Below are positions 1 to 64,000 of a DNA stretch of 64,000 bases, piece after piece. The notes below the pieces were generated by a model that made no database searches, had not been told where the DNA came from, and saw only the letters and a list, made by a program, of their open reading frames with translations. A program made the translations under genes and the position numbers. Position 1 is the stretch's first letter; every line of letters begins with the position of its first letter. This stretch comes from Acidobacteriota bacterium (GTDB lineage: Bacteria; Acidobacteriota; Terriglobia; Bryobacterales; Bryobacteraceae): the NCBI GenBank assembly GCA_029776225.1, contig JAKOTR010000008.1:62001-126000 (forward strand). Direction: 5' to 3'.

Positions 1-1
1 A

Positions 2-1159
2 CTACGCCGGGACGAACTTCACGCACACCGGCCGGTCAACCTTCAGTTGCTTGCCGGTGGGCGTGAGGCGCCCGCTCTTGCGGTCGACGCGGAACAGCAC
101 GATGTTGCCGCTATCCTGGTTGGCGGCGAACAGGTAGGCGCCGGTGGGATCCAGGCGGAAGTTGCGCGGCGTTTTTCCCTCGGTCGAGACCCGCTCCACG
201 GGCTGCAGTGTTCCGTTCCGTGCGATAGAGAAAACGGCAATGCTGTCATGCCCCCGGTTGGAGCCGTACAGGAACCGCCCGGCCGCGTCCACCAGGACCT
301 CGGCGGTGGTGCTATTGCCGCTGAAGTCTTCCGGCAAAGTCGAGACCGTCTGCAATTCCGTGAACGCACCTTTCTTGGCGTCGTAGGAGAACGCCGTCAC
401 CGTCGACAGCAGCTCGTTGATGACGTACGCGAATCTGCCGTTGGGATGAAAGGCAAGGTGGCGCGGTCCGGAGCCGGGCTTCAGCGAGGCGAACGGAGGG
501 TCGTTGGGAGTGAGCGTACCCTTCTCCGCGTCGAAGCGGTAGACATACAGCTTGTCCGTGCCGAGGTCGGCGGCGATAGCGAAGCGGTTATCGGGCGAAG
601 GCTGGATGGAATGCGCGTGCGCCTGGCGCTGGCGCCGCTGGTTGACGCTCGAACCGGTGTGCTGGATGAAAGCGCTAGGTTCGGAAAGCGTCCCGTCGGG
701 GCCTATCGGGCACACGGCAACACTGCCTCCACCGTAGTTCGCCACGAGCACGTTCTTTCCCGTCTTATCAACGGAAACAAAGCACGGGCCTGGCCCTCCG
801 GAGGAAACCTGGTTGATTGGGGTGAGTTTTCCCGTCGCGGTGTCGATGGCGAATCCGGCTACCCCGCCGGCGCGCTTGCCTTGAAAATTGCTGATCTCCA
901 GCGCGGCGTAGAGGCGCCGGTTCGTGGGGTCGATGGCAAGAAAGGTCGGATTTGGCGCTTCGGCGGCAAGGCCGAGCTCTTCCGTCTCGCCGCTGGCCGC
1001 GTCGAAGCGGTAGGCATAAATGCCCTTGCTCTGCTGGCCGGTGTACGTGCCGACGTAGACAATAAACTTGCCCTTGGATGAGGCTCTTTGCGCTGCCAGG
1101 GCGGCCTTGGCCAACGGCAGCCCTGCCCATGTTGACAGGAAAGATCGACGAGTGCTCAT
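2..1159 (-). CDS. secreted lactonase-fold beta-propeller protein (YbhE/Pgl-like)
   Basis: The 385-residue product belongs to the lactonase family (Pfam Lactonase, YbhE-type 6-phosphogluconolactonase and muconate-cycloisomerase-like seven-bladed propellers). It opens with a twin-arginine-like stretch (MSTRRSFLS) and a short hydrophobic segment, so export is likely. The propeller starts near residue 33 (VYVGTYTG) and runs to the end. Conserved blade motifs include HAHSIQPSPDNRF near residue 182 and GPRHLAFHPNGRFAYV near 230. The ATG start is followed at once by the signal, and the stop lies at the very edge of the window, so the gene is complete. Family members hydrolyse 6-phosphogluconolactone or other lactones, but exported acidobacterial members are rarely characterised. 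The exact substrate is therefore unknown and the pentose-phosphate role should not be assumed. Confidence 0.88.
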   Translation of the reverse strand: MSTRRSFLSTWAGLPLAKAALAAQRASSKGKFIVYVGTYTGQQSKGIYAYRFDAASGETEELGLAAEAPNPTFLAIDPTNRRLYAALEISNFQGKRAGGVAGFAIDTATGKLTPINQVSSGGPGPCFVSVDKTGKNVLVANYGGGSVAVCPIGPDGTLSEPSAFIQHTGSSVNQRRQRQAHAHSIQPSPDNRFAIAADLGTDKLYVYRFDAEKGTLTPNDPPFASLKPGSGPRHLAFHPNGRFAYVINELLSTVTAFSYDAKKGAFTELQTVSTLPEDFSGNSTTAEVLVDAAGRFLYGSNRGHDSIAVFSIARNGTLQPVERVSTEGKTPRNFRLDPTGAYLFAANQDSGNIVLFRVDRKSGRLTPTGKQLKVDRPVCVKFVPA

Positions 1160-1221
1160 GGCTTTAATAAGATCGCACCCGCCGGGTCAAACGCAAGCCG
1201 CCTCGGCTCAACGCGAGCCGC

Positions 1222-2832
1222 TCATTCCCTCTTCAGAAGTCCTCCCGCCTGCAAAACGCGGCGCACCTTTTTCGGCGATACGGAAAGCTTTGCGGCTACG
1301 CGCGACACCTTGCGCCCTTCCCGCTCCCAGACCTTGGGAATGATGATTCCGGCGAATTCCTCGGTGATCTGCTGGAACGTCTTTCCGCCGACCAGTCCCT
1401 GCGACCACTCCTGCAACACGGTGTCGATGGGCCCCTTCTTCAGAACGCGCGAGCGCAGCTCCTGCAAGTCGTCCCAGATGTAGTCGCGGACGTCGGGTTT
1501 CAGCAGGGCGGTGGCCGCATCGCAGCACTCCCGGGCCGCGTTAGCATCGTCGAAAAACTCGTTGGAAAAGGTGAGGCCCTGCCAGATGTAGGCGCGGGCG
1601 AGCAGGCGGGGATTCTGCGTCCGGCGCGCGAACTCGACAGCGTCGCGCGCGTACTCTGCGGCGAGCTGTGCGTGCATGGACGGCCCGGCAAGCTCCTCGA
1701 TCTGTTCCTCGAACTTCGCATTCTCCACGATGCACGCCAGTATCCGCGCACGCGCCATGAGGATGTAATCACGCTTCTCCTCGCCCAGCCGGAAGGCGGA
1801 ACCGGCTTCCTCGCCCGCACGGTCAAGTTCGCCGCTGTCCAGGTAGAGAAAGCCGCGGTTGATGTGGATGGCGCCCGTTCCGTGGTGCGTGGGATGGCCG
1901 GCGTAAATGGCGGCGGCTTCCTCCAAATGCGAAAAGGCTTCCCTGCGGAGGCGCTCCAGGCGCTCGCGTTCGCTCCCCGTCCGGTGGGACCGCGCGCGCT
2001 CCCTTCGCCGCGCGGCGTCGCGGTCCAGCTTCCGCTGCAACTGGACGGCGACCAGGCGCTTTACCGACGCCATGTTCACTAGCGAACGGGCCAGGTTGCG
2101 GTGGTGCGCGTCGCGTTCCTTATACAGCGCGATGGCGCGCTCGAAGTGTTCGAGAGCGCGGTCGTAGCGACCCTCCCGGCGCGCGATGCGGCCGTAAGCG
2201 GACTGGATGTTGCCGCGGCTGATGTAATCGTCGGTTTGTTCCAGCACCGCCTCCGCGTCGCGGAGAATGCGCTCGGCCTCCCTGAGCTTGTTCTTCTGGA
2301 AGATGAGCCAGCTCTCCAGCACCTGAATCACCGCGGCGATCTTGCCGTATCCGGAAGCCGCGGCCGCTTCCCTGGCCCGCACGGTATAGTTCAGCGCGTC
2401 GTCGTAGCGTCCCTCCTGGCGCAGGCAGCGCCCGATCCAGAAATTCGATATCGTGAGCAGCTCCGCGTCGCCGGCCTCTTCGGCAAGCGATGCCGCGACC
2501 TCAAAGCTGCGGATCGCCTGGTCGGGTTCCTCCCCTTGGAACGCTAGCAGGCCTTCCGCCATTTTGACGTGCAGAAAATCGAGCAGGGGCAAGCTGCCGC
2601 GCGACTCCCGAGAGAATCGCGCCAGCACGCACCGGAGAAGCTCGGTGCCGGCAAAGCCGATATCGACCCACTGCGCGAGGCGGCCCAGCAGAACGCCTGC
2701 CCCGCTGCGGGCGGGATCGAGCGATTCGAGCGCGCTGCGGTTGCGTTCGAGGTATTCCAGACCGCTGGCGATGCGCCGCTGGATCAGGTCATCCCGCAGC
2801 CGCGCCAGGAACGCATCCCCTAAACCCTCCAT
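1222..2832 (-). CDS. TPR-repeat protein with C-terminal Fis-like helix-turn-helix
   Basis: The product is 536 residues from the ATG at 2832. The frame stays open upstream, but only over the antisense of aceB, so this start, 30 nt after the aceB stop, is preferred. Residues from about 50 to 470 are rich in alternating helices of tetratricopeptide type (for example YDRALEHFERAIALYKERD, and repeated R-x-E-G-R-Y-D-x-A-L units). The last 45 residues (EEFAGIIIPKVWEREG then KVSRVAAKLSVSPKKVRRVL) resemble the Fis/NtrC-type DNA-binding helix-turn-helix. No receiver or kinase domain is visible. Because it directly follows malate synthase on the same strand, I infer co-transcription and a possible role in controlling the glyoxylate genes. 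That function is inference; the architecture is seen. Confidence 0.82.
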   Translation of the reverse strand: MEGLGDAFLARLRDDLIQRRIASGLEYLERNRSALESLDPARSGAGVLLGRLAQWVDIGFAGTELLRCVLARFSRESRGSLPLLDFLHVKMAEGLLAFQGEEPDQAIRSFEVAASLAEEAGDAELLTISNFWIGRCLRQEGRYDDALNYTVRAREAAAASGYGKIAAVIQVLESWLIFQKNKLREAERILRDAEAVLEQTDDYISRGNIQSAYGRIARREGRYDRALEHFERAIALYKERDAHHRNLARSLVNMASVKRLVAVQLQRKLDRDAARRRERARSHRTGSERERLERLRREAFSHLEEAAAIYAGHPTHHGTGAIHINRGFLYLDSGELDRAGEEAGSAFRLGEEKRDYILMARARILACIVENAKFEEQIEELAGPSMHAQLAAEYARDAVEFARRTQNPRLLARAYIWQGLTFSNEFFDDANAARECCDAATALLKPDVRDYIWDDLQELRSRVLKKGPIDTVLQEWSQGLVGGKTFQQITEEFAGIIIPKVWEREGRKVSRVAAKLSVSPKKVRRVLQAGGLLKRE

Positions 2833-2861
2833 ACTTGCAGTATGGCAGAGCGCGCGGGGCT

Positions 2862-4436
2862 TCAGTCGATGTGCTGGTTCGCCACCAGCGTCAGGAACTC
2901 GGGAAATTCGGCGCTGGTCATCATCTCCTCGTAAAGCCGCGCGGCGCGCGCGAGCTCCTGTCCTCCGAGTTTGTCCTGAAGGCTGTCCGCCACCGACGCG
3001 ATCGTCTGCTTCACCAGTTCTGCCGTCACCGGCCGGCCGTCGTTCATCTTCGCGTTGTGCCTGACCCACTGCCAAACCTGCGCGCGGCAGATCTCGGCCG
3101 TGGCGGCGTCTTCCATCAGGTTGTAGATGGGAACGCAGCCATTGCCGCGGAGCCAGGCTTCCAGGTACTGTATGCCGACATCGATGTTCCAGCGCAGCCC
3201 GGCTTCTGTGATCGTGCCTTCGGGAACTTTCAGCAGGTCTTCGGCGGTGACGCGCGCGCCGGGACGCCGGTCGATCTGGTTCGGCGTCTTCATGTGCGCG
3301 TCGAAAATCTCTTTGGCGACGGGCACCAGCCCCGGATGCGCAACCCACGTTCCGTCGTGGCCGAGCTTTACTTCGCGCAGCTTATCCGCCCTCACCTTCT
3401 CCAGCGCCTTCTCGTTTTCTTCCGGGTTGTCCTTGATCGGAATCTGGGCCGCCATTCCGCCCATGGCATGAATCCTGCGGCGGTGGCAGGTCTCAATCAG
3501 CAGCACGACATAGGAGTTCAGGAAGTGCCGGTCCATGGTGATTTCGGCGCGGTTCGGCAGCACGAACTCCGGCCGGTTCCTGAACTTCTTGATGAAACTG
3601 AAGATGTAATCCCACCGGCCGCAGTTGAGCCCGGCGGAATGCTCGCTCAGCTCGTAGAGGATTTCGTCCATCTCGAACGCCGCGAGAATCGTCTCGATCA
3701 GCACCGTGGCTCGGATTGTGCCGCGAGGGATGCCAAGCTCCTTCTGCGCGAATACAAAAATGTCGTTCCAGAGGCGGGCTTCCAGATAGCTCTCCAACTT
3801 GGGCAGATAGAAATACGGACCCGTCCCTTTCCGCATGAGGTTCCGCGCGTTATGGAACAGGAACAGCCCGAAGTCGAAAAGGCCGCCTGCGATCGGCTTG
3901 CCGTCCACCAGGAGATGCTTTTCGTCCAGGTGCCAGCCGCGGGGCCGCACCATCAGCACCGCGGTTTTCTTGGCCAACTTGTAGGCTTTTCCTTCGGGGC
4001 TGGTGTAACTAATGGTCCCGTCCACCGCGTCGCGCAGGTTGATCTGGCCCTCCATGTTGTTCCGCCAGGTGGGCGAGTTGGAATCCTCGAAATCCGCCAT
4101 GAACACGTTCGCGCCAGAGTTCAGCGCGTTGATAACCATCTTCCGGTCGACCGGTCCGGTGATCTCGACGCGGCGGTCCTGGAGATCGGCCGGAATGGGG
4201 GCAACCACCCAGTCTGCCTTCCGGATGCCCTCGGTTTCGGGAAGGAAGTTGGGCATGGCGCCGCGGTCGATGGCCTCCTGCCGCCGGCGGCGGAAGGCGA
4301 GAAGCTCCTGGCGGCGACCTTCGAAGTTGTTGGAAAGGCGGGCCAGAAAGCGCACTGCATCTGGCGTGAGAATGGTTTTATAAGCCTCGGTGAGCGGACC
4401 CACAATGCGGACCGGCTCCGCTTGGACATTGAGCAT
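2862..4436 (-). CDS. aceB: malate synthase A
   Basis: Malate synthase A condenses glyoxylate with acetyl-CoA to malate, the second step of the glyoxylate shunt. The 524-residue length is typical of isoform A. The family signature is present as [15 protein letters not shown] near residue 275, and the substrate-binding [11 protein letters not shown] stretch lies near residue 170. The start ATG has a good Shine-Dalgarno sequence (GAGGGG, about 7 nt upstream). It is divergent from isocitrate lyase across a 190-bp region and is followed 30 nt later by the TPR/helix-turn-helix gene. The presence of both shunt enzymes indicates growth on acetate or fatty acids, or storage of such carbon. Confidence 0.97.
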
Positions 4437-4505
4437 GGTTCACCCCTCGTTTGCTTCCATGGTAAACCCGAGCACGCCGCGGGTGGAACGCCCACTGGCC
4501 CGAAT

Positions 4506-4520
4506 CGGACGAGTCGTCCG
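4506..4520. promoter_or_regulatory. perfect 7-1-7 palindrome in the aceB/aceA divergent promoter region
   Basis: The sequence CGGACGA-G-TCGTCCG is a perfect inverted repeat with 7-bp arms around a single central base. It lies between the two divergent glyoxylate-shunt genes, 70 bp from the aceB start and 107 bp from the aceA start. Its size and symmetry fit a dimeric regulator's operator. The candidate protein is the helix-turn-helix product encoded behind aceB, but that pairing is inference only. Confidence 0.5.
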
Positions 4521-4626
4521 GACCGCCCCGCCTGCCGCACGGCTTTTTTCCCGCGCGCATCTCATCGACTAGAGGCGCCCCTCGGGCAGGCGCCGCAAAT
4601 TCAAAGCCGAAGGGAGAAGCAACTCA

Positions 4627-5976
<1,350 letters not shown>

Positions 5977-5993
5977 GAAGACACACCACGTGA

Positions 5994-6024
5994 GGCCCCT
6001 GCGGGACGCGCTCCTGCAGGGGCC
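5994..6024 (+). terminator. strong GC hairpin after aceA
   Basis: The arms GGCCCCTGC and GCAGGGGCC (5994-6002 and 6016-6024) are perfectly complementary. Pairing continues inward over four more positions, one of them G-U, leaving a 5-nt loop. There is no T-run after the stem, so it is at best an intrinsic-like or Rho-assisted terminator between aceA and the next gene. Confidence 0.5.
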
Positions 6025-6077
6025 CGCGCGTACCCTCGCGAGACGCCTGCAGCAGCCGATCTGGTAGAATTGCGCAC

Positions 6078-6977
6078 ATGAATCGCCGTAATTTCCTTCG
6101 CAGCGCAGGAGCTTTTGCCGTACCCTTCGCCTCGACTATGAAACATGCCGCGGCGATGAACCAGGCCGCCGGCGGAAAGTTTCGCATCTCCCTGGCCGAG
6201 TGGTCTCTCCACCGCGCCATCCAGTCGCGGATGATCACGAACCTCCAGTTTCCGCGCATCGCGCGCGAACAGTTCGGCATCGAGGGCCTGGAATTCGTCA
6301 ATGGCCTCTGGGAAGCCCCCACGCAGGACTACCTGCGCCGGCTCAAGAAGGAGATGGCGAATTCCGGCACCAAGGGCGTCCTCATCATGTGCGACGGGGA
6401 AGGCATGATGGGGCACAGCGACAGCGCCGAGCGCAGAAAAGCGGCGGAGAACCATTTCAAGTGGGTCGAATACGCTGCCGAACTCGGCTGCCATTCGATC
6501 CGCACCAACATGTACCCGGACAAGCAGCCTTCCACGCCCGCCGAAATCAGCGCTTTCGTCGACCGCTGCGCGGAAAGCTTCACCAGGCTGTGCGAGTTCG
6601 CCAAGACGCACAACATCAACGTGATCATCGAGAACCACGGAGGCATCTCCTCGGACCCGGACGTCGTCGTGCGTCTGATGAAAGCGGTCAACCTGCCCAA
6701 CTTCGGCACACTCCCCGACTTCGGGAATTTCCCCAAGAACATTGACCGCTACGAGGCGGTGGCCAAACTCATGCCATACGCCAAGGGCGTCAGCTTCAAG
6801 TGCTACGACTTCAACGCCGAGGGCTGGGAAACCACCATCGACATGCAGAAGATGATGAAAATCGTGCTTGATGCCGGCTATCACGACTGGGTCGGCATTG
6901 AATACGAAGGCAGGCGTCTGACCGAATTCGAAGGCATACAGGCTGCCAAGCGTCTTCTGGATCGCCTGCGTGTGTAA
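6078..6977 (+). CDS. secreted sugar phosphate isomerase/epimerase-like TIM barrel
   Basis: The 299-residue product opens with a Tat-like signal (MNRRNFLRSAG followed by a hydrophobic stretch) and continues as a xylose-isomerase-like TIM barrel (AP_endonuc_2 superfamily). Visible barrel landmarks include the C-terminal metal-site region VGIEYEGRRLTEFEGI and the internal VIIENHGGISSDPDVV and SFKCYDFN strands. These carry the Glu, His and Asp ligands usual for the fold. Such secreted members are abundant in Acidobacteriota and Planctomycetota and are thought to act on sugars, but substrates are mostly unknown. It lies 100 bp after aceA, beyond the hairpin, so it is probably a separate unit. It is followed by the penicillin-binding protein gene 18 nt later. 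Confidence 0.88.
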   Translation: MNRRNFLRSAGAFAVPFASTMKHAAAMNQAAGGKFRISLAEWSLHRAIQSRMITNLQFPRIAREQFGIEGLEFVNGLWEAPTQDYLRRLKKEMANSGTKGVLIMCDGEGMMGHSDSAERRKAAENHFKWVEYAAELGCHSIRTNMYPDKQPSTPAEISAFVDRCAESFTRLCEFAKTHNINVIIENHGGISSDPDVVVRLMKAVNLPNFGTLPDFGNFPKNIDRYEAVAKLMPYAKGVSFKCYDFNAEGWETTIDMQKMMKIVLDAGYHDWVGIEYEGRRLTEFEGIQAAKRLLDRLRV

Positions 6978-6995
6978 GCGAACACACACAAGCAG

Positions 6996-8999
6996 TTGAA
7001 ATTCACCATTTCATCCCGGCGCCTGTGGGGGCGGCTGCTGGTGGCTCTCGCGGGCGGGTTCGTGTGCGCGAACCTTTTCGTCTTTTTTTGGGCGGCACGC
7101 TACACGCTCGCGGTCCGCAAGCTCACCCGGGGCGCTGGCGACACGGTGTTTCACGACGCGCGCGGCCGGCCCTGGTTCCGGCTCGACGAGCGGCGCCGCG
7201 ACGTCCCGCTGGCGAAGATCGCGCCGGTGCTGCGCAACGCCGTCATCGCCGTGGAGGACCACCGCTTTTACAAGCACGGCAGCCTCGACGCCATCGCCAT
7301 TCTGCGCGCGGGGTCTGAAAACGTGCGGGCGGGCGGTATTGTGCAGGGCGGCAGCACGATCACCCAGCAGCTCGCCCGCATGTTGTTTCTCTCCAACGAA
7401 CGCACCTGGACGCGCAAGCTGAAGGAAGCCGCGCTCGCGTTCCTGATCGAGCGCCAGTTGACCAAGGACCAGATCCTAGAACTCTATCTGAACCGGGTTT
7501 ATTTCAGCGGCGGCGTCTACGGCTGCGAGAGCATCTCCCGCAAACTCTTCGGCAAACCCGCGAGCGCCGTCAATCTGGCCGAGGCCGCCATGATCGCCGG
7601 GCTCATCCGCGCGCCTTCGGCCCTCTCGCCGTGGCAGAATCCCGAGGGCGCCCTCAAGCGCAGCCGCGTCGTGCTGGCGCGCATGCGGGAACTCGGTTTT
7701 ATTCGGCCCGAAGACGAGCGCGCCGCCCTCGGCTCCCCGCCCGCCATCAGGCCGTGGACGGTGGCCAACGAGTCCTCCGCTTCCTGGGCCCAGGAGTTTT
7801 TGCGGCAGCAGTTCCGTGACCGCTTCGGTGACGATCACCCGCCCGACTGGCAGGTTCACACCACCTTCGTCCCCGAATTGCAGGACATCGCCGCCCGCGC
7901 GGTCGCCCGCGGCCTCGCCCGCTTACGCAACCGCCGCGTCCAAGCCGCGCTGGTAGCCGCCGATCCGAACACCGGGGACCTGCTGGCCCTGATCGGAGGC
8001 CGCAGCTTTGGGGAATCCCGGTTCAATCGCGCCACACGCGCCCGGAGGCAGCCCGGGTCCGCGTTCAAGCCGTTCCTGTTCGCGGCGGCGCTGGAGCGCG
8101 GCTACTCCCCGGTTTCGGTGCTCTCAGGACTGAACAAGATCGACGCCGGCTTCGAGGAGTGGGTCCCCGCGAACGCCCACGGCGAGTTGCCCGACGAACT
8201 GACCCTGAGAGAAGCGCTGCTTGAATCCAACAACCGCGCCGCCGCCGCGCTCGGACGGCAGATCACGACCGCGCCGCTGCTGCGCGTCGCCAACGACCTC
8301 GGAATGCGCAACCTGCCCAACGTGCCGTCGCTCTCGCTGGGCACGGGCGAAGTCACGCCCTTCGAGCTCACGATGGCCTACGCCGTATTCGCCAACGGAG
8401 GTTGGGCCGTCACGCCGCGCTCCATCGTCAAGGTGCTGGACGCGGGCGGCTCCAAGGTGCTGGAAAACGAGGTCCGGCGCAAGCGCGTCCTCTCGCGGGA
8501 GTCGGCATTTCAGATGGTTTCGATGCTGCGGGACGTGCTGGACCGCGGCACAGGAGCGCAGGCGCGCGCGCTCGGCGTGCGCTTCGACGCCGGAGGGAAA
8601 ACCGGCACCACGGACAATTTCAAAGATGCCTGGTTCGTGGGCTTTTCGACATCGATTGTCGCCGGCGTGTGGGTGGGACTTGACCAGCCCGCCCCGATCG
8701 GTCCCAACGCCTACGGCGCCAGCGTCGCCCTGCCCATTTGGGCCGACTTCATGCGCGAGGCTGCCCGGCTGCGCCCTCCCGGCCGCTTCGAACCGCCTGC
8801 ATCCCTCCGCCAGGAGACGCTGTGCAGAATCTCCTACCTCGCGCCGCTTGACGGCTGCCCGACTTACACCGAATTTTTCAAAGACGGCGACGCCGTCCCG
8901 ACCCGCCTCTGCCCGATTCACTCGGGCAGCATCCCCCAGCGCGCCGCCCGCGCCTTTCGGAGCGTCTTCTCGCGCCTCAAGGGTCTGTTCGGGAAATAA
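6996..8999 (+). CDS. class A penicillin-binding protein (PBP1-type transglycosylase/transpeptidase)
   Basis: This is a bifunctional peptidoglycan synthase anchored by one N-terminal transmembrane helix (residues about 14-38). The GT51 transglycosylase domain carries the catalytic Glu in VEDHRFYKH (E87) and the GGSTITQQLARML motif. The transpeptidase domain has the three active-site motifs: S355-x-x-K in PGSAFKPF, S411-N-N, and K535-T-G in GGKTGTTD. The length of 667 residues is in the normal range for compact PBP1 proteins. The reading frame begins at a TTG codon. No better start precedes the membrane helix, and the next candidate GTG would fall inside it, so TTG is accepted with some reserve. 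The C-terminal 60 residues contain two cysteines (LCRISYLAPLDGCP) that may form a disulfide in the periplasm. Confidence 0.94.
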   Translation: MKFTISSRRLWGRLLVALAGGFVCANLFVFFWAARYTLAVRKLTRGAGDTVFHDARGRPWFRLDERRRDVPLAKIAPVLRNAVIAVEDHRFYKHGSLDAIAILRAGSENVRAGGIVQGGSTITQQLARMLFLSNERTWTRKLKEAALAFLIERQLTKDQILELYLNRVYFSGGVYGCESISRKLFGKPASAVNLAEAAMIAGLIRAPSALSPWQNPEGALKRSRVVLARMRELGFIRPEDERAALGSPPAIRPWTVANESSASWAQEFLRQQFRDRFGDDHPPDWQVHTTFVPELQDIAARAVARGLARLRNRRVQAALVAADPNTGDLLALIGGRSFGESRFNRATRARRQPGSAFKPFLFAAALERGYSPVSVLSGLNKIDAGFEEWVPANAHGELPDELTLREALLESNNRAAAALGRQITTAPLLRVANDLGMRNLPNVPSLSLGTGEVTPFELTMAYAVFANGGWAVTPRSIVKVLDAGGSKVLENEVRRKRVLSRESAFQMVSMLRDVLDRGTGAQARALGVRFDAGGKTGTTDNFKDAWFVGFSTSIVAGVWVGLDQPAPIGPNAYGASVALPIWADFMREAARLRPPGRFEPPASLRQETLCRISYLAPLDGCPTYTEFFKDGDAVPTRLCPIHSGSIPQRAARAFRSVFSRLKGLFGK

Positions 9000-9032
9000 C
9001 CTCCGCGGGCGCCCGGGACGGCAGCATCCGTC

Positions 9033-9224
9033 TTATCTCGCCGGGAGCTTCTTCAACAGGCTCTCGACCAGCTCCAGGCGCCTTCGCAGGTCATCCCGCA
9101 TGGCCGGCGTACGCGTGCGGCGGATTTCGGGCGCCAGCTCGCTTCGCTCCTGCTCCAAGAGCTCGGCGATCAGGTCCCACTCCGCATCGCTGAGTTCGGG
9201 CTGAGTTTTCGCGGCAGGATTCAT
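9033..9224 (-). CDS. small hypothetical protein, helical and charged
   Basis: The 63-residue product begins at an ATG preceded by a purine-rich GGGGGGA about 9 nt upstream. It is almost entirely helical and charged (LSDAEWDLIAELLEQERSEL, then RDDLRRRLELVESLLKKL), with no signal peptide, membrane segment or recognised domain. Similar short proteins are, from memory, common in acidobacterial genomes, but I cannot name a family. Its strand is opposite to both neighbours and it sits alone between the penicillin-binding protein and a TPR gene. The coding potential rests on the good ribosome-binding site and the sensible amphipathic composition. Confidence 0.55.
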   Translation of the reverse strand: MNPAAKTQPELSDAEWDLIAELLEQERSELAPEIRRTRTPAMRDDLRRRLELVESLLKKLPAR

Positions 9225-9347
9225 GGCTTGATCCCCCCAATCCCCGGCTCCATTCTACGGCTAATGGCTGCGGAGTGGAATGGCGACAGCGGGGCATTAA
9301 GATCGCGTAAGGCGGCGCTCCGCCGCATTCGCGGATAATGATGTTCT

Positions 9348-10283
9348 ATGGGCAGTTTGTTGTTGGCCCTTCTACTGGCGTCAGCCGCGCCCGAGCCTCC
9401 CACCCTCGAGCTGCGCGGGCGCATTGAACCGCCGCCCCCCAAGGCCCTTGTGGCGATATACGGAGCATACTCGCCTTTCACGGCTGTTACCAACGCGGGC
9501 CCCGACGGAAAATTCCGTTTCAGGAACCTCCCCGCTGGAACCTATACGCTTATGGTCTCGGTATCGGCGCAAGGCGAGGTTCAGCAAACGATCGTGGTCA
9601 CTCCGACGCTAGCGGACGCAAACGGCCGCGTGGAGGTCACCGTCCCGTTCCGTCCCGTTAGCGGAACAAAGGCCTCCGGCGCGACGATTTCCCTTGGAGA
9701 GCTCGCGACCCCGGATTCGGCGCGCTCCGCCTACGCCCGCGCCCAGGAGGCGTTGCGGAAGCAAAATGTCGAGGAGGCCATCAAGCACCTCCAGCGCGCG
9801 GTGGAGGAATATCCAAAATTCTCCGCGGCCTGGAATAACCTGGGCACCATCGCCTATCACGCTCAAAAATACGAGGAGGCCGAAAAGTACTTCCGTAAGG
9901 CGCTTGACGCCGATGCCTCGCAATACGCGCCGCTGGTGAATTTGGGCGGGGTCCTTTTGAATCTCAAGAGGCCGAAGGAGGCGCTCGAATTCAATCGCCG
10001 CGCCATCCACGAACGCCCCGACGACGCGCTGGCCAACTCCCAATTGGGCATTTCCTATTTCTGGCTCAAGGATTACGACTCGGCCTTGAAGTATCTCAGG
10101 CTGGCCAAGGAATTGGACCCGGCACACTTCTCCAAGCCGCAACTGCTGCTGGCGCAGATCTATCTCCAGCGGAACGAGCCTGAGAACGCCGTCGCCGAAC
10201 TGGAGGACTTTATCGCCCGCCATCCCGACGCCCCCGAAGTCCCGGAAATCCGCAAGAAACTGGAAGCCATCAAGGCGCGGTAA
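9348..10283 (+). CDS. secreted protein with carboxypeptidase-regulatory-like domain and TPR repeats
   Basis: The 311-residue product has a short N-terminal signal (MGSLLLALLLASAAPEP). A beta-sandwich of the carboxypeptidase-regulatory/CNA-B type follows (about residues 20-100, with the typical PDGKFRFRNLPAGTYTLMV motif). Four to five TPR units then run from about residue 125 (for example AWNNLGTIAYHAQKYEEAEKYFRKALDADA). The protein probably acts outside the cytoplasmic membrane as an interaction scaffold. The next gene, a YfhO-like membrane protein, starts 70 bp later on the same strand and may be co-transcribed. No enzymatic motif is visible. Confidence 0.85.
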   Translation: MGSLLLALLLASAAPEPPTLELRGRIEPPPPKALVAIYGAYSPFTAVTNAGPDGKFRFRNLPAGTYTLMVSVSAQGEVQQTIVVTPTLADANGRVEVTVPFRPVSGTKASGATISLGELATPDSARSAYARAQEALRKQNVEEAIKHLQRAVEEYPKFSAAWNNLGTIAYHAQKYEEAEKYFRKALDADASQYAPLVNLGGVLLNLKRPKEALEFNRRAIHERPDDALANSQLGISYFWLKDYDSALKYLRLAKELDPAHFSKPQLLLAQIYLQRNEPENAVAELEDFIARHPDAPEVPEIRKKLEAIKAR

Positions 10284-10353
10284 GACGATTTGCCGCCGGC
10301 AGCCTGCTCGTTTTCTCGCTCTCGTTTGTTGCTGTGCTAACTTGTGGTTTTCC

Positions 10354-12420
10354 ATGGGCAAGAAGAAGAAGGAAAAGGCGCGGGTTACCCCGGCAGGCGC
10401 AGAACTGAACATTCGATGGGACCGCTGGGCTCCAGTGCTGCTTTGCGCCGCGGTTGTTGCGTTCTACTGGGTTCCCTTGACGTCGGAACACGTCAGCATT
10501 CAATGGGACGCTGTCGACGTACACTACACGCAGCAGAAGTATTTCGCCGAAAGGCTGCTGTCCGGAAACCTGCCCTTCTGGACCCCGTACATCTTCTCCG
10601 GCTATCCCTTCCTCGCCGATCCGCAAACCGGCGCCTGGTATCCCTTGAACTGGCCTTTCTTTCTGCTCGGAATCACCCCGCGCTCGATCGGCCTGGAAAT
10701 TCTGCTGCATGCATTGCTGGCCTGCACCGGGGCGTATTTCCTGGCGCTGAAATTACTGGGCCGCACGGCCCCGGCGATTGCCGCCGGCCTGTTTTACGGG
10801 CTCTCCGGATCCTTCACCGGGCACACTTCGCATCTGGGCATTTTTCAAACAGCGGCGTGGCTGCCCTGGCTTCTTCTCGCCTTTAAGCGGTCAGTGGAAC
10901 TCCCTTCCGTTCGCAACGTCATGCTTACAGCGGCGGCCGGAGGAGTGATGGCTCTGGCGGGGCACTTCCAGACCGCCCTTTACGCGTTCACCGCCCTCGC
11001 GCTGTTTGGCGCAGCCGAAATCTGGCGCAATCCGCGGCTGTGGCGCCGGGCAGCAGCGGTGCTGGCGGCGGCGTCCGTCGTTGCGGTCCTGCTGACTGCG
11101 GTGCAAACGCTACCGGGCCTCGAACTGGTTTCGCACTCCATCCGGGCAAGCCTGGATGCGGGCAAGTTGACCGATGGCATCCTGCATCCCAAGGCGATGC
11201 TCACGCTGCTATTTCCGAACGCGCTCGGCGCGGTATCCGGCGAATACACGGGGCCCGTGGACGTCACCCAGTACTATTTCTATGCGGGCATTCTGTTTCT
11301 TCCGCTGGCGGCGCTGGGGATGGGAAACCGCGGGATCCGGTTGTCCGTGATCCTTCTTGTGGCGCCCGCTCTCTGGTACGCGCTGGGGCCGGGCTTCGGC
11401 CTTTACCGGCTGATCGCGCTGTTGCCGGGGTTTCATAGTGTCCGCGCCCCGGTTCACGTCTGGTTCGTGATCGGTCTCGGGCTCGCGGTCGCGGCCGCAG
11501 CCGGTGTATCCGAGCTGCTACGGCGCTGGCCAGCCCGTTACGTTGCTCCCCTGCTGCTGGCGTTCGTATTTGGCGACCTGCTGCATTGGAACGGCGCGGG
11601 CAACCGTGTGGCGTTCGCGCAGGCTCGCTTCGAGCAGTTATACGGCTCGCCGCAGCGCGCGCTACAGCAGGTGGCGTCCAGCCAGCCGCCGCTTACACGT
11701 TTCATGGCGCCCGAAAAGCTTATGGCGCTCGGCCCTTTCAACGCGCCGCTTGATGTAAAACTCGAAGCCACTTACGGCTATAACCCTCTGAAACTGACCG
11801 CGTACGATGAGTATCTGCAGGCTGCGGCGGGAAACCCGAAACTTATCGACGGCCTGAACGTGAGCCGCGTGCTGAATATGAACCGTGGAAGCGTGGATGA
11901 ACACCCGTCCGCGTTGCCGCGCGCGTACTTCGCCAAGTCGGTCGCCTATGCGAAAACCGCCCAGGAATCGCGAAAGATGCTCGCTACACTCAATCCCGCG
12001 GAAACCACGGTCATTCTGGGCGAGCCGCTTGCTATCGAGCCGGACAATGCGGCAGTGGCCGAAGTAACACACCAGGATGAGCGCAGCCTGAAGGTGCGCT
12101 ACCGGACGGCTTCCGACGGGCTGCTGCGGATTGCCGTTCCGTATTACCCCGGCTGGCAAGCATTCGTCGATGACCAACCACGGCCTGTCTTACGAGCCGA
12201 TCACGCCTTCATCGGCGTACCCGTGCCGGCAGGCGCGCACGAACTCACCCTGCGCTTTCAATCTACTTACTTCTCCCTGGGCGCCGGCATCAGTCTGGCG
12301 ACGGCCCTGCTCATTGCCGCGGGTATCTTCTTTTCGCGGAGCGGGCGCGCAGCCGGCCGCGAGCACAGCGGCGCGGCTAATCCAGCCGCTTGTGAAACCG
12401 CAGTGCGCTCAGGCTCATGA
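10354..12420 (+). CDS. YfhO-family polytopic membrane protein
   Basis: The 688-residue product has a lysine-rich cytoplasmic N-terminus (MGKKKKEKARV) followed by about ten to twelve transmembrane helices. It ends with a soluble beta-rich domain (YYPGWQAFVDDQ, FIGVPVPAGAHELTLRF) and a final membrane helix. This layout and the PLDVKLEATYGYNPLKLTAY segment match the YfhO family (Pfam YfhO). Its characterised Gram-positive members help glycosylate lipoteichoic acid, and the fold is that of GT-C transferases. A TTG lies 12 nt upstream in frame, but the ATG at 10354 is a more likely start. The 3' end overlaps the convergent permease gene by 44 bp. Confidence 0.85.
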   Translation: MGKKKKEKARVTPAGAELNIRWDRWAPVLLCAAVVAFYWVPLTSEHVSIQWDAVDVHYTQQKYFAERLLSGNLPFWTPYIFSGYPFLADPQTGAWYPLNWPFFLLGITPRSIGLEILLHALLACTGAYFLALKLLGRTAPAIAAGLFYGLSGSFTGHTSHLGIFQTAAWLPWLLLAFKRSVELPSVRNVMLTAAAGGVMALAGHFQTALYAFTALALFGAAEIWRNPRLWRRAAAVLAAASVVAVLLTAVQTLPGLELVSHSIRASLDAGKLTDGILHPKAMLTLLFPNALGAVSGEYTGPVDVTQYYFYAGILFLPLAALGMGNRGIRLSVILLVAPALWYALGPGFGLYRLIALLPGFHSVRAPVHVWFVIGLGLAVAAAAGVSELLRRWPARYVAPLLLAFVFGDLLHWNGAGNRVAFAQARFEQLYGSPQRALQQVASSQPPLTRFMAPEKLMALGPFNAPLDVKLEATYGYNPLKLTAYDEYLQAAAGNPKLIDGLNVSRVLNMNRGSVDEHPSALPRAYFAKSVAYAKTAQESRKMLATLNPAETTVILGEPLAIEPDNAAVAEVTHQDERSLKVRYRTASDGLLRIAVPYYPGWQAFVDDQPRPVLRADHAFIGVPVPAGAHELTLRFQSTYFSLGAGISLATALLIAAGIFFSRSGRAAGREHSGAANPAACETAVRSGS

Positions 12421-13534
12421 TGGCGCCGCCGTAAACCAGCAGCGCCGTCATCTGCGGCCACAGCGTCTCCACGCCGGTTCCCTTCAGAAAGATCCCGCGT
12501 ACGATTTCGAGGAAATACCGCACCGGGTTCACATAGCTCAGCCATTGCACAACCACCGGCATATTGCGAATCGGAAAAGCAAATCCGCTCAGCATAAACG
12601 CCGGCATGAAGAAGAAGAAGGACGCCATCAGCGCCTGCTGCTGCGTGTTCGAGATCGTGGAAACGAACAGTCCCAGCCCCACCGTGCTCAGCAGAAACAG
12701 GCACGCACATAGCAACAGCAGCAGCACGCTGCCGCGGAAAGGAATCCCAAACACCAGCAGCGCGGCAACCGTGATCAGGATTACGTCGAACAGTCCCGCC
12801 GCCGCGAACGGCAGCGTCTTGCCCAGCATCAGCTCGAACGGCCGGATCGGCGTCACCATCAACTGCTCCATGGTGCCGATCTCCTTTTCGCGCACGATCG
12901 CCATCGCCGTCAGCATCAGCGTCACCAGCGTGATGATGTTCACCACGACGCCCGGAACGAAGTAGTTGCGGCTGCGAAGGTCTGGGTTGAACCAGACGCG
13001 GCTGCGCACATCCACTTCAGGCACGCCCAACCCCACCGGTCCGCCGGTTGCCGTCGTCCGCCCCACGAGCTTTTCCCGCTGCTGGCGGGCAAGCATGCTG
13101 CTCGAGAACCTGGCCACCACCTGCCCGGCGTACGCCGAAATAATCGCGGCCGTATTCGAGTTCGTGCCGTCCACGAGCACCTGCACCGAGCTCGTCTCGC
13201 CCCGCAGAATGTCCCGGTGGAACCCCGGCAGCACCGCCACCACCGCCTGCACCTTGCCTTCGTCCAACAGCAATTGCGCCTCGGCCTGGCTGGTCGGATT
13301 GGCGCGGATCTCGAAATGCCCGGAGCCTTCAAAAGACGCCCGCAGCTCGCGGCTCAGCGGCGACCGGTCCTGGTCCATCCATGCAATGCGCGCATTATCC
13401 ACGTCCAGGTTCACCGCATACCCGAACACGATGAGCTGCACCAGCGGCGGAAGAAACAGCAAAATGCGCATCCGGGGCTCTCTCAGCGTCTGCCGGAATT
13501 CCTTGCGCACGATTTCGCGAATCCGTCTCCACAT
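12377..13534 (-). CDS. ABC-2 type transporter permease (YbhR/YhhJ-like), second of pair
   Basis: The 385-residue membrane protein has the ABC-2 permease layout: an N-terminal helix (residues 22-45), a large periplasmic domain to about residue 180, then five more helices. The family landmark REKEIGTMEQLMVTPIRPFE lies at the start of the second membrane block. It is the last gene of the efflux operon, 3 nt after the paralogous permease, and would pair with it as a heterodimer under the two ATPases. Its 3' end runs 44 bp into the convergent YfhO-like gene. Confidence 0.92.
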   Translation of the reverse strand: MWRRIREIVRKEFRQTLREPRMRILLFLPPLVQLIVFGYAVNLDVDNARIAWMDQDRSPLSRELRASFEGSGHFEIRANPTSQAEAQLLLDEGKVQAVVAVLPGFHRDILRGETSSVQVLVDGTNSNTAAIISAYAGQVVARFSSSMLARQQREKLVGRTTATGGPVGLGVPEVDVRSRVWFNPDLRSRNYFVPGVVVNIITLVTLMLTAMAIVREKEIGTMEQLMVTPIRPFELMLGKTLPFAAAGLFDVILITVAALLVFGIPFRGSVLLLLLCACLFLLSTVGLGLFVSTISNTQQQALMASFFFFMPAFMLSGFAFPIRNMPVVVQWLSYVNPVRYFLEIVRGIFLKGTGVETLWPQMTALLVYGGAIMSLSALRFHKRLD

Positions 13535-13537
13535 GGC

Positions 13538-14671
13538 TCAGGCCACCTTCTGCCGCAGCTTCCTCGTCGCAACCACAAAAGCGGCGGCGCCGTAGACTAC
13601 GAGAAGTGCCACCTGGCCCCATAGAATCTCGAGCCCCACGCCCTTGAGGAACACGCCCTTCAACACCGTAACGATGTACCGCGCCGGCACAATGTACGAG
13701 ATCAACTGGATTACCGCCGGCATGTTTTCGATCGAGTAGACGAACCCGGAAAGCAGCAGCGCAGGCAAGAACGAACTCAGCATGCCCAACTGGTACGCTT
13801 GCACCTGGGTCCGCGCTGCCGCCGAAATCAGAATTCCCCAGCACAGGGAACCGAACAGGAATATGGAAGTGGCGCCGATCAGCAGCAGCGGATTGCCCCT
13901 CAGCGGCACGCCAAAAACCAGCACCCCCACAGCAACCGCCATCAGCGTGTCGATAAACCCGAGCGCGAAAAACGCCAGCATCTTTCCCAGAACCACTTCG
14001 GCCGGCCGCACGGGAGTCGAGAGCAACTGCTCCATCGTTCCCGTTTCCCACTCGCGCGCGATCGTCAGCGAGGTCAGCAGCGCCGTGATGATCGCCAGAA
14101 TGGTTGCGATCAGCCCGGGCACCAGGTAGTTCCGCGACTTCAGCTCGCTGTTGTAGAGTACGCGCAGGCGGGCGTCCACCGGAGCCTCCATTCGCCCGCC
14201 GCCCTTCTGGTCGAGCGCCCGCGCGCGCACGTCGTAGGCGTAGTTTTGCAGCAGCGCCTCGGCGTACCCCTTCGCGATCGACGCCGTGTTCGAGTCGCTC
14301 CCGTCGAAGATCAACTGCACCTGGGGTTGCCTGCCGCTCAGCAGCTCGCGCGAGAAATCCTGCGGGATCACTACCGCCAACAGCGCCTTGTCGCGGTCGA
14401 TTTCCCGCTCGATGGCGCGGTAGCCGTCCACCGAACCCAGGACATCGAAGAACCGCGAGCCCGCGAACCGCGCGATCGCTTCCCGGCTTTCCGGCGAGCT
14501 GTCCATGTCGTAGATCAGCGTCGGGATGCGGTCCACATCGAGCGTCAGGCCGTAGCCGAACAGCAGCAGCATCACCAGCGGCACCGCCAGGGCCATCACC
14601 AGGCTTCGCGGGTCCCGGACGATGTGCAGAAACTCCTTCCGCGTCATCGCGTACGTGCGCCGCAGATTCAC
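13538..14671 (-). CDS. ABC-2 type transporter permease (YbhS-like), first of pair
   Basis: The 377-residue product is paralogous to the following gene. It has an N-terminal helix, a periplasmic loop (DFSRELLSGRQPQVQLIFDG), then a membrane block that opens with REWETGTMEQLLSTPVRPAE, the ABC-2 family signature. The GTG start overlaps the stop of the upstream ATPase gene as GTGA, so translation is probably coupled. Together the two permeases form the inner-membrane part of a drug or lipophile exporter with the HlyD-like adaptor and TolC-like channel encoded upstream. Confidence 0.92.
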   Translation of the reverse strand: MNLRRTYAMTRKEFLHIVRDPRSLVMALAVPLVMLLLFGYGLTLDVDRIPTLIYDMDSSPESREAIARFAGSRFFDVLGSVDGYRAIEREIDRDKALLAVVIPQDFSRELLSGRQPQVQLIFDGSDSNTASIAKGYAEALLQNYAYDVRARALDQKGGGRMEAPVDARLRVLYNSELKSRNYLVPGLIATILAIITALLTSLTIAREWETGTMEQLLSTPVRPAEVVLGKMLAFFALGFIDTLMAVAVGVLVFGVPLRGNPLLLIGATSIFLFGSLCWGILISAAARTQVQAYQLGMLSSFLPALLLSGFVYSIENMPAVIQLISYIVPARYIVTVLKGVFLKGVGLEILWGQVALLVVYGAAAFVVATRKLRQKVA

Positions 14672-15615
14672 GCCGCCCTCCTCTCCTCCTGCTCGATCAT
14701 GGCCACGAACACGTCTTCCATCGACGGCTCGATCGCCTCCAGCCTCCGCACTTCGATTCCGGCCGCCGCCAGCACAGCGCGGATTCGCGGAATCGCCGTC
14801 GCCGGATCGCCCACGGTGACGTGCAGCCCGCCACCGAACACCGCCGCCTCATGAACGCCCTCGATCCCCTCCAGCGCTTTCATGCTCGCCAGCGGATCGG
14901 ACGAGTCCAGATCCAGCAGCCGCTGCCCGGTGAGCGACCGCTTCAGCTCGTCCGGCGCGCCGAGCGCGATGATCCTGCCGCGATACATCAGCGCCAGCCG
15001 GTGGCAGTACTCGGCCTCGTCCATGTAGTGCGTGGAAACGAAGATGGTGTGCCCGGCTTCCGAAAGCTGGTAGATCAGGTCCCAGAAATCGCGGCGCGCG
15101 ATCGGGTCCACTCCCGAGGTCGGCTCGTCCAGGAAGAGAATCGGAGGCCGGTGCAGAATCGCGCAGCCCAGCGCCAGGCGCTGCTTCCATCCTCCCGACA
15201 GCAGCCGCGTCATGGATTGCCGCCGGTCCTCCAGCCCCGCCATTCTCAGGATGTATTCCTTCCGCGCCGCCGCCTCGTCTTCCGGAACGCCGTAGATTCC
15301 TGCGAAGAAATCGATGTTCTCTTCCACGCGCAGGTCGTCGTAGAGCGAGAATTTCTGCGACATGTAGCCGATGCTGGCCTTGATCGATTCCGCCTGCGTC
15401 GCCACGTCGTAGCCGCCCACCCTGGCGCTTCCCGATGTCGGCCTCAGCAGCCCGCACAGAATGCGTATGGTGGTGGACTTCCCCGCCCCGTTCGGCCCGA
15501 GAAACCCAAAGATCTCCCCGCGCCTCACGGTAAGCGAAATGTGGTCCACCGCCGTGAAGTCCCCGAAGCGCTTTACCAGGTCGCGCACTTCCACCGCCGC
15601 GCCGTTTCCGTTCAC
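14668..15615 (-). CDS. ABC transporter ATP-binding protein (second ATPase)
   Basis: The 315-residue ATPase energises the permease pair. It contains Walker A (GPNGAGKSTT, near residue 40), the signature LSGGWKQRLALG, and Walker B with the catalytic Glu (ILFLDEPTSGVD). A C-terminal extension of about 90 residues ends with EPSMEDVFVAM, the usual tail of drug-export ATPases of this group. The frame is open far upstream over the preceding ATPase gene. The GTG at 15615 is chosen because it overlaps that gene's TGA as GTGA, a translational-coupling arrangement seen at most junctions of this operon. In E. coli YbhF the two ATPase halves are fused in one chain; here they are separate. Confidence 0.93.
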   Translation of the reverse strand: MNGNGAAVEVRDLVKRFGDFTAVDHISLTVRRGEIFGFLGPNGAGKSTTIRILCGLLRPTSGSARVGGYDVATQAESIKASIGYMSQKFSLYDDLRVEENIDFFAGIYGVPEDEAAARKEYILRMAGLEDRRQSMTRLLSGGWKQRLALGCAILHRPPILFLDEPTSGVDPIARRDFWDLIYQLSEAGHTIFVSTHYMDEAEYCHRLALMYRGRIIALGAPDELKRSLTGQRLLDLDSSDPLASMKALEGIEGVHEAAVFGGGLHVTVGDPATAIPRIRAVLAAAGIEVRRLEAIEPSMEDVFVAMIEQEERRAA

Positions 15616-16529
15616 TGCGCCCCCTCCTTGCGAATCAGGGCGATGAAGACATCCTCCAGGGACGGCTCGATTTCCTGAAACTCCGCGCCGATTTCCGCGG
15701 CCAGCCGGGCCGGCGATGTCCGCGACGTATCCAGAAACACATGAAGCTTGTCTCCCGACGGCTCCACGCTCAGCACGCCCGGGATCGCACGCAGCGTTTC
15801 CCGCGCCGCACGCCGGTCCGGCGCGTCCACCTCGTAGCACTTTTCCGGAAGCGAAGTCTTGAGCGCCCGCGGCGAATCGCAGCGGATCAACCGCCCCCGG
15901 TCGATCAGTCCCACGCGGTTGCACCTCTCGGCTTCGTCCAGGTACGCGGTCGTGATGAACACGGTCAGGCCGCCCTTCACCAGTTCGTAAAGAATCGCCC
16001 AGAAATCCCGCCTCGATACCGGGTCCACCCCGCTCGTCGGCTCGTCCAGAAACAACACCTGCGGATGGTGCAGCAGCGTACACATCAGGGCCAGCTTTTG
16101 TTTCATGCCGCCGGAGAGCTTGCCCGCCTGACGGTTCCGGAACGGCTCCATGCGCGTCATTCGAAGCAGCCGGACCATCAGGCGGTCGCGCTCCTCGCCC
16201 GTCACGCCGAACAGGTCCGCGTAAAAGCGCATGTTTTCCTCGACCGTGAGGTCCGCGTACAGCCCGAACCGCTGCGCCATGTACCCGATGCGGTCCTTCA
16301 CCGCGTCCGGATCGCGGGCCACGTCGTATCCGGCCACCTCGACCCGGCCCTCGGTAGGATCGAGCAGACCGCAGAGCAGCCGCGCCGTTGTCGTCTTTCC
16401 CGCGCCGTCCGGCCCAACCAGCCCGAAAATTTCGCCGCGCGCCACCTCCACGTTGAAGCGGTCCAGCGCCGTCAGCGCACCAAACCGGCGCGTCAGGTTC
16501 TCCGCGCGGATCATCACTTCGGTGCTCAT
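15612..16529 (-). CDS. ABC transporter ATP-binding protein (first ATPase)
   Basis: The 305-residue product has Walker A GPDGAGKTT near residue 40, signature motif LSGGMKQKLAL, and Walker B VLFLDEPTSGVD. The C-terminal tail (EPSLEDVFIAL) matches its downstream paralogue. The Asn usual in the GPNGAGK form of the P-loop is Asp here, a conservative change also present in YbhF-type ATPases. The start ATG overlaps the stop of the adaptor gene as ATGA. It would form a heterodimer with the second ATPase on the cytoplasmic face of the transporter. Confidence 0.94.
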   Translation of the reverse strand: MSTEVMIRAENLTRRFGALTALDRFNVEVARGEIFGLVGPDGAGKTTTARLLCGLLDPTEGRVEVAGYDVARDPDAVKDRIGYMAQRFGLYADLTVEENMRFYADLFGVTGEERDRLMVRLLRMTRMEPFRNRQAGKLSGGMKQKLALMCTLLHHPQVLFLDEPTSGVDPVSRRDFWAILYELVKGGLTVFITTAYLDEAERCNRVGLIDRGRLIRCDSPRALKTSLPEKCYEVDAPDRRAARETLRAIPGVLSVEPSGDKLHVFLDTSRTSPARLAAEIGAEFQEIEPSLEDVFIALIRKEGAQ

Positions 16530-17704
16530 CGGTCCACCAGAATCACGGCGTCCGCGGGCATGTTCGCCTTCAGCTCGTGGTGCGGGTTCTCCACCTCGAT
16601 CTTGATCCGGTACATGAGCTTCGCGCGCTCTTCCGTTGTCTGGATCTGCTTAGGAGTGAACTCAGCCTCCGACGAGATGAACGTGACCCTCCCCGGATAC
16701 ACCTTGCCTGGAAAGGAATCGGTGGTGATGTTCGCCTTGTCCCCGATCTTCACCCGGCCCAAATCGAGTTCGCTGATGTAGGCCCGCAGCCAGGGATGCT
16801 CGATGTCGCCGACCGTCAGCACCGTCGTCCCCGCCGCGATAATCTCGCCGGGCTCGGCCGACTTCACCAGCACCACCCCGTCTATCGGCGACACGGCCTC
16901 CGTATCCTTGAGCTGCGTTTCGATGATCTGCAAATCGGCCTTGCGCGCGGCGACGTCTGCCGCCCGGGTCTTGAGCTCTTCCCGCCTGCGCTGCAACTCC
17001 AGCCGTTGCGCCTGGGCCAGCCGCAACGCCGCCCGGGCCTGCGCCATCATCGCCCGCGCCTGCTCGATCGTCTCCTGGCGCGGACCTTCCATCACCAGCG
17101 CGAGCTGTTCCTTCGCCGTCTTAAGCTGCGCTTCGGCCGCCTCATAGCGGGTGCGGTACTGGTCGTGGTCGGCCGCGGAAATGTCGTCGTTGGCGAACAG
17201 CATTTGCGCCCGCTTCCAGTCCCTGGCCGCCCGCTCGTACTCCGATTGCGCCCGGTCCACCGCCGCCTGGGCCTGCTGCTTTTCCTGGCTGCGCGATCCG
17301 GCAAGCAGTTCCGCCAGTTTCGCCTCCGCCGCCCGCACTTCGGCCTGCCGCTGCTGGATCTGCCCCTCCAGCGTCTCGCTCTGCCACTCGATCGCCGTGC
17401 GCTGCTGCGCCAGCATCGATTCGGCCGCCGCCAGCGCCGCCAGCGCCCGCTCGCGCTGGGCCAGCAATTGCTCCTTGTCCAGACGCGCCACTACCATCCC
17501 CTTCCGCACCAGATCGCCCTCTCCCACCGTGCGTTCCACCAGCTTGCCGGGGATCTTGAACGCGATATCCACCTGCGTCAGCTCGATATTCCCCGACACC
17601 CGTATGCTGTTCCCTTCCCCGTCGCGAAACCGCTTCCACGCAGACCAGCCGGCCACCGCCGCTGCCACAATCACAATTGCCGCTACCGCTCGTTTCCTGG
17701 ACAT
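16526..17704 (-). CDS. HlyD-family membrane fusion (adaptor) protein
   Basis: The 392-residue periplasmic adaptor has one N-terminal transmembrane helix (about residues 6-22). A biotinyl-lipoyl half-domain follows (GKLVERTVGEGDLVRKGMVV), then a long alpha hairpin rich in Ala, Gln and Glu from about residue 85 to 250. The chain returns through the second lipoyl half (SPIDGVVLVKSAEPGEII) and a beta-barrel domain (SELDLGRVKIGDKANI). This is the YbhG/YhiI type of adaptor, which links an ABC-2 transporter to an outer-membrane channel. The gene sits between the TolC-like channel gene (10 nt upstream) and the first ATPase (4-bp overlap). Confidence 0.94.
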   Translation of the reverse strand: MSRKRAVAAIVIVAAAVAGWSAWKRFRDGEGNSIRVSGNIELTQVDIAFKIPGKLVERTVGEGDLVRKGMVVARLDKEQLLAQRERALAALAAAESMLAQQRTAIEWQSETLEGQIQQRQAEVRAAEAKLAELLAGSRSQEKQQAQAAVDRAQSEYERAARDWKRAQMLFANDDISAADHDQYRTRYEAAEAQLKTAKEQLALVMEGPRQETIEQARAMMAQARAALRLAQAQRLELQRRREELKTRAADVAARKADLQIIETQLKDTEAVSPIDGVVLVKSAEPGEIIAAGTTVLTVGDIEHPWLRAYISELDLGRVKIGDKANITTDSFPGKVYPGRVTFISSEAEFTPKQIQTTEERAKLMYRIKIEVENPHHELKANMPADAVILVDR

Positions 17705-17714
17705 AAGAGTTCCC

Positions 17715-19046
17715 TCACTGAATCGCCCGGTCGACCGACCCCATCGCCTGCGCGAGGCTGATCCGCGCCAGGTTATAGGCCAGCAGCGCCGCGATCTGGT
17801 TGTCCCGAGCGCGCGCCAGCCGCGCCTGCGCGTCCGCCGGCTCCAGCGTGCCGGCGACGCCCGCTTCGTATCTGCGCCGTGCCTGCGCCGCTTCTCTTTC
17901 CGCCAGCTCCAGCCCCTCCCGCGCCACCTTCAACTGCTCCTCGGCCGAGCGCAGACTGTCCAGCGCCAGCCGGATCTCCAGTTCAATCTGGTCTTTCAGG
18001 TCCGCCGTCCGGATCGCCTCCTGCCGCAATTCCGACAGGCTCTCCTGCCGCCGCGCGTCGCGCCGCCCGCCGTCGAACAGGGGGACGCGCACGGCTACGC
18101 CATAAGTGCGCGTCGGCAGCGAGCTCCCCAACCCGGTGCCGATCGAACCGTAGTCGGCGAAACCCGCCACCGAAGGCAGCCGCTCGAACTTCACCGCCGA
18201 GTAGTTCAGCCGCGCCGCGCGCTCCCGCGTTTCCTGCGCCTTCAAATCGGCGCGCTCGGCCAGCGCACGTTCAGCCGCCTCCTTGAGGTCCGTCTCTTCT
18301 ACCGGAACGTAGCTGAGCGAGTCCGTTAGCTCCACCTCGGTGTCCAGGCTCATGCTCATGCCGCGCAGCAGTTCCAACCGCGCCTGGCGCCGCTGGTTGT
18401 CTGCCACCACAAGCCGCTGCCGGTCGTTGGCAAGCTGCACCTGCGCCCGCGTCACCTCGATCCCCGTGCCCACGCCGGCGTTCCTGCGGTTCACGGCCAG
18501 CCGCTCGATCGTTTCGGACAGCTCCACGTCCGCCTTCACCGCTTCCCAATGCGCCTGCGCCGCAAGCGCCGTATAGTAGAGGCGCGCCACCTGCGCCGCG
18601 ATCTGCTCCCGCACGTTTGCAGCTTCGGCCTTCGCACCCTCGATTCCGGCGCGCGATGCCTGGAACCGCCGGATCGAGCTGAAATCGAATACGCTCTGCG
18701 TGGCGCTCAGCCGCGCGTCGAAGGTGCTGAACGGCCCCACGAACGTCGGCACGGCGACTCCGGGAAACGGCAAATTGAACCGTATGCCCATAGCCGCCAA
18801 ATTCCGCGTCTGGCTCTGATACGACGCCTGCCCGTCAACGTTCGGCAGCAGCGCCGCTCGCGCCTGCGCCGAACGCGCCCGGCTCTGGCGCATCGCCTCT
18901 TCCGCCAGTTGGATTCGCGCGTTGCCCTCCGGCGCCAGCGCGATCTCCACCGCCTGCTTCAAACTGAGGCGAAGCGGTTGCCGCTCCGTGAGCTCCTGAC
19001 CGAACACCGCCAGCGGAACAAGCAAGAGCATCAATTGCCTTTGCAC
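17715..19046 (-). CDS. TolC-like outer membrane efflux protein
   Basis: The 443-residue product belongs to the outer-membrane efflux protein family (OEP/TolC). It has a signal peptide (MLLLVPLAVFGQ region), two repeats of the coiled helical hairpin with many Ala, Arg and Glu residues, and short beta stretches (RTYGVAVRVPLFDGG, typical of the second OEP repeat). I chose the GTG at 19046 because an AAAGGAG ribosome-binding site lies 8-9 nt upstream. The open frame extends further but overlaps the TetR gene. From this start it overlaps the last 16 bp of the TetR gene. It supplies the exit duct for the ABC-2 exporter encoded by the rest of the operon. Confidence 0.92.
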   Translation of the reverse strand: MQRQLMLLLVPLAVFGQELTERQPLRLSLKQAVEIALAPEGNARIQLAEEAMRQSRARSAQARAALLPNVDGQASYQSQTRNLAAMGIRFNLPFPGVAVPTFVGPFSTFDARLSATQSVFDFSSIRRFQASRAGIEGAKAEAANVREQIAAQVARLYYTALAAQAHWEAVKADVELSETIERLAVNRRNAGVGTGIEVTRAQVQLANDRQRLVVADNQRRQARLELLRGMSMSLDTEVELTDSLSYVPVEETDLKEAAERALAERADLKAQETRERAARLNYSAVKFERLPSVAGFADYGSIGTGLGSSLPTRTYGVAVRVPLFDGGRRDARRQESLSELRQEAIRTADLKDQIELEIRLALDSLRSAEEQLKVAREGLELAEREAAQARRRYEAGVAGTLEPADAQARLARARDNQIAALLAYNLARISLAQAMGSVDRAIQ

Positions 19047-19696
19047 TGCGGTTCTCCTTTCGCATTCCCGACGGCCGACGGCGCCCGGAACCCCGCCGCG
19101 ACGAACGCAACCATACGCTCCAGAACCACGCGGCTGTCCGAGATGTCGCACACGCCGCCGGATATCGCCTTGAGCCGTTGCAGCCCGGTGAGCGTTTGCG
19201 CGAACACCGCAATCGCGAAATGCAGCTTCCAGTACAGTTCCTCGAGCGGCAGCTCGGGCATGGCCCGCTGAATCGCCGCCACGAACCGCACCCTGACCTC
19301 CGCCAATTCTTCGAGGAACACCCGCGAGAGCATATCGCTGGGATCGGAGTACATCCGGCCGACGAGGCGGCCGAAGGTCATGAATCCCTGCAGACCTTGC
19401 GGCGAACACAGCACCGGCTCGATAAACGCGCGCAGCACTTCCTCCACCGAGAGCGGCTTGCCGCGCGCTTCAAGCTGGTCCAACAGTTCCAGCCGCCTCT
19501 TGTTGATCGGAACCAGCCGCCGGGAAAACACCGCGCGGATCAAGGCCTCTTTGCTCTGGAAATAGTAGTTGACCGCAGCGATATTCGCGCCCGCCGCCGC
19601 AGTGATCTGCCGTAACGAGGTGTTGGCGAACCCGCGATCGGCAAAAAGCTGCTCCGCGGCGTCGAGTATGCGGTCTTTGGTGCTGATCTGCTCCAC
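19031..19696 (-). CDS. TetR-family repressor of the efflux operon (CecR-like)
   Basis: The 221-residue product has a classic TetR N-terminal DNA-binding domain: RILDAAEQLFADRGFANTSL, then the helix-turn-helix ITAAAGANIAAVNYYFQSKE. A C-terminal ligand domain of about 150 residues follows. The GTG at 19696 is preferred over a TTG 12 nt upstream because GGGAGG precedes it by four to five bases. It is first in the exporter operon, like cecR (ybiH) before ybhGFSR in E. coli, so autoregulation and control of the exporter are likely. Overlapping inverted repeats just upstream are good candidates for its operator. Confidence 0.9.
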   Translation of the reverse strand: MEQISTKDRILDAAEQLFADRGFANTSLRQITAAAGANIAAVNYYFQSKEALIRAVFSRRLVPINKRRLELLDQLEARGKPLSVEEVLRAFIEPVLCSPQGLQGFMTFGRLVGRMYSDPSDMLSRVFLEELAEVRVRFVAAIQRAMPELPLEELYWKLHFAIAVFAQTLTGLQRLKAISGGVCDISDSRVVLERMVAFVAAGFRAPSAVGNAKGEPQCKGN

Positions 19697-19712
19697 CTCG
19701 CCTCCCAAACGC

Positions 19713-19733
19713 TTGTTTCAAACAATCGTTTGA
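19713..19733. promoter_or_regulatory. overlapping inverted repeats, probable TetR operator
   Basis: Two inverted repeats overlap here: TTGTTT-C-AAACAA (19713-19725) and TCAAAC-AATC-GTTTGA (19718-19733). Both have perfect 6-bp arms. They sit 17 bp before the chosen start of the TetR gene, the first gene of the exporter operon. The local A+T content is much higher than in the surroundings, as expected for a promoter/operator. Binding by the neighbouring repressor is inferred from position. Confidence 0.6.
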
Positions 19734-19904
19734 TTCAATCATACGCGCTTCGCCCGTGTCCGTCAAGGCTTTTTTGGAGCTTCCAAAGGGGGTTCAGCCG
19801 TGCGGAATAGGGAACTCAGCCTACCGCGGACAGACGGCAGAGATCGGCATTAGAAGGGAGCGCGGACGGGACAAACCACAAGGAACCGCGGATACGACCC
19901 TCGA

Positions 19905-19929
19905 GCGGGGCCAGAAGAGCCGGCCCCGC
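19905..19929 (-). terminator. hairpin downstream of infC
   Basis: GCGGGGCC and GGCCCCGC form perfect 8-bp arms around a 9-nt loop, 30 bp after the infC stop. No T-run follows on the minus strand, so termination strength is uncertain. The rest of the 263-bp gap between infC and the TetR gene shows no gene that I can support. Confidence 0.45.
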
Positions 19930-19959
19930 GAAGGCCGCGCCAATTCTACAGGCCAGGCT

Positions 19960-20556
19960 CTAGTTCGCTTGCCCGGCAGGCTTCGTCTGCTCGGCCTTGG
20001 CCTTTTCCGATTTGTCCTTCTTGATCGGACTGATGATCACATGCGCGTTCCGGCCCTCCAATCGAGGTTGGCCTTCCACGGCGCCGTAACTGGAGAGGTC
20101 CTGCGCGAAGCGCATGAGCAGCTTCTGGCCAAGGTCCACGTGGGCGATTTCGCGCCCGCGGAATTGCACGACCGCCTTGACACGGTTGCCTTCCTGCAAG
20201 AAGCGGATGGCGTGATTCTTCTTGAACTCGTAGTCGTGATCGTCCGTGTTGGGACGGAACTTGAGCTCTTTCACCTGAATCACGTGCTGCTTCTTCTTGG
20301 CCTCTTGCTGCTTTTTCTTGATCTCGTACTGCCACTGGCCGTAGTCCATGGCCTTGGCCACGGGAGGTTCGGCGGTGGGAGCGACAAGGATCAGATCGAG
20401 GCCCATATCCTGAGCGCGCCGGATTGCGGCCGCAGTGGGCATGATCTCGACAGTACCGTCGGGAAAGACGGCCCGCACTTCCCGCACGCGGATCGCCTCG
20501 TTAACGTTTTCCCGGATTCTTTGTCTGCGAGGTGGAAAATTTCTGCCTGGATACAT
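19960..20556 (-). CDS. infC: translation initiation factor IF-3
   Basis: IF-3 binds the 30S subunit, prevents premature joining of 50S and proofreads the initiator tRNA. The 198-residue protein has the N-domain (NEAIRVREVRAVFPDG, IRRAQDMGLDLILVAP, PPVAKAMDYGQWQYE), the lysine-rich linker and the C-domain (KELKFRPNTDDHDYEFK, FLQEGNRVKAVVQFRGRE). A roughly 20-residue Lys/Ala/Gln tail after the C-domain is an extension over the E. coli protein. The visible start is a plain ATG, not the AUU codon known from E. coli. The usual neighbours rpmI and rplT (L35, L20) are not next to it; the next gene downstream is the TetR repressor. Confidence 0.96.
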   Translation of the reverse strand: MYPGRNFPPRRQRIRENVNEAIRVREVRAVFPDGTVEIMPTAAAIRRAQDMGLDLILVAPTAEPPVAKAMDYGQWQYEIKKKQQEAKKKQHVIQVKELKFRPNTDDHDYEFKKNHAIRFLQEGNRVKAVVQFRGREIAHVDLGQKLLMRFAQDLSSYGAVEGQPRLEGRNAHVIISPIKKDKSEKAKAEQTKPAGQAN

Positions 20557-20742
20557 GAAGTCACTTAGGTCCCGGTATGGCCGGCGGAGACAGGTCCGTC
20601 CCTGGGTGGGAATATGACGCGGTCACTGCGCCAGACGGGATGGTTGTAGCTTCCCTCAACATTCGGATTTGCTCCCAAGGTTAGCGCAAACGGAAGTTTC
20701 CTTCAAGTCGGTATTTGCTCCCAGGTACCGGATTCCCCCCCG

Positions 20743-21741
20743 TCACGCCAATACCCGGTGGGTAATGACGCCCTTCCCCCAGACCGTCTGCCGGCCGACT
20801 CCGATCCATTTTGCCGCGCGGAGGTAGGGCAAAAACTCCCCGAGGTTCCCCTCGTACTCCGCTTCCCCCACGAACCCGCCAAGCGGATGCCGCTCGCCCG
20901 TCCTCGCTGAGCGCCGTTCGGCCTCGGTAAAGTCCAGTTGCGACCGCGTGAGTTGCACCTGCGCCGCACGCTCGCCCATCCCTTTGAAATCTATCTCCAG
21001 CGGGCCTTCTCCGTAAAGCGCGCGGAGCGTGCTCAGCCGGTCCCGTATCCGCCCGAACAGCACTTCGAAGTCGAGCCGCGTCGCCAGCAGTTGCCCGTGC
21101 TTCAGTTCGGTCGGCGTCAGAAACTCCACCAGCACTCTGGAGGCCGCTTCCCCGGTCTGCTCGAGGTTCAGTTCGACCGGAGGCGGCAGTTCGGTCATCA
21201 GAAATGTGGCGCCGTCGTACACGCAGGCGGCCGGATTTCCGCTGGAATCGAGCTGGTAGACGCCCTCCAGGCTCGCCCGGCCGCGCCGCGGCCCGATTCC
21301 TTGGGTCGATAGCTGCGCGAAAGCCAGCACGAAGTACACGATCGCCGGCTCTTTCAAATCGAACAGGTGAATGTCGAAGTGAAATGCGCCGCCCGGCTCG
21401 ATTGTGCAGCCGTCCAGATGCGCGGCCCGGAACACAAACGGGCGCGGCCAGTCGCGCAGCCCGCTGGGACCGGCGGTAATCGCCACCGGCTCGAAGATCC
21501 GCGCGTAAGGGCATGTGGCCCGCATTTCGCAGGTGCGCGAGTCGTGGCAACGGTTGATGCACACGAGCTGCTTGAATATCGTGCCGAACGCGCCCCTGAC
21601 GATGTTGCCCGATCTCCCCGGCGGGAAGTAAATCGTATTCCGCGCTCTGAATTGGAAGCGGAAGGCGAGCAGCCTGAACTTCAGATTCCCCGGACCCACT
21701 GCCGCTTTCGGCGGCTCCAGCCTCGTGCCACAGTCGGACAC
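20743..21741 (-). CDS. cas6: orphan Cas6-type CRISPR pre-crRNA endoribonuclease (RAMP)
   Basis: The 332-residue product resembles the Cas6 family that cuts CRISPR precursor RNA. The N-terminal RAMP fold shows a basic beta strand (LLAFRFQFRARNTIYFPP) followed by GNIVRGAFGTIFKQL. A cysteine cluster then reads C-x3-C-x5-C-x5-C ending in CPYARIFEP. The C-terminus carries the family's glycine-rich loop, GNLGEFLPYLRAAKWIGVG and then QTVWGKG. The ATG at 21780 lacks a ribosome-binding site, while this GTG has AAGGAG four bases upstream, so it is preferred; using the ATG would add 13 residues. No CRISPR array or other cas gene is in the window. It lies 32-72 bp behind an outer-membrane protein gene and ahead of infC. 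A divergent RAMP with another RNA target is possible. Confidence 0.82.
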   Translation of the reverse strand: MSDCGTRLEPPKAAVGPGNLKFRLLAFRFQFRARNTIYFPPGRSGNIVRGAFGTIFKQLVCINRCHDSRTCEMRATCPYARIFEPVAITAGPSGLRDWPRPFVFRAAHLDGCTIEPGGAFHFDIHLFDLKEPAIVYFVLAFAQLSTQGIGPRRGRASLEGVYQLDSSGNPAACVYDGATFLMTELPPPVELNLEQTGEAASRVLVEFLTPTELKHGQLLATRLDFEVLFGRIRDRLSTLRALYGEGPLEIDFKGMGERAAQVQLTRSQLDFTEAERRSARTGERHPLGGFVGEAEYEGNLGEFLPYLRAAKWIGVGRQTVWGKGVITHRVLA

Positions 21742-21812
21742 TTCACTCCTTCGGAGGGTAGCGCCCTCCAAAAGTTTCATAATACCGTGCCAGCAGGCCT
21801 AAGGCGCGGCGT

Positions 21813-22448
21813 TTAGAAAGCGAAGCTCAACCCCGCCATGGGGATGAAGCTGTGCACCCACCCGCTGATCTTCGATCCCGGAAAGGGCGCGATCACTTCC
21901 TTCGGAGGCGGCGTGATGTAGTCGCGCATCTCGATCGTCAGGAACATGCTGTCGCTCAGCCTGTACTTCAGGCCGCCTCCCACGCTGAGCAGCCCCTTGA
22001 CCTCCGATGTCTTCGTCAGGATGGCGAACTGGGCCAGCGGCTGCGACACCGTCTCCTTGCCGGTGCCCTCATACACCTTCACGCCGCCGCCCACCGCGGC
22101 GAAGGGCCGGAGCCTGGATTCCTTATCGGAAGCATAGAACAGCAGGTCGTAGTGGACCGCCTGGGAGCGCCCGCCGAACTTCGCTTCCGTGCCGCCCGAG
22201 GACACCTTGAGATCGCTCATCTGGTAGGTGTAGCGGATCTGCCCGCCAATCCAGTTGTAGAGGTTATGCGTGCCGAATGCGCTGAAGGCAGCACCCTCCT
22301 TGAAGCCCGCGGTCGCTTCTGCCGAATCCCGTTTGACCGTCAGGTTCTTGTAGAACGAGTAACCGGCGGCGCCGCCGATTTCCCACTCCTGCGCCAGGCA
22401 CGTTGCTGCCAGCGAGAGCGCAATGAAAGAAAGCGTCAGTTTTCGCAT
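21813..22448 (-). CDS. outer membrane beta-barrel protein
   Basis: The 211-residue product has a signal peptide (MRKLTLSFIALSLAATCLAQ). Alternating amphipathic strands follow (WEIGGAAGYSFYKNL, YNWIGGQIRYTYQMSDLKV, MFLTIEMRDYITPPP), and it ends with the aromatic C-terminal strand FIPMAGLSFAF, the usual sorting signal for barrel insertion. It fits an eight-stranded OmpA/OmpW-like barrel. It starts 19 bp after the large TIGR03437 protein gene and is probably co-transcribed with it. Its role, whether structural or as a small pore, cannot be told from sequence. Confidence 0.85.
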   Translation of the reverse strand: MRKLTLSFIALSLAATCLAQEWEIGGAAGYSFYKNLTVKRDSAEATAGFKEGAAFSAFGTHNLYNWIGGQIRYTYQMSDLKVSSGGTEAKFGGRSQAVHYDLLFYASDKESRLRPFAAVGGGVKVYEGTGKETVSQPLAQFAILTKTSEVKGLLSVGGGLKYRLSDSMFLTIEMRDYITPPPKEVIAPFPGSKISGWVHSFIPMAGLSFAF

Positions 22449-22467
22449 GATTGTCTGGATCCCGAGC

Positions 22468-25400
22468 CTACTTCACCACCCGCACATTCACCGTGGCCGT
22501 GTACGCGCCTTGTGAGATCGTCAGCGGAATCTGCATTCCCGTCGGAACTCCCTTGAACGGAACGTACGCGTTGATCTGGTACACCCCGACCTGGCCCGGC
22601 GCCAACCCGGCAAACGCCACCGGCAGCCGCACGCCGCCTAGCGTGACCTCAGGCTCTATCACAACTTCTGCGAGCGCGGGCTCCCCAGGTCCCGGCATGC
22701 CGGATTCGACACGCGGGATGGTTGCTCCCAGCCCGGTCACATAAATCACCAGCCAGTCGTCAAGGTGGACGGGGTTGGAGGGCGTCACGATCAGGTTGTT
22801 GGCCGCCCGCGCCACAGCGGGCATCGAAGAGTCCCAACCCTCGACCGGCACGTGGAACACCGCGGGCGCAACCGGCTGGATGTTGAAGGTGAACGTGTTG
22901 CTCACTCCCGCCGGGGTGCGCAGCACCATCGTCCCCTCGCCGCTCACGTCCACCGGCAGTTGCCCCCTGATTTCCGTCGGCGAAACGAGAATCAATGGCG
23001 TCAAGACTCCGTTCACGGTCATGCAGCTATCGCCGAGGATGGTAGGCAGCGGGATCTGGCTCGCGGCCTGGCTCACAGGCGCCAGATTGTGTCCGAGAAT
23101 CGAGATCAGCCCGCCCGGAGCCACGCCCTTTGAGGCGTCCGCCTTGCTCACGACCTTCTCAATCAGCGGGTTGGCCACTTCGGCATCGTAGTCCCACGCC
23201 AGAACGGTCAGTCCGGAGGTCGATAGCGACAGGATCCCGTTGCGGTTGGGCAGCGGCACCAGCGTCCGGACAAAGCCGCCAACTTCCTCCGCCGGCAGCA
23301 GCGGCGCTTCGCTCATCCGCGCCGGCTGCAGGCTGAACGGCGCAAACAAGTCCACTCTCTGGATCACGCCCGGGCTGGAAGAGTCCGGCGCGGTCGTCCG
23401 CAGTCCCCTGCCGTCCACGATGGCGAAGCCCGAGCTGATTCCCGAGGTGGATTCGAACGTGTGGATCCCCACCAGCGACTTGTTCATCAGAATGTTGCCC
23501 ACTACGTACAGGTCGTCGCTCAAGGCCGCGTAAGCGCCCGAAAGCTCCTTGACGTCCTGCCGCGCGGCCACCCAGGTGTCGGCGGTGGCATCGTACAGCA
23601 TCACCCTGCCGGTCGGCTCCGCCATCAGGATGGCCGAGCCCGATGGAGTCGCAGAGAGCACGGCATTGATATCGATGTCGTTCTCGTAGATTCCCAGCGT
23701 GGGCAGTTCCACCGCCAATCCCACCCCCAGGAGGATGCGGTCCACCGTGTGCTTGGGCCCCGCCACCCGCGAGGCCGCCAGCACCGCCTCATTCGAGACT
23801 GCGATTGACCGCGGGTAGTGGCCCGGCGGGAACACGATGTACTTTTCAAACTGCAGCGTGTCCAGGTCAAACACGTGGGCCACCTGCGAGTTGTCTGCGC
23901 CGGTGATCAGGTAGCGGTTGTCCCTGGTGATCGCCATGGACATGGGCGTGGTGCCCGTTTTCAGCGTCGCGATCTTTTCGTAGGTGCCGGCATCGTAGAC
24001 CAGCACCTCGTTCATGTCCTCCCGCAGCACGTAGAACCGGTTCCGCACGGGGTCCGCCAGAATGTCCGACAACTTGCCCGGGATGTTGATCAGCATGCCG
24101 CGCTGGTCGGGTTCGCGGTTGTTGATCAGAATCCTCACCGGCCGTGGCACGTTGACCGCCGCGGTAGACCGGATCTCGATGAATCCGCTCACCGTGCCGC
24201 GATAGTTGCTGAACACGCTCGGATCCACCGACACCTTCACAATCGCCGGCGTGGTTCCGGACGCGGGAGAAAACGTGACGCCCGGAAGCGTGGTAGTCAG
24301 GGTGAAATCGGTCTCCACGCCGCTAGGATTGTAGATGGTGATCTCCTGGGTCATCGCGCGGCGGTCGCACCAACTCCCCGTGAACAGCAGGTCTTCCTTG
24401 TCCGCGGCGACGCGGTGCAAGTTGGCCATCGAGCCCACCGGCAGGATCATCAGCCCGCTGTCGGAAGTGCCGTACAGCACTTCGCGGGACGAAGACAGCA
24501 CCGACCTTCCCGTCAGGTTCTCCGGCAATCTGAACCTTTCGCGAACGGTCAGGTTGTCCCAATCCATCACGTGCAGAATCGGAGGACCGGTTTCGGCGTC
24601 CTGCACTGGCGTCTTCTCCTGCGGCGTTACGCACACCTTGACCCCACCGACCTCGCTGCAGACCTCCTCTTCCTCCTCTTTTTCCGGATTCGCCGGCGCC
24701 ACCTGGACGTAAACGCGCTGCCGCTCCGTGTCGAAAGCATGGCTCCCGATATCGAAGTTTCCGGAGGAATCGGGGAATTGCGCCAGGACGAAGCCCTGAC
24801 GGTGGTACAGGGCCCAGCCGGCCATGAACCGGGACCCGGTGGCGTCCGCGCTGACCACCCGCGGTCCGAGCGGCGGCTCGGACTTCCAGACTGCCATGTC
24901 GATTTCCTTGGTCGCCGTTGAATACGCGAACACAAGTGCCTTGTCTTCGGCCTCTTCTACTTCGAGCGTCCCAAAAATCGTCCCCCCGTCTCCGGAAGCC
25001 GCCAGCGACGCCCGGATGATCGAGCGCGGAAACGTTGGCGCCTCAACCGGCAAGGCCCGTGCGGCCACGTCGGAAATTGTCTCGATCACGGTCGTCTCGC
25101 CGCTGGCGGGATTGAACAGCAGGAAAGCAGTCGTGGTGGCCACCAGCGCCATGCCGTCGTTGCCGAAGGCCACGCCGAGCGGAGCGGCGTCCAAGGCAAA
25201 CGTCCGCTTCTGATTTCCGTCCCCGCTCAAGTCGAGCACAGTGATGGCGTAGACCGGCTCTTCGAAGTTCGAGAGATGGAGCACGACCAGGTAGCGGCTG
25301 TCCGGCGACAAAGCCAGCGCCGCCGGCTGCGGCGCCACGTTAATGGATCGCTCAACCCTATGCGTTGCCGTCGATACCACCTCGATCCGGTTCGCGGTGA

Positions 25401-25554
25401 AATTGGCCACGTATACCACGCCGCGGCTTTCATCCAGCGCGATATCCGAAGCGTGACCTCCAATCGGCACAACCGTGCCTAACGTTGCGGCGTCGGCCCC
25501 GACCGCCAGCAGAAGCGACAGAAAAATACCGAGAGGGAACAGATTTTTGGGCAT
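22468..25554 (-). CDS. secreted beta-propeller protein with C-terminal TIGR03437 domain
   Basis: The 1028-residue exported protein has a clear signal peptide (MPKNLFPLGIFLSLLLAVGADA). YVTN-type propeller blades run to about residue 400 (for example SRGVVYVANFTANRIEVVST). A possible immunoglobulin-like module follows (about residues 400-480), then a second set of blades to about 790. The last 220 residues are the domain described as TIGR03437, first noted in Solibacter (GGLISILGHNLAPVSQ near its start, DDWLVIYVTGLGATIP near its middle). An acidic run of six Glu/Asp residues lies near residue 300. The start has AAAAGG seven bases upstream, and a TTGACA hexamer lies about 50 bp upstream. Function is unknown; size and domains suggest surface display or secretion. 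Confidence 0.9.
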   Translation of the reverse strand: MPKNLFPLGIFLSLLLAVGADAATLGTVVPIGGHASDIALDESRGVVYVANFTANRIEVVSTATHRVERSINVAPQPAALALSPDSRYLVVLHLSNFEEPVYAITVLDLSGDGNQKRTFALDAAPLGVAFGNDGMALVATTTAFLLFNPASGETTVIETISDVAARALPVEAPTFPRSIIRASLAASGDGGTIFGTLEVEEAEDKALVFAYSTATKEIDMAVWKSEPPLGPRVVSADATGSRFMAGWALYHRQGFVLAQFPDSSGNFDIGSHAFDTERQRVYVQVAPANPEKEEEEEVCSEVGGVKVCVTPQEKTPVQDAETGPPILHVMDWDNLTVRERFRLPENLTGRSVLSSSREVLYGTSDSGLMILPVGSMANLHRVAADKEDLLFTGSWCDRRAMTQEITIYNPSGVETDFTLTTTLPGVTFSPASGTTPAIVKVSVDPSVFSNYRGTVSGFIEIRSTAAVNVPRPVRILINNREPDQRGMLINIPGKLSDILADPVRNRFYVLREDMNEVLVYDAGTYEKIATLKTGTTPMSMAITRDNRYLITGADNSQVAHVFDLDTLQFEKYIVFPPGHYPRSIAVSNEAVLAASRVAGPKHTVDRILLGVGLAVELPTLGIYENDIDINAVLSATPSGSAILMAEPTGRVMLYDATADTWVAARQDVKELSGAYAALSDDLYVVGNILMNKSLVGIHTFESTSGISSGFAIVDGRGLRTTAPDSSSPGVIQRVDLFAPFSLQPARMSEAPLLPAEEVGGFVRTLVPLPNRNGILSLSTSGLTVLAWDYDAEVANPLIEKVVSKADASKGVAPGGLISILGHNLAPVSQAASQIPLPTILGDSCMTVNGVLTPLILVSPTEIRGQLPVDVSGEGTMVLRTPAGVSNTFTFNIQPVAPAVFHVPVEGWDSSMPAVARAANNLIVTPSNPVHLDDWLVIYVTGLGATIPRVESGMPGPGEPALAEVVIEPEVTLGGVRLPVAFAGLAPGQVGVYQINAYVPFKGVPTGMQIPLTISQGAYTATVNVRVVK

Positions 25555-26073
25555 AGGTCTGCCTTTTGTATGCTCTATGAACGTGAATCATCTCTAAGTG
25601 ATTGTCAAGATTGAAGATAGGCAATAACCCTGTGTATACCAAAGTTAGGCAGGGTACCAGCCGACGCGGCGGTACTCCCATTACCGCGATTAAATCGTTG
25701 CCGCTGCTAGATTTATTCTGAACCTAAAGAGAAATCACTGCGTACGGGGATCCTACTGCGCCCGGAAGGGGTTAGTACCCATCGGTTAGCATTCTGGGGG
25801 AAGCCGCCTCACCTGCCCGGCGCGCTTTCATCCTTGGCGTGAATTGTTTTTTCGCCACGCGCCACGGGCGCCCCGGCGCCGCCCAAATCATGTGGCAGGG
25901 AACTCAATTGGGCGGTGGGGAACCACCGCGCCGCAGCCTCTCGGCGCCGCCCGCCCGCGCACGGCTAAACAATTGTAAACACGCGAGAGTTTATGGTACG
26001 ATGCTCGAAAATTTCGAGTAGGTTCTCGTGGGGGAAGTCCCCCCAGAAAAACGCAGCAATGGGGTTGTGACTG
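25555..26073. other. 519-bp divergent intergenic region
   Basis: No convincing gene is present. The left part is A+T-rich for this genome and holds a TTGACA-like hexamer reading toward the propeller gene (plus-strand TGTCAA at 25603-25608). The right part holds a candidate promoter for asnB, a 7-1-7 palindrome CTCGAAA-A-TTTCGAG (26004-26018), and a hairpin GGGGG-AAGT-CCCCC (26030-26043) in the probable asnB leader. The central 300 bp show nothing that I recognise. Confidence 0.6.
25973..26002 (+). promoter_or_regulatory. candidate promoter of the asnB glycosylation operon
   Basis: TTGTAA (25973-25978) and TACGAT (25997-26002) match the sigma-70 consensus in four of six positions each, with an 18-nt spacer. 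The predicted transcription start falls within the palindrome at 26004-26018, which would place an operator over the start site. This is a pattern call only. Confidence 0.35.
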
Positions 26074-27999
26074 GTGTGCGGAATTGTAGGCTTTACGCAT
26101 CGGGCCAGGATTGCCGATCCGCTTCGCATTCGCGAATTGACGCGCACGCTTGCCCACCGCGGCCCGGACCAGCAGGGGGTTTACCATTCCCCGTCCGTGT
26201 CGCTGGGCGCCGTCCGGCTTAGAGTCATCGACCTTGCCACCGGCTCACAGCCGATCACCAGCGACGACGGCGACGCCGTCATCGTCTTCAACGGCGAGAT
26301 CTACAACTTCTTGAGCCTGCGAGAAGAGCTCCGCGCCCGCGGCCACCGCTTTCGAACCAATTCCGACACCGAGGTCGTACTGCGAGCCTTCTTGGAGTGG
26401 GATACGCAAGCCTTCTCGCGGCTGCGCGGCATGTTCGCCGCCGCGCTGTGGAGTGAGTCCGCAAGGCGGCTGGTTCTCGTCCGGGGGCGGCTGGGGATCA
26501 AGCCGCTCTATTACTGCCGGCGCGGGGCCGATATCTACTTCGGCTCGGAGCTGAAAGCTATTCTGGGCCACCCCGAGATTGAAAGGAAGCTCGACCTCCG
26601 CGCGCTGGACCGCTATCTCTCGCTGAATTACGTGCCCGGCCCCGATACGCTGATCGAAAGCATCAAGAAGGTTCCGCCAGGACACTGGCTCGAGTGGCGC
26701 GACGGCAAGGTGAGCCTCCATGCCTACTGGCGGCTCGAGATGAAACCCGACCCGCGCTGGACGCTCGAGACGGCGGAAGAGGAGCTGGACCGGTTGCTTC
26801 GCGACTCCATCCGCGAGCACCTGATCTCGGATGTACCCCTCGGGGTCTGGGTGAGTGGCGGTTTGGATTCGAGCACCGTCCTCCACTATGCCGCCGCCGA
26901 GACGTCCTCGCGGTTGAAAACGTTTTCGGTGTCGTTCTCCGGGCGCGGCTGCGACGAAAGCCGCTATTTCCGCCAGGTGGCCGCCCGGTATGGCGCCGAT
27001 CACCACGAGTTGGATCTGAACGAGCGGCTGGATCTTGCCAGCGCCATCGAACGCCTGGTCTATTACTCGGACGAACCGAGCGCCGACGCCGGTGCGCTGC
27101 CTGTCTGGTATCTGGCGGAACTCACCCGCCGCCACGTAACCGTCGCTCTGAGCGGCGACGGCGCGGACGAGCTGTTCGGAGGCTATCTAACCTATCGCGC
27201 CGACGCGCTGGCCCGCCCGCTAAGGCGCGTGCCCGCCGCGTTCCGCCGGACGGCAGTGAAACTGTGCTCGTTGCTGCCGGTCTCCGACGCCAAGATCAGC
27301 TTCGAGTACAAGCTGAAACGGTTTCTCGAAGGCTCGCTGCTTCACCCCGACGAGGCGCACTGCTACTGGAACGGCACGTTCTCTTACGCCGAGAAGCGCG
27401 AATTCTTTTCGGCGGCGGATCCGGCCGGCATCAGTTCGCTCTATGAAGCGCTCGGAGCGCGCTGCAGCCCCGGCGGACTCAACCGCTATCTGCTCTTCGA
27501 CCAAACTTACTATCTACCCGACGATATCCTGTACAAATGCGACCGCATGAGCATGGCTCATAGCCTGGAAGTGCGGCCGCCGTTTCTTGATCATCGCATC
27601 GCCGAGTTCGCCGCCTCGCTTCCCGAATCGTTGAAAGTGCGGGGCTCGCGGCAGAAGTATCTGCTGCGGGAACTGATGCGGTCGAAACTGCCCCCGATCG
27701 TGCTTGCCCGCAAAAAGGAAGGATTCGACATACCCGCGCATGAGTGGCTGCGCACCGTGTTGCGCCCGCTGCTGCTCGACACGCTGACCCCGGAAGCGAT
27801 CGCCGCAACCGGCATTTTTGAGGGCAAGCGCATACACGAGATGATTCGCAAACACATGGAGCGGCGTGCTAATCTCGGATATCAGCTATGGGGGTTGTTG
27901 ATCCTCTTCCTCTGGATGAAGCGATGGCACGTCCAGACCGCGGCAATGGCAATGAGCGAAAAAGAGAGCGATTTTACTCTAAGTACGGCTATGATCTGA
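26074..27999 (+). CDS. asnB: asparagine synthase (glutamine-hydrolysing), exopolysaccharide-locus type
   Basis: The 641-residue amidotransferase begins at a GTG whose second codon is the catalytic Cys (MCGIVGF). The Ntn glutaminase domain covers about residues 1-190, with HRGPDQQG and FNGEIYNF. The synthetase domain carries the ATP pyrophosphatase P-loop SGGLDSST (from residue 261) and SGDGADELFGGY near residue 355. It transfers glutamine nitrogen to an aspartate or similar carboxylate after adenylation. The following genes on the strand encode an ArnT-like transferase and a GT4, so it probably modifies a glycan or its precursor, as in exosortase/PEP-CTERM loci, rather than serving general asparagine supply. 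Its end overlaps the next gene by at least 76 bp. Confidence 0.93.
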   Translation: MCGIVGFTHRARIADPLRIRELTRTLAHRGPDQQGVYHSPSVSLGAVRLRVIDLATGSQPITSDDGDAVIVFNGEIYNFLSLREELRARGHRFRTNSDTEVVLRAFLEWDTQAFSRLRGMFAAALWSESARRLVLVRGRLGIKPLYYCRRGADIYFGSELKAILGHPEIERKLDLRALDRYLSLNYVPGPDTLIESIKKVPPGHWLEWRDGKVSLHAYWRLEMKPDPRWTLETAEEELDRLLRDSIREHLISDVPLGVWVSGGLDSSTVLHYAAAETSSRLKTFSVSFSGRGCDESRYFRQVAARYGADHHELDLNERLDLASAIERLVYYSDEPSADAGALPVWYLAELTRRHVTVALSGDGADELFGGYLTYRADALARPLRRVPAAFRRTAVKLCSLLPVSDAKISFEYKLKRFLEGSLLHPDEAHCYWNGTFSYAEKREFFSAADPAGISSLYEALGARCSPGGLNRYLLFDQTYYLPDDILYKCDRMSMAHSLEVRPPFLDHRIAEFAASLPESLKVRGSRQKYLLRELMRSKLPPIVLARKKEGFDIPAHEWLRTVLRPLLLDTLTPEAIAATGIFEGKRIHEMIRKHMERRANLGYQLWGLLILFLWMKRWHVQTAAMAMSEKESDFTLSTAMI

Positions 28000-29771
28000 T
28001 CGTCATCCTGTTCGCCTCCGCCGTCTTTCTGAGCGGCATGATCAGCCCGCCGTCGTTGATGGACGACGTCGATGCCGTTCAGGCGCAGATCGCACGGAAC
28101 ATGCTGGAAAGCGGCGACTGGGTGAGCGCCCGGCTGAACGGCGTGCTGTATTTGGAGAAATCGCCGGCCAAGTACTGGCTGATCGCAATCTCCTTCATGA
28201 TTTTCGGGATGCACGACTGGGCCGCGCGAATCCCCATAGCTCTGGCCGCCATTCTACTGTGCTGGGTAACGTACCGAATCGGCTGTTGGGCTTTTTCGCG
28301 GAAAGCGGGGCTTTACGCCGGGCTGGCGCTGGCGACCTGCGTCGGTCTGTTTTTGTTCACACGCGTTCTGATTCCCGACGTGATGGTGACGCTCACCATC
28401 ACCGTCGCGCTGTGGGCCTTTCTCCGGGCGCTGGAAGAGGACGAGAAGCGCCCAACCCTGTGGGCCTGGACCTGCGCCGCGAGCCTGGCGGCGGGCGTGC
28501 TGCTCAAGGGCGTCATCGGCGTGTTCTTCCCGGCGGGAGCGGGTTTTCTCTACCTGCTGTTCACCCGCCAGTTGCTGGCGCGGAGAACCTGGATGCGCCT
28601 GCGCCCCTTCTCCGGCGCCGCGATTTTCCTGCTGATCGCCGCCCCCTGGCACGTGCTGGCCACGCTGCGCAACCCGCCGTATCTGGATTTCACGATGGAG
28701 TCCCGGCCAGGCGAGTATCGCGGCTTCTTCTGGTTCTACTTCATCAACGAGCACGTCCTGCGATTCCTGAACAAGCGCTACCCGCGCGACTACAACACGG
28801 TGCCGGTCCTCTATTTCTGGCTTTACCAGTTGGTCTGGATGTTCCCCTGGAGCGTGTACTTCCCCGCAACGGTGAAGCTCAGCTACCGGCCGAAGGACCG
28901 CGCCGGACGGACCCGGCTGCTGGCGCTGTGCTGGATCGGCTTCGTGATGGTGTTCTTCTCCTTTTCAACCACGCAGGAATACTATTCGATGCCCATCTAC
29001 CCGGCGATGGCGTTGCTGCTCGGCTGCGCGATGGTCACCGGCAGCAAGTGGCTGCCGTCAGGGACAAAGTTCGCGGCCGCGCTGGCGTCCGTGGCCGCGG
29101 TAATCACCGCGGTGCTGGCCATCCGCGTGTGGAACCTCCCCACGCCGGGCGATATCTCGGTGGCCCTCAGCCAGAACCCGGAGCTTTACACGCTTTCCCT
29201 CGGCCACATGGCGGACCTTACCATCGCCTCGATGGCTTATGTGCGCGTGCCGCTGGTGATCGCTTCGATCGCCTGCCTTGTGGGAGCGGCGGGCGCATGG
29301 TTGCTGCGCGGCGAGCGCGCGTATTTGCCGCTCGCGCTCATGATGGTCTTGTTTGTACAGGCGGCGAGGCTGGCGATGGTCGCTTTCGATCCGTATATGT
29401 CCTCGCGCCCCCTGGCCGAATCGCTCAAGAGGGTCCCAAAAGGCCGCCTGATCCTGAACGGCCCTTACTATCCTTTTTCGTCCGTGTTTTTCTACACGGA
29501 TTACGACGCGTTGATCCTCAACGGCCGCGTGAACAACCTGGAGTACGGCTCGTACGCGCCGGATGCCCCCGACGTGTTCATCGACGATGCGCGGTTCCTG
29601 CCGCTCTGGCTTAGTCCGGAGCGCTGCTATCTGCTCTCTGAGGATTCCGCCGTTCCCCGGCTGGAAAAACTGGTGGGCGAGGCAAACCTGCACGTTGTCC
29701 GCAGGAGCGGGGGAAAAACGCTGTTCACGAACCGGGAATTGGCGATAAGCGCCGATGCGCGTCTGCATTGA
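27924..29771 (+). CDS. ArnT-like glycosyltransferase of the GT39/GT83 (PMT) type
   Basis: The 615-residue membrane protein has a charged N-terminus, a first helix near residue 25, and the periplasmic acidic loop of GT-C transferases (MDDVDAVQAQIARNML). About eleven more helices and a C-terminal soluble domain follow. The segment KYWLIAISFMIFGMHDWAAR and the FTRVLIPDVMVTLTI helix are typical of ArnT-like enzymes, which move a sugar from a polyprenyl-phosphate donor to lipid or protein in the periplasm. An in-frame ATG at 27888 would extend it by 12 residues. Either way the 5' end lies inside asnB, suggesting coupled translation. Its 3' end overlaps the next gene by 17 bp. Confidence 0.88.
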   Translation: MARPDRGNGNERKRERFYSKYGYDLIVILFASAVFLSGMISPPSLMDDVDAVQAQIARNMLESGDWVSARLNGVLYLEKSPAKYWLIAISFMIFGMHDWAARIPIALAAILLCWVTYRIGCWAFSRKAGLYAGLALATCVGLFLFTRVLIPDVMVTLTITVALWAFLRALEEDEKRPTLWAWTCAASLAAGVLLKGVIGVFFPAGAGFLYLLFTRQLLARRTWMRLRPFSGAAIFLLIAAPWHVLATLRNPPYLDFTMESRPGEYRGFFWFYFINEHVLRFLNKRYPRDYNTVPVLYFWLYQLVWMFPWSVYFPATVKLSYRPKDRAGRTRLLALCWIGFVMVFFSFSTTQEYYSMPIYPAMALLLGCAMVTGSKWLPSGTKFAAALASVAAVITAVLAIRVWNLPTPGDISVALSQNPELYTLSLGHMADLTIASMAYVRVPLVIASIACLVGAAGAWLLRGERAYLPLALMMVLFVQAARLAMVAFDPYMSSRPLAESLKRVPKGRLILNGPYYPFSSVFFYTDYDALILNGRVNNLEYGSYAPDAPDVFIDDARFLPLWLSPERCYLLSEDSAVPRLEKLVGEANLHVVRRSGGKTLFTNRELAISADARLH

Positions 29772-30861
29772 AGCCGCCTCCCTGCTGCTCCGCAGCGCCG
29801 GGGTAAAGAACTACGTCTACCACTGGGTCAAGCACTTGATTGCGCTGGCCGGGCGGGAATCCATTATTACCTTTCCGCCGCTCGGAGGTCTCGGCGAGCT
29901 CGATCATGAACGCTCGATTGCCGGACGCGCGGCGACGGTGGCCGGCCTCGGGCTGCTTGCGTTTCTGAATTACTCCCGGCTGCCATGGCGGGCAGGCCGG
30001 GTGGACATCTTTCACCACAGCTCGCTGCTGCTCCGCAATCCCCCGCGCCGCGTCAGGCTGACGGCAACGATTTACGATATGACCTGCCGGCTCAACCCGG
30101 AGATGCACCTGCGGGCAAACGTTGCCGCGGATGAGCAGTTCGCCGAGCGCGTTCTGAAACGGGCCTGCGGCCTGATCGCCATTTCGGCCAGCACCCGGAA
30201 CGATGCCATCCGCCTTCTGCGGTTGCCGCCCGAGAGGGTTTCGGTAATCTACCCCGGCGTGCCGGAGCGCTTTTTCAGCGCCGGCGCAGCGGAGGCCGAA
30301 GCGGCCAAGCGGAAGTACGGCTTCACGCGGCCGTACGCGCTATTTGTCGGGACGATCGAGCCCAGAAAGAACGTCGGCACGCTGCTGGACGCCTGGGCGG
30401 ACCTCGATGAATCGCTGCGGCGCGAATTTGACCTCGTGGTGGCGGGACCGGCTGGCTGGGGAAATCCCGCCACGCTCCACCGCCTGCGCTCCGCCCCGCC
30501 CGGAGTGCGCTACCTGGGCTACGTGCCGGAAGCCGACCTGCCCGGACTCACCGCCGGCGCCGCGGTTTTCGTCTATCCGTCTCTCTACGAGGGTTTCGGT
30601 TTTCCGGTGGCGCAGGCGATGGCCGCCGGAACGCCGGTGATCACCTCCAATGTCTCCTCGCTTCCGGAGATCACCTGCGGCGCCGCGCTGCTGGTGGATC
30701 CATTAAGCCGCACGGAGCTGCGGGACGCGCTTCGCAAGCTGCTGGAATGCCCCGAAGCCGGGCGCAAACTTGCCGCGGAAGCCAGGAAGCAAGCGGCGCG
30801 CTACCGCTGGGATCTCTGCGCCAAAGAGTCGCTGGAGTTCTTCGAGCGGGCGGCCGGGTAG
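29755..30861 (+). CDS. GT4-family glycosyltransferase
   Basis: The 368-residue GT-B enzyme matches Glycos_transf_1 (GT4). The C-terminal nucleotide-sugar domain begins near residue 195 (ALFVGTIEPRKNVGTLLDAW) and contains YPSLYEGFGFPVAQAMAAG. The usual E-x7-E pair of the family is altered: Glu279 is present but the second position (287) is Gln. The rest of the active-site loop is intact (GTPVITS), so the enzyme may still work, perhaps more weakly or with another donor. It starts 17 bp inside the ArnT-like gene, the third member of a tightly packed operon, and ends 10 bp from the convergent giant transferase gene. Confidence 0.9.
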   Translation: MRVCIEAASLLLRSAGVKNYVYHWVKHLIALAGRESIITFPPLGGLGELDHERSIAGRAATVAGLGLLAFLNYSRLPWRAGRVDIFHHSSLLLRNPPRRVRLTATIYDMTCRLNPEMHLRANVAADEQFAERVLKRACGLIAISASTRNDAIRLLRLPPERVSVIYPGVPERFFSAGAAEAEAAKRKYGFTRPYALFVGTIEPRKNVGTLLDAWADLDESLRREFDLVVAGPAGWGNPATLHRLRSAPPGVRYLGYVPEADLPGLTAGAAVFVYPSLYEGFGFPVAQAMAAGTPVITSNVSSLPEITCGAALLVDPLSRTELRDALRKLLECPEAGRKLAAEARKQAARYRWDLCAKESLEFFERAAG

Positions 30862-30871
30862 CCAGGCGCGG

Positions 30872-33727
30872 TCAGTACTTGAAGCGGAGCGAATAGTCCT
30901 CGGCGGCGCGCGTGAGGTGGGGGCTGTAGAAGGGATCGGCCGCGATGATGTGTTTCCAGTTGTCCCTCATTGCCAGAAGCTCGCCGGGATGCGAGTCCAT
31001 GTCGCGCAGGGTTTTCGAATACGATTCGCGGTGGTAAAGCAGCGCGTGCGGCGTGTACAGGACGCGGTACCCTTTCGCGCCAATCCTCAGGCACAGATCG
31101 ATGTCGTTGAACGCCACCGGAAACAGCGCCTCGTCGAAGCCGCCGACCTCGTGAAACACGCTGGCCGGCACAAGCAGGCACGCGCCGGTGACCGCGCTCA
31201 CGTTGCGGATCACGTCCGGCAGGTCGAAGTAATGGCGCTGGCTGCCGTCCAGGTTCCTGAATCCGTGAGCGCAACACTCGTAGAGGCCCACGACCACACC
31301 CGCGTGCTGGATGCGCCCGCTGGGATAAAGCAGCTTCGCGCCGACCGCGCCCACCTCGGGCCTGGTCCCGAGTTCCATCAGAGCGGTGAGCCAGCCCGGA
31401 GCGATCACCTCCGTGTCGTCGTTCAGGAACACCAGATAGGGCGCGTCGCAGCGGCGCGCGGCCTCGTTATTGAGCGCCGAGTAGTTGAACGGCCAGCTCC
31501 GCATGTCGAGCCACCGCAGCCTGCGCCCGCTCCGGATCCAGGTCTCGGCGTACCGGCGCACGGCGTTGCCCCGCGAATTGTCGATGATGACAACCTCGTA
31601 GTCGGGATAGTCGGTTTTCCCAAAAAGCGACTCCAGGTTGGCCCGGAGCGCGTCCAGCTTGCCGCCGGCGGGAATCAGAATGCTGACCCGCGCGCCGCGC
31701 GGTATCGCATAGCGGACGCGCCACGTTCCCGGCGCCGTGCCCGGCTCGACTGTCGCCCGAACCGCTTCGGCCCGCAAATGGTCTTCGATGGCGCGGCGTG
31801 CCGCGGCCGCGTTTGAAACCCGCCGCGCGGAACGGTGGTAAAGGACCGCGGGCACGTGAACGATTCTGCCGGCGCGGCGCGTGAGGCGCAGCACCAGGTC
31901 GTAATCCTCCGCGCCGTCGTAGTCCTTGCGGAATCCGCCCTCCGAGCGCACCAGCGCGGCCCGCGCCACCAGCAGCCCGCCGATGTAGTTCTGTGAAAGC
32001 AGCAAGTCGGGAGACCAGTCCGGTTTGAAGTACGGCTCGCTGCGGCGCCCCCATTCGTCGATTGAGTCCTCGTCGGAATAGAGGACATCCGCTCCCGGGT
32101 GCGCGTTGAGCGCCCCCACGAGGCGGAGAAGAGCGCCAGGCGCCAGTTCCGCCGTGTCTTCCAGCAGGGCGATGTACTCACCGCCGGCCATCTCCAGCGC
32201 CGCATTCGCCGTCTCGGAGGGGCCCGTGCCCGGAGGCACGCGAGCGATTCGGATGCGGGCGTCCTCGCCGGTGCGCTCGCTCAGAATCCGGTCGATTTCG
32301 GGAGGCTGCGGATCCGCGGCGGAAATGCAGAGTTCCCAGTTCGCATAGCTCTGGGCGCGCACCGAACGGACCGCGCGGCTTACCGCCGCCGCGGGCGCGC
32401 CCGAAAGCGGCAGAATCACGCTCACGAGCGGTTGCAGTTCCAACGTGCCCGGCTCGGGCAGGCGGGGCTCGCACTCCGCGATCCAGCGCTCGTAATCCGA
32501 TGCGAAACCCCTCCCGGCCTCCAGTGAAGCGCTATCGCGGCTGGCGCCTGCCGCCGCCGGCTCCTCACAATCGAGCGTGGTACGGCTATCCGCCGGCTGC
32601 CCGTTCGTGAGCCGGAGAACGAGCCCTCCCAGCGCGCACAGAGTTCGCCAGATGCGGCTTTGAAGAATGGATGTGATTTGCCGGAAGGCCTCCCCGACCT
32701 GCCGCCCGTGCTCGTCCAGCCGCCTCGAAAGGTTTTCGATCCGCGCCGCCACAGTCTCCGCAAAATACCTGCTTCGTTCGAAATCGATCAGAGCGGTCTT
32801 AACGTACCGGCGAAGCTCATCCAGCTCGGCCCGGAGTTCGGAGTCCGAGGCCGGGACCACAGCCGTGCTTGGCGCCGCGCTCCGGCCGCCCGCGGCCAGC
32901 TCTTTGCCGCGGATGGCGATATCGAGCAGCAATCGGCAGACCGGAAGCATGGAATCGGCCGCAAGCGAGGGGCGGCTATCGCGCGGCATCGAGCGGAACG
33001 CATCCAGCGCGGCGGCTGTGTTGCGCTTCGACAGCAGGAAATACGCGCGATAGGAGGGGGCCGCCCAGTCCTCATCAACCGGCCCGTGATTGAAACGCTG
33101 GTTGAGCCCCTCGACAAGTGCGTCGCACCCGGAGCGGTGGAGCGCGTGCTGGGTCATCATCAGCAGCAGCCAGACGTCCGTGTTGCCGCAGTCGAACGAA
33201 GCCGCCGGATAGCCCGTACCGGCAAAGAACCGCTCGATCTGCGCGCGGTCCGGCAGGCCGAAAGTCCGGTGCTCGTCCAGCATGGGGATCGAACCGTGGA
33301 AGTGGAGCGCCAGGAAGTCGGCCAGCATCTTCTCGGCCGTGCGGTTCACTGGGGAGTCGAACGGAAAGGCGACAAGAAGCCCGTCGCGGGTGACGCGCAG
33401 CATTTCCTGCAAAGCGGGCACCCGGTCCCCGTGCGGCATGTGTTCGAGCAGATCGAACGCGGAGACGAGGTCGAAGCTCTCATCGGCAAACGGAAGCCGG
33501 AGGGCGTCGGCGCGGACGTAGTCCGTCAGGCCGTCACCGGGAGCGATGTCGGCAACCACGCTGAAGGAGTCCGGAACCATCTCGCGCGCCAGGGACCGGA
33601 AGCCCTCCCAGAGGACGGGCGTCTTACCGCCCACATCCAGCAGGCGGAGACGGCTCCCTGGCCGGGCGAAGAACAGGCCGGCGCTGCTCAGCAGCCGGTA
33701 ACGCTGGAAAAGGTCGAATAGTTTCAT
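30872..33727 (-). CDS. methyltransferase-coiled coil-GT2-GT2 fusion protein
   Basis: The 951-residue chain has four parts. Residues about 1-200 form a class I SAM methyltransferase (LRLLDVGGKTPVLWEG, then SFDLVSAFDLLEHMPHGD). A helical linker with a coiled coil spans about 290-370 (ELRAELDELRRYVKTALI). Residues about 425-640 are a GT2 domain (PLVSVILPLS, acidic motif YSDEDSID). Residues about 660-915 are a second GT2 domain (VSILIPAGGKLDALRANLE, FLNDDTEVIAPGW, and the WbbL/RfbC-like FDEALFPVAFNDIDLCLRIG). Such fusions build and cap O-antigen-like chains. A perfect TATAAT ends 6 nt before the ATG, consistent with a leaderless transcript. It converges on the GT4 gene and very likely serves the same glycan. 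Confidence 0.9.
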   Translation of the reverse strand: MKLFDLFQRYRLLSSAGLFFARPGSRLRLLDVGGKTPVLWEGFRSLAREMVPDSFSVVADIAPGDGLTDYVRADALRLPFADESFDLVSAFDLLEHMPHGDRVPALQEMLRVTRDGLLVAFPFDSPVNRTAEKMLADFLALHFHGSIPMLDEHRTFGLPDRAQIERFFAGTGYPAASFDCGNTDVWLLLMMTQHALHRSGCDALVEGLNQRFNHGPVDEDWAAPSYRAYFLLSKRNTAAALDAFRSMPRDSRPSLAADSMLPVCRLLLDIAIRGKELAAGGRSAAPSTAVVPASDSELRAELDELRRYVKTALIDFERSRYFAETVAARIENLSRRLDEHGRQVGEAFRQITSILQSRIWRTLCALGGLVLRLTNGQPADSRTTLDCEEPAAAGASRDSASLEAGRGFASDYERWIAECEPRLPEPGTLELQPLVSVILPLSGAPAAAVSRAVRSVRAQSYANWELCISAADPQPPEIDRILSERTGEDARIRIARVPPGTGPSETANAALEMAGGEYIALLEDTAELAPGALLRLVGALNAHPGADVLYSDEDSIDEWGRRSEPYFKPDWSPDLLLSQNYIGGLLVARAALVRSEGGFRKDYDGAEDYDLVLRLTRRAGRIVHVPAVLYHRSARRVSNAAAARRAIEDHLRAEAVRATVEPGTAPGTWRVRYAIPRGARVSILIPAGGKLDALRANLESLFGKTDYPDYEVVIIDNSRGNAVRRYAETWIRSGRRLRWLDMRSWPFNYSALNNEAARRCDAPYLVFLNDDTEVIAPGWLTALMELGTRPEVGAVGAKLLYPSGRIQHAGVVVGLYECCAHGFRNLDGSQRHYFDLPDVIRNVSAVTGACLLVPASVFHEVGGFDEALFPVAFNDIDLCLRIGAKGYRVLYTPHALLYHRESYSKTLRDMDSHPGELLAMRDNWKHIIAADPFYSPHLTRAAEDYSLRFKY

Positions 33728-33784
33728 GGCACCATTATATGCTATCTATGGCTCAGCAGCCGGTAACGCTGGAAAAGGTCGAAT
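33686..33784. repeat. 34-bp perfect direct repeat around the start of the fusion transferase gene
   Basis: Positions 33686-33719, codons 4-14 of the fusion gene, recur exactly at 33751-33784 upstream of its start. The copies are separated by 31 bp that contain the start codon and its TATAAT. The upstream copy reads in a short open frame on the minus strand that ends ETNDRLKSLAFDLFQRYRLL and stops soon after. It could be the tail of a lost upstream relative or a local tandem duplication of the gene's 5' end. Confidence 0.8.
33734..33739 (-). promoter_or_regulatory. perfect TATAAT -10 box, probable leaderless promoter
   Basis: TATAAT on the minus strand lies 6 nt before the ATG at 33727. The predicted transcription start would therefore coincide with the start codon. 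No good -35 hexamer is visible at 16-18 nt. The box sits in the 31-bp spacer between the two copies of the direct repeat. Confidence 0.45.
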
Positions 33785-33960
33785 GCCAGCGACTTCAGAC
33801 GGTCGTTCGTCTCAAACAACACGCGGCTCCCGCGCGGGAAGGATGGAGCTCATAACAGTGCCTTGGCAGGGCTGGATCAGTCATCATAGCACGGGCCGGA
33901 GCGGCGGAAACATAACCCGGCCACCCCCATCGCCCGCCGGGATTCGCTGCCGGGGCAGGA

Positions 33961-34671
33961 TCAAGACGCTCTACGTCTTCGGAGCAGAACCAGCCCCCCC
34001 AATCCGCAGATCAAGAGCGCAACTGTGGAAGGTTCGGGCGCTTCATAGGTAGCAGACGTCACCGCGAAGCGGAACCCGGCGGGGTTGCCGATATCCAGGT
34101 TCTCATTCCATACCCGGAAGTAGAGATAGTTGACGCCTTGCTGGAACCCGCTGGTGATCTGGAACGGGTGCATCAAATCGAAGCACCGGTTGTCCTCGGC
34201 GTAGCAAGTGTGCTGAATGGTGTTGTTGAGGAGCAGTTCGCCGCGGTTGTCCACACTCCACGAGCCAATGATCGAGGCAGTCTGCGCCGCATGCCAGCTT
34301 GGGAGATAGAAAACCAGAACGTACGTATACCAGCCGGCGGGATCCGACGGGCCGTAGCCGCTCGGCCCAGGATCCGAGTAGGAATCGTTCAGCGCCAGCC
34401 ACTGGGACTCGGAGTCATTGGGAACCCAGGAGCCCGGCCACAATGGGAAGGCGGGTTGCACGCCGTCGACCGTCGATCTCACGACTCTTGGCGAGACGCC
34501 AGTCGGAACGCCGTCGGGAGCGTCAATGAGAACGAAATTGGAGTCGATATCGCCTTCCGCCAGGCCCGCGCAGCTGCTGACTATCTCGGGAATTGTAACG
34601 ATAGGAGCCGCCTGTCCGAGCAGCACACCGAAAATCAGCGCACCAGCGAACCCAATTACAATCTTTTGCAT
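33961..34671 (-). CDS. PEP-CTERM sorting-domain surface protein
   Basis: The 236-residue secreted protein has a signal peptide (MQKIVIGFAGALIFGVLLGQA) and a middle region of mixed beta type with Cys pairs (CYAEDNRC). It ends with a classic PEP-CTERM tail: PEPST, a hydrophobic stretch (VALLICGLGGLVLL) and RRRRAS. Such tails are recognised and cut by exosortase, which moves the protein to the cell surface, often in strains that make exopolysaccharide. The ATG at 34671 with GGGGGTG upstream is preferred over a TTG 18 nt further out. No exosortase gene is in the window. The neighbouring asparagine synthase and transferases fit the usual genomic company. Confidence 0.88.
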   Translation of the reverse strand: MQKIVIGFAGALIFGVLLGQAAPIVTIPEIVSSCAGLAEGDIDSNFVLIDAPDGVPTGVSPRVVRSTVDGVQPAFPLWPGSWVPNDSESQWLALNDSYSDPGPSGYGPSDPAGWYTYVLVFYLPSWHAAQTASIIGSWSVDNRGELLLNNTIQHTCYAEDNRCFDLMHPFQITSGFQQGVNYLYFRVWNENLDIGNPAGFRFAVTSATYEAPEPSTVALLICGLGGLVLLRRRRAS

Positions 34672-34842
34672 CGTGATCACACCCCCCAAACACGCTCTAA
34701 TAGCGCCGCATGTGTGGGTGCTCCTCTCACGCCCATGGTAGGTTTTCTAATGCATTTGAGTCAATGTTTTTTGGCAGGGGCCTAATGGTTCTAGTGTACC
34801 AGTACAGTACTTACTTACTAGGTCTCTAGTCAGAAGGAAGGC

Positions 34843-35826
34843 TTACCAGCGAACCTGTACCTCATAGTCGCCGGAACCTGGGCCGGGATCGGCAATCTCG
34901 AAAACCAGGGTCCAGTTATTTGCCTCCGAAGGATTCTCGAGGATCCGAACACCGCCCCGCCCGCGCAATTTTGTGAGCGTTACCTCGGCGGCGCCCGTCA
35001 AACCGCGCTCGAATTCCGCTCTGGCGCCGGTCACCGAGCCCGTGGCGGACGCGGCGCGGCCGTGGACCGTGATGCGCGCCGTCCCATCCACCCGTCCGGA
35101 CCAGTGCAGGCCCGGCCGCACAACGGCCAGCGGCTCCTGCTTCGGCGCCAGCCAAGCCAGCTTGAATGAGTAGTCGCCGGAGCCGGGTTGTGGATCGCGT
35201 ATCAGCACCCGCGCCGTGTACTGATTCGACTCGGACGGCTGTTCGAGCAGGCGCAGGTCTCCGCGCCCGCTTGTTTCCAGCAGCGCGACTGTCACGCGGC
35301 GGTCCGGCAGGGGCTTGGTGAAACGCGCGCGGCCTCCCTGGACCGGCGTGCCCCCGGTAGTCGCCGCCTCGCAGAAGCTGCGCCGGCAGCTCACGATGAC
35401 CTCGTCCTCCGCGCGCCCGCTCCAGGTCAGCGTTTCGCGCCGGCGCGCCCTCAGTATGTCAAATTCGTCGGCGAAAGCGTCACCATCCCAGTAGAAAGCC
35501 AGCGAATAGGGGGAGCTGCCCGCCTGCCGGTCCTCGATGATCACGGCCAGCGAATAGCCGTTGTCCGCGCGCGGCTGGTCGAGGATCCGCACGCTTCCGC
35601 GGCCTTCGAGCGCCTCGACCCGCACTTCCTGGCGCCGCTCCGGCAGCGGCTGGGCAAAGCGGAAAACGGGGCGCCCCACTACGCGGCCTTCGCCGGCGGC
35701 GGTCACCTGCTTCTTTTGAATGCGAAGCATGACCACGCCCTCGACCTCGCCTTTCCAGACAAGCTGCGGCTCGGCGGCAAACGCCGGGGCAATCAGGAGC
35801 GCGAGGATAAAAAACGGCATTCTCAC
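34843..35826 (-). CDS. secreted protein with three tandem ~95-residue repeats
   Basis: After a signal peptide (MPFFILALLIAPAFA) the 327-residue protein consists of three homologous units of about 90-100 residues. Each begins W-K/S-G-x-V/A and contains RGxxRxLxxP followed by x-N-x-Y/W-x-x-x-V/F-x-I-x-D. Each ends with a G-S-x-x-Y strand (GSSPYSLAFYW, GSGDYSFKLAW, GSGDYEVQVRW). The fold is probably all beta. The middle unit alone has two Cys (CRRSFC). I do not recognise a named family. The GTG at 35826 overlaps the aldo/keto reductase stop as GTGA; an ATG two codons later is also possible. The overlap suggests that both are made from one message. Confidence 0.8.
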   Translation of the reverse strand: MRMPFFILALLIAPAFAAEPQLVWKGEVEGVVMLRIQKKQVTAAGEGRVVGRPVFRFAQPLPERRQEVRVEALEGRGSVRILDQPRADNGYSLAVIIEDRQAGSSPYSLAFYWDGDAFADEFDILRARRRETLTWSGRAEDEVIVSCRRSFCEAATTGGTPVQGGRARFTKPLPDRRVTVALLETSGRGDLRLLEQPSESNQYTARVLIRDPQPGSGDYSFKLAWLAPKQEPLAVVRPGLHWSGRVDGTARITVHGRAASATGSVTGARAEFERGLTGAAEVTLTKLRGRGGVRILENPSEANNWTLVFEIADPGPGSGDYEVQVRW

Positions 35827-36746
35827 GTCACGGGAAAGAGCGGCTTGATTCCCTTCGCGCTCGCCAGCAGCTCCTCGCGTTCCTGCCCGGTCATCGGCTT
35901 GAAGCGCGCGGCGATGTCCATGGCTCTCCTGAGGTTCGCTTCGTCTCCCGGAGGAATGGCGGCGGTCACATCCTCCGAAAGGGTGAACCTCAGAGCCTTG
36001 GCGGCGAGTTCGGCGTTCTCGATGGGCTCATACCAGGCCTTTGGGTGTCTGCTGCGGTCCGCGCCGGGCGCCCACGACGTGCGGGCGAGCGCTTTCAGCG
36101 CCAGCCTGGCCGCACCCTTTTCTTTGGCGCGCGCAATCACCCGCGGCCCGAAGTTCGACTGGCTGAAGCACACGAAGTTGATGGGGAAGAGCACGGAATC
36201 GAGCTGGAAACGGTCCAGCATGGCGAGGGCGGCCTCTTCGGAATGCGCGGAGCACCCGAGATAGCGGACCTTGCCCTCGGCGCGGGCTTTCAAGAACGTC
36301 TCGGCGGCTCCGCCGGGACCGAAGATCTGCTCCACGTCCTTCATAGTAGTGACGGCGTGGAACTGGTAAAGGTCGAAATGATCCGTATGCAGCCGCTTGA
36401 GCGAACGCTCGAGCTCCGCCCGCGCGCCTTCGGCATCCCGTTGTTGCGTTTTGCACGCCAGGAAAACCTGCTTGCGGAACGGGCGCAGCGCTTCGCCCAG
36501 CTTGATTTCAGCCTCGCCGTCTCCGTACGACGGGGCCACGTCGAAGTAGTTCACGCCGCGGTCGAAGGCTTCGGCGACAATGCGGTTGGCGTCCTTCTGG
36601 TCCATGCCCATGACGACGACTCCACCGAAGCCGATGATGGAAAGTTGAACGCCGTCGCGATAGGGGCGCTTCGGCAGCGGGCCCGCCGCGGCAGCAGCCA
36701 TCCCCGGCATCACGGCGGCGGCTTTAAGAAAGTCCCTCCGTTGCAT
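35823..36746 (-). CDS. Tat-exported aldo/keto reductase
   Basis: The 307-residue protein starts with a twin-arginine-like signal (MQRRDFLKAAAVMPG) and continues as an aldo/keto reductase TIM barrel. The catalytic tetrad region is visible: Asp and Tyr in FDVAPSYGDGEAEIKLGEAL, Lys in VFLACKTQQRD, and His in FDLYQFHAVTTM. Such secreted members are common in Acidobacteriota and may use cofactor loaded before export. The in-frame extension to 36785 adds 13 residues before the signal and is rejected. It overlaps the downstream triple-repeat gene by 4 bp. Confidence 0.9.
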   Translation of the reverse strand: MQRRDFLKAAAVMPGMAAAAAGPLPKRPYRDGVQLSIIGFGGVVVMGMDQKDANRIVAEAFDRGVNYFDVAPSYGDGEAEIKLGEALRPFRKQVFLACKTQQRDAEGARAELERSLKRLHTDHFDLYQFHAVTTMKDVEQIFGPGGAAETFLKARAEGKVRYLGCSAHSEEAALAMLDRFQLDSVLFPINFVCFSQSNFGPRVIARAKEKGAARLALKALARTSWAPGADRSRHPKAWYEPIENAELAAKALRFTLSEDVTAAIPPGDEANLRRAMDIAARFKPMTGQEREELLASAKGIKPLFPVT

Positions 36747-36763
36747 GAGACCAGTGTACAGTT

Positions 36764-37207
36764 TTATTGTTCGACCCGCCGCCACATTGCGCTTTCGTAA
36801 CCGCGGACCAGATGGTAAATCATCAGGTCGAAGATGCGGTCGGTGGCGTGCTCCAGTTCCTCCTCGGCATAGATCTCCAGGGTGTCCCCCGTCAACCGCT
36901 GATCCTGCACGAACTGGATCATGGTTTCCTTGATGATTTGCATCCCGTGGACCGTCTCATGGAGCGGTACGCCCTGCTCGCATCGCAGGCGTCCCAGTTC
37001 TTCGTAGGTCTGGGCCAGGTCGCTTTTCTTTGCGGTGAGCCAGGTTTCCAGGTTTTCGAAAATATTACGCGCGCGTTCGCGGAGGTCCGCCTCAGGCAGC
37101 CTGCCGAGTTCCAGCAACCGCGAATCGCGGCGAATGCGACGGATCACCCGCTCGGTGATTTCATCGCGGTGCGTCGAAACGAGACGTAACAGCTTCGCAG
37201 ACAGCAC
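36764..37207 (-). CDS. RsbRD-N-like helical sensor domain protein
   Basis: The 147-residue all-helical protein resembles the N-terminal domain of RsbT co-antagonists (RsbRD_N), with TERVIRRIRRDSRLLELGRL, a central VPLHETVHGMQIIKETMI and a C-terminal EEELEHATDRIFDLMIYHLV. In the general-stress stressosome this domain senses signals; here it stands alone without STAS or kinase partners. The GTG start has GGAGG 5-6 nt upstream. It is divergent from the decarboxylase gene, 41 bp away, and 17 bp ahead of the aldo/keto reductase gene. The family assignment is from pattern memory and moderately sure. Confidence 0.65.
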   Translation of the reverse strand: MLSAKLLRLVSTHRDEITERVIRRIRRDSRLLELGRLPEADLRERARNIFENLETWLTAKKSDLAQTYEELGRLRCEQGVPLHETVHGMQIIKETMIQFVQDQRLTGDTLEIYAEEELEHATDRIFDLMIYHLVRGYESAMWRRVEQ

Positions 37208-37248
37208 CGGCCGCCTCCGGCTTCTATTCTACGTGCTAAGGTAGCGGC

Positions 37249-38694
37249 GTGGAACCCGCAAAATTGGAACTCAGCCGCGAGGAGATGCGCGCGTTCGGCT
37301 ACCTCGTGGTGGATACGCTGGTGGAGTATTTTTCCGGTTTACGGGCGGAACCCGCGGCCCGGAAGAGCAGCCGGCAGGAACTCGAATCCCTGCTCCGCGA
37401 GCCGGTTCCCGAGAAGGGGTCGGACCCGGGCGAGCTGGTGCGGCGCCTTTCTGAAACCGTGTTTCGCTCGATGATGCATTTAGATCACCCGCGCGATTTC
37501 GCGTTCGTCCCCAGCCCGTCCAACTTCGTCAGCGTAATGGCGGACGCGCTGGCCAGCGGGTACAACGCGTTCGTCGGCTCGTGGTTCAGCGGTTCGGGCC
37601 CGGCGCAGATCGAGCTGGTGACGATCGACTGGCTGCGGCAGCTCTGCGGGTTGCCGGAAACCGCCGGAGGCCTGTTCGTGAGCGGGGGCTCGATGGCCAA
37701 CCTGACGGCCCTGGCCGCCGCAAGGCACGCGCGTCTGAAATTCGACTTTTCGCACGCGGCCGTTTACTGCTCCGACCAGACGCACTCCTCGATCGAGCGC
37801 GCGCTGCGCGTTCTGGGTTTCGCTCCGGCTCAGCTCAGAAAGCTGCCCTCCGACGAAGGGTTCCGCCTGCCGCTGGCCGCGCTCGAGCGCGAGGTGGCCG
37901 CCGACCGGGCTCTCGGCCGGCTCCCCTTCTGCGTGATCGCCAATGCAGGGACCACAAACACGGCCGCGGTCGATCCGCTCGAGGAACTCGCCCGCTTCTG
38001 CGCCCGGGAGAAGCTCTGGCTGCATGTGGACGGCGCTTACGGCGCCGCCGCGGTGATCTGCGACGAAGGACGCCGGGCGCTGGCGGGGCTGGAGCTGGCG
38101 GACTCGGTTTCGCTCGATCCGCACAAGTGGCTGTTCCAGCCGTTCGAGATCGGCTGCGTGCTGCTGCGCGACGCGAGCCTGCTGAAGAACGCGTTCCGTA
38201 TTATGCCGGAGTATCTTCGCGACGTTTACCGTTTGCCGGGGGAAGTCAATTTCTGTGACTACGGCATCCAGCTCACGCGCGGCTTCCGGGCGCTGAAGCT
38301 GTGGCTTTCGCTGAAAGTTTTCGGGCTGGGGGCGTTCCGCGAGGCGGTGGCGCGCGGACTCGAACTGGCGCGAGTAGCCGAGGCGAGGCTGCGCGAAGCC
38401 GGCTGCTGGGAGATCGTGACGCCGGCGCAGATGGGCATCGTATCGTTCCGCTATTTTGAGCCCGGCCGGAGCGAAGAAGAACTCGACGCCGCAACCGAGC
38501 GCGCCGCCGCCGGCATCACCGCCAGCGGCTTCGCGGCCCTGACCACAACCACGCTCCGCGGCCGCACCACCCTCCGCCTCTGCACCATCAACCCGAGGAC
38601 GACTGAGGAGGACATCCGTGAAACCGTCGCCCGGCTTGCCAAGTATGCGCGGGAGGGGGGCGGGGAGCGGACAGGGGACGGGAACCCACGGTAA
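37249..38694 (+). CDS. PLP-dependent group II decarboxylase (aromatic amino acid type)
   Basis: The 481-residue enzyme belongs to the pyridoxal-dependent decarboxylase family that includes aromatic-L-amino-acid, glutamate and tyrosine decarboxylases. The PLP lysine is K293 in LDPHKWLFQPFEIG. The cofactor-contacting HVDGAYGAAA lies about 28 residues earlier and VSGGSMANLTALAAAR near residue 145. The start is GTG with AAGG at good spacing. It makes an amine and CO2 from an amino acid. The substrate cannot be fixed from motifs, but the overall sequence is nearer the aromatic amino acid group than the glutamate group. Nothing next to it suggests a pathway. Confidence 0.92.
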   Translation: MEPAKLELSREEMRAFGYLVVDTLVEYFSGLRAEPAARKSSRQELESLLREPVPEKGSDPGELVRRLSETVFRSMMHLDHPRDFAFVPSPSNFVSVMADALASGYNAFVGSWFSGSGPAQIELVTIDWLRQLCGLPETAGGLFVSGGSMANLTALAAARHARLKFDFSHAAVYCSDQTHSSIERALRVLGFAPAQLRKLPSDEGFRLPLAALEREVAADRALGRLPFCVIANAGTTNTAAVDPLEELARFCAREKLWLHVDGAYGAAAVICDEGRRALAGLELADSVSLDPHKWLFQPFEIGCVLLRDASLLKNAFRIMPEYLRDVYRLPGEVNFCDYGIQLTRGFRALKLWLSLKVFGLGAFREAVARGLELARVAEARLREAGCWEIVTPAQMGIVSFRYFEPGRSEEELDAATERAAAGITASGFAALTTTTLRGRTTLRLCTINPRTTEEDIRETVARLAKYAREGGGERTGDGNPR

Positions 38695-38939
38695 GTCGGC
38701 GGCCTCTGTGCGCTTATAAGAGTTCTACCTTCCAGCGTGCTCTGGCCGCTACGGCCAACTTCTCATTTGCGCGTGATCCAGACCGGAACCAACGGTCACC
38801 CGACACCTTGCCAGCCGTCGTCCGATCTGCCTCATGGGAATGCAGAAGGCGCCAAAATGGACCAGAGTTCAGAGGGTCGTATGAGACAGAGTAGTCAGGG
38901 CCGGCTTCTAAGATCAACCAAGGATAAGATCACTGGTTG

Positions 38940-39210
38940 ATGACTAACAGTGGAGAAATGCCCAGCCCCGAGTTGTCAAGAAGCATCGCGCAACTTCGCG
39001 CGATCCTGTGCGAACGCATGGACCTGATTAGGGATCTGATCGGTGTGCTGATCGCAAACCCCTCTTGCGGCATCGGTGCGACATGAGTCGACGCCTGTTC
39101 CTGATAAAGCCGTCCAGGTTCTACCGCTGATGCTGCAGGCTCTTGGCTCCTCAACTAATACTATTGCGCACCTCTCTGACATGCCAGGGATGCAGACTGG
39201 GCGATTGAAT
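38940..39210 (+). pseudogene. frameshifted, truncated hypothetical gene
   Basis: A 48-residue frame starting at ATG 38940 (with ELSRSIAQLRAILCERMDLI inside) stops at 39086. The reading then seems to continue in another frame with VPDKAVQVLPLMLQALGSS and NTIAHLSDMPGMQT before ending without a natural terminus. The two pieces have protein-like helical character and a plausible order. I do not recognise the family. One shift near 39080 and loss of the C-terminus would explain it. Confidence 0.4.
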
Positions 39211-39278
39211 GGGCCGAAAGAAGGCCCCCGCCGCGCTGCTCCTGCCCCAAGCCCCTCACTTGAACCCTTCCGCCCGCA

Positions 39279-39309
39279 GGCAACATCATTTTCATCGGCG
39301 ACCTGAAGG
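39279..39309 (+). pseudogene. 31-bp fragment of a TonB-dependent receptor gene
   Basis: This stretch matches 51215-51245 of the intact receptor gene in 30 of 31 bases and, in frame, encodes GNIIFIGDLK. Sequence on both sides is unrelated to the receptor. It directly abuts the methyltransferase relic. Confidence 0.75.
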
Positions 39310-39610
39310 TCTCGGCAAGAGACAAGCCAGCCGAACTGAGCAGGCAGATCGCTTCTTCTCAGTCAACAAGTCCATGATGCGTTTGGATGCGATCGAAGAC
39401 GCTCTCCTTGGCGTGGCCACCCAGCCAATGTCGATCACCCGCTCGAGGCCCGCACGCGGCCGCCTGGTTTCAAGACTCGCCGGATGTCAGCTGCCACTTC
39501 ACGCCTTGAATTTTTCGGCAGGTGACGCCGCACCATGGCGGCGAGCGCCACATCGAAGCGAGCCCCCACTAAGTCGCTACCTTCGGCAAAAGACGCCGCA
39601 TCTATCTGAT
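39308..39610 (-). pseudogene. decayed class I methyltransferase
   Basis: On the minus strand, RFDVALAAMVRRHLPKNSRR and VAADIRRVLKPGGRV align with FDVVLSTLMFHHLPKSSRP and MAAEVRRVLKPGGRV of the intact methyltransferase at 54670-55311. After a short insertion and frame change, KESVFDRIQTHHGLVD, an in-frame stop, and EEAICLLSSAGLSLAET continue the alignment to the homologue's KKSIFDYLHGSHRVDLEEVV region. The N-terminal half with the SAM-binding GCGTG loop and the last ten or so residues are missing. A shared DNA block around AAACCAGGCGGCCGCGTG supports common origin. Confidence 0.8.
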
Positions 39611-39686
39611 TTCCAAGCTCAAACAGTGAAGCGGGTTGACTTTGCTGAAATGAGTATGGTAAATGCGTCGACAGAGGGTTTCGCTT

Positions 39687-42600
39687 ATGAGAAGTCATCA
39701 TCGACGTATAAGCCGTATAGTCACGTTTGCATCGCTTCTAGTATTTGCAACAGCGAGTTTCGCTCAACAGATCACGGGCCGGTTGGTTGGCACCGTGCTC
39801 GATGCCTCGGACGCCGGTATTCCGGGCGCCCAGGTGACCGCTACGAATCAAAACACCGGCATCAGCACAGTTACAACTACGGACGCTGCCGGCAACTACA
39901 GTTTCCCAACCCTTCCCGCCGGAACCTACACCATCCGTGCCGAGGCGGCCGGCTTCCGCGCCGCTGTCGCCCCTGACACGCAGATCAACGTCGGCCAGAC
40001 TCGCCGCGTTGACATGAAGCTTGAGGTCGGCTCGCTCGCCGAAACGGTCGAGGTTCAGGCGGTCGCGCCGCTCGTACAAAGCACCACCTCCGAAATTGCT
40101 CAGAACATTGCGACGCAGCAGATACAAACGCTGCCTCTGAATGGCCGCATCTTCTCCCAGGTCGTTAACCTGGTGCCCGGAGCAGTTCCTGCCGGCCACG
40201 GCGACGCCCCCGAATCGGCTTCCGGCGCGGGCGCTCGCACGAGCATTATGTCCAGCGTGAATGGCGTTAACTTCTCCGGAACCAGCTATACTCTTGATGG
40301 CGTGGCGAATGCCGAACCCCTGAACGCGTTCATCAATATCGCCCCTCCGATCGAAGCCATCGAGGAAGTCCACATTCAAACCTCCAACCCGAGCGCCGAA
40401 TTCGGCACTTTTGGCGGCGCTGTCGTGAACGTCACGCTGCGCTCCGGCACAAACGATTTTCACGGCTCCCTTTTCGAGTACCTCCGCAATGACGCTTTGA
40501 ATGCACGCAGTTTCTTTGCGAGTTCGAAGGCCCCGTGGAAGACCAACCAGTTCGGCGGCACACTGGGCGGTCCCATTCTGAAGAACAAGGCATTCTTCTT
40601 CGGCGATTATCAGGGCCTGCGGCTGCGCCAGGGCAATTCCTACTTGATCAACGTCCCGACAGCCGCCATGCGGCAAGGCATTCTGCTGCCGGAAGAGAGT
40701 TTCGCGACCATCTATGACCCGCTCTCCGCTTCGGAATCCGCAAACGTTCAGCCTTTCCCGAACAACCGCATCCCACGCGAGCGGTGGGACAGGGTGACCT
40801 CACAGGTGTTGGACTTGTGGCCTCAGCCAAACCGCGAGCCGTCGCGCCCCGGACCGTTCCAGAACTACTTTGAGAACGTGAGCAACAAGCAGACAGTCGA
40901 CGCGTTTGACATCAAGGTCGACTATCAGTTTGAGCGCTGGGGCCGGCTGTTCGTGCGCGAATCTTACGCCGCTCGCGATCTCGATGTCACGCCGCCGGCG
41001 AACCAGTTCATGAACGCGGATCCCGACTCAACCTCCCGCAACCACAATGCGGTGATCGGGTACACGCTGCCGATCTCGCCCGTCACTCTGAATGATCTCC
41101 GGATCGGCTTCAACCGTTTCGACACCTTCCACTTCGGGCAGGACTACGGCATCAACAAGAACAACGAGCTCGGTATCAAGAACGGCAACCTTGCCGCCTT
41201 CCCCGAATCGCAAGGAATCGCCAACTTCGGCGTTAGTCCTTTGTACAGCCTCGGCGCACCCGGCTGGACGAATGGCCAGCGCCTGGCTAACACCTACGAG
41301 ATCACAGACAGCATAGCCTTGATTCGCGGCTCGCACAGTTTCAAGCTGGGCGCCGACATCCGGAGAATCGAGGCGACACTGACCAACCCGCAGGATACCG
41401 CACGCGGGTATTTCGGCTTCGGCCGCGATATGACCAGCCAAGACGGTGTGGATGGCGCCGAATTCGCCAGTTTCCTGCTTGGCTATCCCAGCACCATCAT
41501 TCGCAGTCTGGTTAACACACGGCCGTCCGTGCGCACCACGCAGGGTGGTGTGTATTTCCAGGACGATTACCGCGTAACTCGCAACTTGACGCTGAATATG
41601 GGGATCCGCTGGGATATCTTCACCACTCCGGTCGAAAAGCATAACCGGCAGGTAAACTACAACCCGGTTACGGGCAAATACAATGCGGCATCGGACAACA
41701 ACCGCGGTCCCAACGTCGACACATACTATGGTAACTTCGCTCCGCGCTTCGGGTTCGCGTATTCACCCGACAGCGGGCGTACCGCGATTCGCGGCGCTGT
41801 CGGCTACAGCTACTTCAGTTACAACTACGGGGCGACCGGCGGCACCCTGGAGCGCAATTACCCGCTGTTTCAAACGTTCCAGGTCACGCCGCCAGTTTCC
41901 TACCGCCCCTTTTCAAAGGTGGATGTCGACGGGCTTCCGAATTTCGTGCCCGCTGCGCTGGCGCCGGAAATCGATCCTCCAGCCGGTATCCAGCCCTACT
42001 ACATCCCCAAGAACTTCCGCCCCGCCAACATCCTCATGTACAACTTCGGCGTACAACGCCAACTCACGCTGGACGATTCCATAGAAGCTGCGTACGTGGG
42101 GACGAAGGGCTCACACTTGTTCCGCAACCGCAACATCAATACGCCGTTGTCGCCTGGGCCGGGAGCTGTTGACCCGCGGCGTCCGTACTATTCTGTATCG
42201 CCGCAGGTTCAGAGCATCATCGAGCGGGGTTCCAACGGCGACTCCAGATATCACTCGTTCCAATTGAAGTACAACCGCCGGTTTGCACGTGGGTTCCAGG
42301 CACTCTTTTCCTACACGCTCGCCAAGGCCGAGGACAACACCTCAGTCTTTTGGGTGTGGGATGACAAGCTGAACTGGGCCCCCATGAGCATTGATTTCCG
42401 GCATCTCGCCTCGATCAGCTGGATTTACGAGCTGCCGTTTGGCCGTGGCCGGGCCTTCCTGAGCGATGCCTCTCGCGCCCTCGATTTGCTCATCGGCGGC
42501 TGGAACCTCAACGGCATCACGACGCTGCGCACCGGCGCGCCGCTCTCCGTGTCTGTGGCGAATAACCTTCTGAACACCGGCACCGGAAACCGCGCCGTGA

Positions 42601-42932
42601 AGACCTGCAAGGAAGTGGGCTATCCCAAGAAGGTCGAGCAGTGGTTCGACACGAGCTGCTTCAAAGACCCAGAAGAACCTTACACCTTCGGGGACGCGAA
42701 ACAGGGCGCGGTCCGGGGTCCCGGCCTCGTCAATTTCGACCTGTCCCTGGCGAAGGACTTCCAATTCGCCGAACGGCACCGGGTCGAGTTCCGTGGCGAG
42801 TTTTTCAACGCCTTCAACAACCCGCATTTCAGCAACCCGAACACCAGCAGGTCTTCGGGCAACTTTGGCCGCATCACGAGCACCACTCTCACACCTCGTG
42901 AGATTCAGCTCAGCCTGCGGTACCGTTTCTAG
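39687..42932 (+). CDS. Oar-like TonB-dependent receptor with carboxypeptidase-regulatory-like domain
   Basis: The 1081-residue outer-membrane protein has a signal peptide ending ATASFAQ. A carboxypeptidase-regulatory-like beta-sandwich follows at about residues 27-110 (GRLVGTVLDASDAGIPGAQV, LPAGTYTIRAEAAGF). A plug domain contains LPLNGRIFSQVVNLVPG and SNPSAEFGTFGGAVVNV. The long beta-barrel ends in the aromatic strand LTPREIQLSLRYRF. The start at 39687 has GAGGG nine bases upstream; an ATG 24 nt earlier is an alternative. Proteins of this type are greatly expanded in Solibacter-like genomes and are thought to import large carbohydrates or secreted products. Codon choice is less C-biased than in the second receptor. 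It stands alone among relics, with a 10-bp-stem hairpin just behind it. Confidence 0.93.
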   Translation: MRSHHRRISRIVTFASLLVFATASFAQQITGRLVGTVLDASDAGIPGAQVTATNQNTGISTVTTTDAAGNYSFPTLPAGTYTIRAEAAGFRAAVAPDTQINVGQTRRVDMKLEVGSLAETVEVQAVAPLVQSTTSEIAQNIATQQIQTLPLNGRIFSQVVNLVPGAVPAGHGDAPESASGAGARTSIMSSVNGVNFSGTSYTLDGVANAEPLNAFINIAPPIEAIEEVHIQTSNPSAEFGTFGGAVVNVTLRSGTNDFHGSLFEYLRNDALNARSFFASSKAPWKTNQFGGTLGGPILKNKAFFFGDYQGLRLRQGNSYLINVPTAAMRQGILLPEESFATIYDPLSASESANVQPFPNNRIPRERWDRVTSQVLDLWPQPNREPSRPGPFQNYFENVSNKQTVDAFDIKVDYQFERWGRLFVRESYAARDLDVTPPANQFMNADPDSTSRNHNAVIGYTLPISPVTLNDLRIGFNRFDTFHFGQDYGINKNNELGIKNGNLAAFPESQGIANFGVSPLYSLGAPGWTNGQRLANTYEITDSIALIRGSHSFKLGADIRRIEATLTNPQDTARGYFGFGRDMTSQDGVDGAEFASFLLGYPSTIIRSLVNTRPSVRTTQGGVYFQDDYRVTRNLTLNMGIRWDIFTTPVEKHNRQVNYNPVTGKYNAASDNNRGPNVDTYYGNFAPRFGFAYSPDSGRTAIRGAVGYSYFSYNYGATGGTLERNYPLFQTFQVTPPVSYRPFSKVDVDGLPNFVPAALAPEIDPPAGIQPYYIPKNFRPANILMYNFGVQRQLTLDDSIEAAYVGTKGSHLFRNRNINTPLSPGPGAVDPRRPYYSVSPQVQSIIERGSNGDSRYHSFQLKYNRRFARGFQALFSYTLAKAEDNTSVFWVWDDKLNWAPMSIDFRHLASISWIYELPFGRGRAFLSDASRALDLLIGGWNLNGITTLRTGAPLSVSVANNLLNTGTGNRAVKTCKEVGYPKKVEQWFDTSCFKDPEEPYTFGDAKQGAVRGPGLVNFDLSLAKDFQFAERHRVEFRGEFFNAFNNPHFSNPNTSRSSGNFGRITSTTLTPREIQLSLRYRF

Positions 42933-42946
42933 CTTCAAGATGGCGG

Positions 42947-42970
42947 CGCTCCCGGTCTCCCCGGGAGCGC
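42947..42970 (+). terminator. hairpin after the first receptor gene
   Basis: GCGCTCCCGG and CCGGGAGCGC form a perfect 10-bp stem with a 4-nt loop, 15 bp after the receptor stop. There is no T-run, so this may be a Rho-assisted or transcript-stabilising structure. Confidence 0.55.
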
Positions 42971-43002
42971 TGCTCTCCGCACCGCGTTCGCTGGGAACCC
43001 TG

Positions 43003-43065
43003 TCACTCGCTCCCGGACATCGTCAGCCTCCAGTCCAGCTCGTTGAGGAAATGATTGTCTCGCCG
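43003..43065 (-). pseudogene. 3'-terminal fragment of an era gene
   Basis: Read on the minus strand, the last 20 codons before a TGA give RRDNHFLNELDWRLTMSGSE. The intact Era at 57064-57981 ends RQDKQFLNELDWRLTMAGSE, so 16 of 20 residues agree and the stop coincides. The upstream sequence is not Era-like. It is therefore a detached tail, not a gene. Confidence 0.82.
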
Positions 43066-43152
43066 CAGTGGTGCCCCTTCCGCATCGGTGCAATTCTCTT
43101 CAGCCACCCGAAGCTCTCTTCAGTCCGCTCCCTGGTTCCCTGACCACGCCCC

Positions 43153-45246
43153 TCACCGGAACCCCTCGGCCAGCAGGATGTCCGCGTTGGAGGGGTCCAG
43201 CCGCACCACCAGCATCGACTTGCGGTCCGGCGCCAGCGAGAAGGGCCCGATGCCGATCGGCAGGATCGGCTCCGGATAGTCCGCCACCAGCCGCACGCGG
43301 CGCGTCTTCCAATCCATATAGAAGAGCGATTGCTGCACCGGCGCCTCCGGCCGCGTACCCAAATAATAAATCCCATCCTCCGACAAAGCCCAGCACGACG
43401 TGCAGTAGGGCACCAGCCCGGAAAGCACCCGCTCCACTTCACCCGTCGCCACGCGCACATGCGAAAGCGTCGTGTCGGCCGGCTCGCGCACGAAATACAC
43501 GTACTCGCCGTCGGGCGAAACGTCCAGCGAAAGCCCGCGGACGTGTGTCACCACCTGGGCGCGGCCGCCCGCCGCGGGGTAGCGCAGGATCGACCCCTCC
43601 GGCGCCGCCGCATAGATCCACTTCCCGTCAGGGGAAAACACCGGATGCACGCCGCGCGCCCCGAACGGCCGTACCCGCCAGCGCCCGGCTTCCTCCTCGG
43701 CCAGGAACATCTCCGTCGTGGCCGCGTCGTTGAACACCAGCCGCCGGCCGTCCGGCGACCACCGCGGCACCGACGGGCGCCCCTTGAGCGACGTCACCTG
43801 CACCGGCTGGCTGCCGTCGGCCTGGCACACCCAGATCTGTTCCTCACCCGTCCGGTCGGACCGGAACGCCACCCGCCGCCCGTCCGGCGAATACTGCGGC
43901 GAAGCGTCCTGCCCCGACGACGCGGCGATCCGCTGCCATTCCACCTTGGGCCCGAGCGTCAACCTCCAGATGTTCGGATCGTTCTGTACAAGCGAGTAAA
44001 CAAGCCGCCCCGCCCGCTGCGAATGCGAAAACTGAATTGGAAACTCGCCGTAAATCGCCGTCGGCGCCGGATCCTTCCCCTGCGCCAGCCGCCAGATCCG
44101 GTACGAGCCGTCTCGCGACGAGCCGGCCAGCAAGCCCTTCTCCGTCCAGTCCACGCCGGTCACCATCTGCGAATCCGCCGTCCACTGCTGCGGCGTCCCG
44201 CCCGTCACCGGCACCGTGAACACCTCCTGGTAGCTCCGGTGGAAGGCGCGGATGAAGGCGATCGTCTGCCCGTCGGGCGAAAACCGCGGCGCCACGTCGC
44301 CGATGATCAGCTCCGCCGGCTGCGTCAGCCGCCGCTTCTCGCCCGTCTTCAGATCCACAAGGAAAATGGAGAGCGGCTCGCTCAGCGAAGGCGTGTCGTC
44401 CACGGCGAGCATCGTCCCGTCCGGCGACCAGTCCAGATGGGAGTACGCAAGTCCGAAGCGCGTCGGCTGCACCGGCGCCACCACGTGCGGTTCCCCGCCC
44501 TCCGCATCCAGAATCACGATCTCCCCCGAGGAAATGCCGAATCGCAGACACGCAATCCGCCGCCCGTCCGGCGACCACGCGGGACTCGACCACGAATAGC
44601 CGGACACGGACACCTGCCGCGGCGTGGCCTCACCCAGCTTCTGCACCCAGATCCCCGGCAGCGCGCGCTCATCCTCCTGCCACACGAAGGCCACCGCGCT
44701 TCCATCGGGCGAAATGGCCGGCTGGTACTCCTTTCCCGCAAGCCGCGTCACCGGCGTCACAGCCGACGAAGGTTCCGGCTCGCCCCGCCGGATCACCGCC
44801 AGCAGAAGCATCACGACACCTGCCAGCGCCAGAATTCCGGCCGCCGCCCGCCACCACGGCCGCCTCCCAGCCGCCGGCGCCGCTCCCGCAGCCTCCGGCC
44901 CTGGGGCGCCAGCCCGTTCCGGCCGCGCCACCGCCACCGGCCCCAGCAGCCGGTATCCTCGCCCGGGGAACGTCTCGATATAGGCTGGCTCGCCCGGCGC
45001 CGCCGCAAGCGTCTTCCGGATCACGGCCACGTTCTGTGCCAGATTCGCCTCGTCTACCACCCGGTCCGGCCAGACCGCCGCCAGCATTTCCTCCTTGGTC
45101 ACGACCTCCGGGGATCGCGAAGCCAGCACGATCAGCGTCTCTACGGCCTTGCGGGTCAGATGCACCGGCTGTCCGCCGCGGAACAGTACTTTGGCGGCAG
45201 CGTCCAGCCGGAAGGGGCCGAAACTGTAAACCGGATGCGTTTGCAA
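43153..45246 (-). CDS. CadC-like membrane one-component regulator with TolB-type propeller
   Basis: The 697-residue protein joins an OmpR/PhoB-type winged helix (residues about 8-105, with TRKAVETLIVLASRSPEVVT and the recognition region NLAQNVAVIRKTLA, then YIETFPGRGYRLLG) to a single membrane helix at about 135-158 (AAGILALAGVVMLLLAVI). A periplasmic TolB/PD40 propeller follows, with repeats such as SPDGRRIACLRF, SPDGQTIAFIRA and SPDGKWIYAAAP. The design lets an external ligand steer DNA binding without a kinase. The frame opens with TTG and no better start exists ahead of the winged helix. It is divergent from the GH106/receptor pair, which it may control. Confidence 0.9.
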   Translation of the reverse strand: MQTHPVYSFGPFRLDAAAKVLFRGGQPVHLTRKAVETLIVLASRSPEVVTKEEMLAAVWPDRVVDEANLAQNVAVIRKTLAAAPGEPAYIETFPGRGYRLLGPVAVARPERAGAPGPEAAGAAPAAGRRPWWRAAAGILALAGVVMLLLAVIRRGEPEPSSAVTPVTRLAGKEYQPAISPDGSAVAFVWQEDERALPGIWVQKLGEATPRQVSVSGYSWSSPAWSPDGRRIACLRFGISSGEIVILDAEGGEPHVVAPVQPTRFGLAYSHLDWSPDGTMLAVDDTPSLSEPLSIFLVDLKTGEKRRLTQPAELIIGDVAPRFSPDGQTIAFIRAFHRSYQEVFTVPVTGGTPQQWTADSQMVTGVDWTEKGLLAGSSRDGSYRIWRLAQGKDPAPTAIYGEFPIQFSHSQRAGRLVYSLVQNDPNIWRLTLGPKVEWQRIAASSGQDASPQYSPDGRRVAFRSDRTGEEQIWVCQADGSQPVQVTSLKGRPSVPRWSPDGRRLVFNDAATTEMFLAEEEAGRWRVRPFGARGVHPVFSPDGKWIYAAAPEGSILRYPAAGGRAQVVTHVRGLSLDVSPDGEYVYFVREPADTTLSHVRVATGEVERVLSGLVPYCTSCWALSEDGIYYLGTRPEAPVQQSLFYMDWKTRRVRLVADYPEPILPIGIGPFSLAPDRKSMLVVRLDPSNADILLAEGFR

Positions 45247-45450
45247 GACGTTACCCAGCGGATTTTAGGAATTTTTCAGAAACTTCTCAATGCCCCATCA
45301 TGGCATAAAACCGCCATTTCGGCGCATCTTAGGGGACGGCTCCAGTAGGGCGCGGTTGTAAACGCTCCCTGCAGAGCACTGATACATCACTGATCAATTT
45401 GGCGGTGGGAGTCCAAGGGACCTCCCCGCGGCGGACTAAGGATGCGCTCG

Positions 45451-48087
45451 ATGTGGAGAGGCTGGGTCCTCGCACTGATCCCGCTGGTGGCGGCAAACGC
45501 TGCCTCTATAGATGATGTAGCGAAAGGCTTGCAGGAGCCGCCCCCGGAAGCCCGCATTATGATGCGGTGGTGGTGGTTCGGCCCCGCCGTCACGCACCCG
45601 GAGCTGGCCCGCCAGCTCGAAGCGATGCGGGCGGCCGGAATCGGCGGCGTGGAGATCCAGCCTGTCTACCCGCTCGCGCTGGACGATCCGGCCAGGGGAA
45701 TCCGCAACCTCCGGTTCCTCTCGCCGGAGTTTTCCAGCGCCCTGCGCTTTACGGCCGAAACCGCCCGCCGTCTCGGGCTTCGCGTCGACATGACGCTCGG
45801 CAGCGGCTGGCCCTTCGGCGGCCCCACGATTCCAAGGGAACTGGCCGCCCCCAGGCTGCGCGTCGAGCCTGCCAACCGCCCCCCTCAACTGCGTTGGGAC
45901 GAACGCGTCCTGCGCGAATTCCCGCAGCAGAACCTCCGCTTCATTGAAAGCCGCACCGGCCAGATGGTGAAGCGGGCGGCGGTCGGCGCCGAAGGGTTCG
46001 TCTTCGACCACTACAGCCGCGCGGCGCTGGACCGCTATCTCGAAACCACCGGCGGCCCCCTGCTGCGCGCGTTCGGCCCCCTCAAGCCCTACGCCGTCTT
46101 CTGCGACAGCCTGGAAGTGTTCGGCTCGGACTGGACTCCGGACCTGCCCGAAGAGTTCCTCCGCCGCCGCGGATACGACCTGATGCCGCTGCTGCCCGTG
46201 CTCGTCGGCGACTGGGACGAAGACAAGGCCCGCGTGCGCCATGACTGGGCGCTGACTCTCTCCGAACTGGCCGAAGAGCGCTTCCTCCAGCCGCTGGCGG
46301 AATGGGCCCGCCGCAACGGCGTGAAGCTCCGCGTGCAAACCTACGGCACTCCGCCGGTAACGCTTGCCAGCCAGCGCTACGTCGACCTCGCCGACGGCGA
46401 GCAGACCCAATGGCGGCAGCTCAGCGCTGCCCGCTGGGCCTCCAGCGCGAACCATATCCTCCGCCGGCCGGTGACCGCCTCCGAGACCTGGACCTGGCTT
46501 CACTCGCCTTCCTTTGCGGCCACGCCGCTGGACATCAAGGCCGAAGCCGACATCCACTTCATCCAGGGCATCAACCAGCTCATCGGTCACGGCTGGCCCT
46601 ACTCGCCCAAGCAGGCCGGCAAGCCAGGCTGGGCCTTCTATGCGGCCGCCGCCCTGAACGACCTCAACCCCTGGTGGCCCGTCATGCCCGACCTCGCGCT
46701 CTACCTCCAGCGCGTGAGCTGGCTCCTTCGCCAGGGCGAGCCGGTTGCCGACCTGCTGCTCTACCTTCCGGTCGCCGACATCCGCTCGCGCTTCTCCGCA
46801 GCGAGCGGCCAGGTCTCCATCGACCGCGGCGCGCACGAGGTGCTCGGCGACGCCGTCATCCCCCAGATCCTCGATGCTGGATACAACTTCGACGCCGTCG
46901 ATGACGGCTTGCTCGAAGAGGCGCTCGCGGGCCGCCGCTACCGCGGCATCGTGCTGGCCAACGCCGAACGCATCGAGGCCGGCGTGCTGGAACGGCTGGC
47001 CGCGTTTGCGCGCGAAGGCGGCGCCGTCTTTGTCGCCGGACGCCGCCCGCGGCTGTCGCCCGGCTATCTCCATAGCGCCGAAAACGACCGGCGCGTGCAG
47101 GCCGCCGCCGCCCGGCTGCTCTCCGGACCCGGCGTCCATGTGGTCGAAGACATTGCCCGCCTCGGCGAGGCCCTGCGCCGGGTTATCGAGCCGCCTGTCG
47201 GCTGGACGCCCGCTACCGGCGCGATCGCCTACGCGCACAGAAAACTCGCAAATGGCGAAGTCTTTTTCCTCGCCAACACCGGAAATACGCCCTGGCGCGG
47301 CCGCCTGCGCTTCCGCGCCGCGGCCCAGCCCGCCTTGGCGTGGGACCTGCTCTCGGGCGAAAAACACGAATTCCGCGGAGAAATCGAGATTCCCGCTTAC
47401 GGTTCGCTTGTCTTGCTGTCGGGCGGGCCTGCCAGTCCGGCGCCCCCGCGCAAGCTGCCCGTCCGCGAGCTGGATCTCAGCACGGGCTGGGACGTCACCT
47501 TCCTCGAAACCGGCCGCAAGGCCCGGTACGAGAGACTTCGCTCCTGGACCGAGGACGAAGAGACGCGCTTCTATTCCGGCGTCGCGGCTTATGAGAAAAC
47601 GATCCAGGTAGACCCCGCCTCGCTCCGCGCCTGGCTCGAGTTCGGCCCTGTCAAGCCCCTGGAGCCCGCCGCGCAGCGGCAGCCGGGCATGCGCGCCTGG
47701 GTCGACGCGCCTGTGCGCGACGCGGCCGTCGTTTACGTCAACAAACGCCGCGCCGGCAGCGTCTTCACCCCTCCCTACCGGATCGATCTCAGCGGCTTCC
47801 TTCAGCCGGGCGAAAACCGCCTGCGGATCGAAGTCGCCAACACGAACCTGAACCTGCTGGCGAAGCTCGGCGAGCCGGACTACCGTGTCCTCGCCGCCGC
47901 CTACGGGGAACGGTTCCAGATGCAGGATATGCGGAACCTGCAGCCTGCTCCCAGCGGGCTGCTCGGCGCCGTCAAGCTCGTCGTCTGGCGGCAGCCAGAC
48001 GGCATTACCTCGAACAGTGGGAGTATCTCAACCGCGCCGCAAAGCGGGCCGCGCGCTCGCGCCGGCGGCGCCAATCCAACCAGGTGA
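45451..48087 (+). CDS. secreted GH106-type alpha-L-rhamnosidase
   Basis: The 878-residue product has a signal peptide (MWRGWVLALIPLVAANA) and resembles glycoside hydrolase family 106. Typical features are MMRWWWFGPAVTHPELARQL near the N-terminus, LRVDMTLGSGWPFGG near residue 115, and CDSLEVFGSDWTPDL near residue 225. A middle barrel and a C-terminal beta-sandwich of sugar-binding type (GFLQPGENRLRIEVANTNLN) follow. The family removes terminal L-rhamnose from plant pectin (rhamnogalacturonan) and other glycans. The ATG at 45451 has TAAGGA eight bases upstream; an ATG 9 nt earlier overlaps that site and is less likely. The receptor gene begins 10 nt after its stop, so uptake of the released or remaining oligosaccharide is the likely theme. 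Confidence 0.85.
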   Translation: MWRGWVLALIPLVAANAASIDDVAKGLQEPPPEARIMMRWWWFGPAVTHPELARQLEAMRAAGIGGVEIQPVYPLALDDPARGIRNLRFLSPEFSSALRFTAETARRLGLRVDMTLGSGWPFGGPTIPRELAAPRLRVEPANRPPQLRWDERVLREFPQQNLRFIESRTGQMVKRAAVGAEGFVFDHYSRAALDRYLETTGGPLLRAFGPLKPYAVFCDSLEVFGSDWTPDLPEEFLRRRGYDLMPLLPVLVGDWDEDKARVRHDWALTLSELAEERFLQPLAEWARRNGVKLRVQTYGTPPVTLASQRYVDLADGEQTQWRQLSAARWASSANHILRRPVTASETWTWLHSPSFAATPLDIKAEADIHFIQGINQLIGHGWPYSPKQAGKPGWAFYAAAALNDLNPWWPVMPDLALYLQRVSWLLRQGEPVADLLLYLPVADIRSRFSAASGQVSIDRGAHEVLGDAVIPQILDAGYNFDAVDDGLLEEALAGRRYRGIVLANAERIEAGVLERLAAFAREGGAVFVAGRRPRLSPGYLHSAENDRRVQAAAARLLSGPGVHVVEDIARLGEALRRVIEPPVGWTPATGAIAYAHRKLANGEVFFLANTGNTPWRGRLRFRAAAQPALAWDLLSGEKHEFRGEIEIPAYGSLVLLSGGPASPAPPRKLPVRELDLSTGWDVTFLETGRKARYERLRSWTEDEETRFYSGVAAYEKTIQVDPASLRAWLEFGPVKPLEPAAQRQPGMRAWVDAPVRDAAVVYVNKRRAGSVFTPPYRIDLSGFLQPGENRLRIEVANTNLNLLAKLGEPDYRVLAAAYGERFQMQDMRNLQPAPSGLLGAVKLVVWRQPDGITSNSGSISTAPQSGPRARAGGANPTR

Positions 48088-48097
48088 AAGGAAAGCT

Positions 48098-51000
48098 ATG
48101 AAGTCTCGCATTGTGTGGATCGTTGCTCTCTGCTACCTGCTCGCTTCCGCGGGCATGGCGCAGGATCCGCGTGGCTCCATCACGGGCACCGTCACCGACC
48201 CGTCAGGCGCGGTGGTGCCCAACGCCAACGTGGAAGTCATCAACAAGGCCATGGGCACCCGGATCACTCTGAAGACGAACGAGGCCGGCGTGTACAACGC
48301 GCTGTATCTGATTCCGGGCCGCTACCAGGTCGTCGTCGAGATCCCCGGCTTCAAGAAGGCCATCCACGACGACATCGAGGTGCGTATCGACGACCGCATC
48401 GCCGTCAACGTCCAGCTCGAAGTCGGCGTCGCCGAGCAGACCGTCACCGTCACCGGCGAAACTCCGCTGCTGTCCACCGAAACCGCTTCGACGGGAACCG
48501 TGGTCGACTCACGCAGGGTCACCGAGCTGCCAATCCCCCACGGCAACCCGTACTTCCTCATCAACCTTGCCACCGGGGTCTCCTTTACTCGCGACGCCCG
48601 GCTCGACCGCCCCTTCGAACCCACCCACATCGTCGGCTACGCCATTGACGGCACCCGCGCCAACCGCAGCGACGTCACCATCGACGGCGCAGTCAGCACC
48701 GCCACCGCCAACCCCGGCGAGGTCATCGCCTCCTACGTGCCTCCGGCCGACATTGTCCAGGAATTCAAGGTCCAGACGGCCACCTTCGACGCCCAGTTCG
48801 GCCATACCGAAGGCGGCGTCACCAACATCAGCCTCAAGTCCGGCAGCAACGAGTTCCACGGCACCGGCTACTACACCAACATGACGCCGTCGCTGTTCGC
48901 CAACGACTTCTTCGCTAATCGCGACAAAATCCCGCTGGCCGACTTCTACTACCACCGCTACGGCGCCTCCCTCGGCGGCCCCATCATCCTGCCGAAACTC
49001 TACAGCGGCCGCAACCGCACGTTCTTCCAGTGGGGCATGGAGGGCATCAAGGAAGGCCGCCCGCGCAACAATGGCACTCCCACCGTGCCCACCGAGGCCA
49101 TGAAGAACGGCGACTTCTCCGCGCTGCTCAACGTCTCCAGCAGCTTCCAGATCTACAACCCCTGGACGCGCCGTCCCGCCGCCGGCGGCCGCTTCCAGTC
49201 CGATCCGTTCCCGGACAACATTATCCCGGCGTCCCTGTTCAACCCCGTCGCCAAGAAGGTCCTCGACACTTACTACCCGAAGCCCCTGCAGGCCGGCAAC
49301 CCCGACGGAACGAACAACTACCTCCGGCCGGAGTTGATGGAGACCGCCGATTACCTGTCCAACACCATCCGCGTCGACCACAACATCACGGAGAACAACC
49401 GCATGTTCTTCCGCGTGAGCTGGTATGACCGCGATAGCTGGTACAACGACTACTTCGACAACGCCGCCACCGGCCAGTCCTTCTGGTTCATCGCCCGCTC
49501 GGCCGTCGTCGACGACGTCTGGACGCTAAGCCCCACCGTGGTGCTCAACGCCCGCTACGGCTACAACCGCTTCATCCGCCGCCAGGACGGCAATCCCCTG
49601 GGCAATGGCTTCGACCTCACCTCGATCGGCTTCCCCGCCTCGTACAACAACGCCATTTCGCCCGACATCCGCCGCTTCCCGCGCTTCGACATCACCGGCT
49701 ACCAGGGCACCGGCTTCGGGGGCGAAAACCGCCCCAACGACACCCACAACGTCACCGCCGTGCTCACCAAAATCTTCTCGCGGCATTCCCTCAAGGCCGG
49801 CATGGAGTTCCGCGCCTACCGCGAAACCAGCGTCTTCTTCGGCAACGAACAGACTGGCCGCTTCATCTTCGACGCGACCTACACGCGCGGCCCCCTCGAC
49901 AACTCGCCCGTCGCGCCCAACTCCCTCGGCCAGTCCGTCGCGGCCTTCCTGCTGGGCATCCCCACGGGCTCCAGCTACGCCGCCGTGCGTGACAGCTACG
50001 CCGAGCAGTCCGTCTCCTGGTCCTGGTTCGTTCAGGACGACTGGAAAGTCAGCTCCCGGCTCACGCTGAACCTCGGGCTCCGCTGGGAGTGGGACGGCCC
50101 GCTCACTGAGCGCTTCAACCGCAGCGTCCGCCGTTTCGACGCCAGCTACACCCAGCCGTTCGAAGAGGCTGCCCGCGCCGTTTACGCCAACAATCCCACG
50201 CCGGAAGTTCCGGTCTCCGAGTTCACCACCCGCGGCGGCCTGACCTTTGCCGGCGTCAACGGCGAACCCCGCTCTCTCTACGAAACCCCGAGGAACAACT
50301 TCATGCCCCGCTTCGGCTTCGCCTACCAGATCGATCCGAAGACCGTCATGCGCGGCGGCTACGGCATATTCTTCGGCTTCCTCGGCCAGCGCCGCGGCGA
50401 CGTCATCCAGACCGGCTTCAGCCGCAATACGCCGTTCATTCCCACGCTCGACGGCTACACCTTCATCCGCACGCTGTCGGATCCGTTCCCGGAAGGCCTT
50501 TTGATGCCGGTCGGCGCCGCCGACGGCTATCAGACCTACGTCGGCAACTCCGTTTCGTTCTTCAACGAGAAACCGCTGCGGCCCTACATGCAGCGCTGGC
50601 AACTCGGCTTCCAGCGCACCATCGGCGCTGGCTACGTGGCTGAACTGAACTACGTCGGCAACCGCGGCACGCACATCGAGATCAGCCAGAACTTCAACGC
50701 CACGCCGCTCGAATACCTCAGCCACAGCCTGCTGCGGGACAACGAACGCATCAACTATCTCACGCAGAACCTGCCCAACCCGTTCCTCGGCCTGATGCCC
50801 CCCGGCGCGGTGTCGGCCTTCACCGGCGCCAATATGGCGCGCGAACGGCTGCTGCGGCCCTTCCCCCACTTCGACGCGGTCAACGCCTCCCGCTTCGACG
50901 GCTACTCCTGGTACCACGCTCTCCAGGCCAGCCTCGAAAAGCGCTTCTCGCAAAGCTACATGCTGGGCGTCAGCTACACCTTCTCGAAGTTCATGCAGGC

Positions 51001-51601
51001 CACCGAGACGCTGAACACCAACGACCCGCGCCCCGTGGAAGTCATCAGCGACCTCGACCGCCCGCACCACCTCGTCGTCAACTCCATCTGGGAGACGCCG
51101 TTCGGCAGAGGGCGGCGCTGGGGTTCCAACCTGCCTTTCCTCGCTGACCTCTTCCTCGGCGGCTGGCAGATCTCCGGCGTCTACACCTTCCAGAGCGGCG
51201 CGCCGATCAACTTCGGCAACATCATCTTCATCGGCGACCTGAAGGACATCCGGCTGCCGAGCGACCAGCGCACCGTCGAACGCTGGTTCAACGTCGACGC
51301 CGGCTTCGAGCGGCGCTCGGCCTTTCAACTGGACCGCAACGTCCGCTGGTTCCCGCCGCGCTTCAGCTTCCTCCGCGCGCATGGGATCAGCAACTTCGAC
51401 CTTGCGCTCACCAAGAACACACGGCTGTTCAATGAGAAGTTGAACGTGCAATTCAAGGCCGAGTTCCTCAACGCCATGAACCACCCGCAGTTCCCGGCGC
51501 CCAACACCACGGTCACGTCCGCGCAGTTCGGCCAGGCCATCGCCTCCAATCAGGCGAACTACCCGCGCCGGACCCAGTTGATGGCCAAGTTCATCTTCTG
51601 A
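48098..51601 (+). CDS. Oar-like TonB-dependent receptor paired with the GH106 enzyme
   Basis: The 1167-residue outer-membrane receptor has a signal peptide ending GMAQ. A carboxypeptidase-regulatory-like domain lies at about residues 23-105 (GSITGTVTDPSGAVVPNANV), and a plug contains ATFDAQFGHTEGGVTNISL. The beta-barrel ends with YPRRTQLMAKFIF. The frame is open 213 nt upstream within the GH106 gene, but AAAGGAA before this ATG and the signal peptide fix the start. Third codon positions are almost uniformly C or G, more so than in the receptor at 39.7 kb. It is co-transcribed with GH106, and an intrinsic terminator follows, so the pair forms a closed two-gene unit. Confidence 0.94.
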   Translation: MKSRIVWIVALCYLLASAGMAQDPRGSITGTVTDPSGAVVPNANVEVINKAMGTRITLKTNEAGVYNALYLIPGRYQVVVEIPGFKKAIHDDIEVRIDDRIAVNVQLEVGVAEQTVTVTGETPLLSTETASTGTVVDSRRVTELPIPHGNPYFLINLATGVSFTRDARLDRPFEPTHIVGYAIDGTRANRSDVTIDGAVSTATANPGEVIASYVPPADIVQEFKVQTATFDAQFGHTEGGVTNISLKSGSNEFHGTGYYTNMTPSLFANDFFANRDKIPLADFYYHRYGASLGGPIILPKLYSGRNRTFFQWGMEGIKEGRPRNNGTPTVPTEAMKNGDFSALLNVSSSFQIYNPWTRRPAAGGRFQSDPFPDNIIPASLFNPVAKKVLDTYYPKPLQAGNPDGTNNYLRPELMETADYLSNTIRVDHNITENNRMFFRVSWYDRDSWYNDYFDNAATGQSFWFIARSAVVDDVWTLSPTVVLNARYGYNRFIRRQDGNPLGNGFDLTSIGFPASYNNAISPDIRRFPRFDITGYQGTGFGGENRPNDTHNVTAVLTKIFSRHSLKAGMEFRAYRETSVFFGNEQTGRFIFDATYTRGPLDNSPVAPNSLGQSVAAFLLGIPTGSSYAAVRDSYAEQSVSWSWFVQDDWKVSSRLTLNLGLRWEWDGPLTERFNRSVRRFDASYTQPFEEAARAVYANNPTPEVPVSEFTTRGGLTFAGVNGEPRSLYETPRNNFMPRFGFAYQIDPKTVMRGGYGIFFGFLGQRRGDVIQTGFSRNTPFIPTLDGYTFIRTLSDPFPEGLLMPVGAADGYQTYVGNSVSFFNEKPLRPYMQRWQLGFQRTIGAGYVAELNYVGNRGTHIEISQNFNATPLEYLSHSLLRDNERINYLTQNLPNPFLGLMPPGAVSAFTGANMARERLLRPFPHFDAVNASRFDGYSWYHALQASLEKRFSQSYMLGVSYTFSKFMQATETLNTNDPRPVEVISDLDRPHHLVVNSIWETPFGRGRRWGSNLPFLADLFLGGWQISGVYTFQSGAPINFGNIIFIGDLKDIRLPSDQRTVERWFNVDAGFERRSAFQLDRNVRWFPPRFSFLRAHGISNFDLALTKNTRLFNEKLNVQFKAEFLNAMNHPQFPAPNTTVTSAQFGQAIASNQANYPRRTQLMAKFIF

Positions 51602-51623
51602 CCTCAAGCGACCCTCTGCTCCG

Positions 51624-51664
51624 CCCCGCCCCGGCACGGACCCGTCCGGGGCGGGGTAATTTTT
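51624..51664 (+). terminator. intrinsic terminator of the GH106/receptor operon
   Basis: CCCCGCCCCGG (51624-51634) and CCGGGGCGGGG (51646-51656) form an 11-bp GC stem. Further pairing is possible within the loop (ACGG with CCGT). TAATTTTT follows with a run of five T's. This is the only terminator in the window with all classical parts. Confidence 0.85.
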
Positions 51665-52176
51665 GCGCGGCATGCGCCGTTTGTATGTGGCGATGAAGAT
51701 GTTACTGACAACCGGCGCACCTGGAAGTCTGCGTTGAGTGATCACGCACGCCCGCGCCGCCGGCCACCAGCAAACCCCAATCATCTCGCACCGCGATATA
51801 CCTGGCGTAGTCTCGCCACGGTCGCCGCTGAGGCAGCGGTGTCGGAGGAGCTGGCGGCCGCGCTCTTACGAGCCGAACCAGCCCTTCGCTTCAGCCGAGG
51901 AAAATCTCGCAACATAATTGTCGGCGTTCGTTCGCGAGTCGGGTAGCGGGTGCCGTGCCGCATTCCTCTCGTGCTGCACGCGGATTGTGGACGACGGGGT
52001 TCCGGAGACAGGCAGTCACACGGGAGCGGCAACGATTGAACCTGGTCACCTCCTGAAACGTATATTCCAGTTATGTGCAAGCCTGCTGTGGTGGCCGCCA
52101 TCACTCGCCCACGCCATGACGGCTTGAAGACGGAAGTGAAGAAACTCGCTCCACCGCTCGCTAAAGAGGTTATCTG
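51665..52176. other. 512-bp intergenic region
   Basis: No gene can be supported firmly. A 70-codon plus-strand frame from a GTG at 51734 to 51946 contains SLATVAAEAAVSEELAAALL and ALRFSRGKSRNIIVGVRSR. That reads like a small helix-turn-helix fragment, but it lacks a ribosome-binding site and has an odd Arg/Pro-rich start, so it may be a relic. The right end carries AGAGG eight bases before the next gene's ATG. Nothing else is recognised. Confidence 0.5.
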
Positions 52177-53655
52177 ATGGACTCACGGCTTAGCGCACGC
52201 ACTTTGCTCTCGGCCCTCGCTGCCGTAATGCTTTCGGGCGCAGCATTCTATTCCACCTATGGTCTGAACCCGCGTTGGTGGGCGCCATGGCTGGCCGCCC
52301 TACCGGTCCTGTGGATCGCGCCGCGGCTGCCCTGGTGGGCCATTACAGTGGCTGCGCTCGCGGCAGGCGCTATCGGCCGTCTAAGCATGATAGGGTACTA
52401 CCAGCGCTTGCAGCTCCCCTTAGGCCTGCTGCTAGCGTCCGTTATCGTTCCGGCTGCCGCCTTCTGCCTCGCCGTCTTTCTCTTTCGCGCCTTCTTCCGG
52501 CGCAAACAACCGTGGCTCGCCGCGCTGGCGTTCCCCTCTCTGGTGATCGCCTACGAATACCTGATCAGTCTGAGCGCCGGCACCTTCACCTCCACGGCAT
52601 ATACCCAGTTGAAAAACCTTCCCGTGCTCCAACTCGGCGCGCTTGCCGGACTGTGGGGCATTGGCTTCGCCGTGATGTTGTTCCCATCCATGATCGCCGC
52701 GATCCTCCTCAGTCCAGCCCGGCCCCGGCGCCAACTCTCGATCGCCTTCGTCGCAATCTATGCCTGTGTGCTTGGCTACGGCGTGTGGCGCTTATCCACA
52801 GCTCCTAATTCCCCCCAGACCATCTCCATCGGACTGGTCGCCTCAGACCTCCCCCAAAACACGTTCCCCGACAAAGATCCCGACGCCATGCGCCTCCTGC
52901 GTGAATACGCGGACCAGGTGAAACTCCTCGCTCAGCGAGGAGCTCGCATAGCGGTGATGCCTGAAATGACCGCGATCGTCCGCGATTCCATCGATGCCGG
53001 CGTCAACGCCCTCTTCCGCCAAACCGCGCGCGAAGCCAACATACAGATAGTTGCCGGCGTCCTGCACGCAACCAGGAGGGGCACATTCAACGAAGCTCGT
53101 CTCTATCCCGAATCCGGCGCGCCCCCCGTGGTCTACCGCAAGCGCCACCTGGTCCCGGTAGTCGAAGACCGCACTACTCCCGAGAACGATTTCGAGATCG
53201 TCCGCCACCCCGCAGGCATCATTGGACTCGCAATCTGTCGCGACATGGATTACCCCGATCCCGCGCGCCAATACGGCCAGGCCCAGGCCGGCCTCGTTCT
53301 CGTCGCCGCCTGGGATTTCGACATCGACCGCTACTGGCACGGCCATCTCTCCATCCTGCGCGGTGTCGAGAACGGCTTCAGCGTAGCCCGCGCCGCCAAG
53401 AACGGCCTGCTCTTTGTGAGCGACAGCCGCGGCCGCATCCTGGCCGAGACCCGCACCACACCCGAGCTGCCATTCACATCGATGCTCGCCACGGTTCCCG
53501 TCCACCACGCGGTGACGCTCTATCAGTTCTGGGGCGATTGGTTCGCCTGGCTCACCCTCGCTATCCTCGCCGCCCTGCTCATCACGCTTGTGGCGCGCCG
53601 GCCTGCCCGGACAGCCCCAGAGGCCGTCAAACAGAGCGCTCAGTCGAGTTCTTGA
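52177..53655 (+). CDS. apolipoprotein N-acyltransferase-like membrane nitrilase
   Basis: The 492-residue protein has about six N-terminal transmembrane helices (to about residue 210), a carbon-nitrogen hydrolase domain (about 215-455) and a final helix. The nitrilase triad is visible as E263 in MPEMT, K322 in YRKRHLVPVVE and C354 in AICRDMD. This is the layout of Lnt, which adds the third acyl chain to lipoproteins in the periplasm. The active-site loop CRDMD differs from the CYE usual in E. coli Lnt, and RGVENGFSVARAAKNG is the conserved downstream helix. It may be a second, divergent Lnt or a membrane amidase. AGAGG precedes the ATG by eight bases. Its end overlaps the convergent VOC gene by 16 bp. 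Confidence 0.82.
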   Translation: MDSRLSARTLLSALAAVMLSGAAFYSTYGLNPRWWAPWLAALPVLWIAPRLPWWAITVAALAAGAIGRLSMIGYYQRLQLPLGLLLASVIVPAAAFCLAVFLFRAFFRRKQPWLAALAFPSLVIAYEYLISLSAGTFTSTAYTQLKNLPVLQLGALAGLWGIGFAVMLFPSMIAAILLSPARPRRQLSIAFVAIYACVLGYGVWRLSTAPNSPQTISIGLVASDLPQNTFPDKDPDAMRLLREYADQVKLLAQRGARIAVMPEMTAIVRDSIDAGVNALFRQTAREANIQIVAGVLHATRRGTFNEARLYPESGAPPVVYRKRHLVPVVEDRTTPENDFEIVRHPAGIIGLAICRDMDYPDPARQYGQAQAGLVLVAAWDFDIDRYWHGHLSILRGVENGFSVARAAKNGLLFVSDSRGRILAETRTTPELPFTSMLATVPVHHAVTLYQFWGDWFAWLTLAILAALLITLVARRPARTAPEAVKQSAQSSS

Positions 53656-54077
53656 GCGAGTCCGATAAGAAGCCCTTCGGGTCCGCGGATATAGCAGAGC
53701 CGGTATGCGTCTTTATACTGGACAACTTCGCCTACGAGCTGCGCGCCGCGCTTGCGGAGTTTTTCCAGCGTCTCGTCGATGTCGTCCACGGTGAACATGA
53801 CGCGGAGGTAGCCCAGTGCGTTCACCGGAGCGTTACGGTGATCCGCTACGACAGGCGGTGTGAGGAAGCGCGAGAGCTCGAGCCGGCCGTGACCGTCGGG
53901 CGTGCGCATCATGGCAATTTCGACGCGCTGTTCGCCCAGTCCGGTGACACGTCCGGCCCATTCTCCTTCGATCGTGGTCTGCCCTTCGAGTTCGAGACCG
54001 AGTTCGCAGAAGAAATCAATCGCTTCGCCGAGGTCCTCGACGACGATCCCAACGTTGTCCAGCCGTTTGACCCCCAT
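53640..54077 (-). CDS. VOC-family (glyoxalase/bleomycin-resistance-like) protein
   Basis: The 145-residue protein shows the paired beta-alpha-beta-beta-beta modules of the vicinal oxygen chelate fold: RLDNVGIVVEDLGEAIDFFC and ELGLELEG in the first half, and LGYLRVMFTVDDIDETLEKL with a final IRGPEGLLIGLAQEL in the second. The second metal Glu position lies in the GPEGLLIGL strand. The ATG at 54077 is chosen; a TTG three codons earlier is also in frame. It may act in detoxification or as a small dioxygenase or isomerase, but the substrate is unknown. It overlaps the convergent Lnt-like gene by 16 bp. Confidence 0.88.
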   Translation of the reverse strand: MGVKRLDNVGIVVEDLGEAIDFFCELGLELEGQTTIEGEWAGRVTGLGEQRVEIAMMRTPDGHGRLELSRFLTPPVVADHRNAPVNALGYLRVMFTVDDIDETLEKLRKRGAQLVGEVVQYKDAYRLCYIRGPEGLLIGLAQELD

Positions 54078-54137
54078 GCTGTTCAATCTACATGTCGTGA
54101 TCTGGTCTCACAACGGCGTTACGATGGAAGCGGACGC

Positions 54138-54605
54138 ATGAGATTGTGGCGGTTCATCGCCATCTGTCTGACCGCGCTCACACTTTCGCTCACCTTCTGC
54201 CACCTCCTGGAGATGCCGCGCAAACTGCAATACGACGAAGCGCTCTACCTGGCCGTCCAACACTCGCTTTATCTTTACTTCGCGTGGGTGGGTGCTTTTG
54301 CGGAGCTCGGGGCAGTGGCTTCCCTCGCGGTAGTTACGGTGTTGGTCCGGAAGCGGGGGACGTCTTTCCATCTCACCCTCACGGCATTGATCTGCGTAGC
54401 TGCCGGCCTCGCCGTGTGGTTCCTATTCGTCTCTCCGGCGAATGCGGAAATGGCTCGCTGGAACAACCTTCCACTGCCGGCAAACTGGATCGAAGTGAGA
54501 AGGCAATGGGAATTCGGCCATGCCGCTTCGGCAGTTCTCGATTTGATCGGGTTTGCCGCTCTGGCGCTCTCCGTCGTGATCGACACTCCTGAAGCTGCGA
54601 GGTGA
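54138..54605 (+). CDS. four-helix membrane protein, DUF1772-like
   Basis: The 155-residue product has four predicted membrane helices, opening with RFIAICLTALTLSLTFCHLLE and ending with ASAVLDLIGFAALALSVVI. The conserved-looking LPANWIEVRRQWEFGHAAS before the last helix resembles a family often annotated DUF1772. An ATG with GGAAG seven to eight bases upstream sets the start. The frame is open well upstream, but that part overlaps the antisense of the VOC gene. Function is unknown. It is divergent from the VOC gene, 60 bp away. Confidence 0.75.
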   Translation: MRLWRFIAICLTALTLSLTFCHLLEMPRKLQYDEALYLAVQHSLYLYFAWVGAFAELGAVASLAVVTVLVRKRGTSFHLTLTALICVAAGLAVWFLFVSPANAEMARWNNLPLPANWIEVRRQWEFGHAASAVLDLIGFAALALSVVIDTPEAAR

Positions 54606-54669
54606 CGATAGCTGCTTCGATCCAACATGGAAGCGGCCGCCGCCGCATGATGTTTTGGATCTCCAGGCA

Positions 54670-55311
54670 CTATCTGCCTGGAACCCTGGCGACGGTAAAG
54701 TGAAGGCGGAGCATTCCGACGGCGCCGGTCTCCAAGATTTCAAGACCAGCCGAACTGAACACGTCGACCACTTCCTCTAAGTCGACACGATGACTTCCGT
54801 GGAGGTAATCGAAAATGCTCTTTTTGTTTCGGTCCACCCGGCCGGTGTCGATTACCAGCACGCGGCCGCCTGGTTTTAGAACCCGCCGGACCTCAGCCGC
54901 CATTTCCGGCCTGGAACTCTTCGGCAAGTGATGAAACATCAGCGTGGAGAGCACGACATCGAATTGAGCCTCGGGAAAGGGCAGAGATTGCGCAAATCCT
55001 TCACGGAATGATACCTCGACGCCCTGTTTCCTGGCCTTTTTCGCGGCTCTGGCGATCATCTCAGGTGACGGGTCCACGCCGAAAACGTTACCCGCGGGCC
55101 CGACCTGGCGTTTCGCCGCAATGGCAAGCGTCCCGGTGCCGCAGCCAATATCAAGGACCGACTCGCCGGGTTTCAGCGCTGCAAATCGAAGGAGCTTTTC
55201 GCGAAAGGCTGTTTCCTTGCCGAGGGTCAACAGCCAGAGCAGGAAATCATAGCGGCCGGGCCCGTGCAGGATTTTGCCCGCGCCTTCACTCTTCGCTGCG
55301 CTTGTCGTCAT
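54670..55311 (-). CDS. class I SAM-dependent methyltransferase (UbiE-like)
   Basis: The 213-residue enzyme has the methyltransferase core: VLDIGCGTGTLAIAAK near residue 50 (SAM-binding loop), GVDPSPEMIARA near residue 74, QFDVVLSTLMFHHLP near 115 and RRVLKPGGRVLVID near 140. It resembles small-molecule methyltransferases of the UbiE/Methyltransf_11 group. The ATG at 55311 with AAGGGCGG upstream is preferred; ten more residues are possible. Its upstream region is full of inverted repeats. A decayed relative lies at 39.3-39.6 kb. Its substrate is unknown. Confidence 0.9.
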   Translation of the reverse strand: MTTSAAKSEGAGKILHGPGRYDFLLWLLTLGKETAFREKLLRFAALKPGESVLDIGCGTGTLAIAAKRQVGPAGNVFGVDPSPEMIARAAKKARKQGVEVSFREGFAQSLPFPEAQFDVVLSTLMFHHLPKSSRPEMAAEVRRVLKPGGRVLVIDTGRVDRNKKSIFDYLHGSHRVDLEEVVDVFSSAGLEILETGAVGMLRLHFTVARVPGR

Positions 55312-55718
55312 ATGATTGCCGCCCTTCTGAGTTGTGAACACTGTCCCAAAATGGACAACCGGTCACTTTCTAGTCTATGACCGGAAGGAAGTAGATTTGA
55401 AGAACAGAGCGCACCCCGTTATCCGATAGCGGATAAATCAGACCAGTCTGTCCGATATCTCAAAGTAATAGGTGGAACTACACAGGAAAATCCTGCATCG
55501 TGCAAACGTGGGCGGTTCCACTTTCGACATGCATTTCCGCGGCACTTTTGTGCCGATCGCTTGTAGAGCCGGCGTTTGCGAAGGCGCTTTGTTTTAATGC
55601 TGGACCAACAAGAGGGAACTGTTGTACACGGCGCCAACTTGCGGTCAGCCGGCGATCCGCTCGGAATGCTCCTGCCAGATCCGCGTAGCGCGATACCTCA
55701 AGCTGGCGGCCCGCGAGT
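55312..55718. repeat. 407-bp intergenic region dense in inverted repeats
   Basis: No gene is supported. Six inverted repeats lie within 214 bp: TGTCC/GGACA (55342-55357), CCGGTCA/TGACCGG (55359-55384), TTATCCG/CGGATAA with a 4-bp spacer (55419-55436), GTGGAAC/GTTCCAC (55472-55521) enclosing CAGGA-AAA-TCCTG (55483-55495), and CGGCAC-TTTT-GTGCCG (55540-55555). The first two precede the methyltransferase gene and could be operators. The others could form a structured RNA, or be the end of a lost mobile element. Confidence 0.65.
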
Positions 55719-56624
55719 TCAGGTGTGCTTTATGAACGTGCCGTCGTGCAGTTCACGCAAGGCCTGCCGCAACTGATCTTGCGTATTCATCACAATCGGG
55801 CCGTACCAGGCCACGGGTTCCCGGAGCGGTTTGCCGGATATAAGAAGGAACCGAATGCCCTCGGGCCCCGCCTGCACCACGATCTCATCCCCGCGATCGA
55901 ACAGCACCAGCGAATGGTTCGTGGCATCGTATACAAGCGGAGCGTTCGGATCCACGGCCGATTCCGTCAGCACCGGACGCGGATCGCTCGCGTCGCGGAA
56001 CGTCCCGCTCCCCGCGAACACATACGCGAAGGCGTGCCGCGTAATCTCCACCGCGATCCGCCGCTTTCGTCCGGGTGGCACCGAGATATCGATGTAGTTT
56101 GGATCCGCCGCGACTCCTTCCACCGGGCCCTTCTTCCCCCAGAACTCGCCGCAGATCACCCGCGCCTTCGTCCCGTCGTCCTCAATCACCTCAGGGATCG
56201 CCGCCGACGGAATGTCCTGGTATCGGGGATTCGTCATCTTCAACGACGCCGGCAGATTCGCCCACAACTGGAACCCGTGCATCCGTCCCTGCGAGTCGCC
56301 CTTCGGCATCTCCTGGTGCAGGATCCCGCTCCCCGCGGTCATCCACTGCACATCGCCGGCGCCCAATCTGCCCTTGTTGCCCAGGCTGTCGCCGTGCTCT
56401 ACTGTCCCAGCGAGAACATACGTGATCGTCTCGATTCCCCGGTGCGGGTGCCACGGAAACCCCGCCAGATAATCGGCCGGATTATCGTTCCGGAAATCGT
56501 CAAACAGCAAAAACGGATCGAACTCCTTCGTATTCCCGAACCCGAACGCCCGCTCCAGCCGAACCCCCGCTCCCTCCAAAGTCGAACGCGTCTGCAAAAT
56601 GTTTTTTACCGGTCGCAACGACAT
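55719..56624 (-). CDS. pirin family protein
   Basis: The 301-residue bicupin belongs to the pirin family. The N-terminal cupin carries the metal ligands in FPWHPHRGIETITYVLAGTV (two His) and SGILHQEMPKGD (His and Glu). The C-terminal cupin follows (FAYVFAGSGTFRD), with the tail IVMNTQDQLRQALRELHDGT. Some pirins are quercetin 2,3-dioxygenases and others are transcription cofactors, so biochemical role is open. It lies between the yceI pseudogene upstream and the repeat-rich region downstream. Confidence 0.94.
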   Translation of the reverse strand: MSLRPVKNILQTRSTLEGAGVRLERAFGFGNTKEFDPFLLFDDFRNDNPADYLAGFPWHPHRGIETITYVLAGTVEHGDSLGNKGRLGAGDVQWMTAGSGILHQEMPKGDSQGRMHGFQLWANLPASLKMTNPRYQDIPSAAIPEVIEDDGTKARVICGEFWGKKGPVEGVAADPNYIDISVPPGRKRRIAVEITRHAFAYVFAGSGTFRDASDPRPVLTESAVDPNAPLVYDATNHSLVLFDRGDEIVVQAGPEGIRFLLISGKPLREPVAWYGPIVMNTQDQLRQALRELHDGTFIKHT

Positions 56625-56676
56625 AGCCCCTCCGGACAGAAAATGCGCCCTCCTGCAGGCACATTCTACTTCTTCT

Positions 56677-57035
56677 TTACGCAGCCTTCACGAACTGCAC
56701 GTCCAATGTAAGCGTGACCTCGCCGCCTACCAGGATCCCGTCCGCCTCCAGCGCCGCGTTCCACGTCAGCCCGCAGCCCTTGCGGTTGATCTTCGTTGTC
56801 GCCGAGAGGCGGATGCCGCCATTGTCCCACGGATCCTGAGCCGGCGGTGCCGGTCCCTCCACCTTGAAAACAACTTCGGGAGTAAAGCCGTGAATCGTGA
56901 GATCGCCTGTCAGGGTAGTTCATCGCCGCCCGTGCGCTTCACCCGTGTCGAGCGGAAGCTCAGGGCCGGAAACTGATCTACATCGAAGAAATCCGCGCTC
57001 TTCAGGTGTGTGTTGCGCTGGGCGTCGACGCTTCC
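56677..57035 (-). pseudogene. yceI-family gene, truncated and frameshifted
   Basis: The minus strand encodes YceI-like sequence in two frames. SVDAQRNTHLKSADFFDVDQ and ALSFRSTRVKRTGGDELP run into a stop near 56910. In the next frame, LTGDLTIHGFTPEVVFKVEG, DPWDNGGIRLSATTKINRKG and LTWNAALEADGILVGGEVTL continue to the natural C-terminus. YceI proteins are periplasmic isoprenoid-binding lipocalin-like barrels. The first 60-70 residues, including the signal peptide, are missing because the era stop lies only 30 bp upstream. One lost base near 56912 explains the frame change. Confidence 0.85.
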
Positions 57036-57063
57036 TTGGAGCCGCGGAGAGACCCTCTTCCCC

Positions 57064-57981
57064 TCACTCGCTCCCGGCCATTGTCAGCCGCCAGTCCAAC
57101 TCGTTGAGGAACTGCTTGTCTTGCCGCCAGCGCGGGCGCACCTTGACGTACAGCTCGAGAAACACTTTGCGGTTTAACAGCCGTTCGATCTCCTCGCGCG
57201 CCAGCGTCCCGATGCGCTTCAGCATCGATCCCCGCGCGCCGATCACGATCGCTTTCTGCCCCTCGCGCTCCACGTAGATCGTCGCCGCGATGCGCGTGAC
57301 GTGGGGCTTCTCTTCCCACTCATCCACCAGCACCGCAATCGAGTGCGGCACTTCCTCCCGCGTCTCGGCCAGCAGCTTCTCGCGGATCAGTTCCGCCGCC
57401 AGGAACCGCTCCGGCTGGTCGGTGAGATGATCGGCAGGGAAATACGCCGGCCCCTCGGGCAGCCGCTTCACGATCGCCGCGCGGAGCTCCTGGACTCCCT
57501 CCCCGGTCAGGGCCGAAATCGGGATGTACTCCGCGAACTCGTGACGTGAGCGGAACTGCTCGATCAGCGGCAGCAGCGCCGCCTTCGACTTGAGGCGGTC
57601 AATCTTGTTCAACGCCAGCAGAACCGGCGCGGAGGTTTTTCGGATCACCTCCATGCTCTCCCACTCGGCGGCCCCCGGCTCCCGCGAGACGTCCACCACG
57701 TAAACCAGCACGTCGCGTTCGTCCAGCGCGGCGCGGATTGTCTCCATCATGCGGGCGTTAAACACCGAATCGGGCTTGTGGATCCCCGGCGTGTCCACGA
57801 AGATGATCTGCTCGGTATCCGTCGTCGTCACGCCCTGGATCAGCGTGCGCGTCGTCTGAGGTTTGTCGGAAACGATGGCGACTTTCGCGCCCGTGAGCGC
57901 GTTCAGCAGCGTCGATTTCCCTACGTTGGGGCGCCCCAGTATCGAGACGAACCCCGAAACGAAACCCGTCCGCTCAGGCAT
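57064..57981 (-). CDS. era: GTPase Era
   Basis: Era is a GTPase that binds the 3' end of 16S rRNA and helps assemble the 30S subunit. The 305-residue product has G1 GRPNVGKS (residues 16-23), G3 DTPG (63-66) and G4 NKID near 127. A C-terminal KH domain contains TRIAATIYVEREGQKAIVIG and GSMLKRIGTLAREEIERLL. Its ATG overlaps the stop region of the CorC-like gene by 8 bp. It is the last gene of the phoH-ybeY-corC-era unit. A copy of its last 20 codons lies at 43.0 kb. Confidence 0.97.
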   Translation of the reverse strand: MPERTGFVSGFVSILGRPNVGKSTLLNALTGAKVAIVSDKPQTTRTLIQGVTTTDTEQIIFVDTPGIHKPDSVFNARMMETIRAALDERDVLVYVVDVSREPGAAEWESMEVIRKTSAPVLLALNKIDRLKSKAALLPLIEQFRSRHEFAEYIPISALTGEGVQELRAAIVKRLPEGPAYFPADHLTDQPERFLAAELIREKLLAETREEVPHSIAVLVDEWEEKPHVTRIAATIYVEREGQKAIVIGARGSMLKRIGTLAREEIERLLNRKVFLELYVKVRPRWRQDKQFLNELDWRLTMAGSE

Positions 57982-59239
57982 GGCTTGCCGTCTCCGCTTT
58001 GGAAACGCGTACCTGCTCGACGCGCAAATCGTTGCCGGCCAGCACCTCGATCCGGATTCCGTCGCGCTCGACGAACTCTCCCGGATGCGGCACCCTGCCC
58101 AGCCACTCCATGAGCAGCCCGCCGATGGTCGTCGAGCCGGGCTGTTCTGCGGGGTGGAAGTCCATCAGCTCCTCCAGGCGGTCCAGGCCGAAATTGCCGG
58201 ATACGATGTAGTGGCCTTGCGTGTCCTGGCTGACGTCAAGCCCGGGCTCGTGCTCGTCGCGTATCTCGCCGAACACCTCTTCCACCAAATCTTCCATCGT
58301 TACCAGCCCGGCCGTGTTGCCGTATTCGTCCACCACGATCGCCATGTGCGCGCGGTCGGCCTGCATCTCGCGGAGCAAATCGCTCACCGGTTTGGTCTCC
58401 GGGACGAAACGGATCGTCCGCGCGAGCTCTCTCACCTTCCGCTTCTTGCGGTCGCTTTCCTCCAGTTCGAGCATGTCCCGCACGTGAACAAAGCCGATGA
58501 TGGAGTCGATCGAGCCCTCGTAAACCGGAATGCGCGAATACTGTTCGTCGATGACGAGCTGGCGCAGGTCTTCCAGCGTCTTGTCCGCCGAAATCGCCAC
58601 CATGTCCGGCCGCGGGGTCATCACCTCGCGGACCCGCTTGTCTCCGAACGCCACCACCGACTGGATCAGCTCGCCGTCCCGCTCCTCGATCAGCCCTTCC
58701 TCGGTGCCCGCCGCGATCAGCGCTTCCAGATTGTCCGCCGGCGTCGGCTCTTCCTTCTCGGTGTCGCTGACATCGGTCAGATCCGTCAGCGACTGGAAGA
58801 AGCCGAAGATTGTCACCAGCGGGCTCAGCACGATCGCAGTGAGGCGGAACAGCGGCATCAGCGGCAGCAGCCACCGCCCGCTGCTCCGGCGGTAAAGCAC
58901 GTGCGGCGCAACGTAAGTGGTAAGCAGCATCGTCAGCCACGAGAATACGGCCGCCTCGATCACCGGGCGCAGCACATTGCCCTTCCAGAATCCGGGATTC
59001 AAGAGCAGGAACACCAATCCTAATAACAGCAGCAGCGTGTGCTTGACTACGGAAAACGTGAGTACGCCGCGATCGTGAGGCAGCCGCAGCCAGCCGTAGA
59101 GGGATTCTTTAAAAAGCTCGAGCGCGGGCTTTTCGCGCGGGCGCAGCCGCATCGCCTCGTAATACAGAAGTTGCAGCGAGGTCACGGCCACCAGGGACAG
59201 CCCAATGAAAATCGCAGCGCCGATAAATAGAGCAGTCAT
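57974..59239 (-). CDS. CorC/HlyC (CNNM) family transporter-like protein
   Basis: The 421-residue protein has an N-terminal DUF21/CNNM membrane domain (about residues 1-170, three to four helices). A CBS pair follows at about 190-330 (REVMTPRPDMVAISADKTLE, SRIPVYEGSIDSIIGFVHVR, AIVVDEYGNTAGLVTMEDL). It ends with a CorC_HlyC domain at about 340-420. Members are linked to magnesium or cobalt efflux; the old hemolysin label is misleading. It lies between ybeY (4-bp gap) and era (8-bp overlap), as in many bacteria. Confidence 0.93.
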   Translation of the reverse strand: MTALFIGAAIFIGLSLVAVTSLQLLYYEAMRLRPREKPALELFKESLYGWLRLPHDRGVLTFSVVKHTLLLLLGLVFLLLNPGFWKGNVLRPVIEAAVFSWLTMLLTTYVAPHVLYRRSSGRWLLPLMPLFRLTAIVLSPLVTIFGFFQSLTDLTDVSDTEKEEPTPADNLEALIAAGTEEGLIEERDGELIQSVVAFGDKRVREVMTPRPDMVAISADKTLEDLRQLVIDEQYSRIPVYEGSIDSIIGFVHVRDMLELEESDRKKRKVRELARTIRFVPETKPVSDLLREMQADRAHMAIVVDEYGNTAGLVTMEDLVEEVFGEIRDEHEPGLDVSQDTQGHYIVSGNFGLDRLEELMDFHPAEQPGSTTIGGLLMEWLGRVPHPGEFVERDGIRIEVLAGNDLRVEQVRVSKAETASHA

Positions 59240-59243
59240 GGCG

Positions 59244-59702
59244 CTACGCTTCCATTCCCACGGGCTGGCGCTCGATCAACCCGGCCGGCAGTTTGAGCTG
59301 CTCGCGAAACCGCTTTTCGGCGCGGGCCATGCGCCCCCGGTCGCGCTCGTGATCCATGCCGAGCAGGTGGAGCAGCCCGTGCAGCATCAGGATCCCGATC
59401 TCTTCCTCCACCGAGTGCCCATACTCCCGCGCCTGCTCCGCCGCGCGCGCCGCGGATATGGCGATTTCTCCCAGGAACCCGTCGGGATCGCCCGAAGGGA
59501 AAGACAACACATCGGTGGGATAATCGCGCCCCAAGAACTGCCGGTTCAGGCGCCGCAGTTCCCGGTCCCCGGTAATCAGGCAGCAGAATTGGCGGCCGGG
59601 AGCCACCTTCGCCTGCAAGGATGAAACAAACTCTCGGAGCGCCCGGCGCCGCAGGCCGCGTACGCCGGGACGAAAAATGAGACTTTCCGGAGGGTCCGAC
59701 AT
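59244..59702 (-). CDS. ybeY: endoribonuclease YbeY (rRNA maturation factor)
   Basis: YbeY is a metal-dependent endoribonuclease needed for 16S rRNA 3'-end maturation and ribosome quality control. The 152-residue product has the zinc motif H-x3-H-x5-H at residues 108, 112 and 118 (LMLHGLLHLLGMDHERD). It also has the conserved YPTDVLSFPSGDPDG and EEEIGILM segments. It starts 9 bp after phoH ends and is followed 4 bp later by the CorC-like gene. Confidence 0.97.
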   Translation of the reverse strand: MSDPPESLIFRPGVRGLRRRALREFVSSLQAKVAPGRQFCCLITGDRELRRLNRQFLGRDYPTDVLSFPSGDPDGFLGEIAISAARAAEQAREYGHSVEEEIGILMLHGLLHLLGMDHERDRGRMARAEKRFREQLKLPAGLIERQPVGMEA

Positions 59703-59711
59703 GGGAGCGAA

Positions 59712-60752
59712 TCAGGCCTGGGGCGGAACGGGAGCGCCGTTCGCGCTCTCCCTAGACCGTTCGGCCGGCAGGTCGCCGAGCTTTAGGGAAAGCTGGCTTC
59801 CGGCCCCGTTCGCCTCCTGGTATCTCTCGTACGCCCTCACGATGCGCTGCACGAGCGGGTGCCGCACGACGTCCCGCTCGTCGAAGTTAATGAAGCTGAT
59901 GCCTGCCACGCCGCGAAGCACTTCCTCGGCGTGAACCAGGCCGCTGCGCTTCCCCGCCGGCAGGTCGATCTGCGTCACGTCGCCGTTTACAACCATCTTC
60001 GAGTTGAAGCCATGGCGCGTCAGCACCATCTTCATCTGCTCGGGCGTGCTGTTCTGCGCCTCGTCCACGATTATAAAGCTATCGTTCAGCGTGCGCCCGC
60101 GCATGAAGGCGATGGGGGCCACCTCGATGATGTTGCGCTCGAGAAACTTTTCCACTTTTTCGATCTCGAGCATGTCGTACAGCGCGTCGTACAGCGGGCG
60201 GAGGTACGGGTCTACTTTTTCCTGGAGTGTGCCTGGCAGAAATCCGAGGCGCTCGCCGGCCTCAACCGCCGGGCGCGTCAAAATGATGCGGCTTACCTTC
60301 TTTCCCAGCAGCGCTGAAACGCCCATTGCGACAGCCAGGTAGGTTTTTCCTGTGCCGGCCGGGCCGATGCCGAACACCAGGTCGTTGCGCTCGATCGCTT
60401 CCAGATACCTTTGCTGGTTGATCGTCTTGGGCACTACGGTCTTCTTGCCGAAGTTGCGCTGCCGCCCGCTCAGAACCAGGTTGCGCAGGCTCACTTCCCG
60501 GTCCTCCATCACCACGCGGAGATAGCTGTTGAGGTCGCCGTTCCCAAATACGTAGCCCTCTCTCACCAGGTCGTTGTATTCTTCCAGGATTGTTCCGGCG
60601 CGAGCGACATCCGCCTCGGCGCCCTCGAGTTCAAGGCTGTCGTTGAGGAGTTGAGTGCTGACATTCAGCCCTGTTTCAATCAGCCGGATGTTTTCGTCAT
60701 TCGTGCCGAACAGGGACTCAATGCCGCGGGTGATCGGTACGGAAACTTTCAT
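59712..60752 (-). CDS. PhoH family ATPase (YbeZ-like)
   Basis: The 346-residue protein has the PhoH ATPase core with Walker A GPAGTGKTYLAVAMG near residue 135 and Walker B FIIVDEAQNSTPEQM near 225. The N-terminal KH-like segment of YbeZ-type members precedes it. YbeZ works with YbeY in rRNA processing and its gene usually precedes ybeY, as here. AAGGA abuts the ATG directly, an unusual spacing, yet no other start fits. A perfect TATAAT on the minus strand 134 bp upstream (60886-60891) is a candidate -10 box for the operon. Confidence 0.94.
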   Translation of the reverse strand: MKVSVPITRGIESLFGTNDENIRLIETGLNVSTQLLNDSLELEGAEADVARAGTILEEYNDLVREGYVFGNGDLNSYLRVVMEDREVSLRNLVLSGRQRNFGKKTVVPKTINQQRYLEAIERNDLVFGIGPAGTGKTYLAVAMGVSALLGKKVSRIILTRPAVEAGERLGFLPGTLQEKVDPYLRPLYDALYDMLEIEKVEKFLERNIIEVAPIAFMRGRTLNDSFIIVDEAQNSTPEQMKMVLTRHGFNSKMVVNGDVTQIDLPAGKRSGLVHAEEVLRGVAGISFINFDERDVVRHPLVQRIVRAYERYQEANGAGSQLSLKLGDLPAERSRESANGAPVPPQA

Positions 60753-61063
60753 TCCTTAGGAAGCTTCTTACCTCCAAACGGATTTTGCGTCAAGCGTGTT
60801 CGGTAACCGGGATCTTTTTCAGGATTTGCACCGTGGAGGGACACTCGATACCGCGAACGCAGACGCGGACTGAACATCTATCCCGATTATATAACACATT
60901 GCGCGAAGCTTCCGGCCTGTTTATCGCCGAAACATCTTGTTAACACTGCCATGTAGCGGCCGGGCATGGCCCCAGGCTTACAGCTTGCGCTCTAATTCGG
61001 ACAGCGCCGGCGAGACCCGGCCCGCCGCTTCCCCGGCCAGGGTCCGCTGCTATCATATGAGCA
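60753..61063. other. 311-bp divergent intergenic region
   Basis: No gene is seen. It holds a TATAAT on the minus strand at 60886-60891 in an A+T-rich patch, a candidate promoter for the phoH operon. No matching -35 hexamer is obvious. The start of the plus-strand TPR gene at 61064 has no strong ribosome-binding site. Confidence 0.5.
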
Positions 61064-62725
61064 ATGTGGAAGCTGCTGCCAGCGCTGTTGATCGCCTTGG
61101 CCGCTGCCGCCGACGACCGCTGGGTTCAGTTCCGTTCCGGTCCTTTCCACCTGATCAGCAACGCCGGCGAGGAATCCGCCCGGGACACGCTCAACGAGCT
61201 CGAGCAGATCCGCCACGCTGCCGGTACGGTCCTCGGCAAGCCTGAGTTGACCACCATCTGGCCCATCCGCGTGCTTCTCCTTAAAACGGGCCAGCCTTCC
61301 ACGCCGGCGCTCTCGCGCGATGCCTATATCTCCGCTCTCGTGGCCAAAGCCCCCATTCCCCGCGAGTGGCTTCGCGAGTGCATCCGGATCCTGATTGAAT
61401 CAAACGCCAGGCGCATGCCGGCAGAAATCGAAGCGGGACTCGCCGATTTCTACTCCACCGCCACAGTCAAGCGCACCGTCATTACGCTCGGCGCTCCGCT
61501 TCCGCCCGCCGAACGGAATCCCGCGTGGGCGAGAATTCACCTGCTAACGGTCGATCCCGAGTACTACGGCAAGCTTCGCGTGCTGCTCCACAACCTTCAG
61601 CAAGGCGCCGACCCCGACCCCGCTTACCGCAACGCCTTTGGGAAGACGCCCGATGCGATCGACAAGGAAGCCGCCGCCTACCTCGCCGCGGGTAAGTTCT
61701 CCACTATCACTCTCAGCGGCCGTCCGCTCAATCCGCGCCGCGATTTCTTCCCTGAGAAGGTCGAGCCCGTGGTGGCCCAAATCGCGCTCGCCGACCTGAA
61801 GCCCGCCCGCGCCGCCTACGAGGCGTTGCTCGCGCAGGCGCCCGCCGAAGCCCACGAGGGCCTTGGGTTTCTGGCGCTCCAGGAGAACCGCCCGGAAGAG
61901 GCCCGCAAGGAGTTCGCCGCCGCCACGGCCGCCGGCAGCAAGAGCGCGCGCACCTGGCTCGAACTGGGGCGCCTCGACCGCGAACAGGCACTGCCCGCGC
62001 TCTCCAAAGCCGCGGAACTGAACCCCGCATGGTCCGAGCCCCACGTCCTGCTCGCGGAAATTGAAACGGACCCCAGCCGCAAGCTCCACCACCTCAAACT
62101 GGCCGCTGATCTGGCGCCCCGCAGCGCCGAACGGTGGCGCGCCCTGGCCGAGTTCAACATGGCCCACAACCGCTATCCGGAGGCCGCGAAAGCCTGGACG
62201 GCCGCGCAGGCCGCAGCAGTCGACGAGACCGAGCGCGCCCGCATGCGCGACGCCCGCCTGGACATCGAGCGGAAGCGGCTGGAGTACGAAGCCGCCGAGC
62301 GCAGGCGCCGCGAAGAGGAAAAGATGCGGGATATCCAGCGCGTGAAGGATGAGGCCATGGCGCGCATCCGCGCTGCCGAAGAGCGGGCCAACCGCGACGC
62401 GCCCCCGCCGCCGCCCGATCGCCAGATAGTTGCCTGGTGGGAAGGCCCGGCGCCCGACGCACACGTCACCGGCCGCCTCACGCAAATCGATTGCGTCGGC
62501 CAGCTCCTGCGGCTTGTCATCCAATCCGGAGAAGGCAAATCCGTTCGCCTGCTGATCCGCGACCCCGCCAAGGTGATCGTCATGAACCCGGCGAGCGAAG
62601 CGGCGTTCGCGTGCGGCGCGCAGCGCCCGGTTCGCACCGTGAAGGTCGAGTATTTCGCCAAAAGCGACGAGAAACTGGTCACTGTAGGTGAGGTCGCCAC
62701 CATCGAGTACCTGCCCACGCCCTGA
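61064..62725 (+). CDS. secreted TPR-repeat protein with C-terminal coiled coil and beta domain
   Basis: The 553-residue protein has a signal peptide (MWKLLPALLIALAAA). Its N-terminal region (about 17-210) starts RWVQFRSGPFHLISNAGEES and resembles peptidase-like DUF domains of acidobacterial TPR proteins, but I see no HExxH zinc motif. TPR units run from about residue 225 to 390. A highly charged coiled coil follows at about 390-445 (ERKRLEYEAAERRRREEEKM), then a Pro run and a C-terminal beta domain (VTGRLTQIDCVGQLLRLVIQ). Function is unknown. The MFS gene starts one base after its stop, so the two are co-transcribed. Confidence 0.82.
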   Translation: MWKLLPALLIALAAAADDRWVQFRSGPFHLISNAGEESARDTLNELEQIRHAAGTVLGKPELTTIWPIRVLLLKTGQPSTPALSRDAYISALVAKAPIPREWLRECIRILIESNARRMPAEIEAGLADFYSTATVKRTVITLGAPLPPAERNPAWARIHLLTVDPEYYGKLRVLLHNLQQGADPDPAYRNAFGKTPDAIDKEAAAYLAAGKFSTITLSGRPLNPRRDFFPEKVEPVVAQIALADLKPARAAYEALLAQAPAEAHEGLGFLALQENRPEEARKEFAAATAAGSKSARTWLELGRLDREQALPALSKAAELNPAWSEPHVLLAEIETDPSRKLHHLKLAADLAPRSAERWRALAEFNMAHNRYPEAAKAWTAAQAAAVDETERARMRDARLDIERKRLEYEAAERRRREEEKMRDIQRVKDEAMARIRAAEERANRDAPPPPPDRQIVAWWEGPAPDAHVTGRLTQIDCVGQLLRLVIQSGEGKSVRLLIRDPAKVIVMNPASEAAFACGAQRPVRTVKVEYFAKSDEKLVTVGEVATIEYLPTP

Positions 62726-62726
62726 T

Positions 62727-63905
62727 ATGCGGCTGCGGTGGGTTGTACTCGGCGTCTTTGTCCTGTCGTCCGGGCTGAATTACCTCGATCGCCAGATCCT
62801 GCCCGCGCTCGCCCCGGCGCTGCGCGAAGAATTCCACCTCACCAACGCGGATTACGGCTTGGTTCTGGCCGCATTTTCGATCGCATACGCGCTGTCCGCG
62901 CCGCTGGCCGGGCTGTTCATCGATCGCGTCGGGCTGAACCGCGGCGCCAGTCTGTCGGTCGGGCTGTGGTCGCTAGCCGGGATCGCCACTGCGTTTGCCG
63001 GCGGTCTGCCCGGGCTGGCCGCTTGCCGGGCGTGGCTCGGCGTGGCGCAGGCTGGCGGCGTGCCGGCCGCGGGCAAGGCCATCGCCACCTATCTGCCGCC
63101 CGAGGAACGGGCGCTCGGCCACGCGCTGAGCCAGGCCGGGTTGAGCTGCGGAGCGATGCTCGCGCCCCCGCTCGCCATCTGGCTGGCCACTCATTACGGC
63201 TGGCGCTCCGCGTTCCTGGTCACCGGCGCCGCCGGTCTGCTCTGGATCCCGCTGTGGAACCGCGTCGCCCGCCTCGCGCCGCATAAAATCTTCCCTTCCG
63301 CGCGGCCCGGACTCCGCGCGGCCGAGGTCTTCCGCGACCGCCAGCTTTGGGCGTTCGTTGCCGCCACGGTACTCGGCATGGTGGTCTACACCCTCTGGAC
63401 CAACTGGACTACGGTGTACCTGGTCCAGGAGCGCGGCTTCTCGCTCGCGGGCACGGCTGCGGTCGCCTGTCTGCCGCCTGTTTTCTTCAATCTCGGAGGG
63501 ATTGCCGGGGGCTCGCTCTCGATGCGCTGGATTCGGGCGGGCCGGCAGCCTTTCGATGCGCGGCTGCGCGCGTGCCTGCTCAGCGCGGTCGCGCTTTTCG
63601 CGACGGCGGCCGTGCCGCTGATGCCCACCGCCGGGTGGGCGATCGCCATGATCTGCCTGAGCGCCTTCTGGTCGTCCTCGCTGAGTGTGAACCTCTACTC
63701 GCTGCCGCTTGACGTTTTCGGCGCCGGGCGGGCAGCCTTCACGAGCTCCGTGCTGACGGCAGCGTACGGCGCCATGCAGGCGGTCTTCTCCCCGATGGCC
63801 GGGCTGTTGATCGATCTGCTGGGTTTTCAGCCGGTCTGCTTCGCTGTCGCGGTACTGCCGCTGATGGCCTGCGCCCTGTTGTACCGTGTACGGCCGAAGA
63901 CCTGA
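62727..63905 (+). CDS. MFS transporter (hexuronate/organic anion type)
   Basis: The 392-residue protein has twelve predicted helices. The first helix motif SGLNYLDRQILPALAPALRE and the loop GLFIDRVGLNRGAS match the anion:cation symporter group of the major facilitator family, which includes ExuT-like sugar-acid transporters. The ATG at 62727 comes one base after the previous stop and is preferred over an in-frame GTG-like extension to 62688 inside the upstream gene. The substrate is inferred only at group level. Confidence 0.9.
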   Translation: MRLRWVVLGVFVLSSGLNYLDRQILPALAPALREEFHLTNADYGLVLAAFSIAYALSAPLAGLFIDRVGLNRGASLSVGLWSLAGIATAFAGGLPGLAACRAWLGVAQAGGVPAAGKAIATYLPPEERALGHALSQAGLSCGAMLAPPLAIWLATHYGWRSAFLVTGAAGLLWIPLWNRVARLAPHKIFPSARPGLRAAEVFRDRQLWAFVAATVLGMVVYTLWTNWTTVYLVQERGFSLAGTAAVACLPPVFFNLGGIAGGSLSMRWIRAGRQPFDARLRACLLSAVALFATAAVPLMPTAGWAIAMICLSAFWSSSLSVNLYSLPLDVFGAGRAAFTSSVLTAAYGAMQAVFSPMAGLLIDLLGFQPVCFAVAVLPLMACALLYRVRPKT

Positions 63906-63947
63906 TTGAAGAGCCCCCTGCGGAAGCAGTTATATTGGTACCTGACC

Positions 63948-64000
63948 GTGGCCGGCAGAATCCCCTCAGCACTCAAGCGCACCATCTTCAAACTCCTTGG
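63948..64000 (+). CDS. possible 5' end of a gene cut by the window edge
   Basis: A GTG opens a frame (VAGRIPSALKRTIFKLLG) that continues to the end of the window, 15 nt after a TATATT that could be a -10 box. The peptide is plausible for a cytoplasmic N-terminus before a membrane helix, but it is too short to assign. No clear ribosome-binding site is seen. Confidence 0.3.
   Translation, partial: MAGRIPSALKRTIFKLL

Follow-up and report, generated by a model that had tools for sequence, protein, structure and literature searches.

Genomic islands that sit at the 3' ends of conserved genes carry a direct repeat of the gene end on either side of an accessory block. Tandem amplification in bacteria is covered by a review that describes, around the sdrM efflux gene, units of 7-13 kb whose junctions show either microhomology or no homology (PMC11721125). 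For the acidobacterium Candidatus Solibacter usitatus Ellin6076, whose genome is rich in paralogues, a genome study reports, where it deals with paralogues, widespread small-scale duplications and mobile elements near divergent paralogues (PMC3174227). The locus analyzed here lies in a 64-kb stretch of DNA (contig C13:62001-126000, hereafter the window; all positions without a contig name are those of the window) of a 5.18 Mb draft genome with 115 contigs and 97.7% completeness. Its many receptors of the family type described below suggest that this genome, too, is that of a member of the Acidobacteriota. The interval 38695-43152 separates an intact decarboxylase gene from an intact minus-strand winged-helix/beta-propeller regulator gene (Table 1). 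The sequence-only reading had noticed in it relics of a receptor gene (+), a methyltransferase gene (-) and the era tail (-), in the order and strand of the intact genes at 51-57 kb, and had proposed either a decayed segmental duplication with an intact, differently biased receptor in its middle or a hotspot for insertion and decay of cargo at the era 3' end.

A DNA search of the organism's own genome with 38600-43300, in which the best 40 of 56 first-look candidates were scored, gave five non-self matches at E ≤ 0.001, three of them inside the window. The methyltransferase piece 39323-39564 matched 54741-54970 (E 4.8e-21) and was, over 39308-39564, about 70% identical to the intact gene; the era tail matched the end of intact era (E 5.9e-16), the similarity beginning exactly at the stop codon; and the receptor piece matched an internal 31 bp of the receptor gene, not a gene end (E 3.3e-6). 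All three matches lay on the query strand and kept the gene order of the intact segment, and the genome search thus confirmed the order and strand first read from the sequence. The fourth match joined 43063-43132 to contig C2 and corresponds to a transposase scrap, and the fifth, to contig C21, came from coding DNA of the intact 39.7-42.9 kb receptor. A pattern search for the receptor piece, in which any letter was accepted at its one variable base and up to three further mismatches were tolerated, found it at just these two places in the genome, and a permissive genome search with 38695-39662 (25 of 25 candidates scored) had its next best match elsewhere at E 0.096. No other locus of the own genome matched the relics better than the neighboring segment did. 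A comparison of the window with itself agreed with this: of its 10 non-self pairs at E ≤ 0.01, three connect 39-43 kb with 51-57 kb in a collinear manner, no other pair of stretches being connected by three matches, and a further, weaker anchor was found at 39247-39280. The chance of collinear order on a single strand is 1/24 for three pieces and 1/192 for four; a stronger argument than order is that the three best hits fall within one adjacent 6 kb stretch of a 5.18 Mb genome.

Table 1. Features of the relic region and of the segment beside it, in window positions; "copy" refers to the proposed duplication
Feature	Position	Strand	Evidence
PLP-dependent decarboxylase, intact; left boundary of the relic region	37249-38694	+	PF00282, E 1.5e-72
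Unassigned sequence from the decarboxylase to the first relic piece	38695-39246		Best other own-genome match E 0.096
Probable relic of the 3' end and stop codon of the winged-helix/beta-propeller gene	39247-39280	-	28/34 vs 43144-43177
Receptor-gene relic, internal 31 bases	39279-39309	+	30/31 identical to 51215-51245
Methyltransferase relic, part of the 3' half, frameshifted, with a stop	39308-39564	-	61/241 differences vs 54727-54970
Intact outer-membrane receptor inside the decayed copy	39663-42932	+	PF25183, E 3.1e-238
era relic: stop codon and last 20 codons	43003-43066	-	57/64 vs 57064-57127
DDE transposase gene scrap at the junction	43062-43157	-	Protein and DNA similarity
Winged-helix regulator carrying beta-propeller repeats, intact; intact copy's left end	43153-45246	-	PF00486, PF07676
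Intact GH106-type rhamnosidase gene	45442-48087	+	PF17132, E 4.8e-61
Intact receptor, source of the 31-base relic	48095-51601	+	PF25183, E 3e-198
Intact methyltransferase, source of the methyltransferase relic	54670-55341	-	PF13649, E 4.7e-31
yceI pseudogene directly preceding era, frameshifted and lacking its 5' part	56684-57032	-	DNA matches to relatives; translations by eye
Intact era, right end of the intact copy	57064-57981	-	PF01926, PF07650 (KH_2)

The weaker anchor resembles the last codons and the stop of the intact regulator gene. Against a target of 121 bases at this gene end (43133-43253), its score of 22 was reached by none of 207 same-strand and none of 217 opposite-strand control windows, and a score of 20 by two of the 207 and none of the 217, these real windows overlapping by half; with the query cut at 39278, none of 500 dinucleotide shuffles reached 20. 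Against the full 8.1 kb slot the match was not significant, a score of 20 being reached by 7/500 shuffles and, among real windows, by 13/92 on the same and 21/109 on the opposite strand. Because the small target was picked after the match had been seen, we regard 39247-39280 as a probable relic of the regulator 3' end, weaker than the other three anchors. This piece, the receptor piece and the methyltransferase piece follow one another with successive overlaps of 2 bases and no filler. No scraps of the rhamnosidase, acyltransferase-like, glyoxalase, pirin or yceI genes were detected in 38695-39246, 39565-39662 or 42933-43002, and 38695-39246 was absent among the matches listed from 61 genomes, with up to four candidates scored per genome. 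The 64-kb window contained no tRNA genes, which were checked as integration sites; at 33686-33784, two identical 34-base direct repeats were observed with starts 65 bases apart.

The methyltransferase piece, the longest of the relics, differed from the intact gene at 22/80, 17/80 and 22/81 sites of codon positions 1, 2 and 3, respectively. Among its 78 full codons, 33 were identical, 12 carried silent changes and 33 carried residue-changing ones, one of these to a stop. The gaps in the alignment shift the frame, and in the FHHLP motif of the intact protein the F and the first H are altered in the relic, this first H being retained in all four outside homologs aligned. Because the differences are spread evenly over codon positions and come with a stop and frameshifting gaps, this piece decayed as a dead gene without selection on the protein, and not as one of two diverging working genes. 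Over the same columns, the G+C content was 0.606 in the relic and 0.560 in the intact gene (window mean, 0.637), with 32 AT-to-GC and 21 GC-to-AT differences. In the era tail, four of the seven changes alter a residue, too few to judge protein constraint, and the single difference in the receptor piece is at a third position, the piece being too short for such a judgment. When the differences of the methyltransferase, era and receptor pieces were pooled, 26 of 69 were at third positions, with no excess, although the intact genes would be expected to have contributed silent changes there. The divergences of the pieces (1/31, 7/64, 6/34 and 61/241) were not homogeneous (chi-square P = 0.005), a comparison to be read with the fact that short pieces are recognizable only if well preserved, which biases their divergence downward; it is possible that the pieces are of different age. 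The recognizable remains amount to under 0.4 kb (370 aligned sites).

At the right end of the interval, the era tail is directly followed by the transposase scrap, and this by the stop of the intact regulator at 43153. Residues 303-334 of a relative's transposase, a protein with the domains PF01609 and PF05598, matched the scrap at 56% (E 0.007); at the DNA level the scrap was 77% to C2:49961-50030 of the own genome (E 5.1e-7) and 83% to contig C4 of genome G034 (E 9e-10), and the 24-residue scrap alone gave no Pfam match. Elsewhere in the own genome, C5:87785-87910, C21:639561-639686, C32:52692-52817 and C62:162382-162507 resemble the transposase at 55% over its first 42 residues. Because the C21 match stops 7 bases before the end of that contig (639693 bases), insertion-sequence copies may have broken the assembly there. 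Only 57064-57981 gave a full-length era match in the own genome. The yceI pseudogene beside it lacks about the first 60 codons and is frameshifted, as judged by eye against a 176-codon gene of genome G029 (PF04264, YceI); it adjoins an intact pirin gene, and in G029 pirin and yceI are neighbors and both intact.

Collectively, these data are best explained by a decayed head-to-tail tandem duplication, about 14 kb long, in which deletions have taken away nearly all of the left copy, and we consider this reading likely. It narrows the segmental duplication proposed earlier to a tandem copy. The head-to-tail layout follows because the era tail of the left copy directly precedes the intact regulator and the left end of the relics resembles the end of that regulator. 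The chromosome would once have carried two copies in this arrangement, each running from the regulator 3' end (now at 43153) to the last 20 codons of era (57064-57127). The right copy, joined to intact era, would have been retained, and the left copy, being redundant, would have shrunk through a series of deletions whose ends shared little or no homology, until the regulator tail, the receptor scrap, the methyltransferase scrap and the era tail remained in their original order. An unrelated outer-membrane receptor gene would then have a place in this scheme as a newcomer to the gap between the methyltransferase and era scraps. We infer that one event made the duplication and that transposase sequence took part at the joint, as well as the relative timing of the deletions and the receptor insertion.

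The receptor at 39663-42932 is itself not a product of the duplication, and its sequence marks it as an unrelated gene. It was 27% identical to the receptor at 48-51 kb, and its GC3 was 0.745 vs 0.907, which bears out the observation that an intact receptor of different bias occupies the middle of the relics. Relatives with 67%, 54% and 53% identity were found in 3/60 other genomes at E ≤ 1e-200, with up to 12 candidates scored per genome, and the best of them (67%), in G034, a genome of another genus, lies there between different ORFs, as judged by eye. We considered this receptor as the surviving member of a duplicate pair and discarded the idea on account of the 27% identity and the 67% relative in another genus.

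Next, we looked at the segment in related genomes. The methyltransferase 54670-55341 was found in none of 120 other genomes of the family at E ≤ 1e-40 (24 candidates scored per listed genome, some of the genomes being incomplete). The best of 35 outside loci was a relative 53% identical at the protein level in an alphaproteobacterial MAG, and the own genome gave 27 methyltransferase matches, the gene itself and the relic included. An origin of the relic from another methyltransferase paralog or from a recent transfer was discarded, since the relic DNA matches the neighboring gene only and the best outside locus reaches 53%. Among four genomes searched, G032 has a 74% relative of the receptor at 48-51 kb, which lies beside a relative of the regulator (PF00486 and PF07676); this 19 kb stretch, inspected for ORFs of 180 codons or more, showed no era, nor were the 31 receptor bases found in it with up to three mismatches. 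In G002, relatives of the GH106 gene and of the regulator are adjacent on a 19 kb contig on which no era was seen. Two congeners, 88% and 77% complete, were compared. In one of them, G001, PhoH, a YbeY-like ORF (by eye), a CorC-type gene and era stand in line, and on this 15.7 kb contig no segment genes were seen after era. Neither a relative with an undecayed double copy nor one in an intermediate state was found, the sampled congeners being these two incomplete genomes. We infer that, in this genome's lineage, the segment first came together next to era and was duplicated afterwards. The glyoxalase-family region 53636-54116 showed 84-87% identity to sequences of three other genera of the family, with two places in G010 (up to four candidates scored per genome). 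Since the other long matches listed for 51602-57127 were less similar, this suggests that the glyoxalase-family gene has spread recently.

Other histories could give a similar layout. If the homologous segment of a related strain had been integrated by one crossover, a foreign copy would have come to lie beside the native one in the same head-to-tail order and could afterwards have decayed; the uneven divergence of the pieces could then reflect a donor that was already different, and the residue-changing differences of the era relic (four of seven) would be less surprising, the last era codons of congener G001 differing too. A divergent functional donor should, however, differ mainly at third positions, and the methyltransferase relic shows 22, 17 and 22 differences at the three positions; moreover, no donor is known, in keeping with the negative search for the methyltransferase in the 120 genomes. 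We regard this explanation as unlikely, with the reservation that integration from a nearly identical donor cannot be told apart from duplication.

Somewhat less probable again is the use of the era 3' end as an integration site, where an island now at 43.1-57.0 kb would, on inserting, have left the era tail doubled as flanking direct repeats, with other cargo decaying in the vicinity. The 64-base direct repeat (57/64), which starts exactly at the era stop and flanks 14 kb, fits this, as do the truncated yceI beside era and the lack of methyltransferase hits in the other family genomes sampled; for the era repeat and the truncated yceI alone, the hotspot alternative raised earlier is conceivable. 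The receptor and methyltransferase scraps to the left of the unrelated receptor nevertheless stay unexplained by it. A Pfam scan revealed no recombinase among the seven main proteins of the interval, and the 107-codon ORF 51784-52104 showed no Pfam family and no recombinase, a lost integrase being conceivable; the regulator/receptor pair of G032 and the regulator/rhamnosidase pair of G002 also occur in 19 kb stretches where no era was seen. The hotspot is, hence, less well supported than the duplication. Least probable of all, in our judgment, is that break repair at a fragile intergenic site picked up short pieces of the chromosome independently of one another, their order being coincidental. 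Such capture would account for the flush joints with 2-base overlaps, the unequal divergence of the pieces and the transposase scrap at the same place; what speaks against it is that the three best genome matches come from one adjacent 6 kb stretch, in order and on one strand, an order and strand that alone would arise by chance once in 24 for three pieces.

Returning to the duplication reading, its significance lies in what it says about loss. Duplications in bacteria are common and mostly vanish without a trace, and the flush scraps make the loss readable here, so that the case can serve as an example for measuring the deletion of redundant DNA. It also shows that a known segment can have its graveyard in a gene-poor stretch next to a receptor gene. 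The understanding of any gene is unchanged by the finding. It is possible, though on balance we doubt it, that duplicates in these genomes are generally erased by serial near-blunt deletions that keep scraps in order, so that lost tandem duplications could be read systematically from intergenic DNA, with this locus as an instance joined at transposase sequence and with a new receptor inside the dying copy.

When set against the known systems, the locus differs from genomic islands at gene 3' ends in that no recombinase was recognized and three or four collinear scraps are present instead of one repeat; a keyword search found no open-access paper linking the era gene, an integration site and a genomic island, an absence that means little. 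The Ellin6076 study counts surviving paralogs, the word "pseudogene" does not occur in its main text, and where it deals with paralogs it does not treat fragments of lost duplicates (PMC3174227). The likeness is closest to bacterial tandem duplication followed by loss of a copy, with which the locus shares a multi-gene segment, direct orientation and adjacent copies. The sdrM units, as the review presents them, are young and amplified under selection, whereas the present copy is old, retains about 0.4 kb of its 14 kb in recognizable form, and encloses another gene. The present case is a fresh example of a known process.
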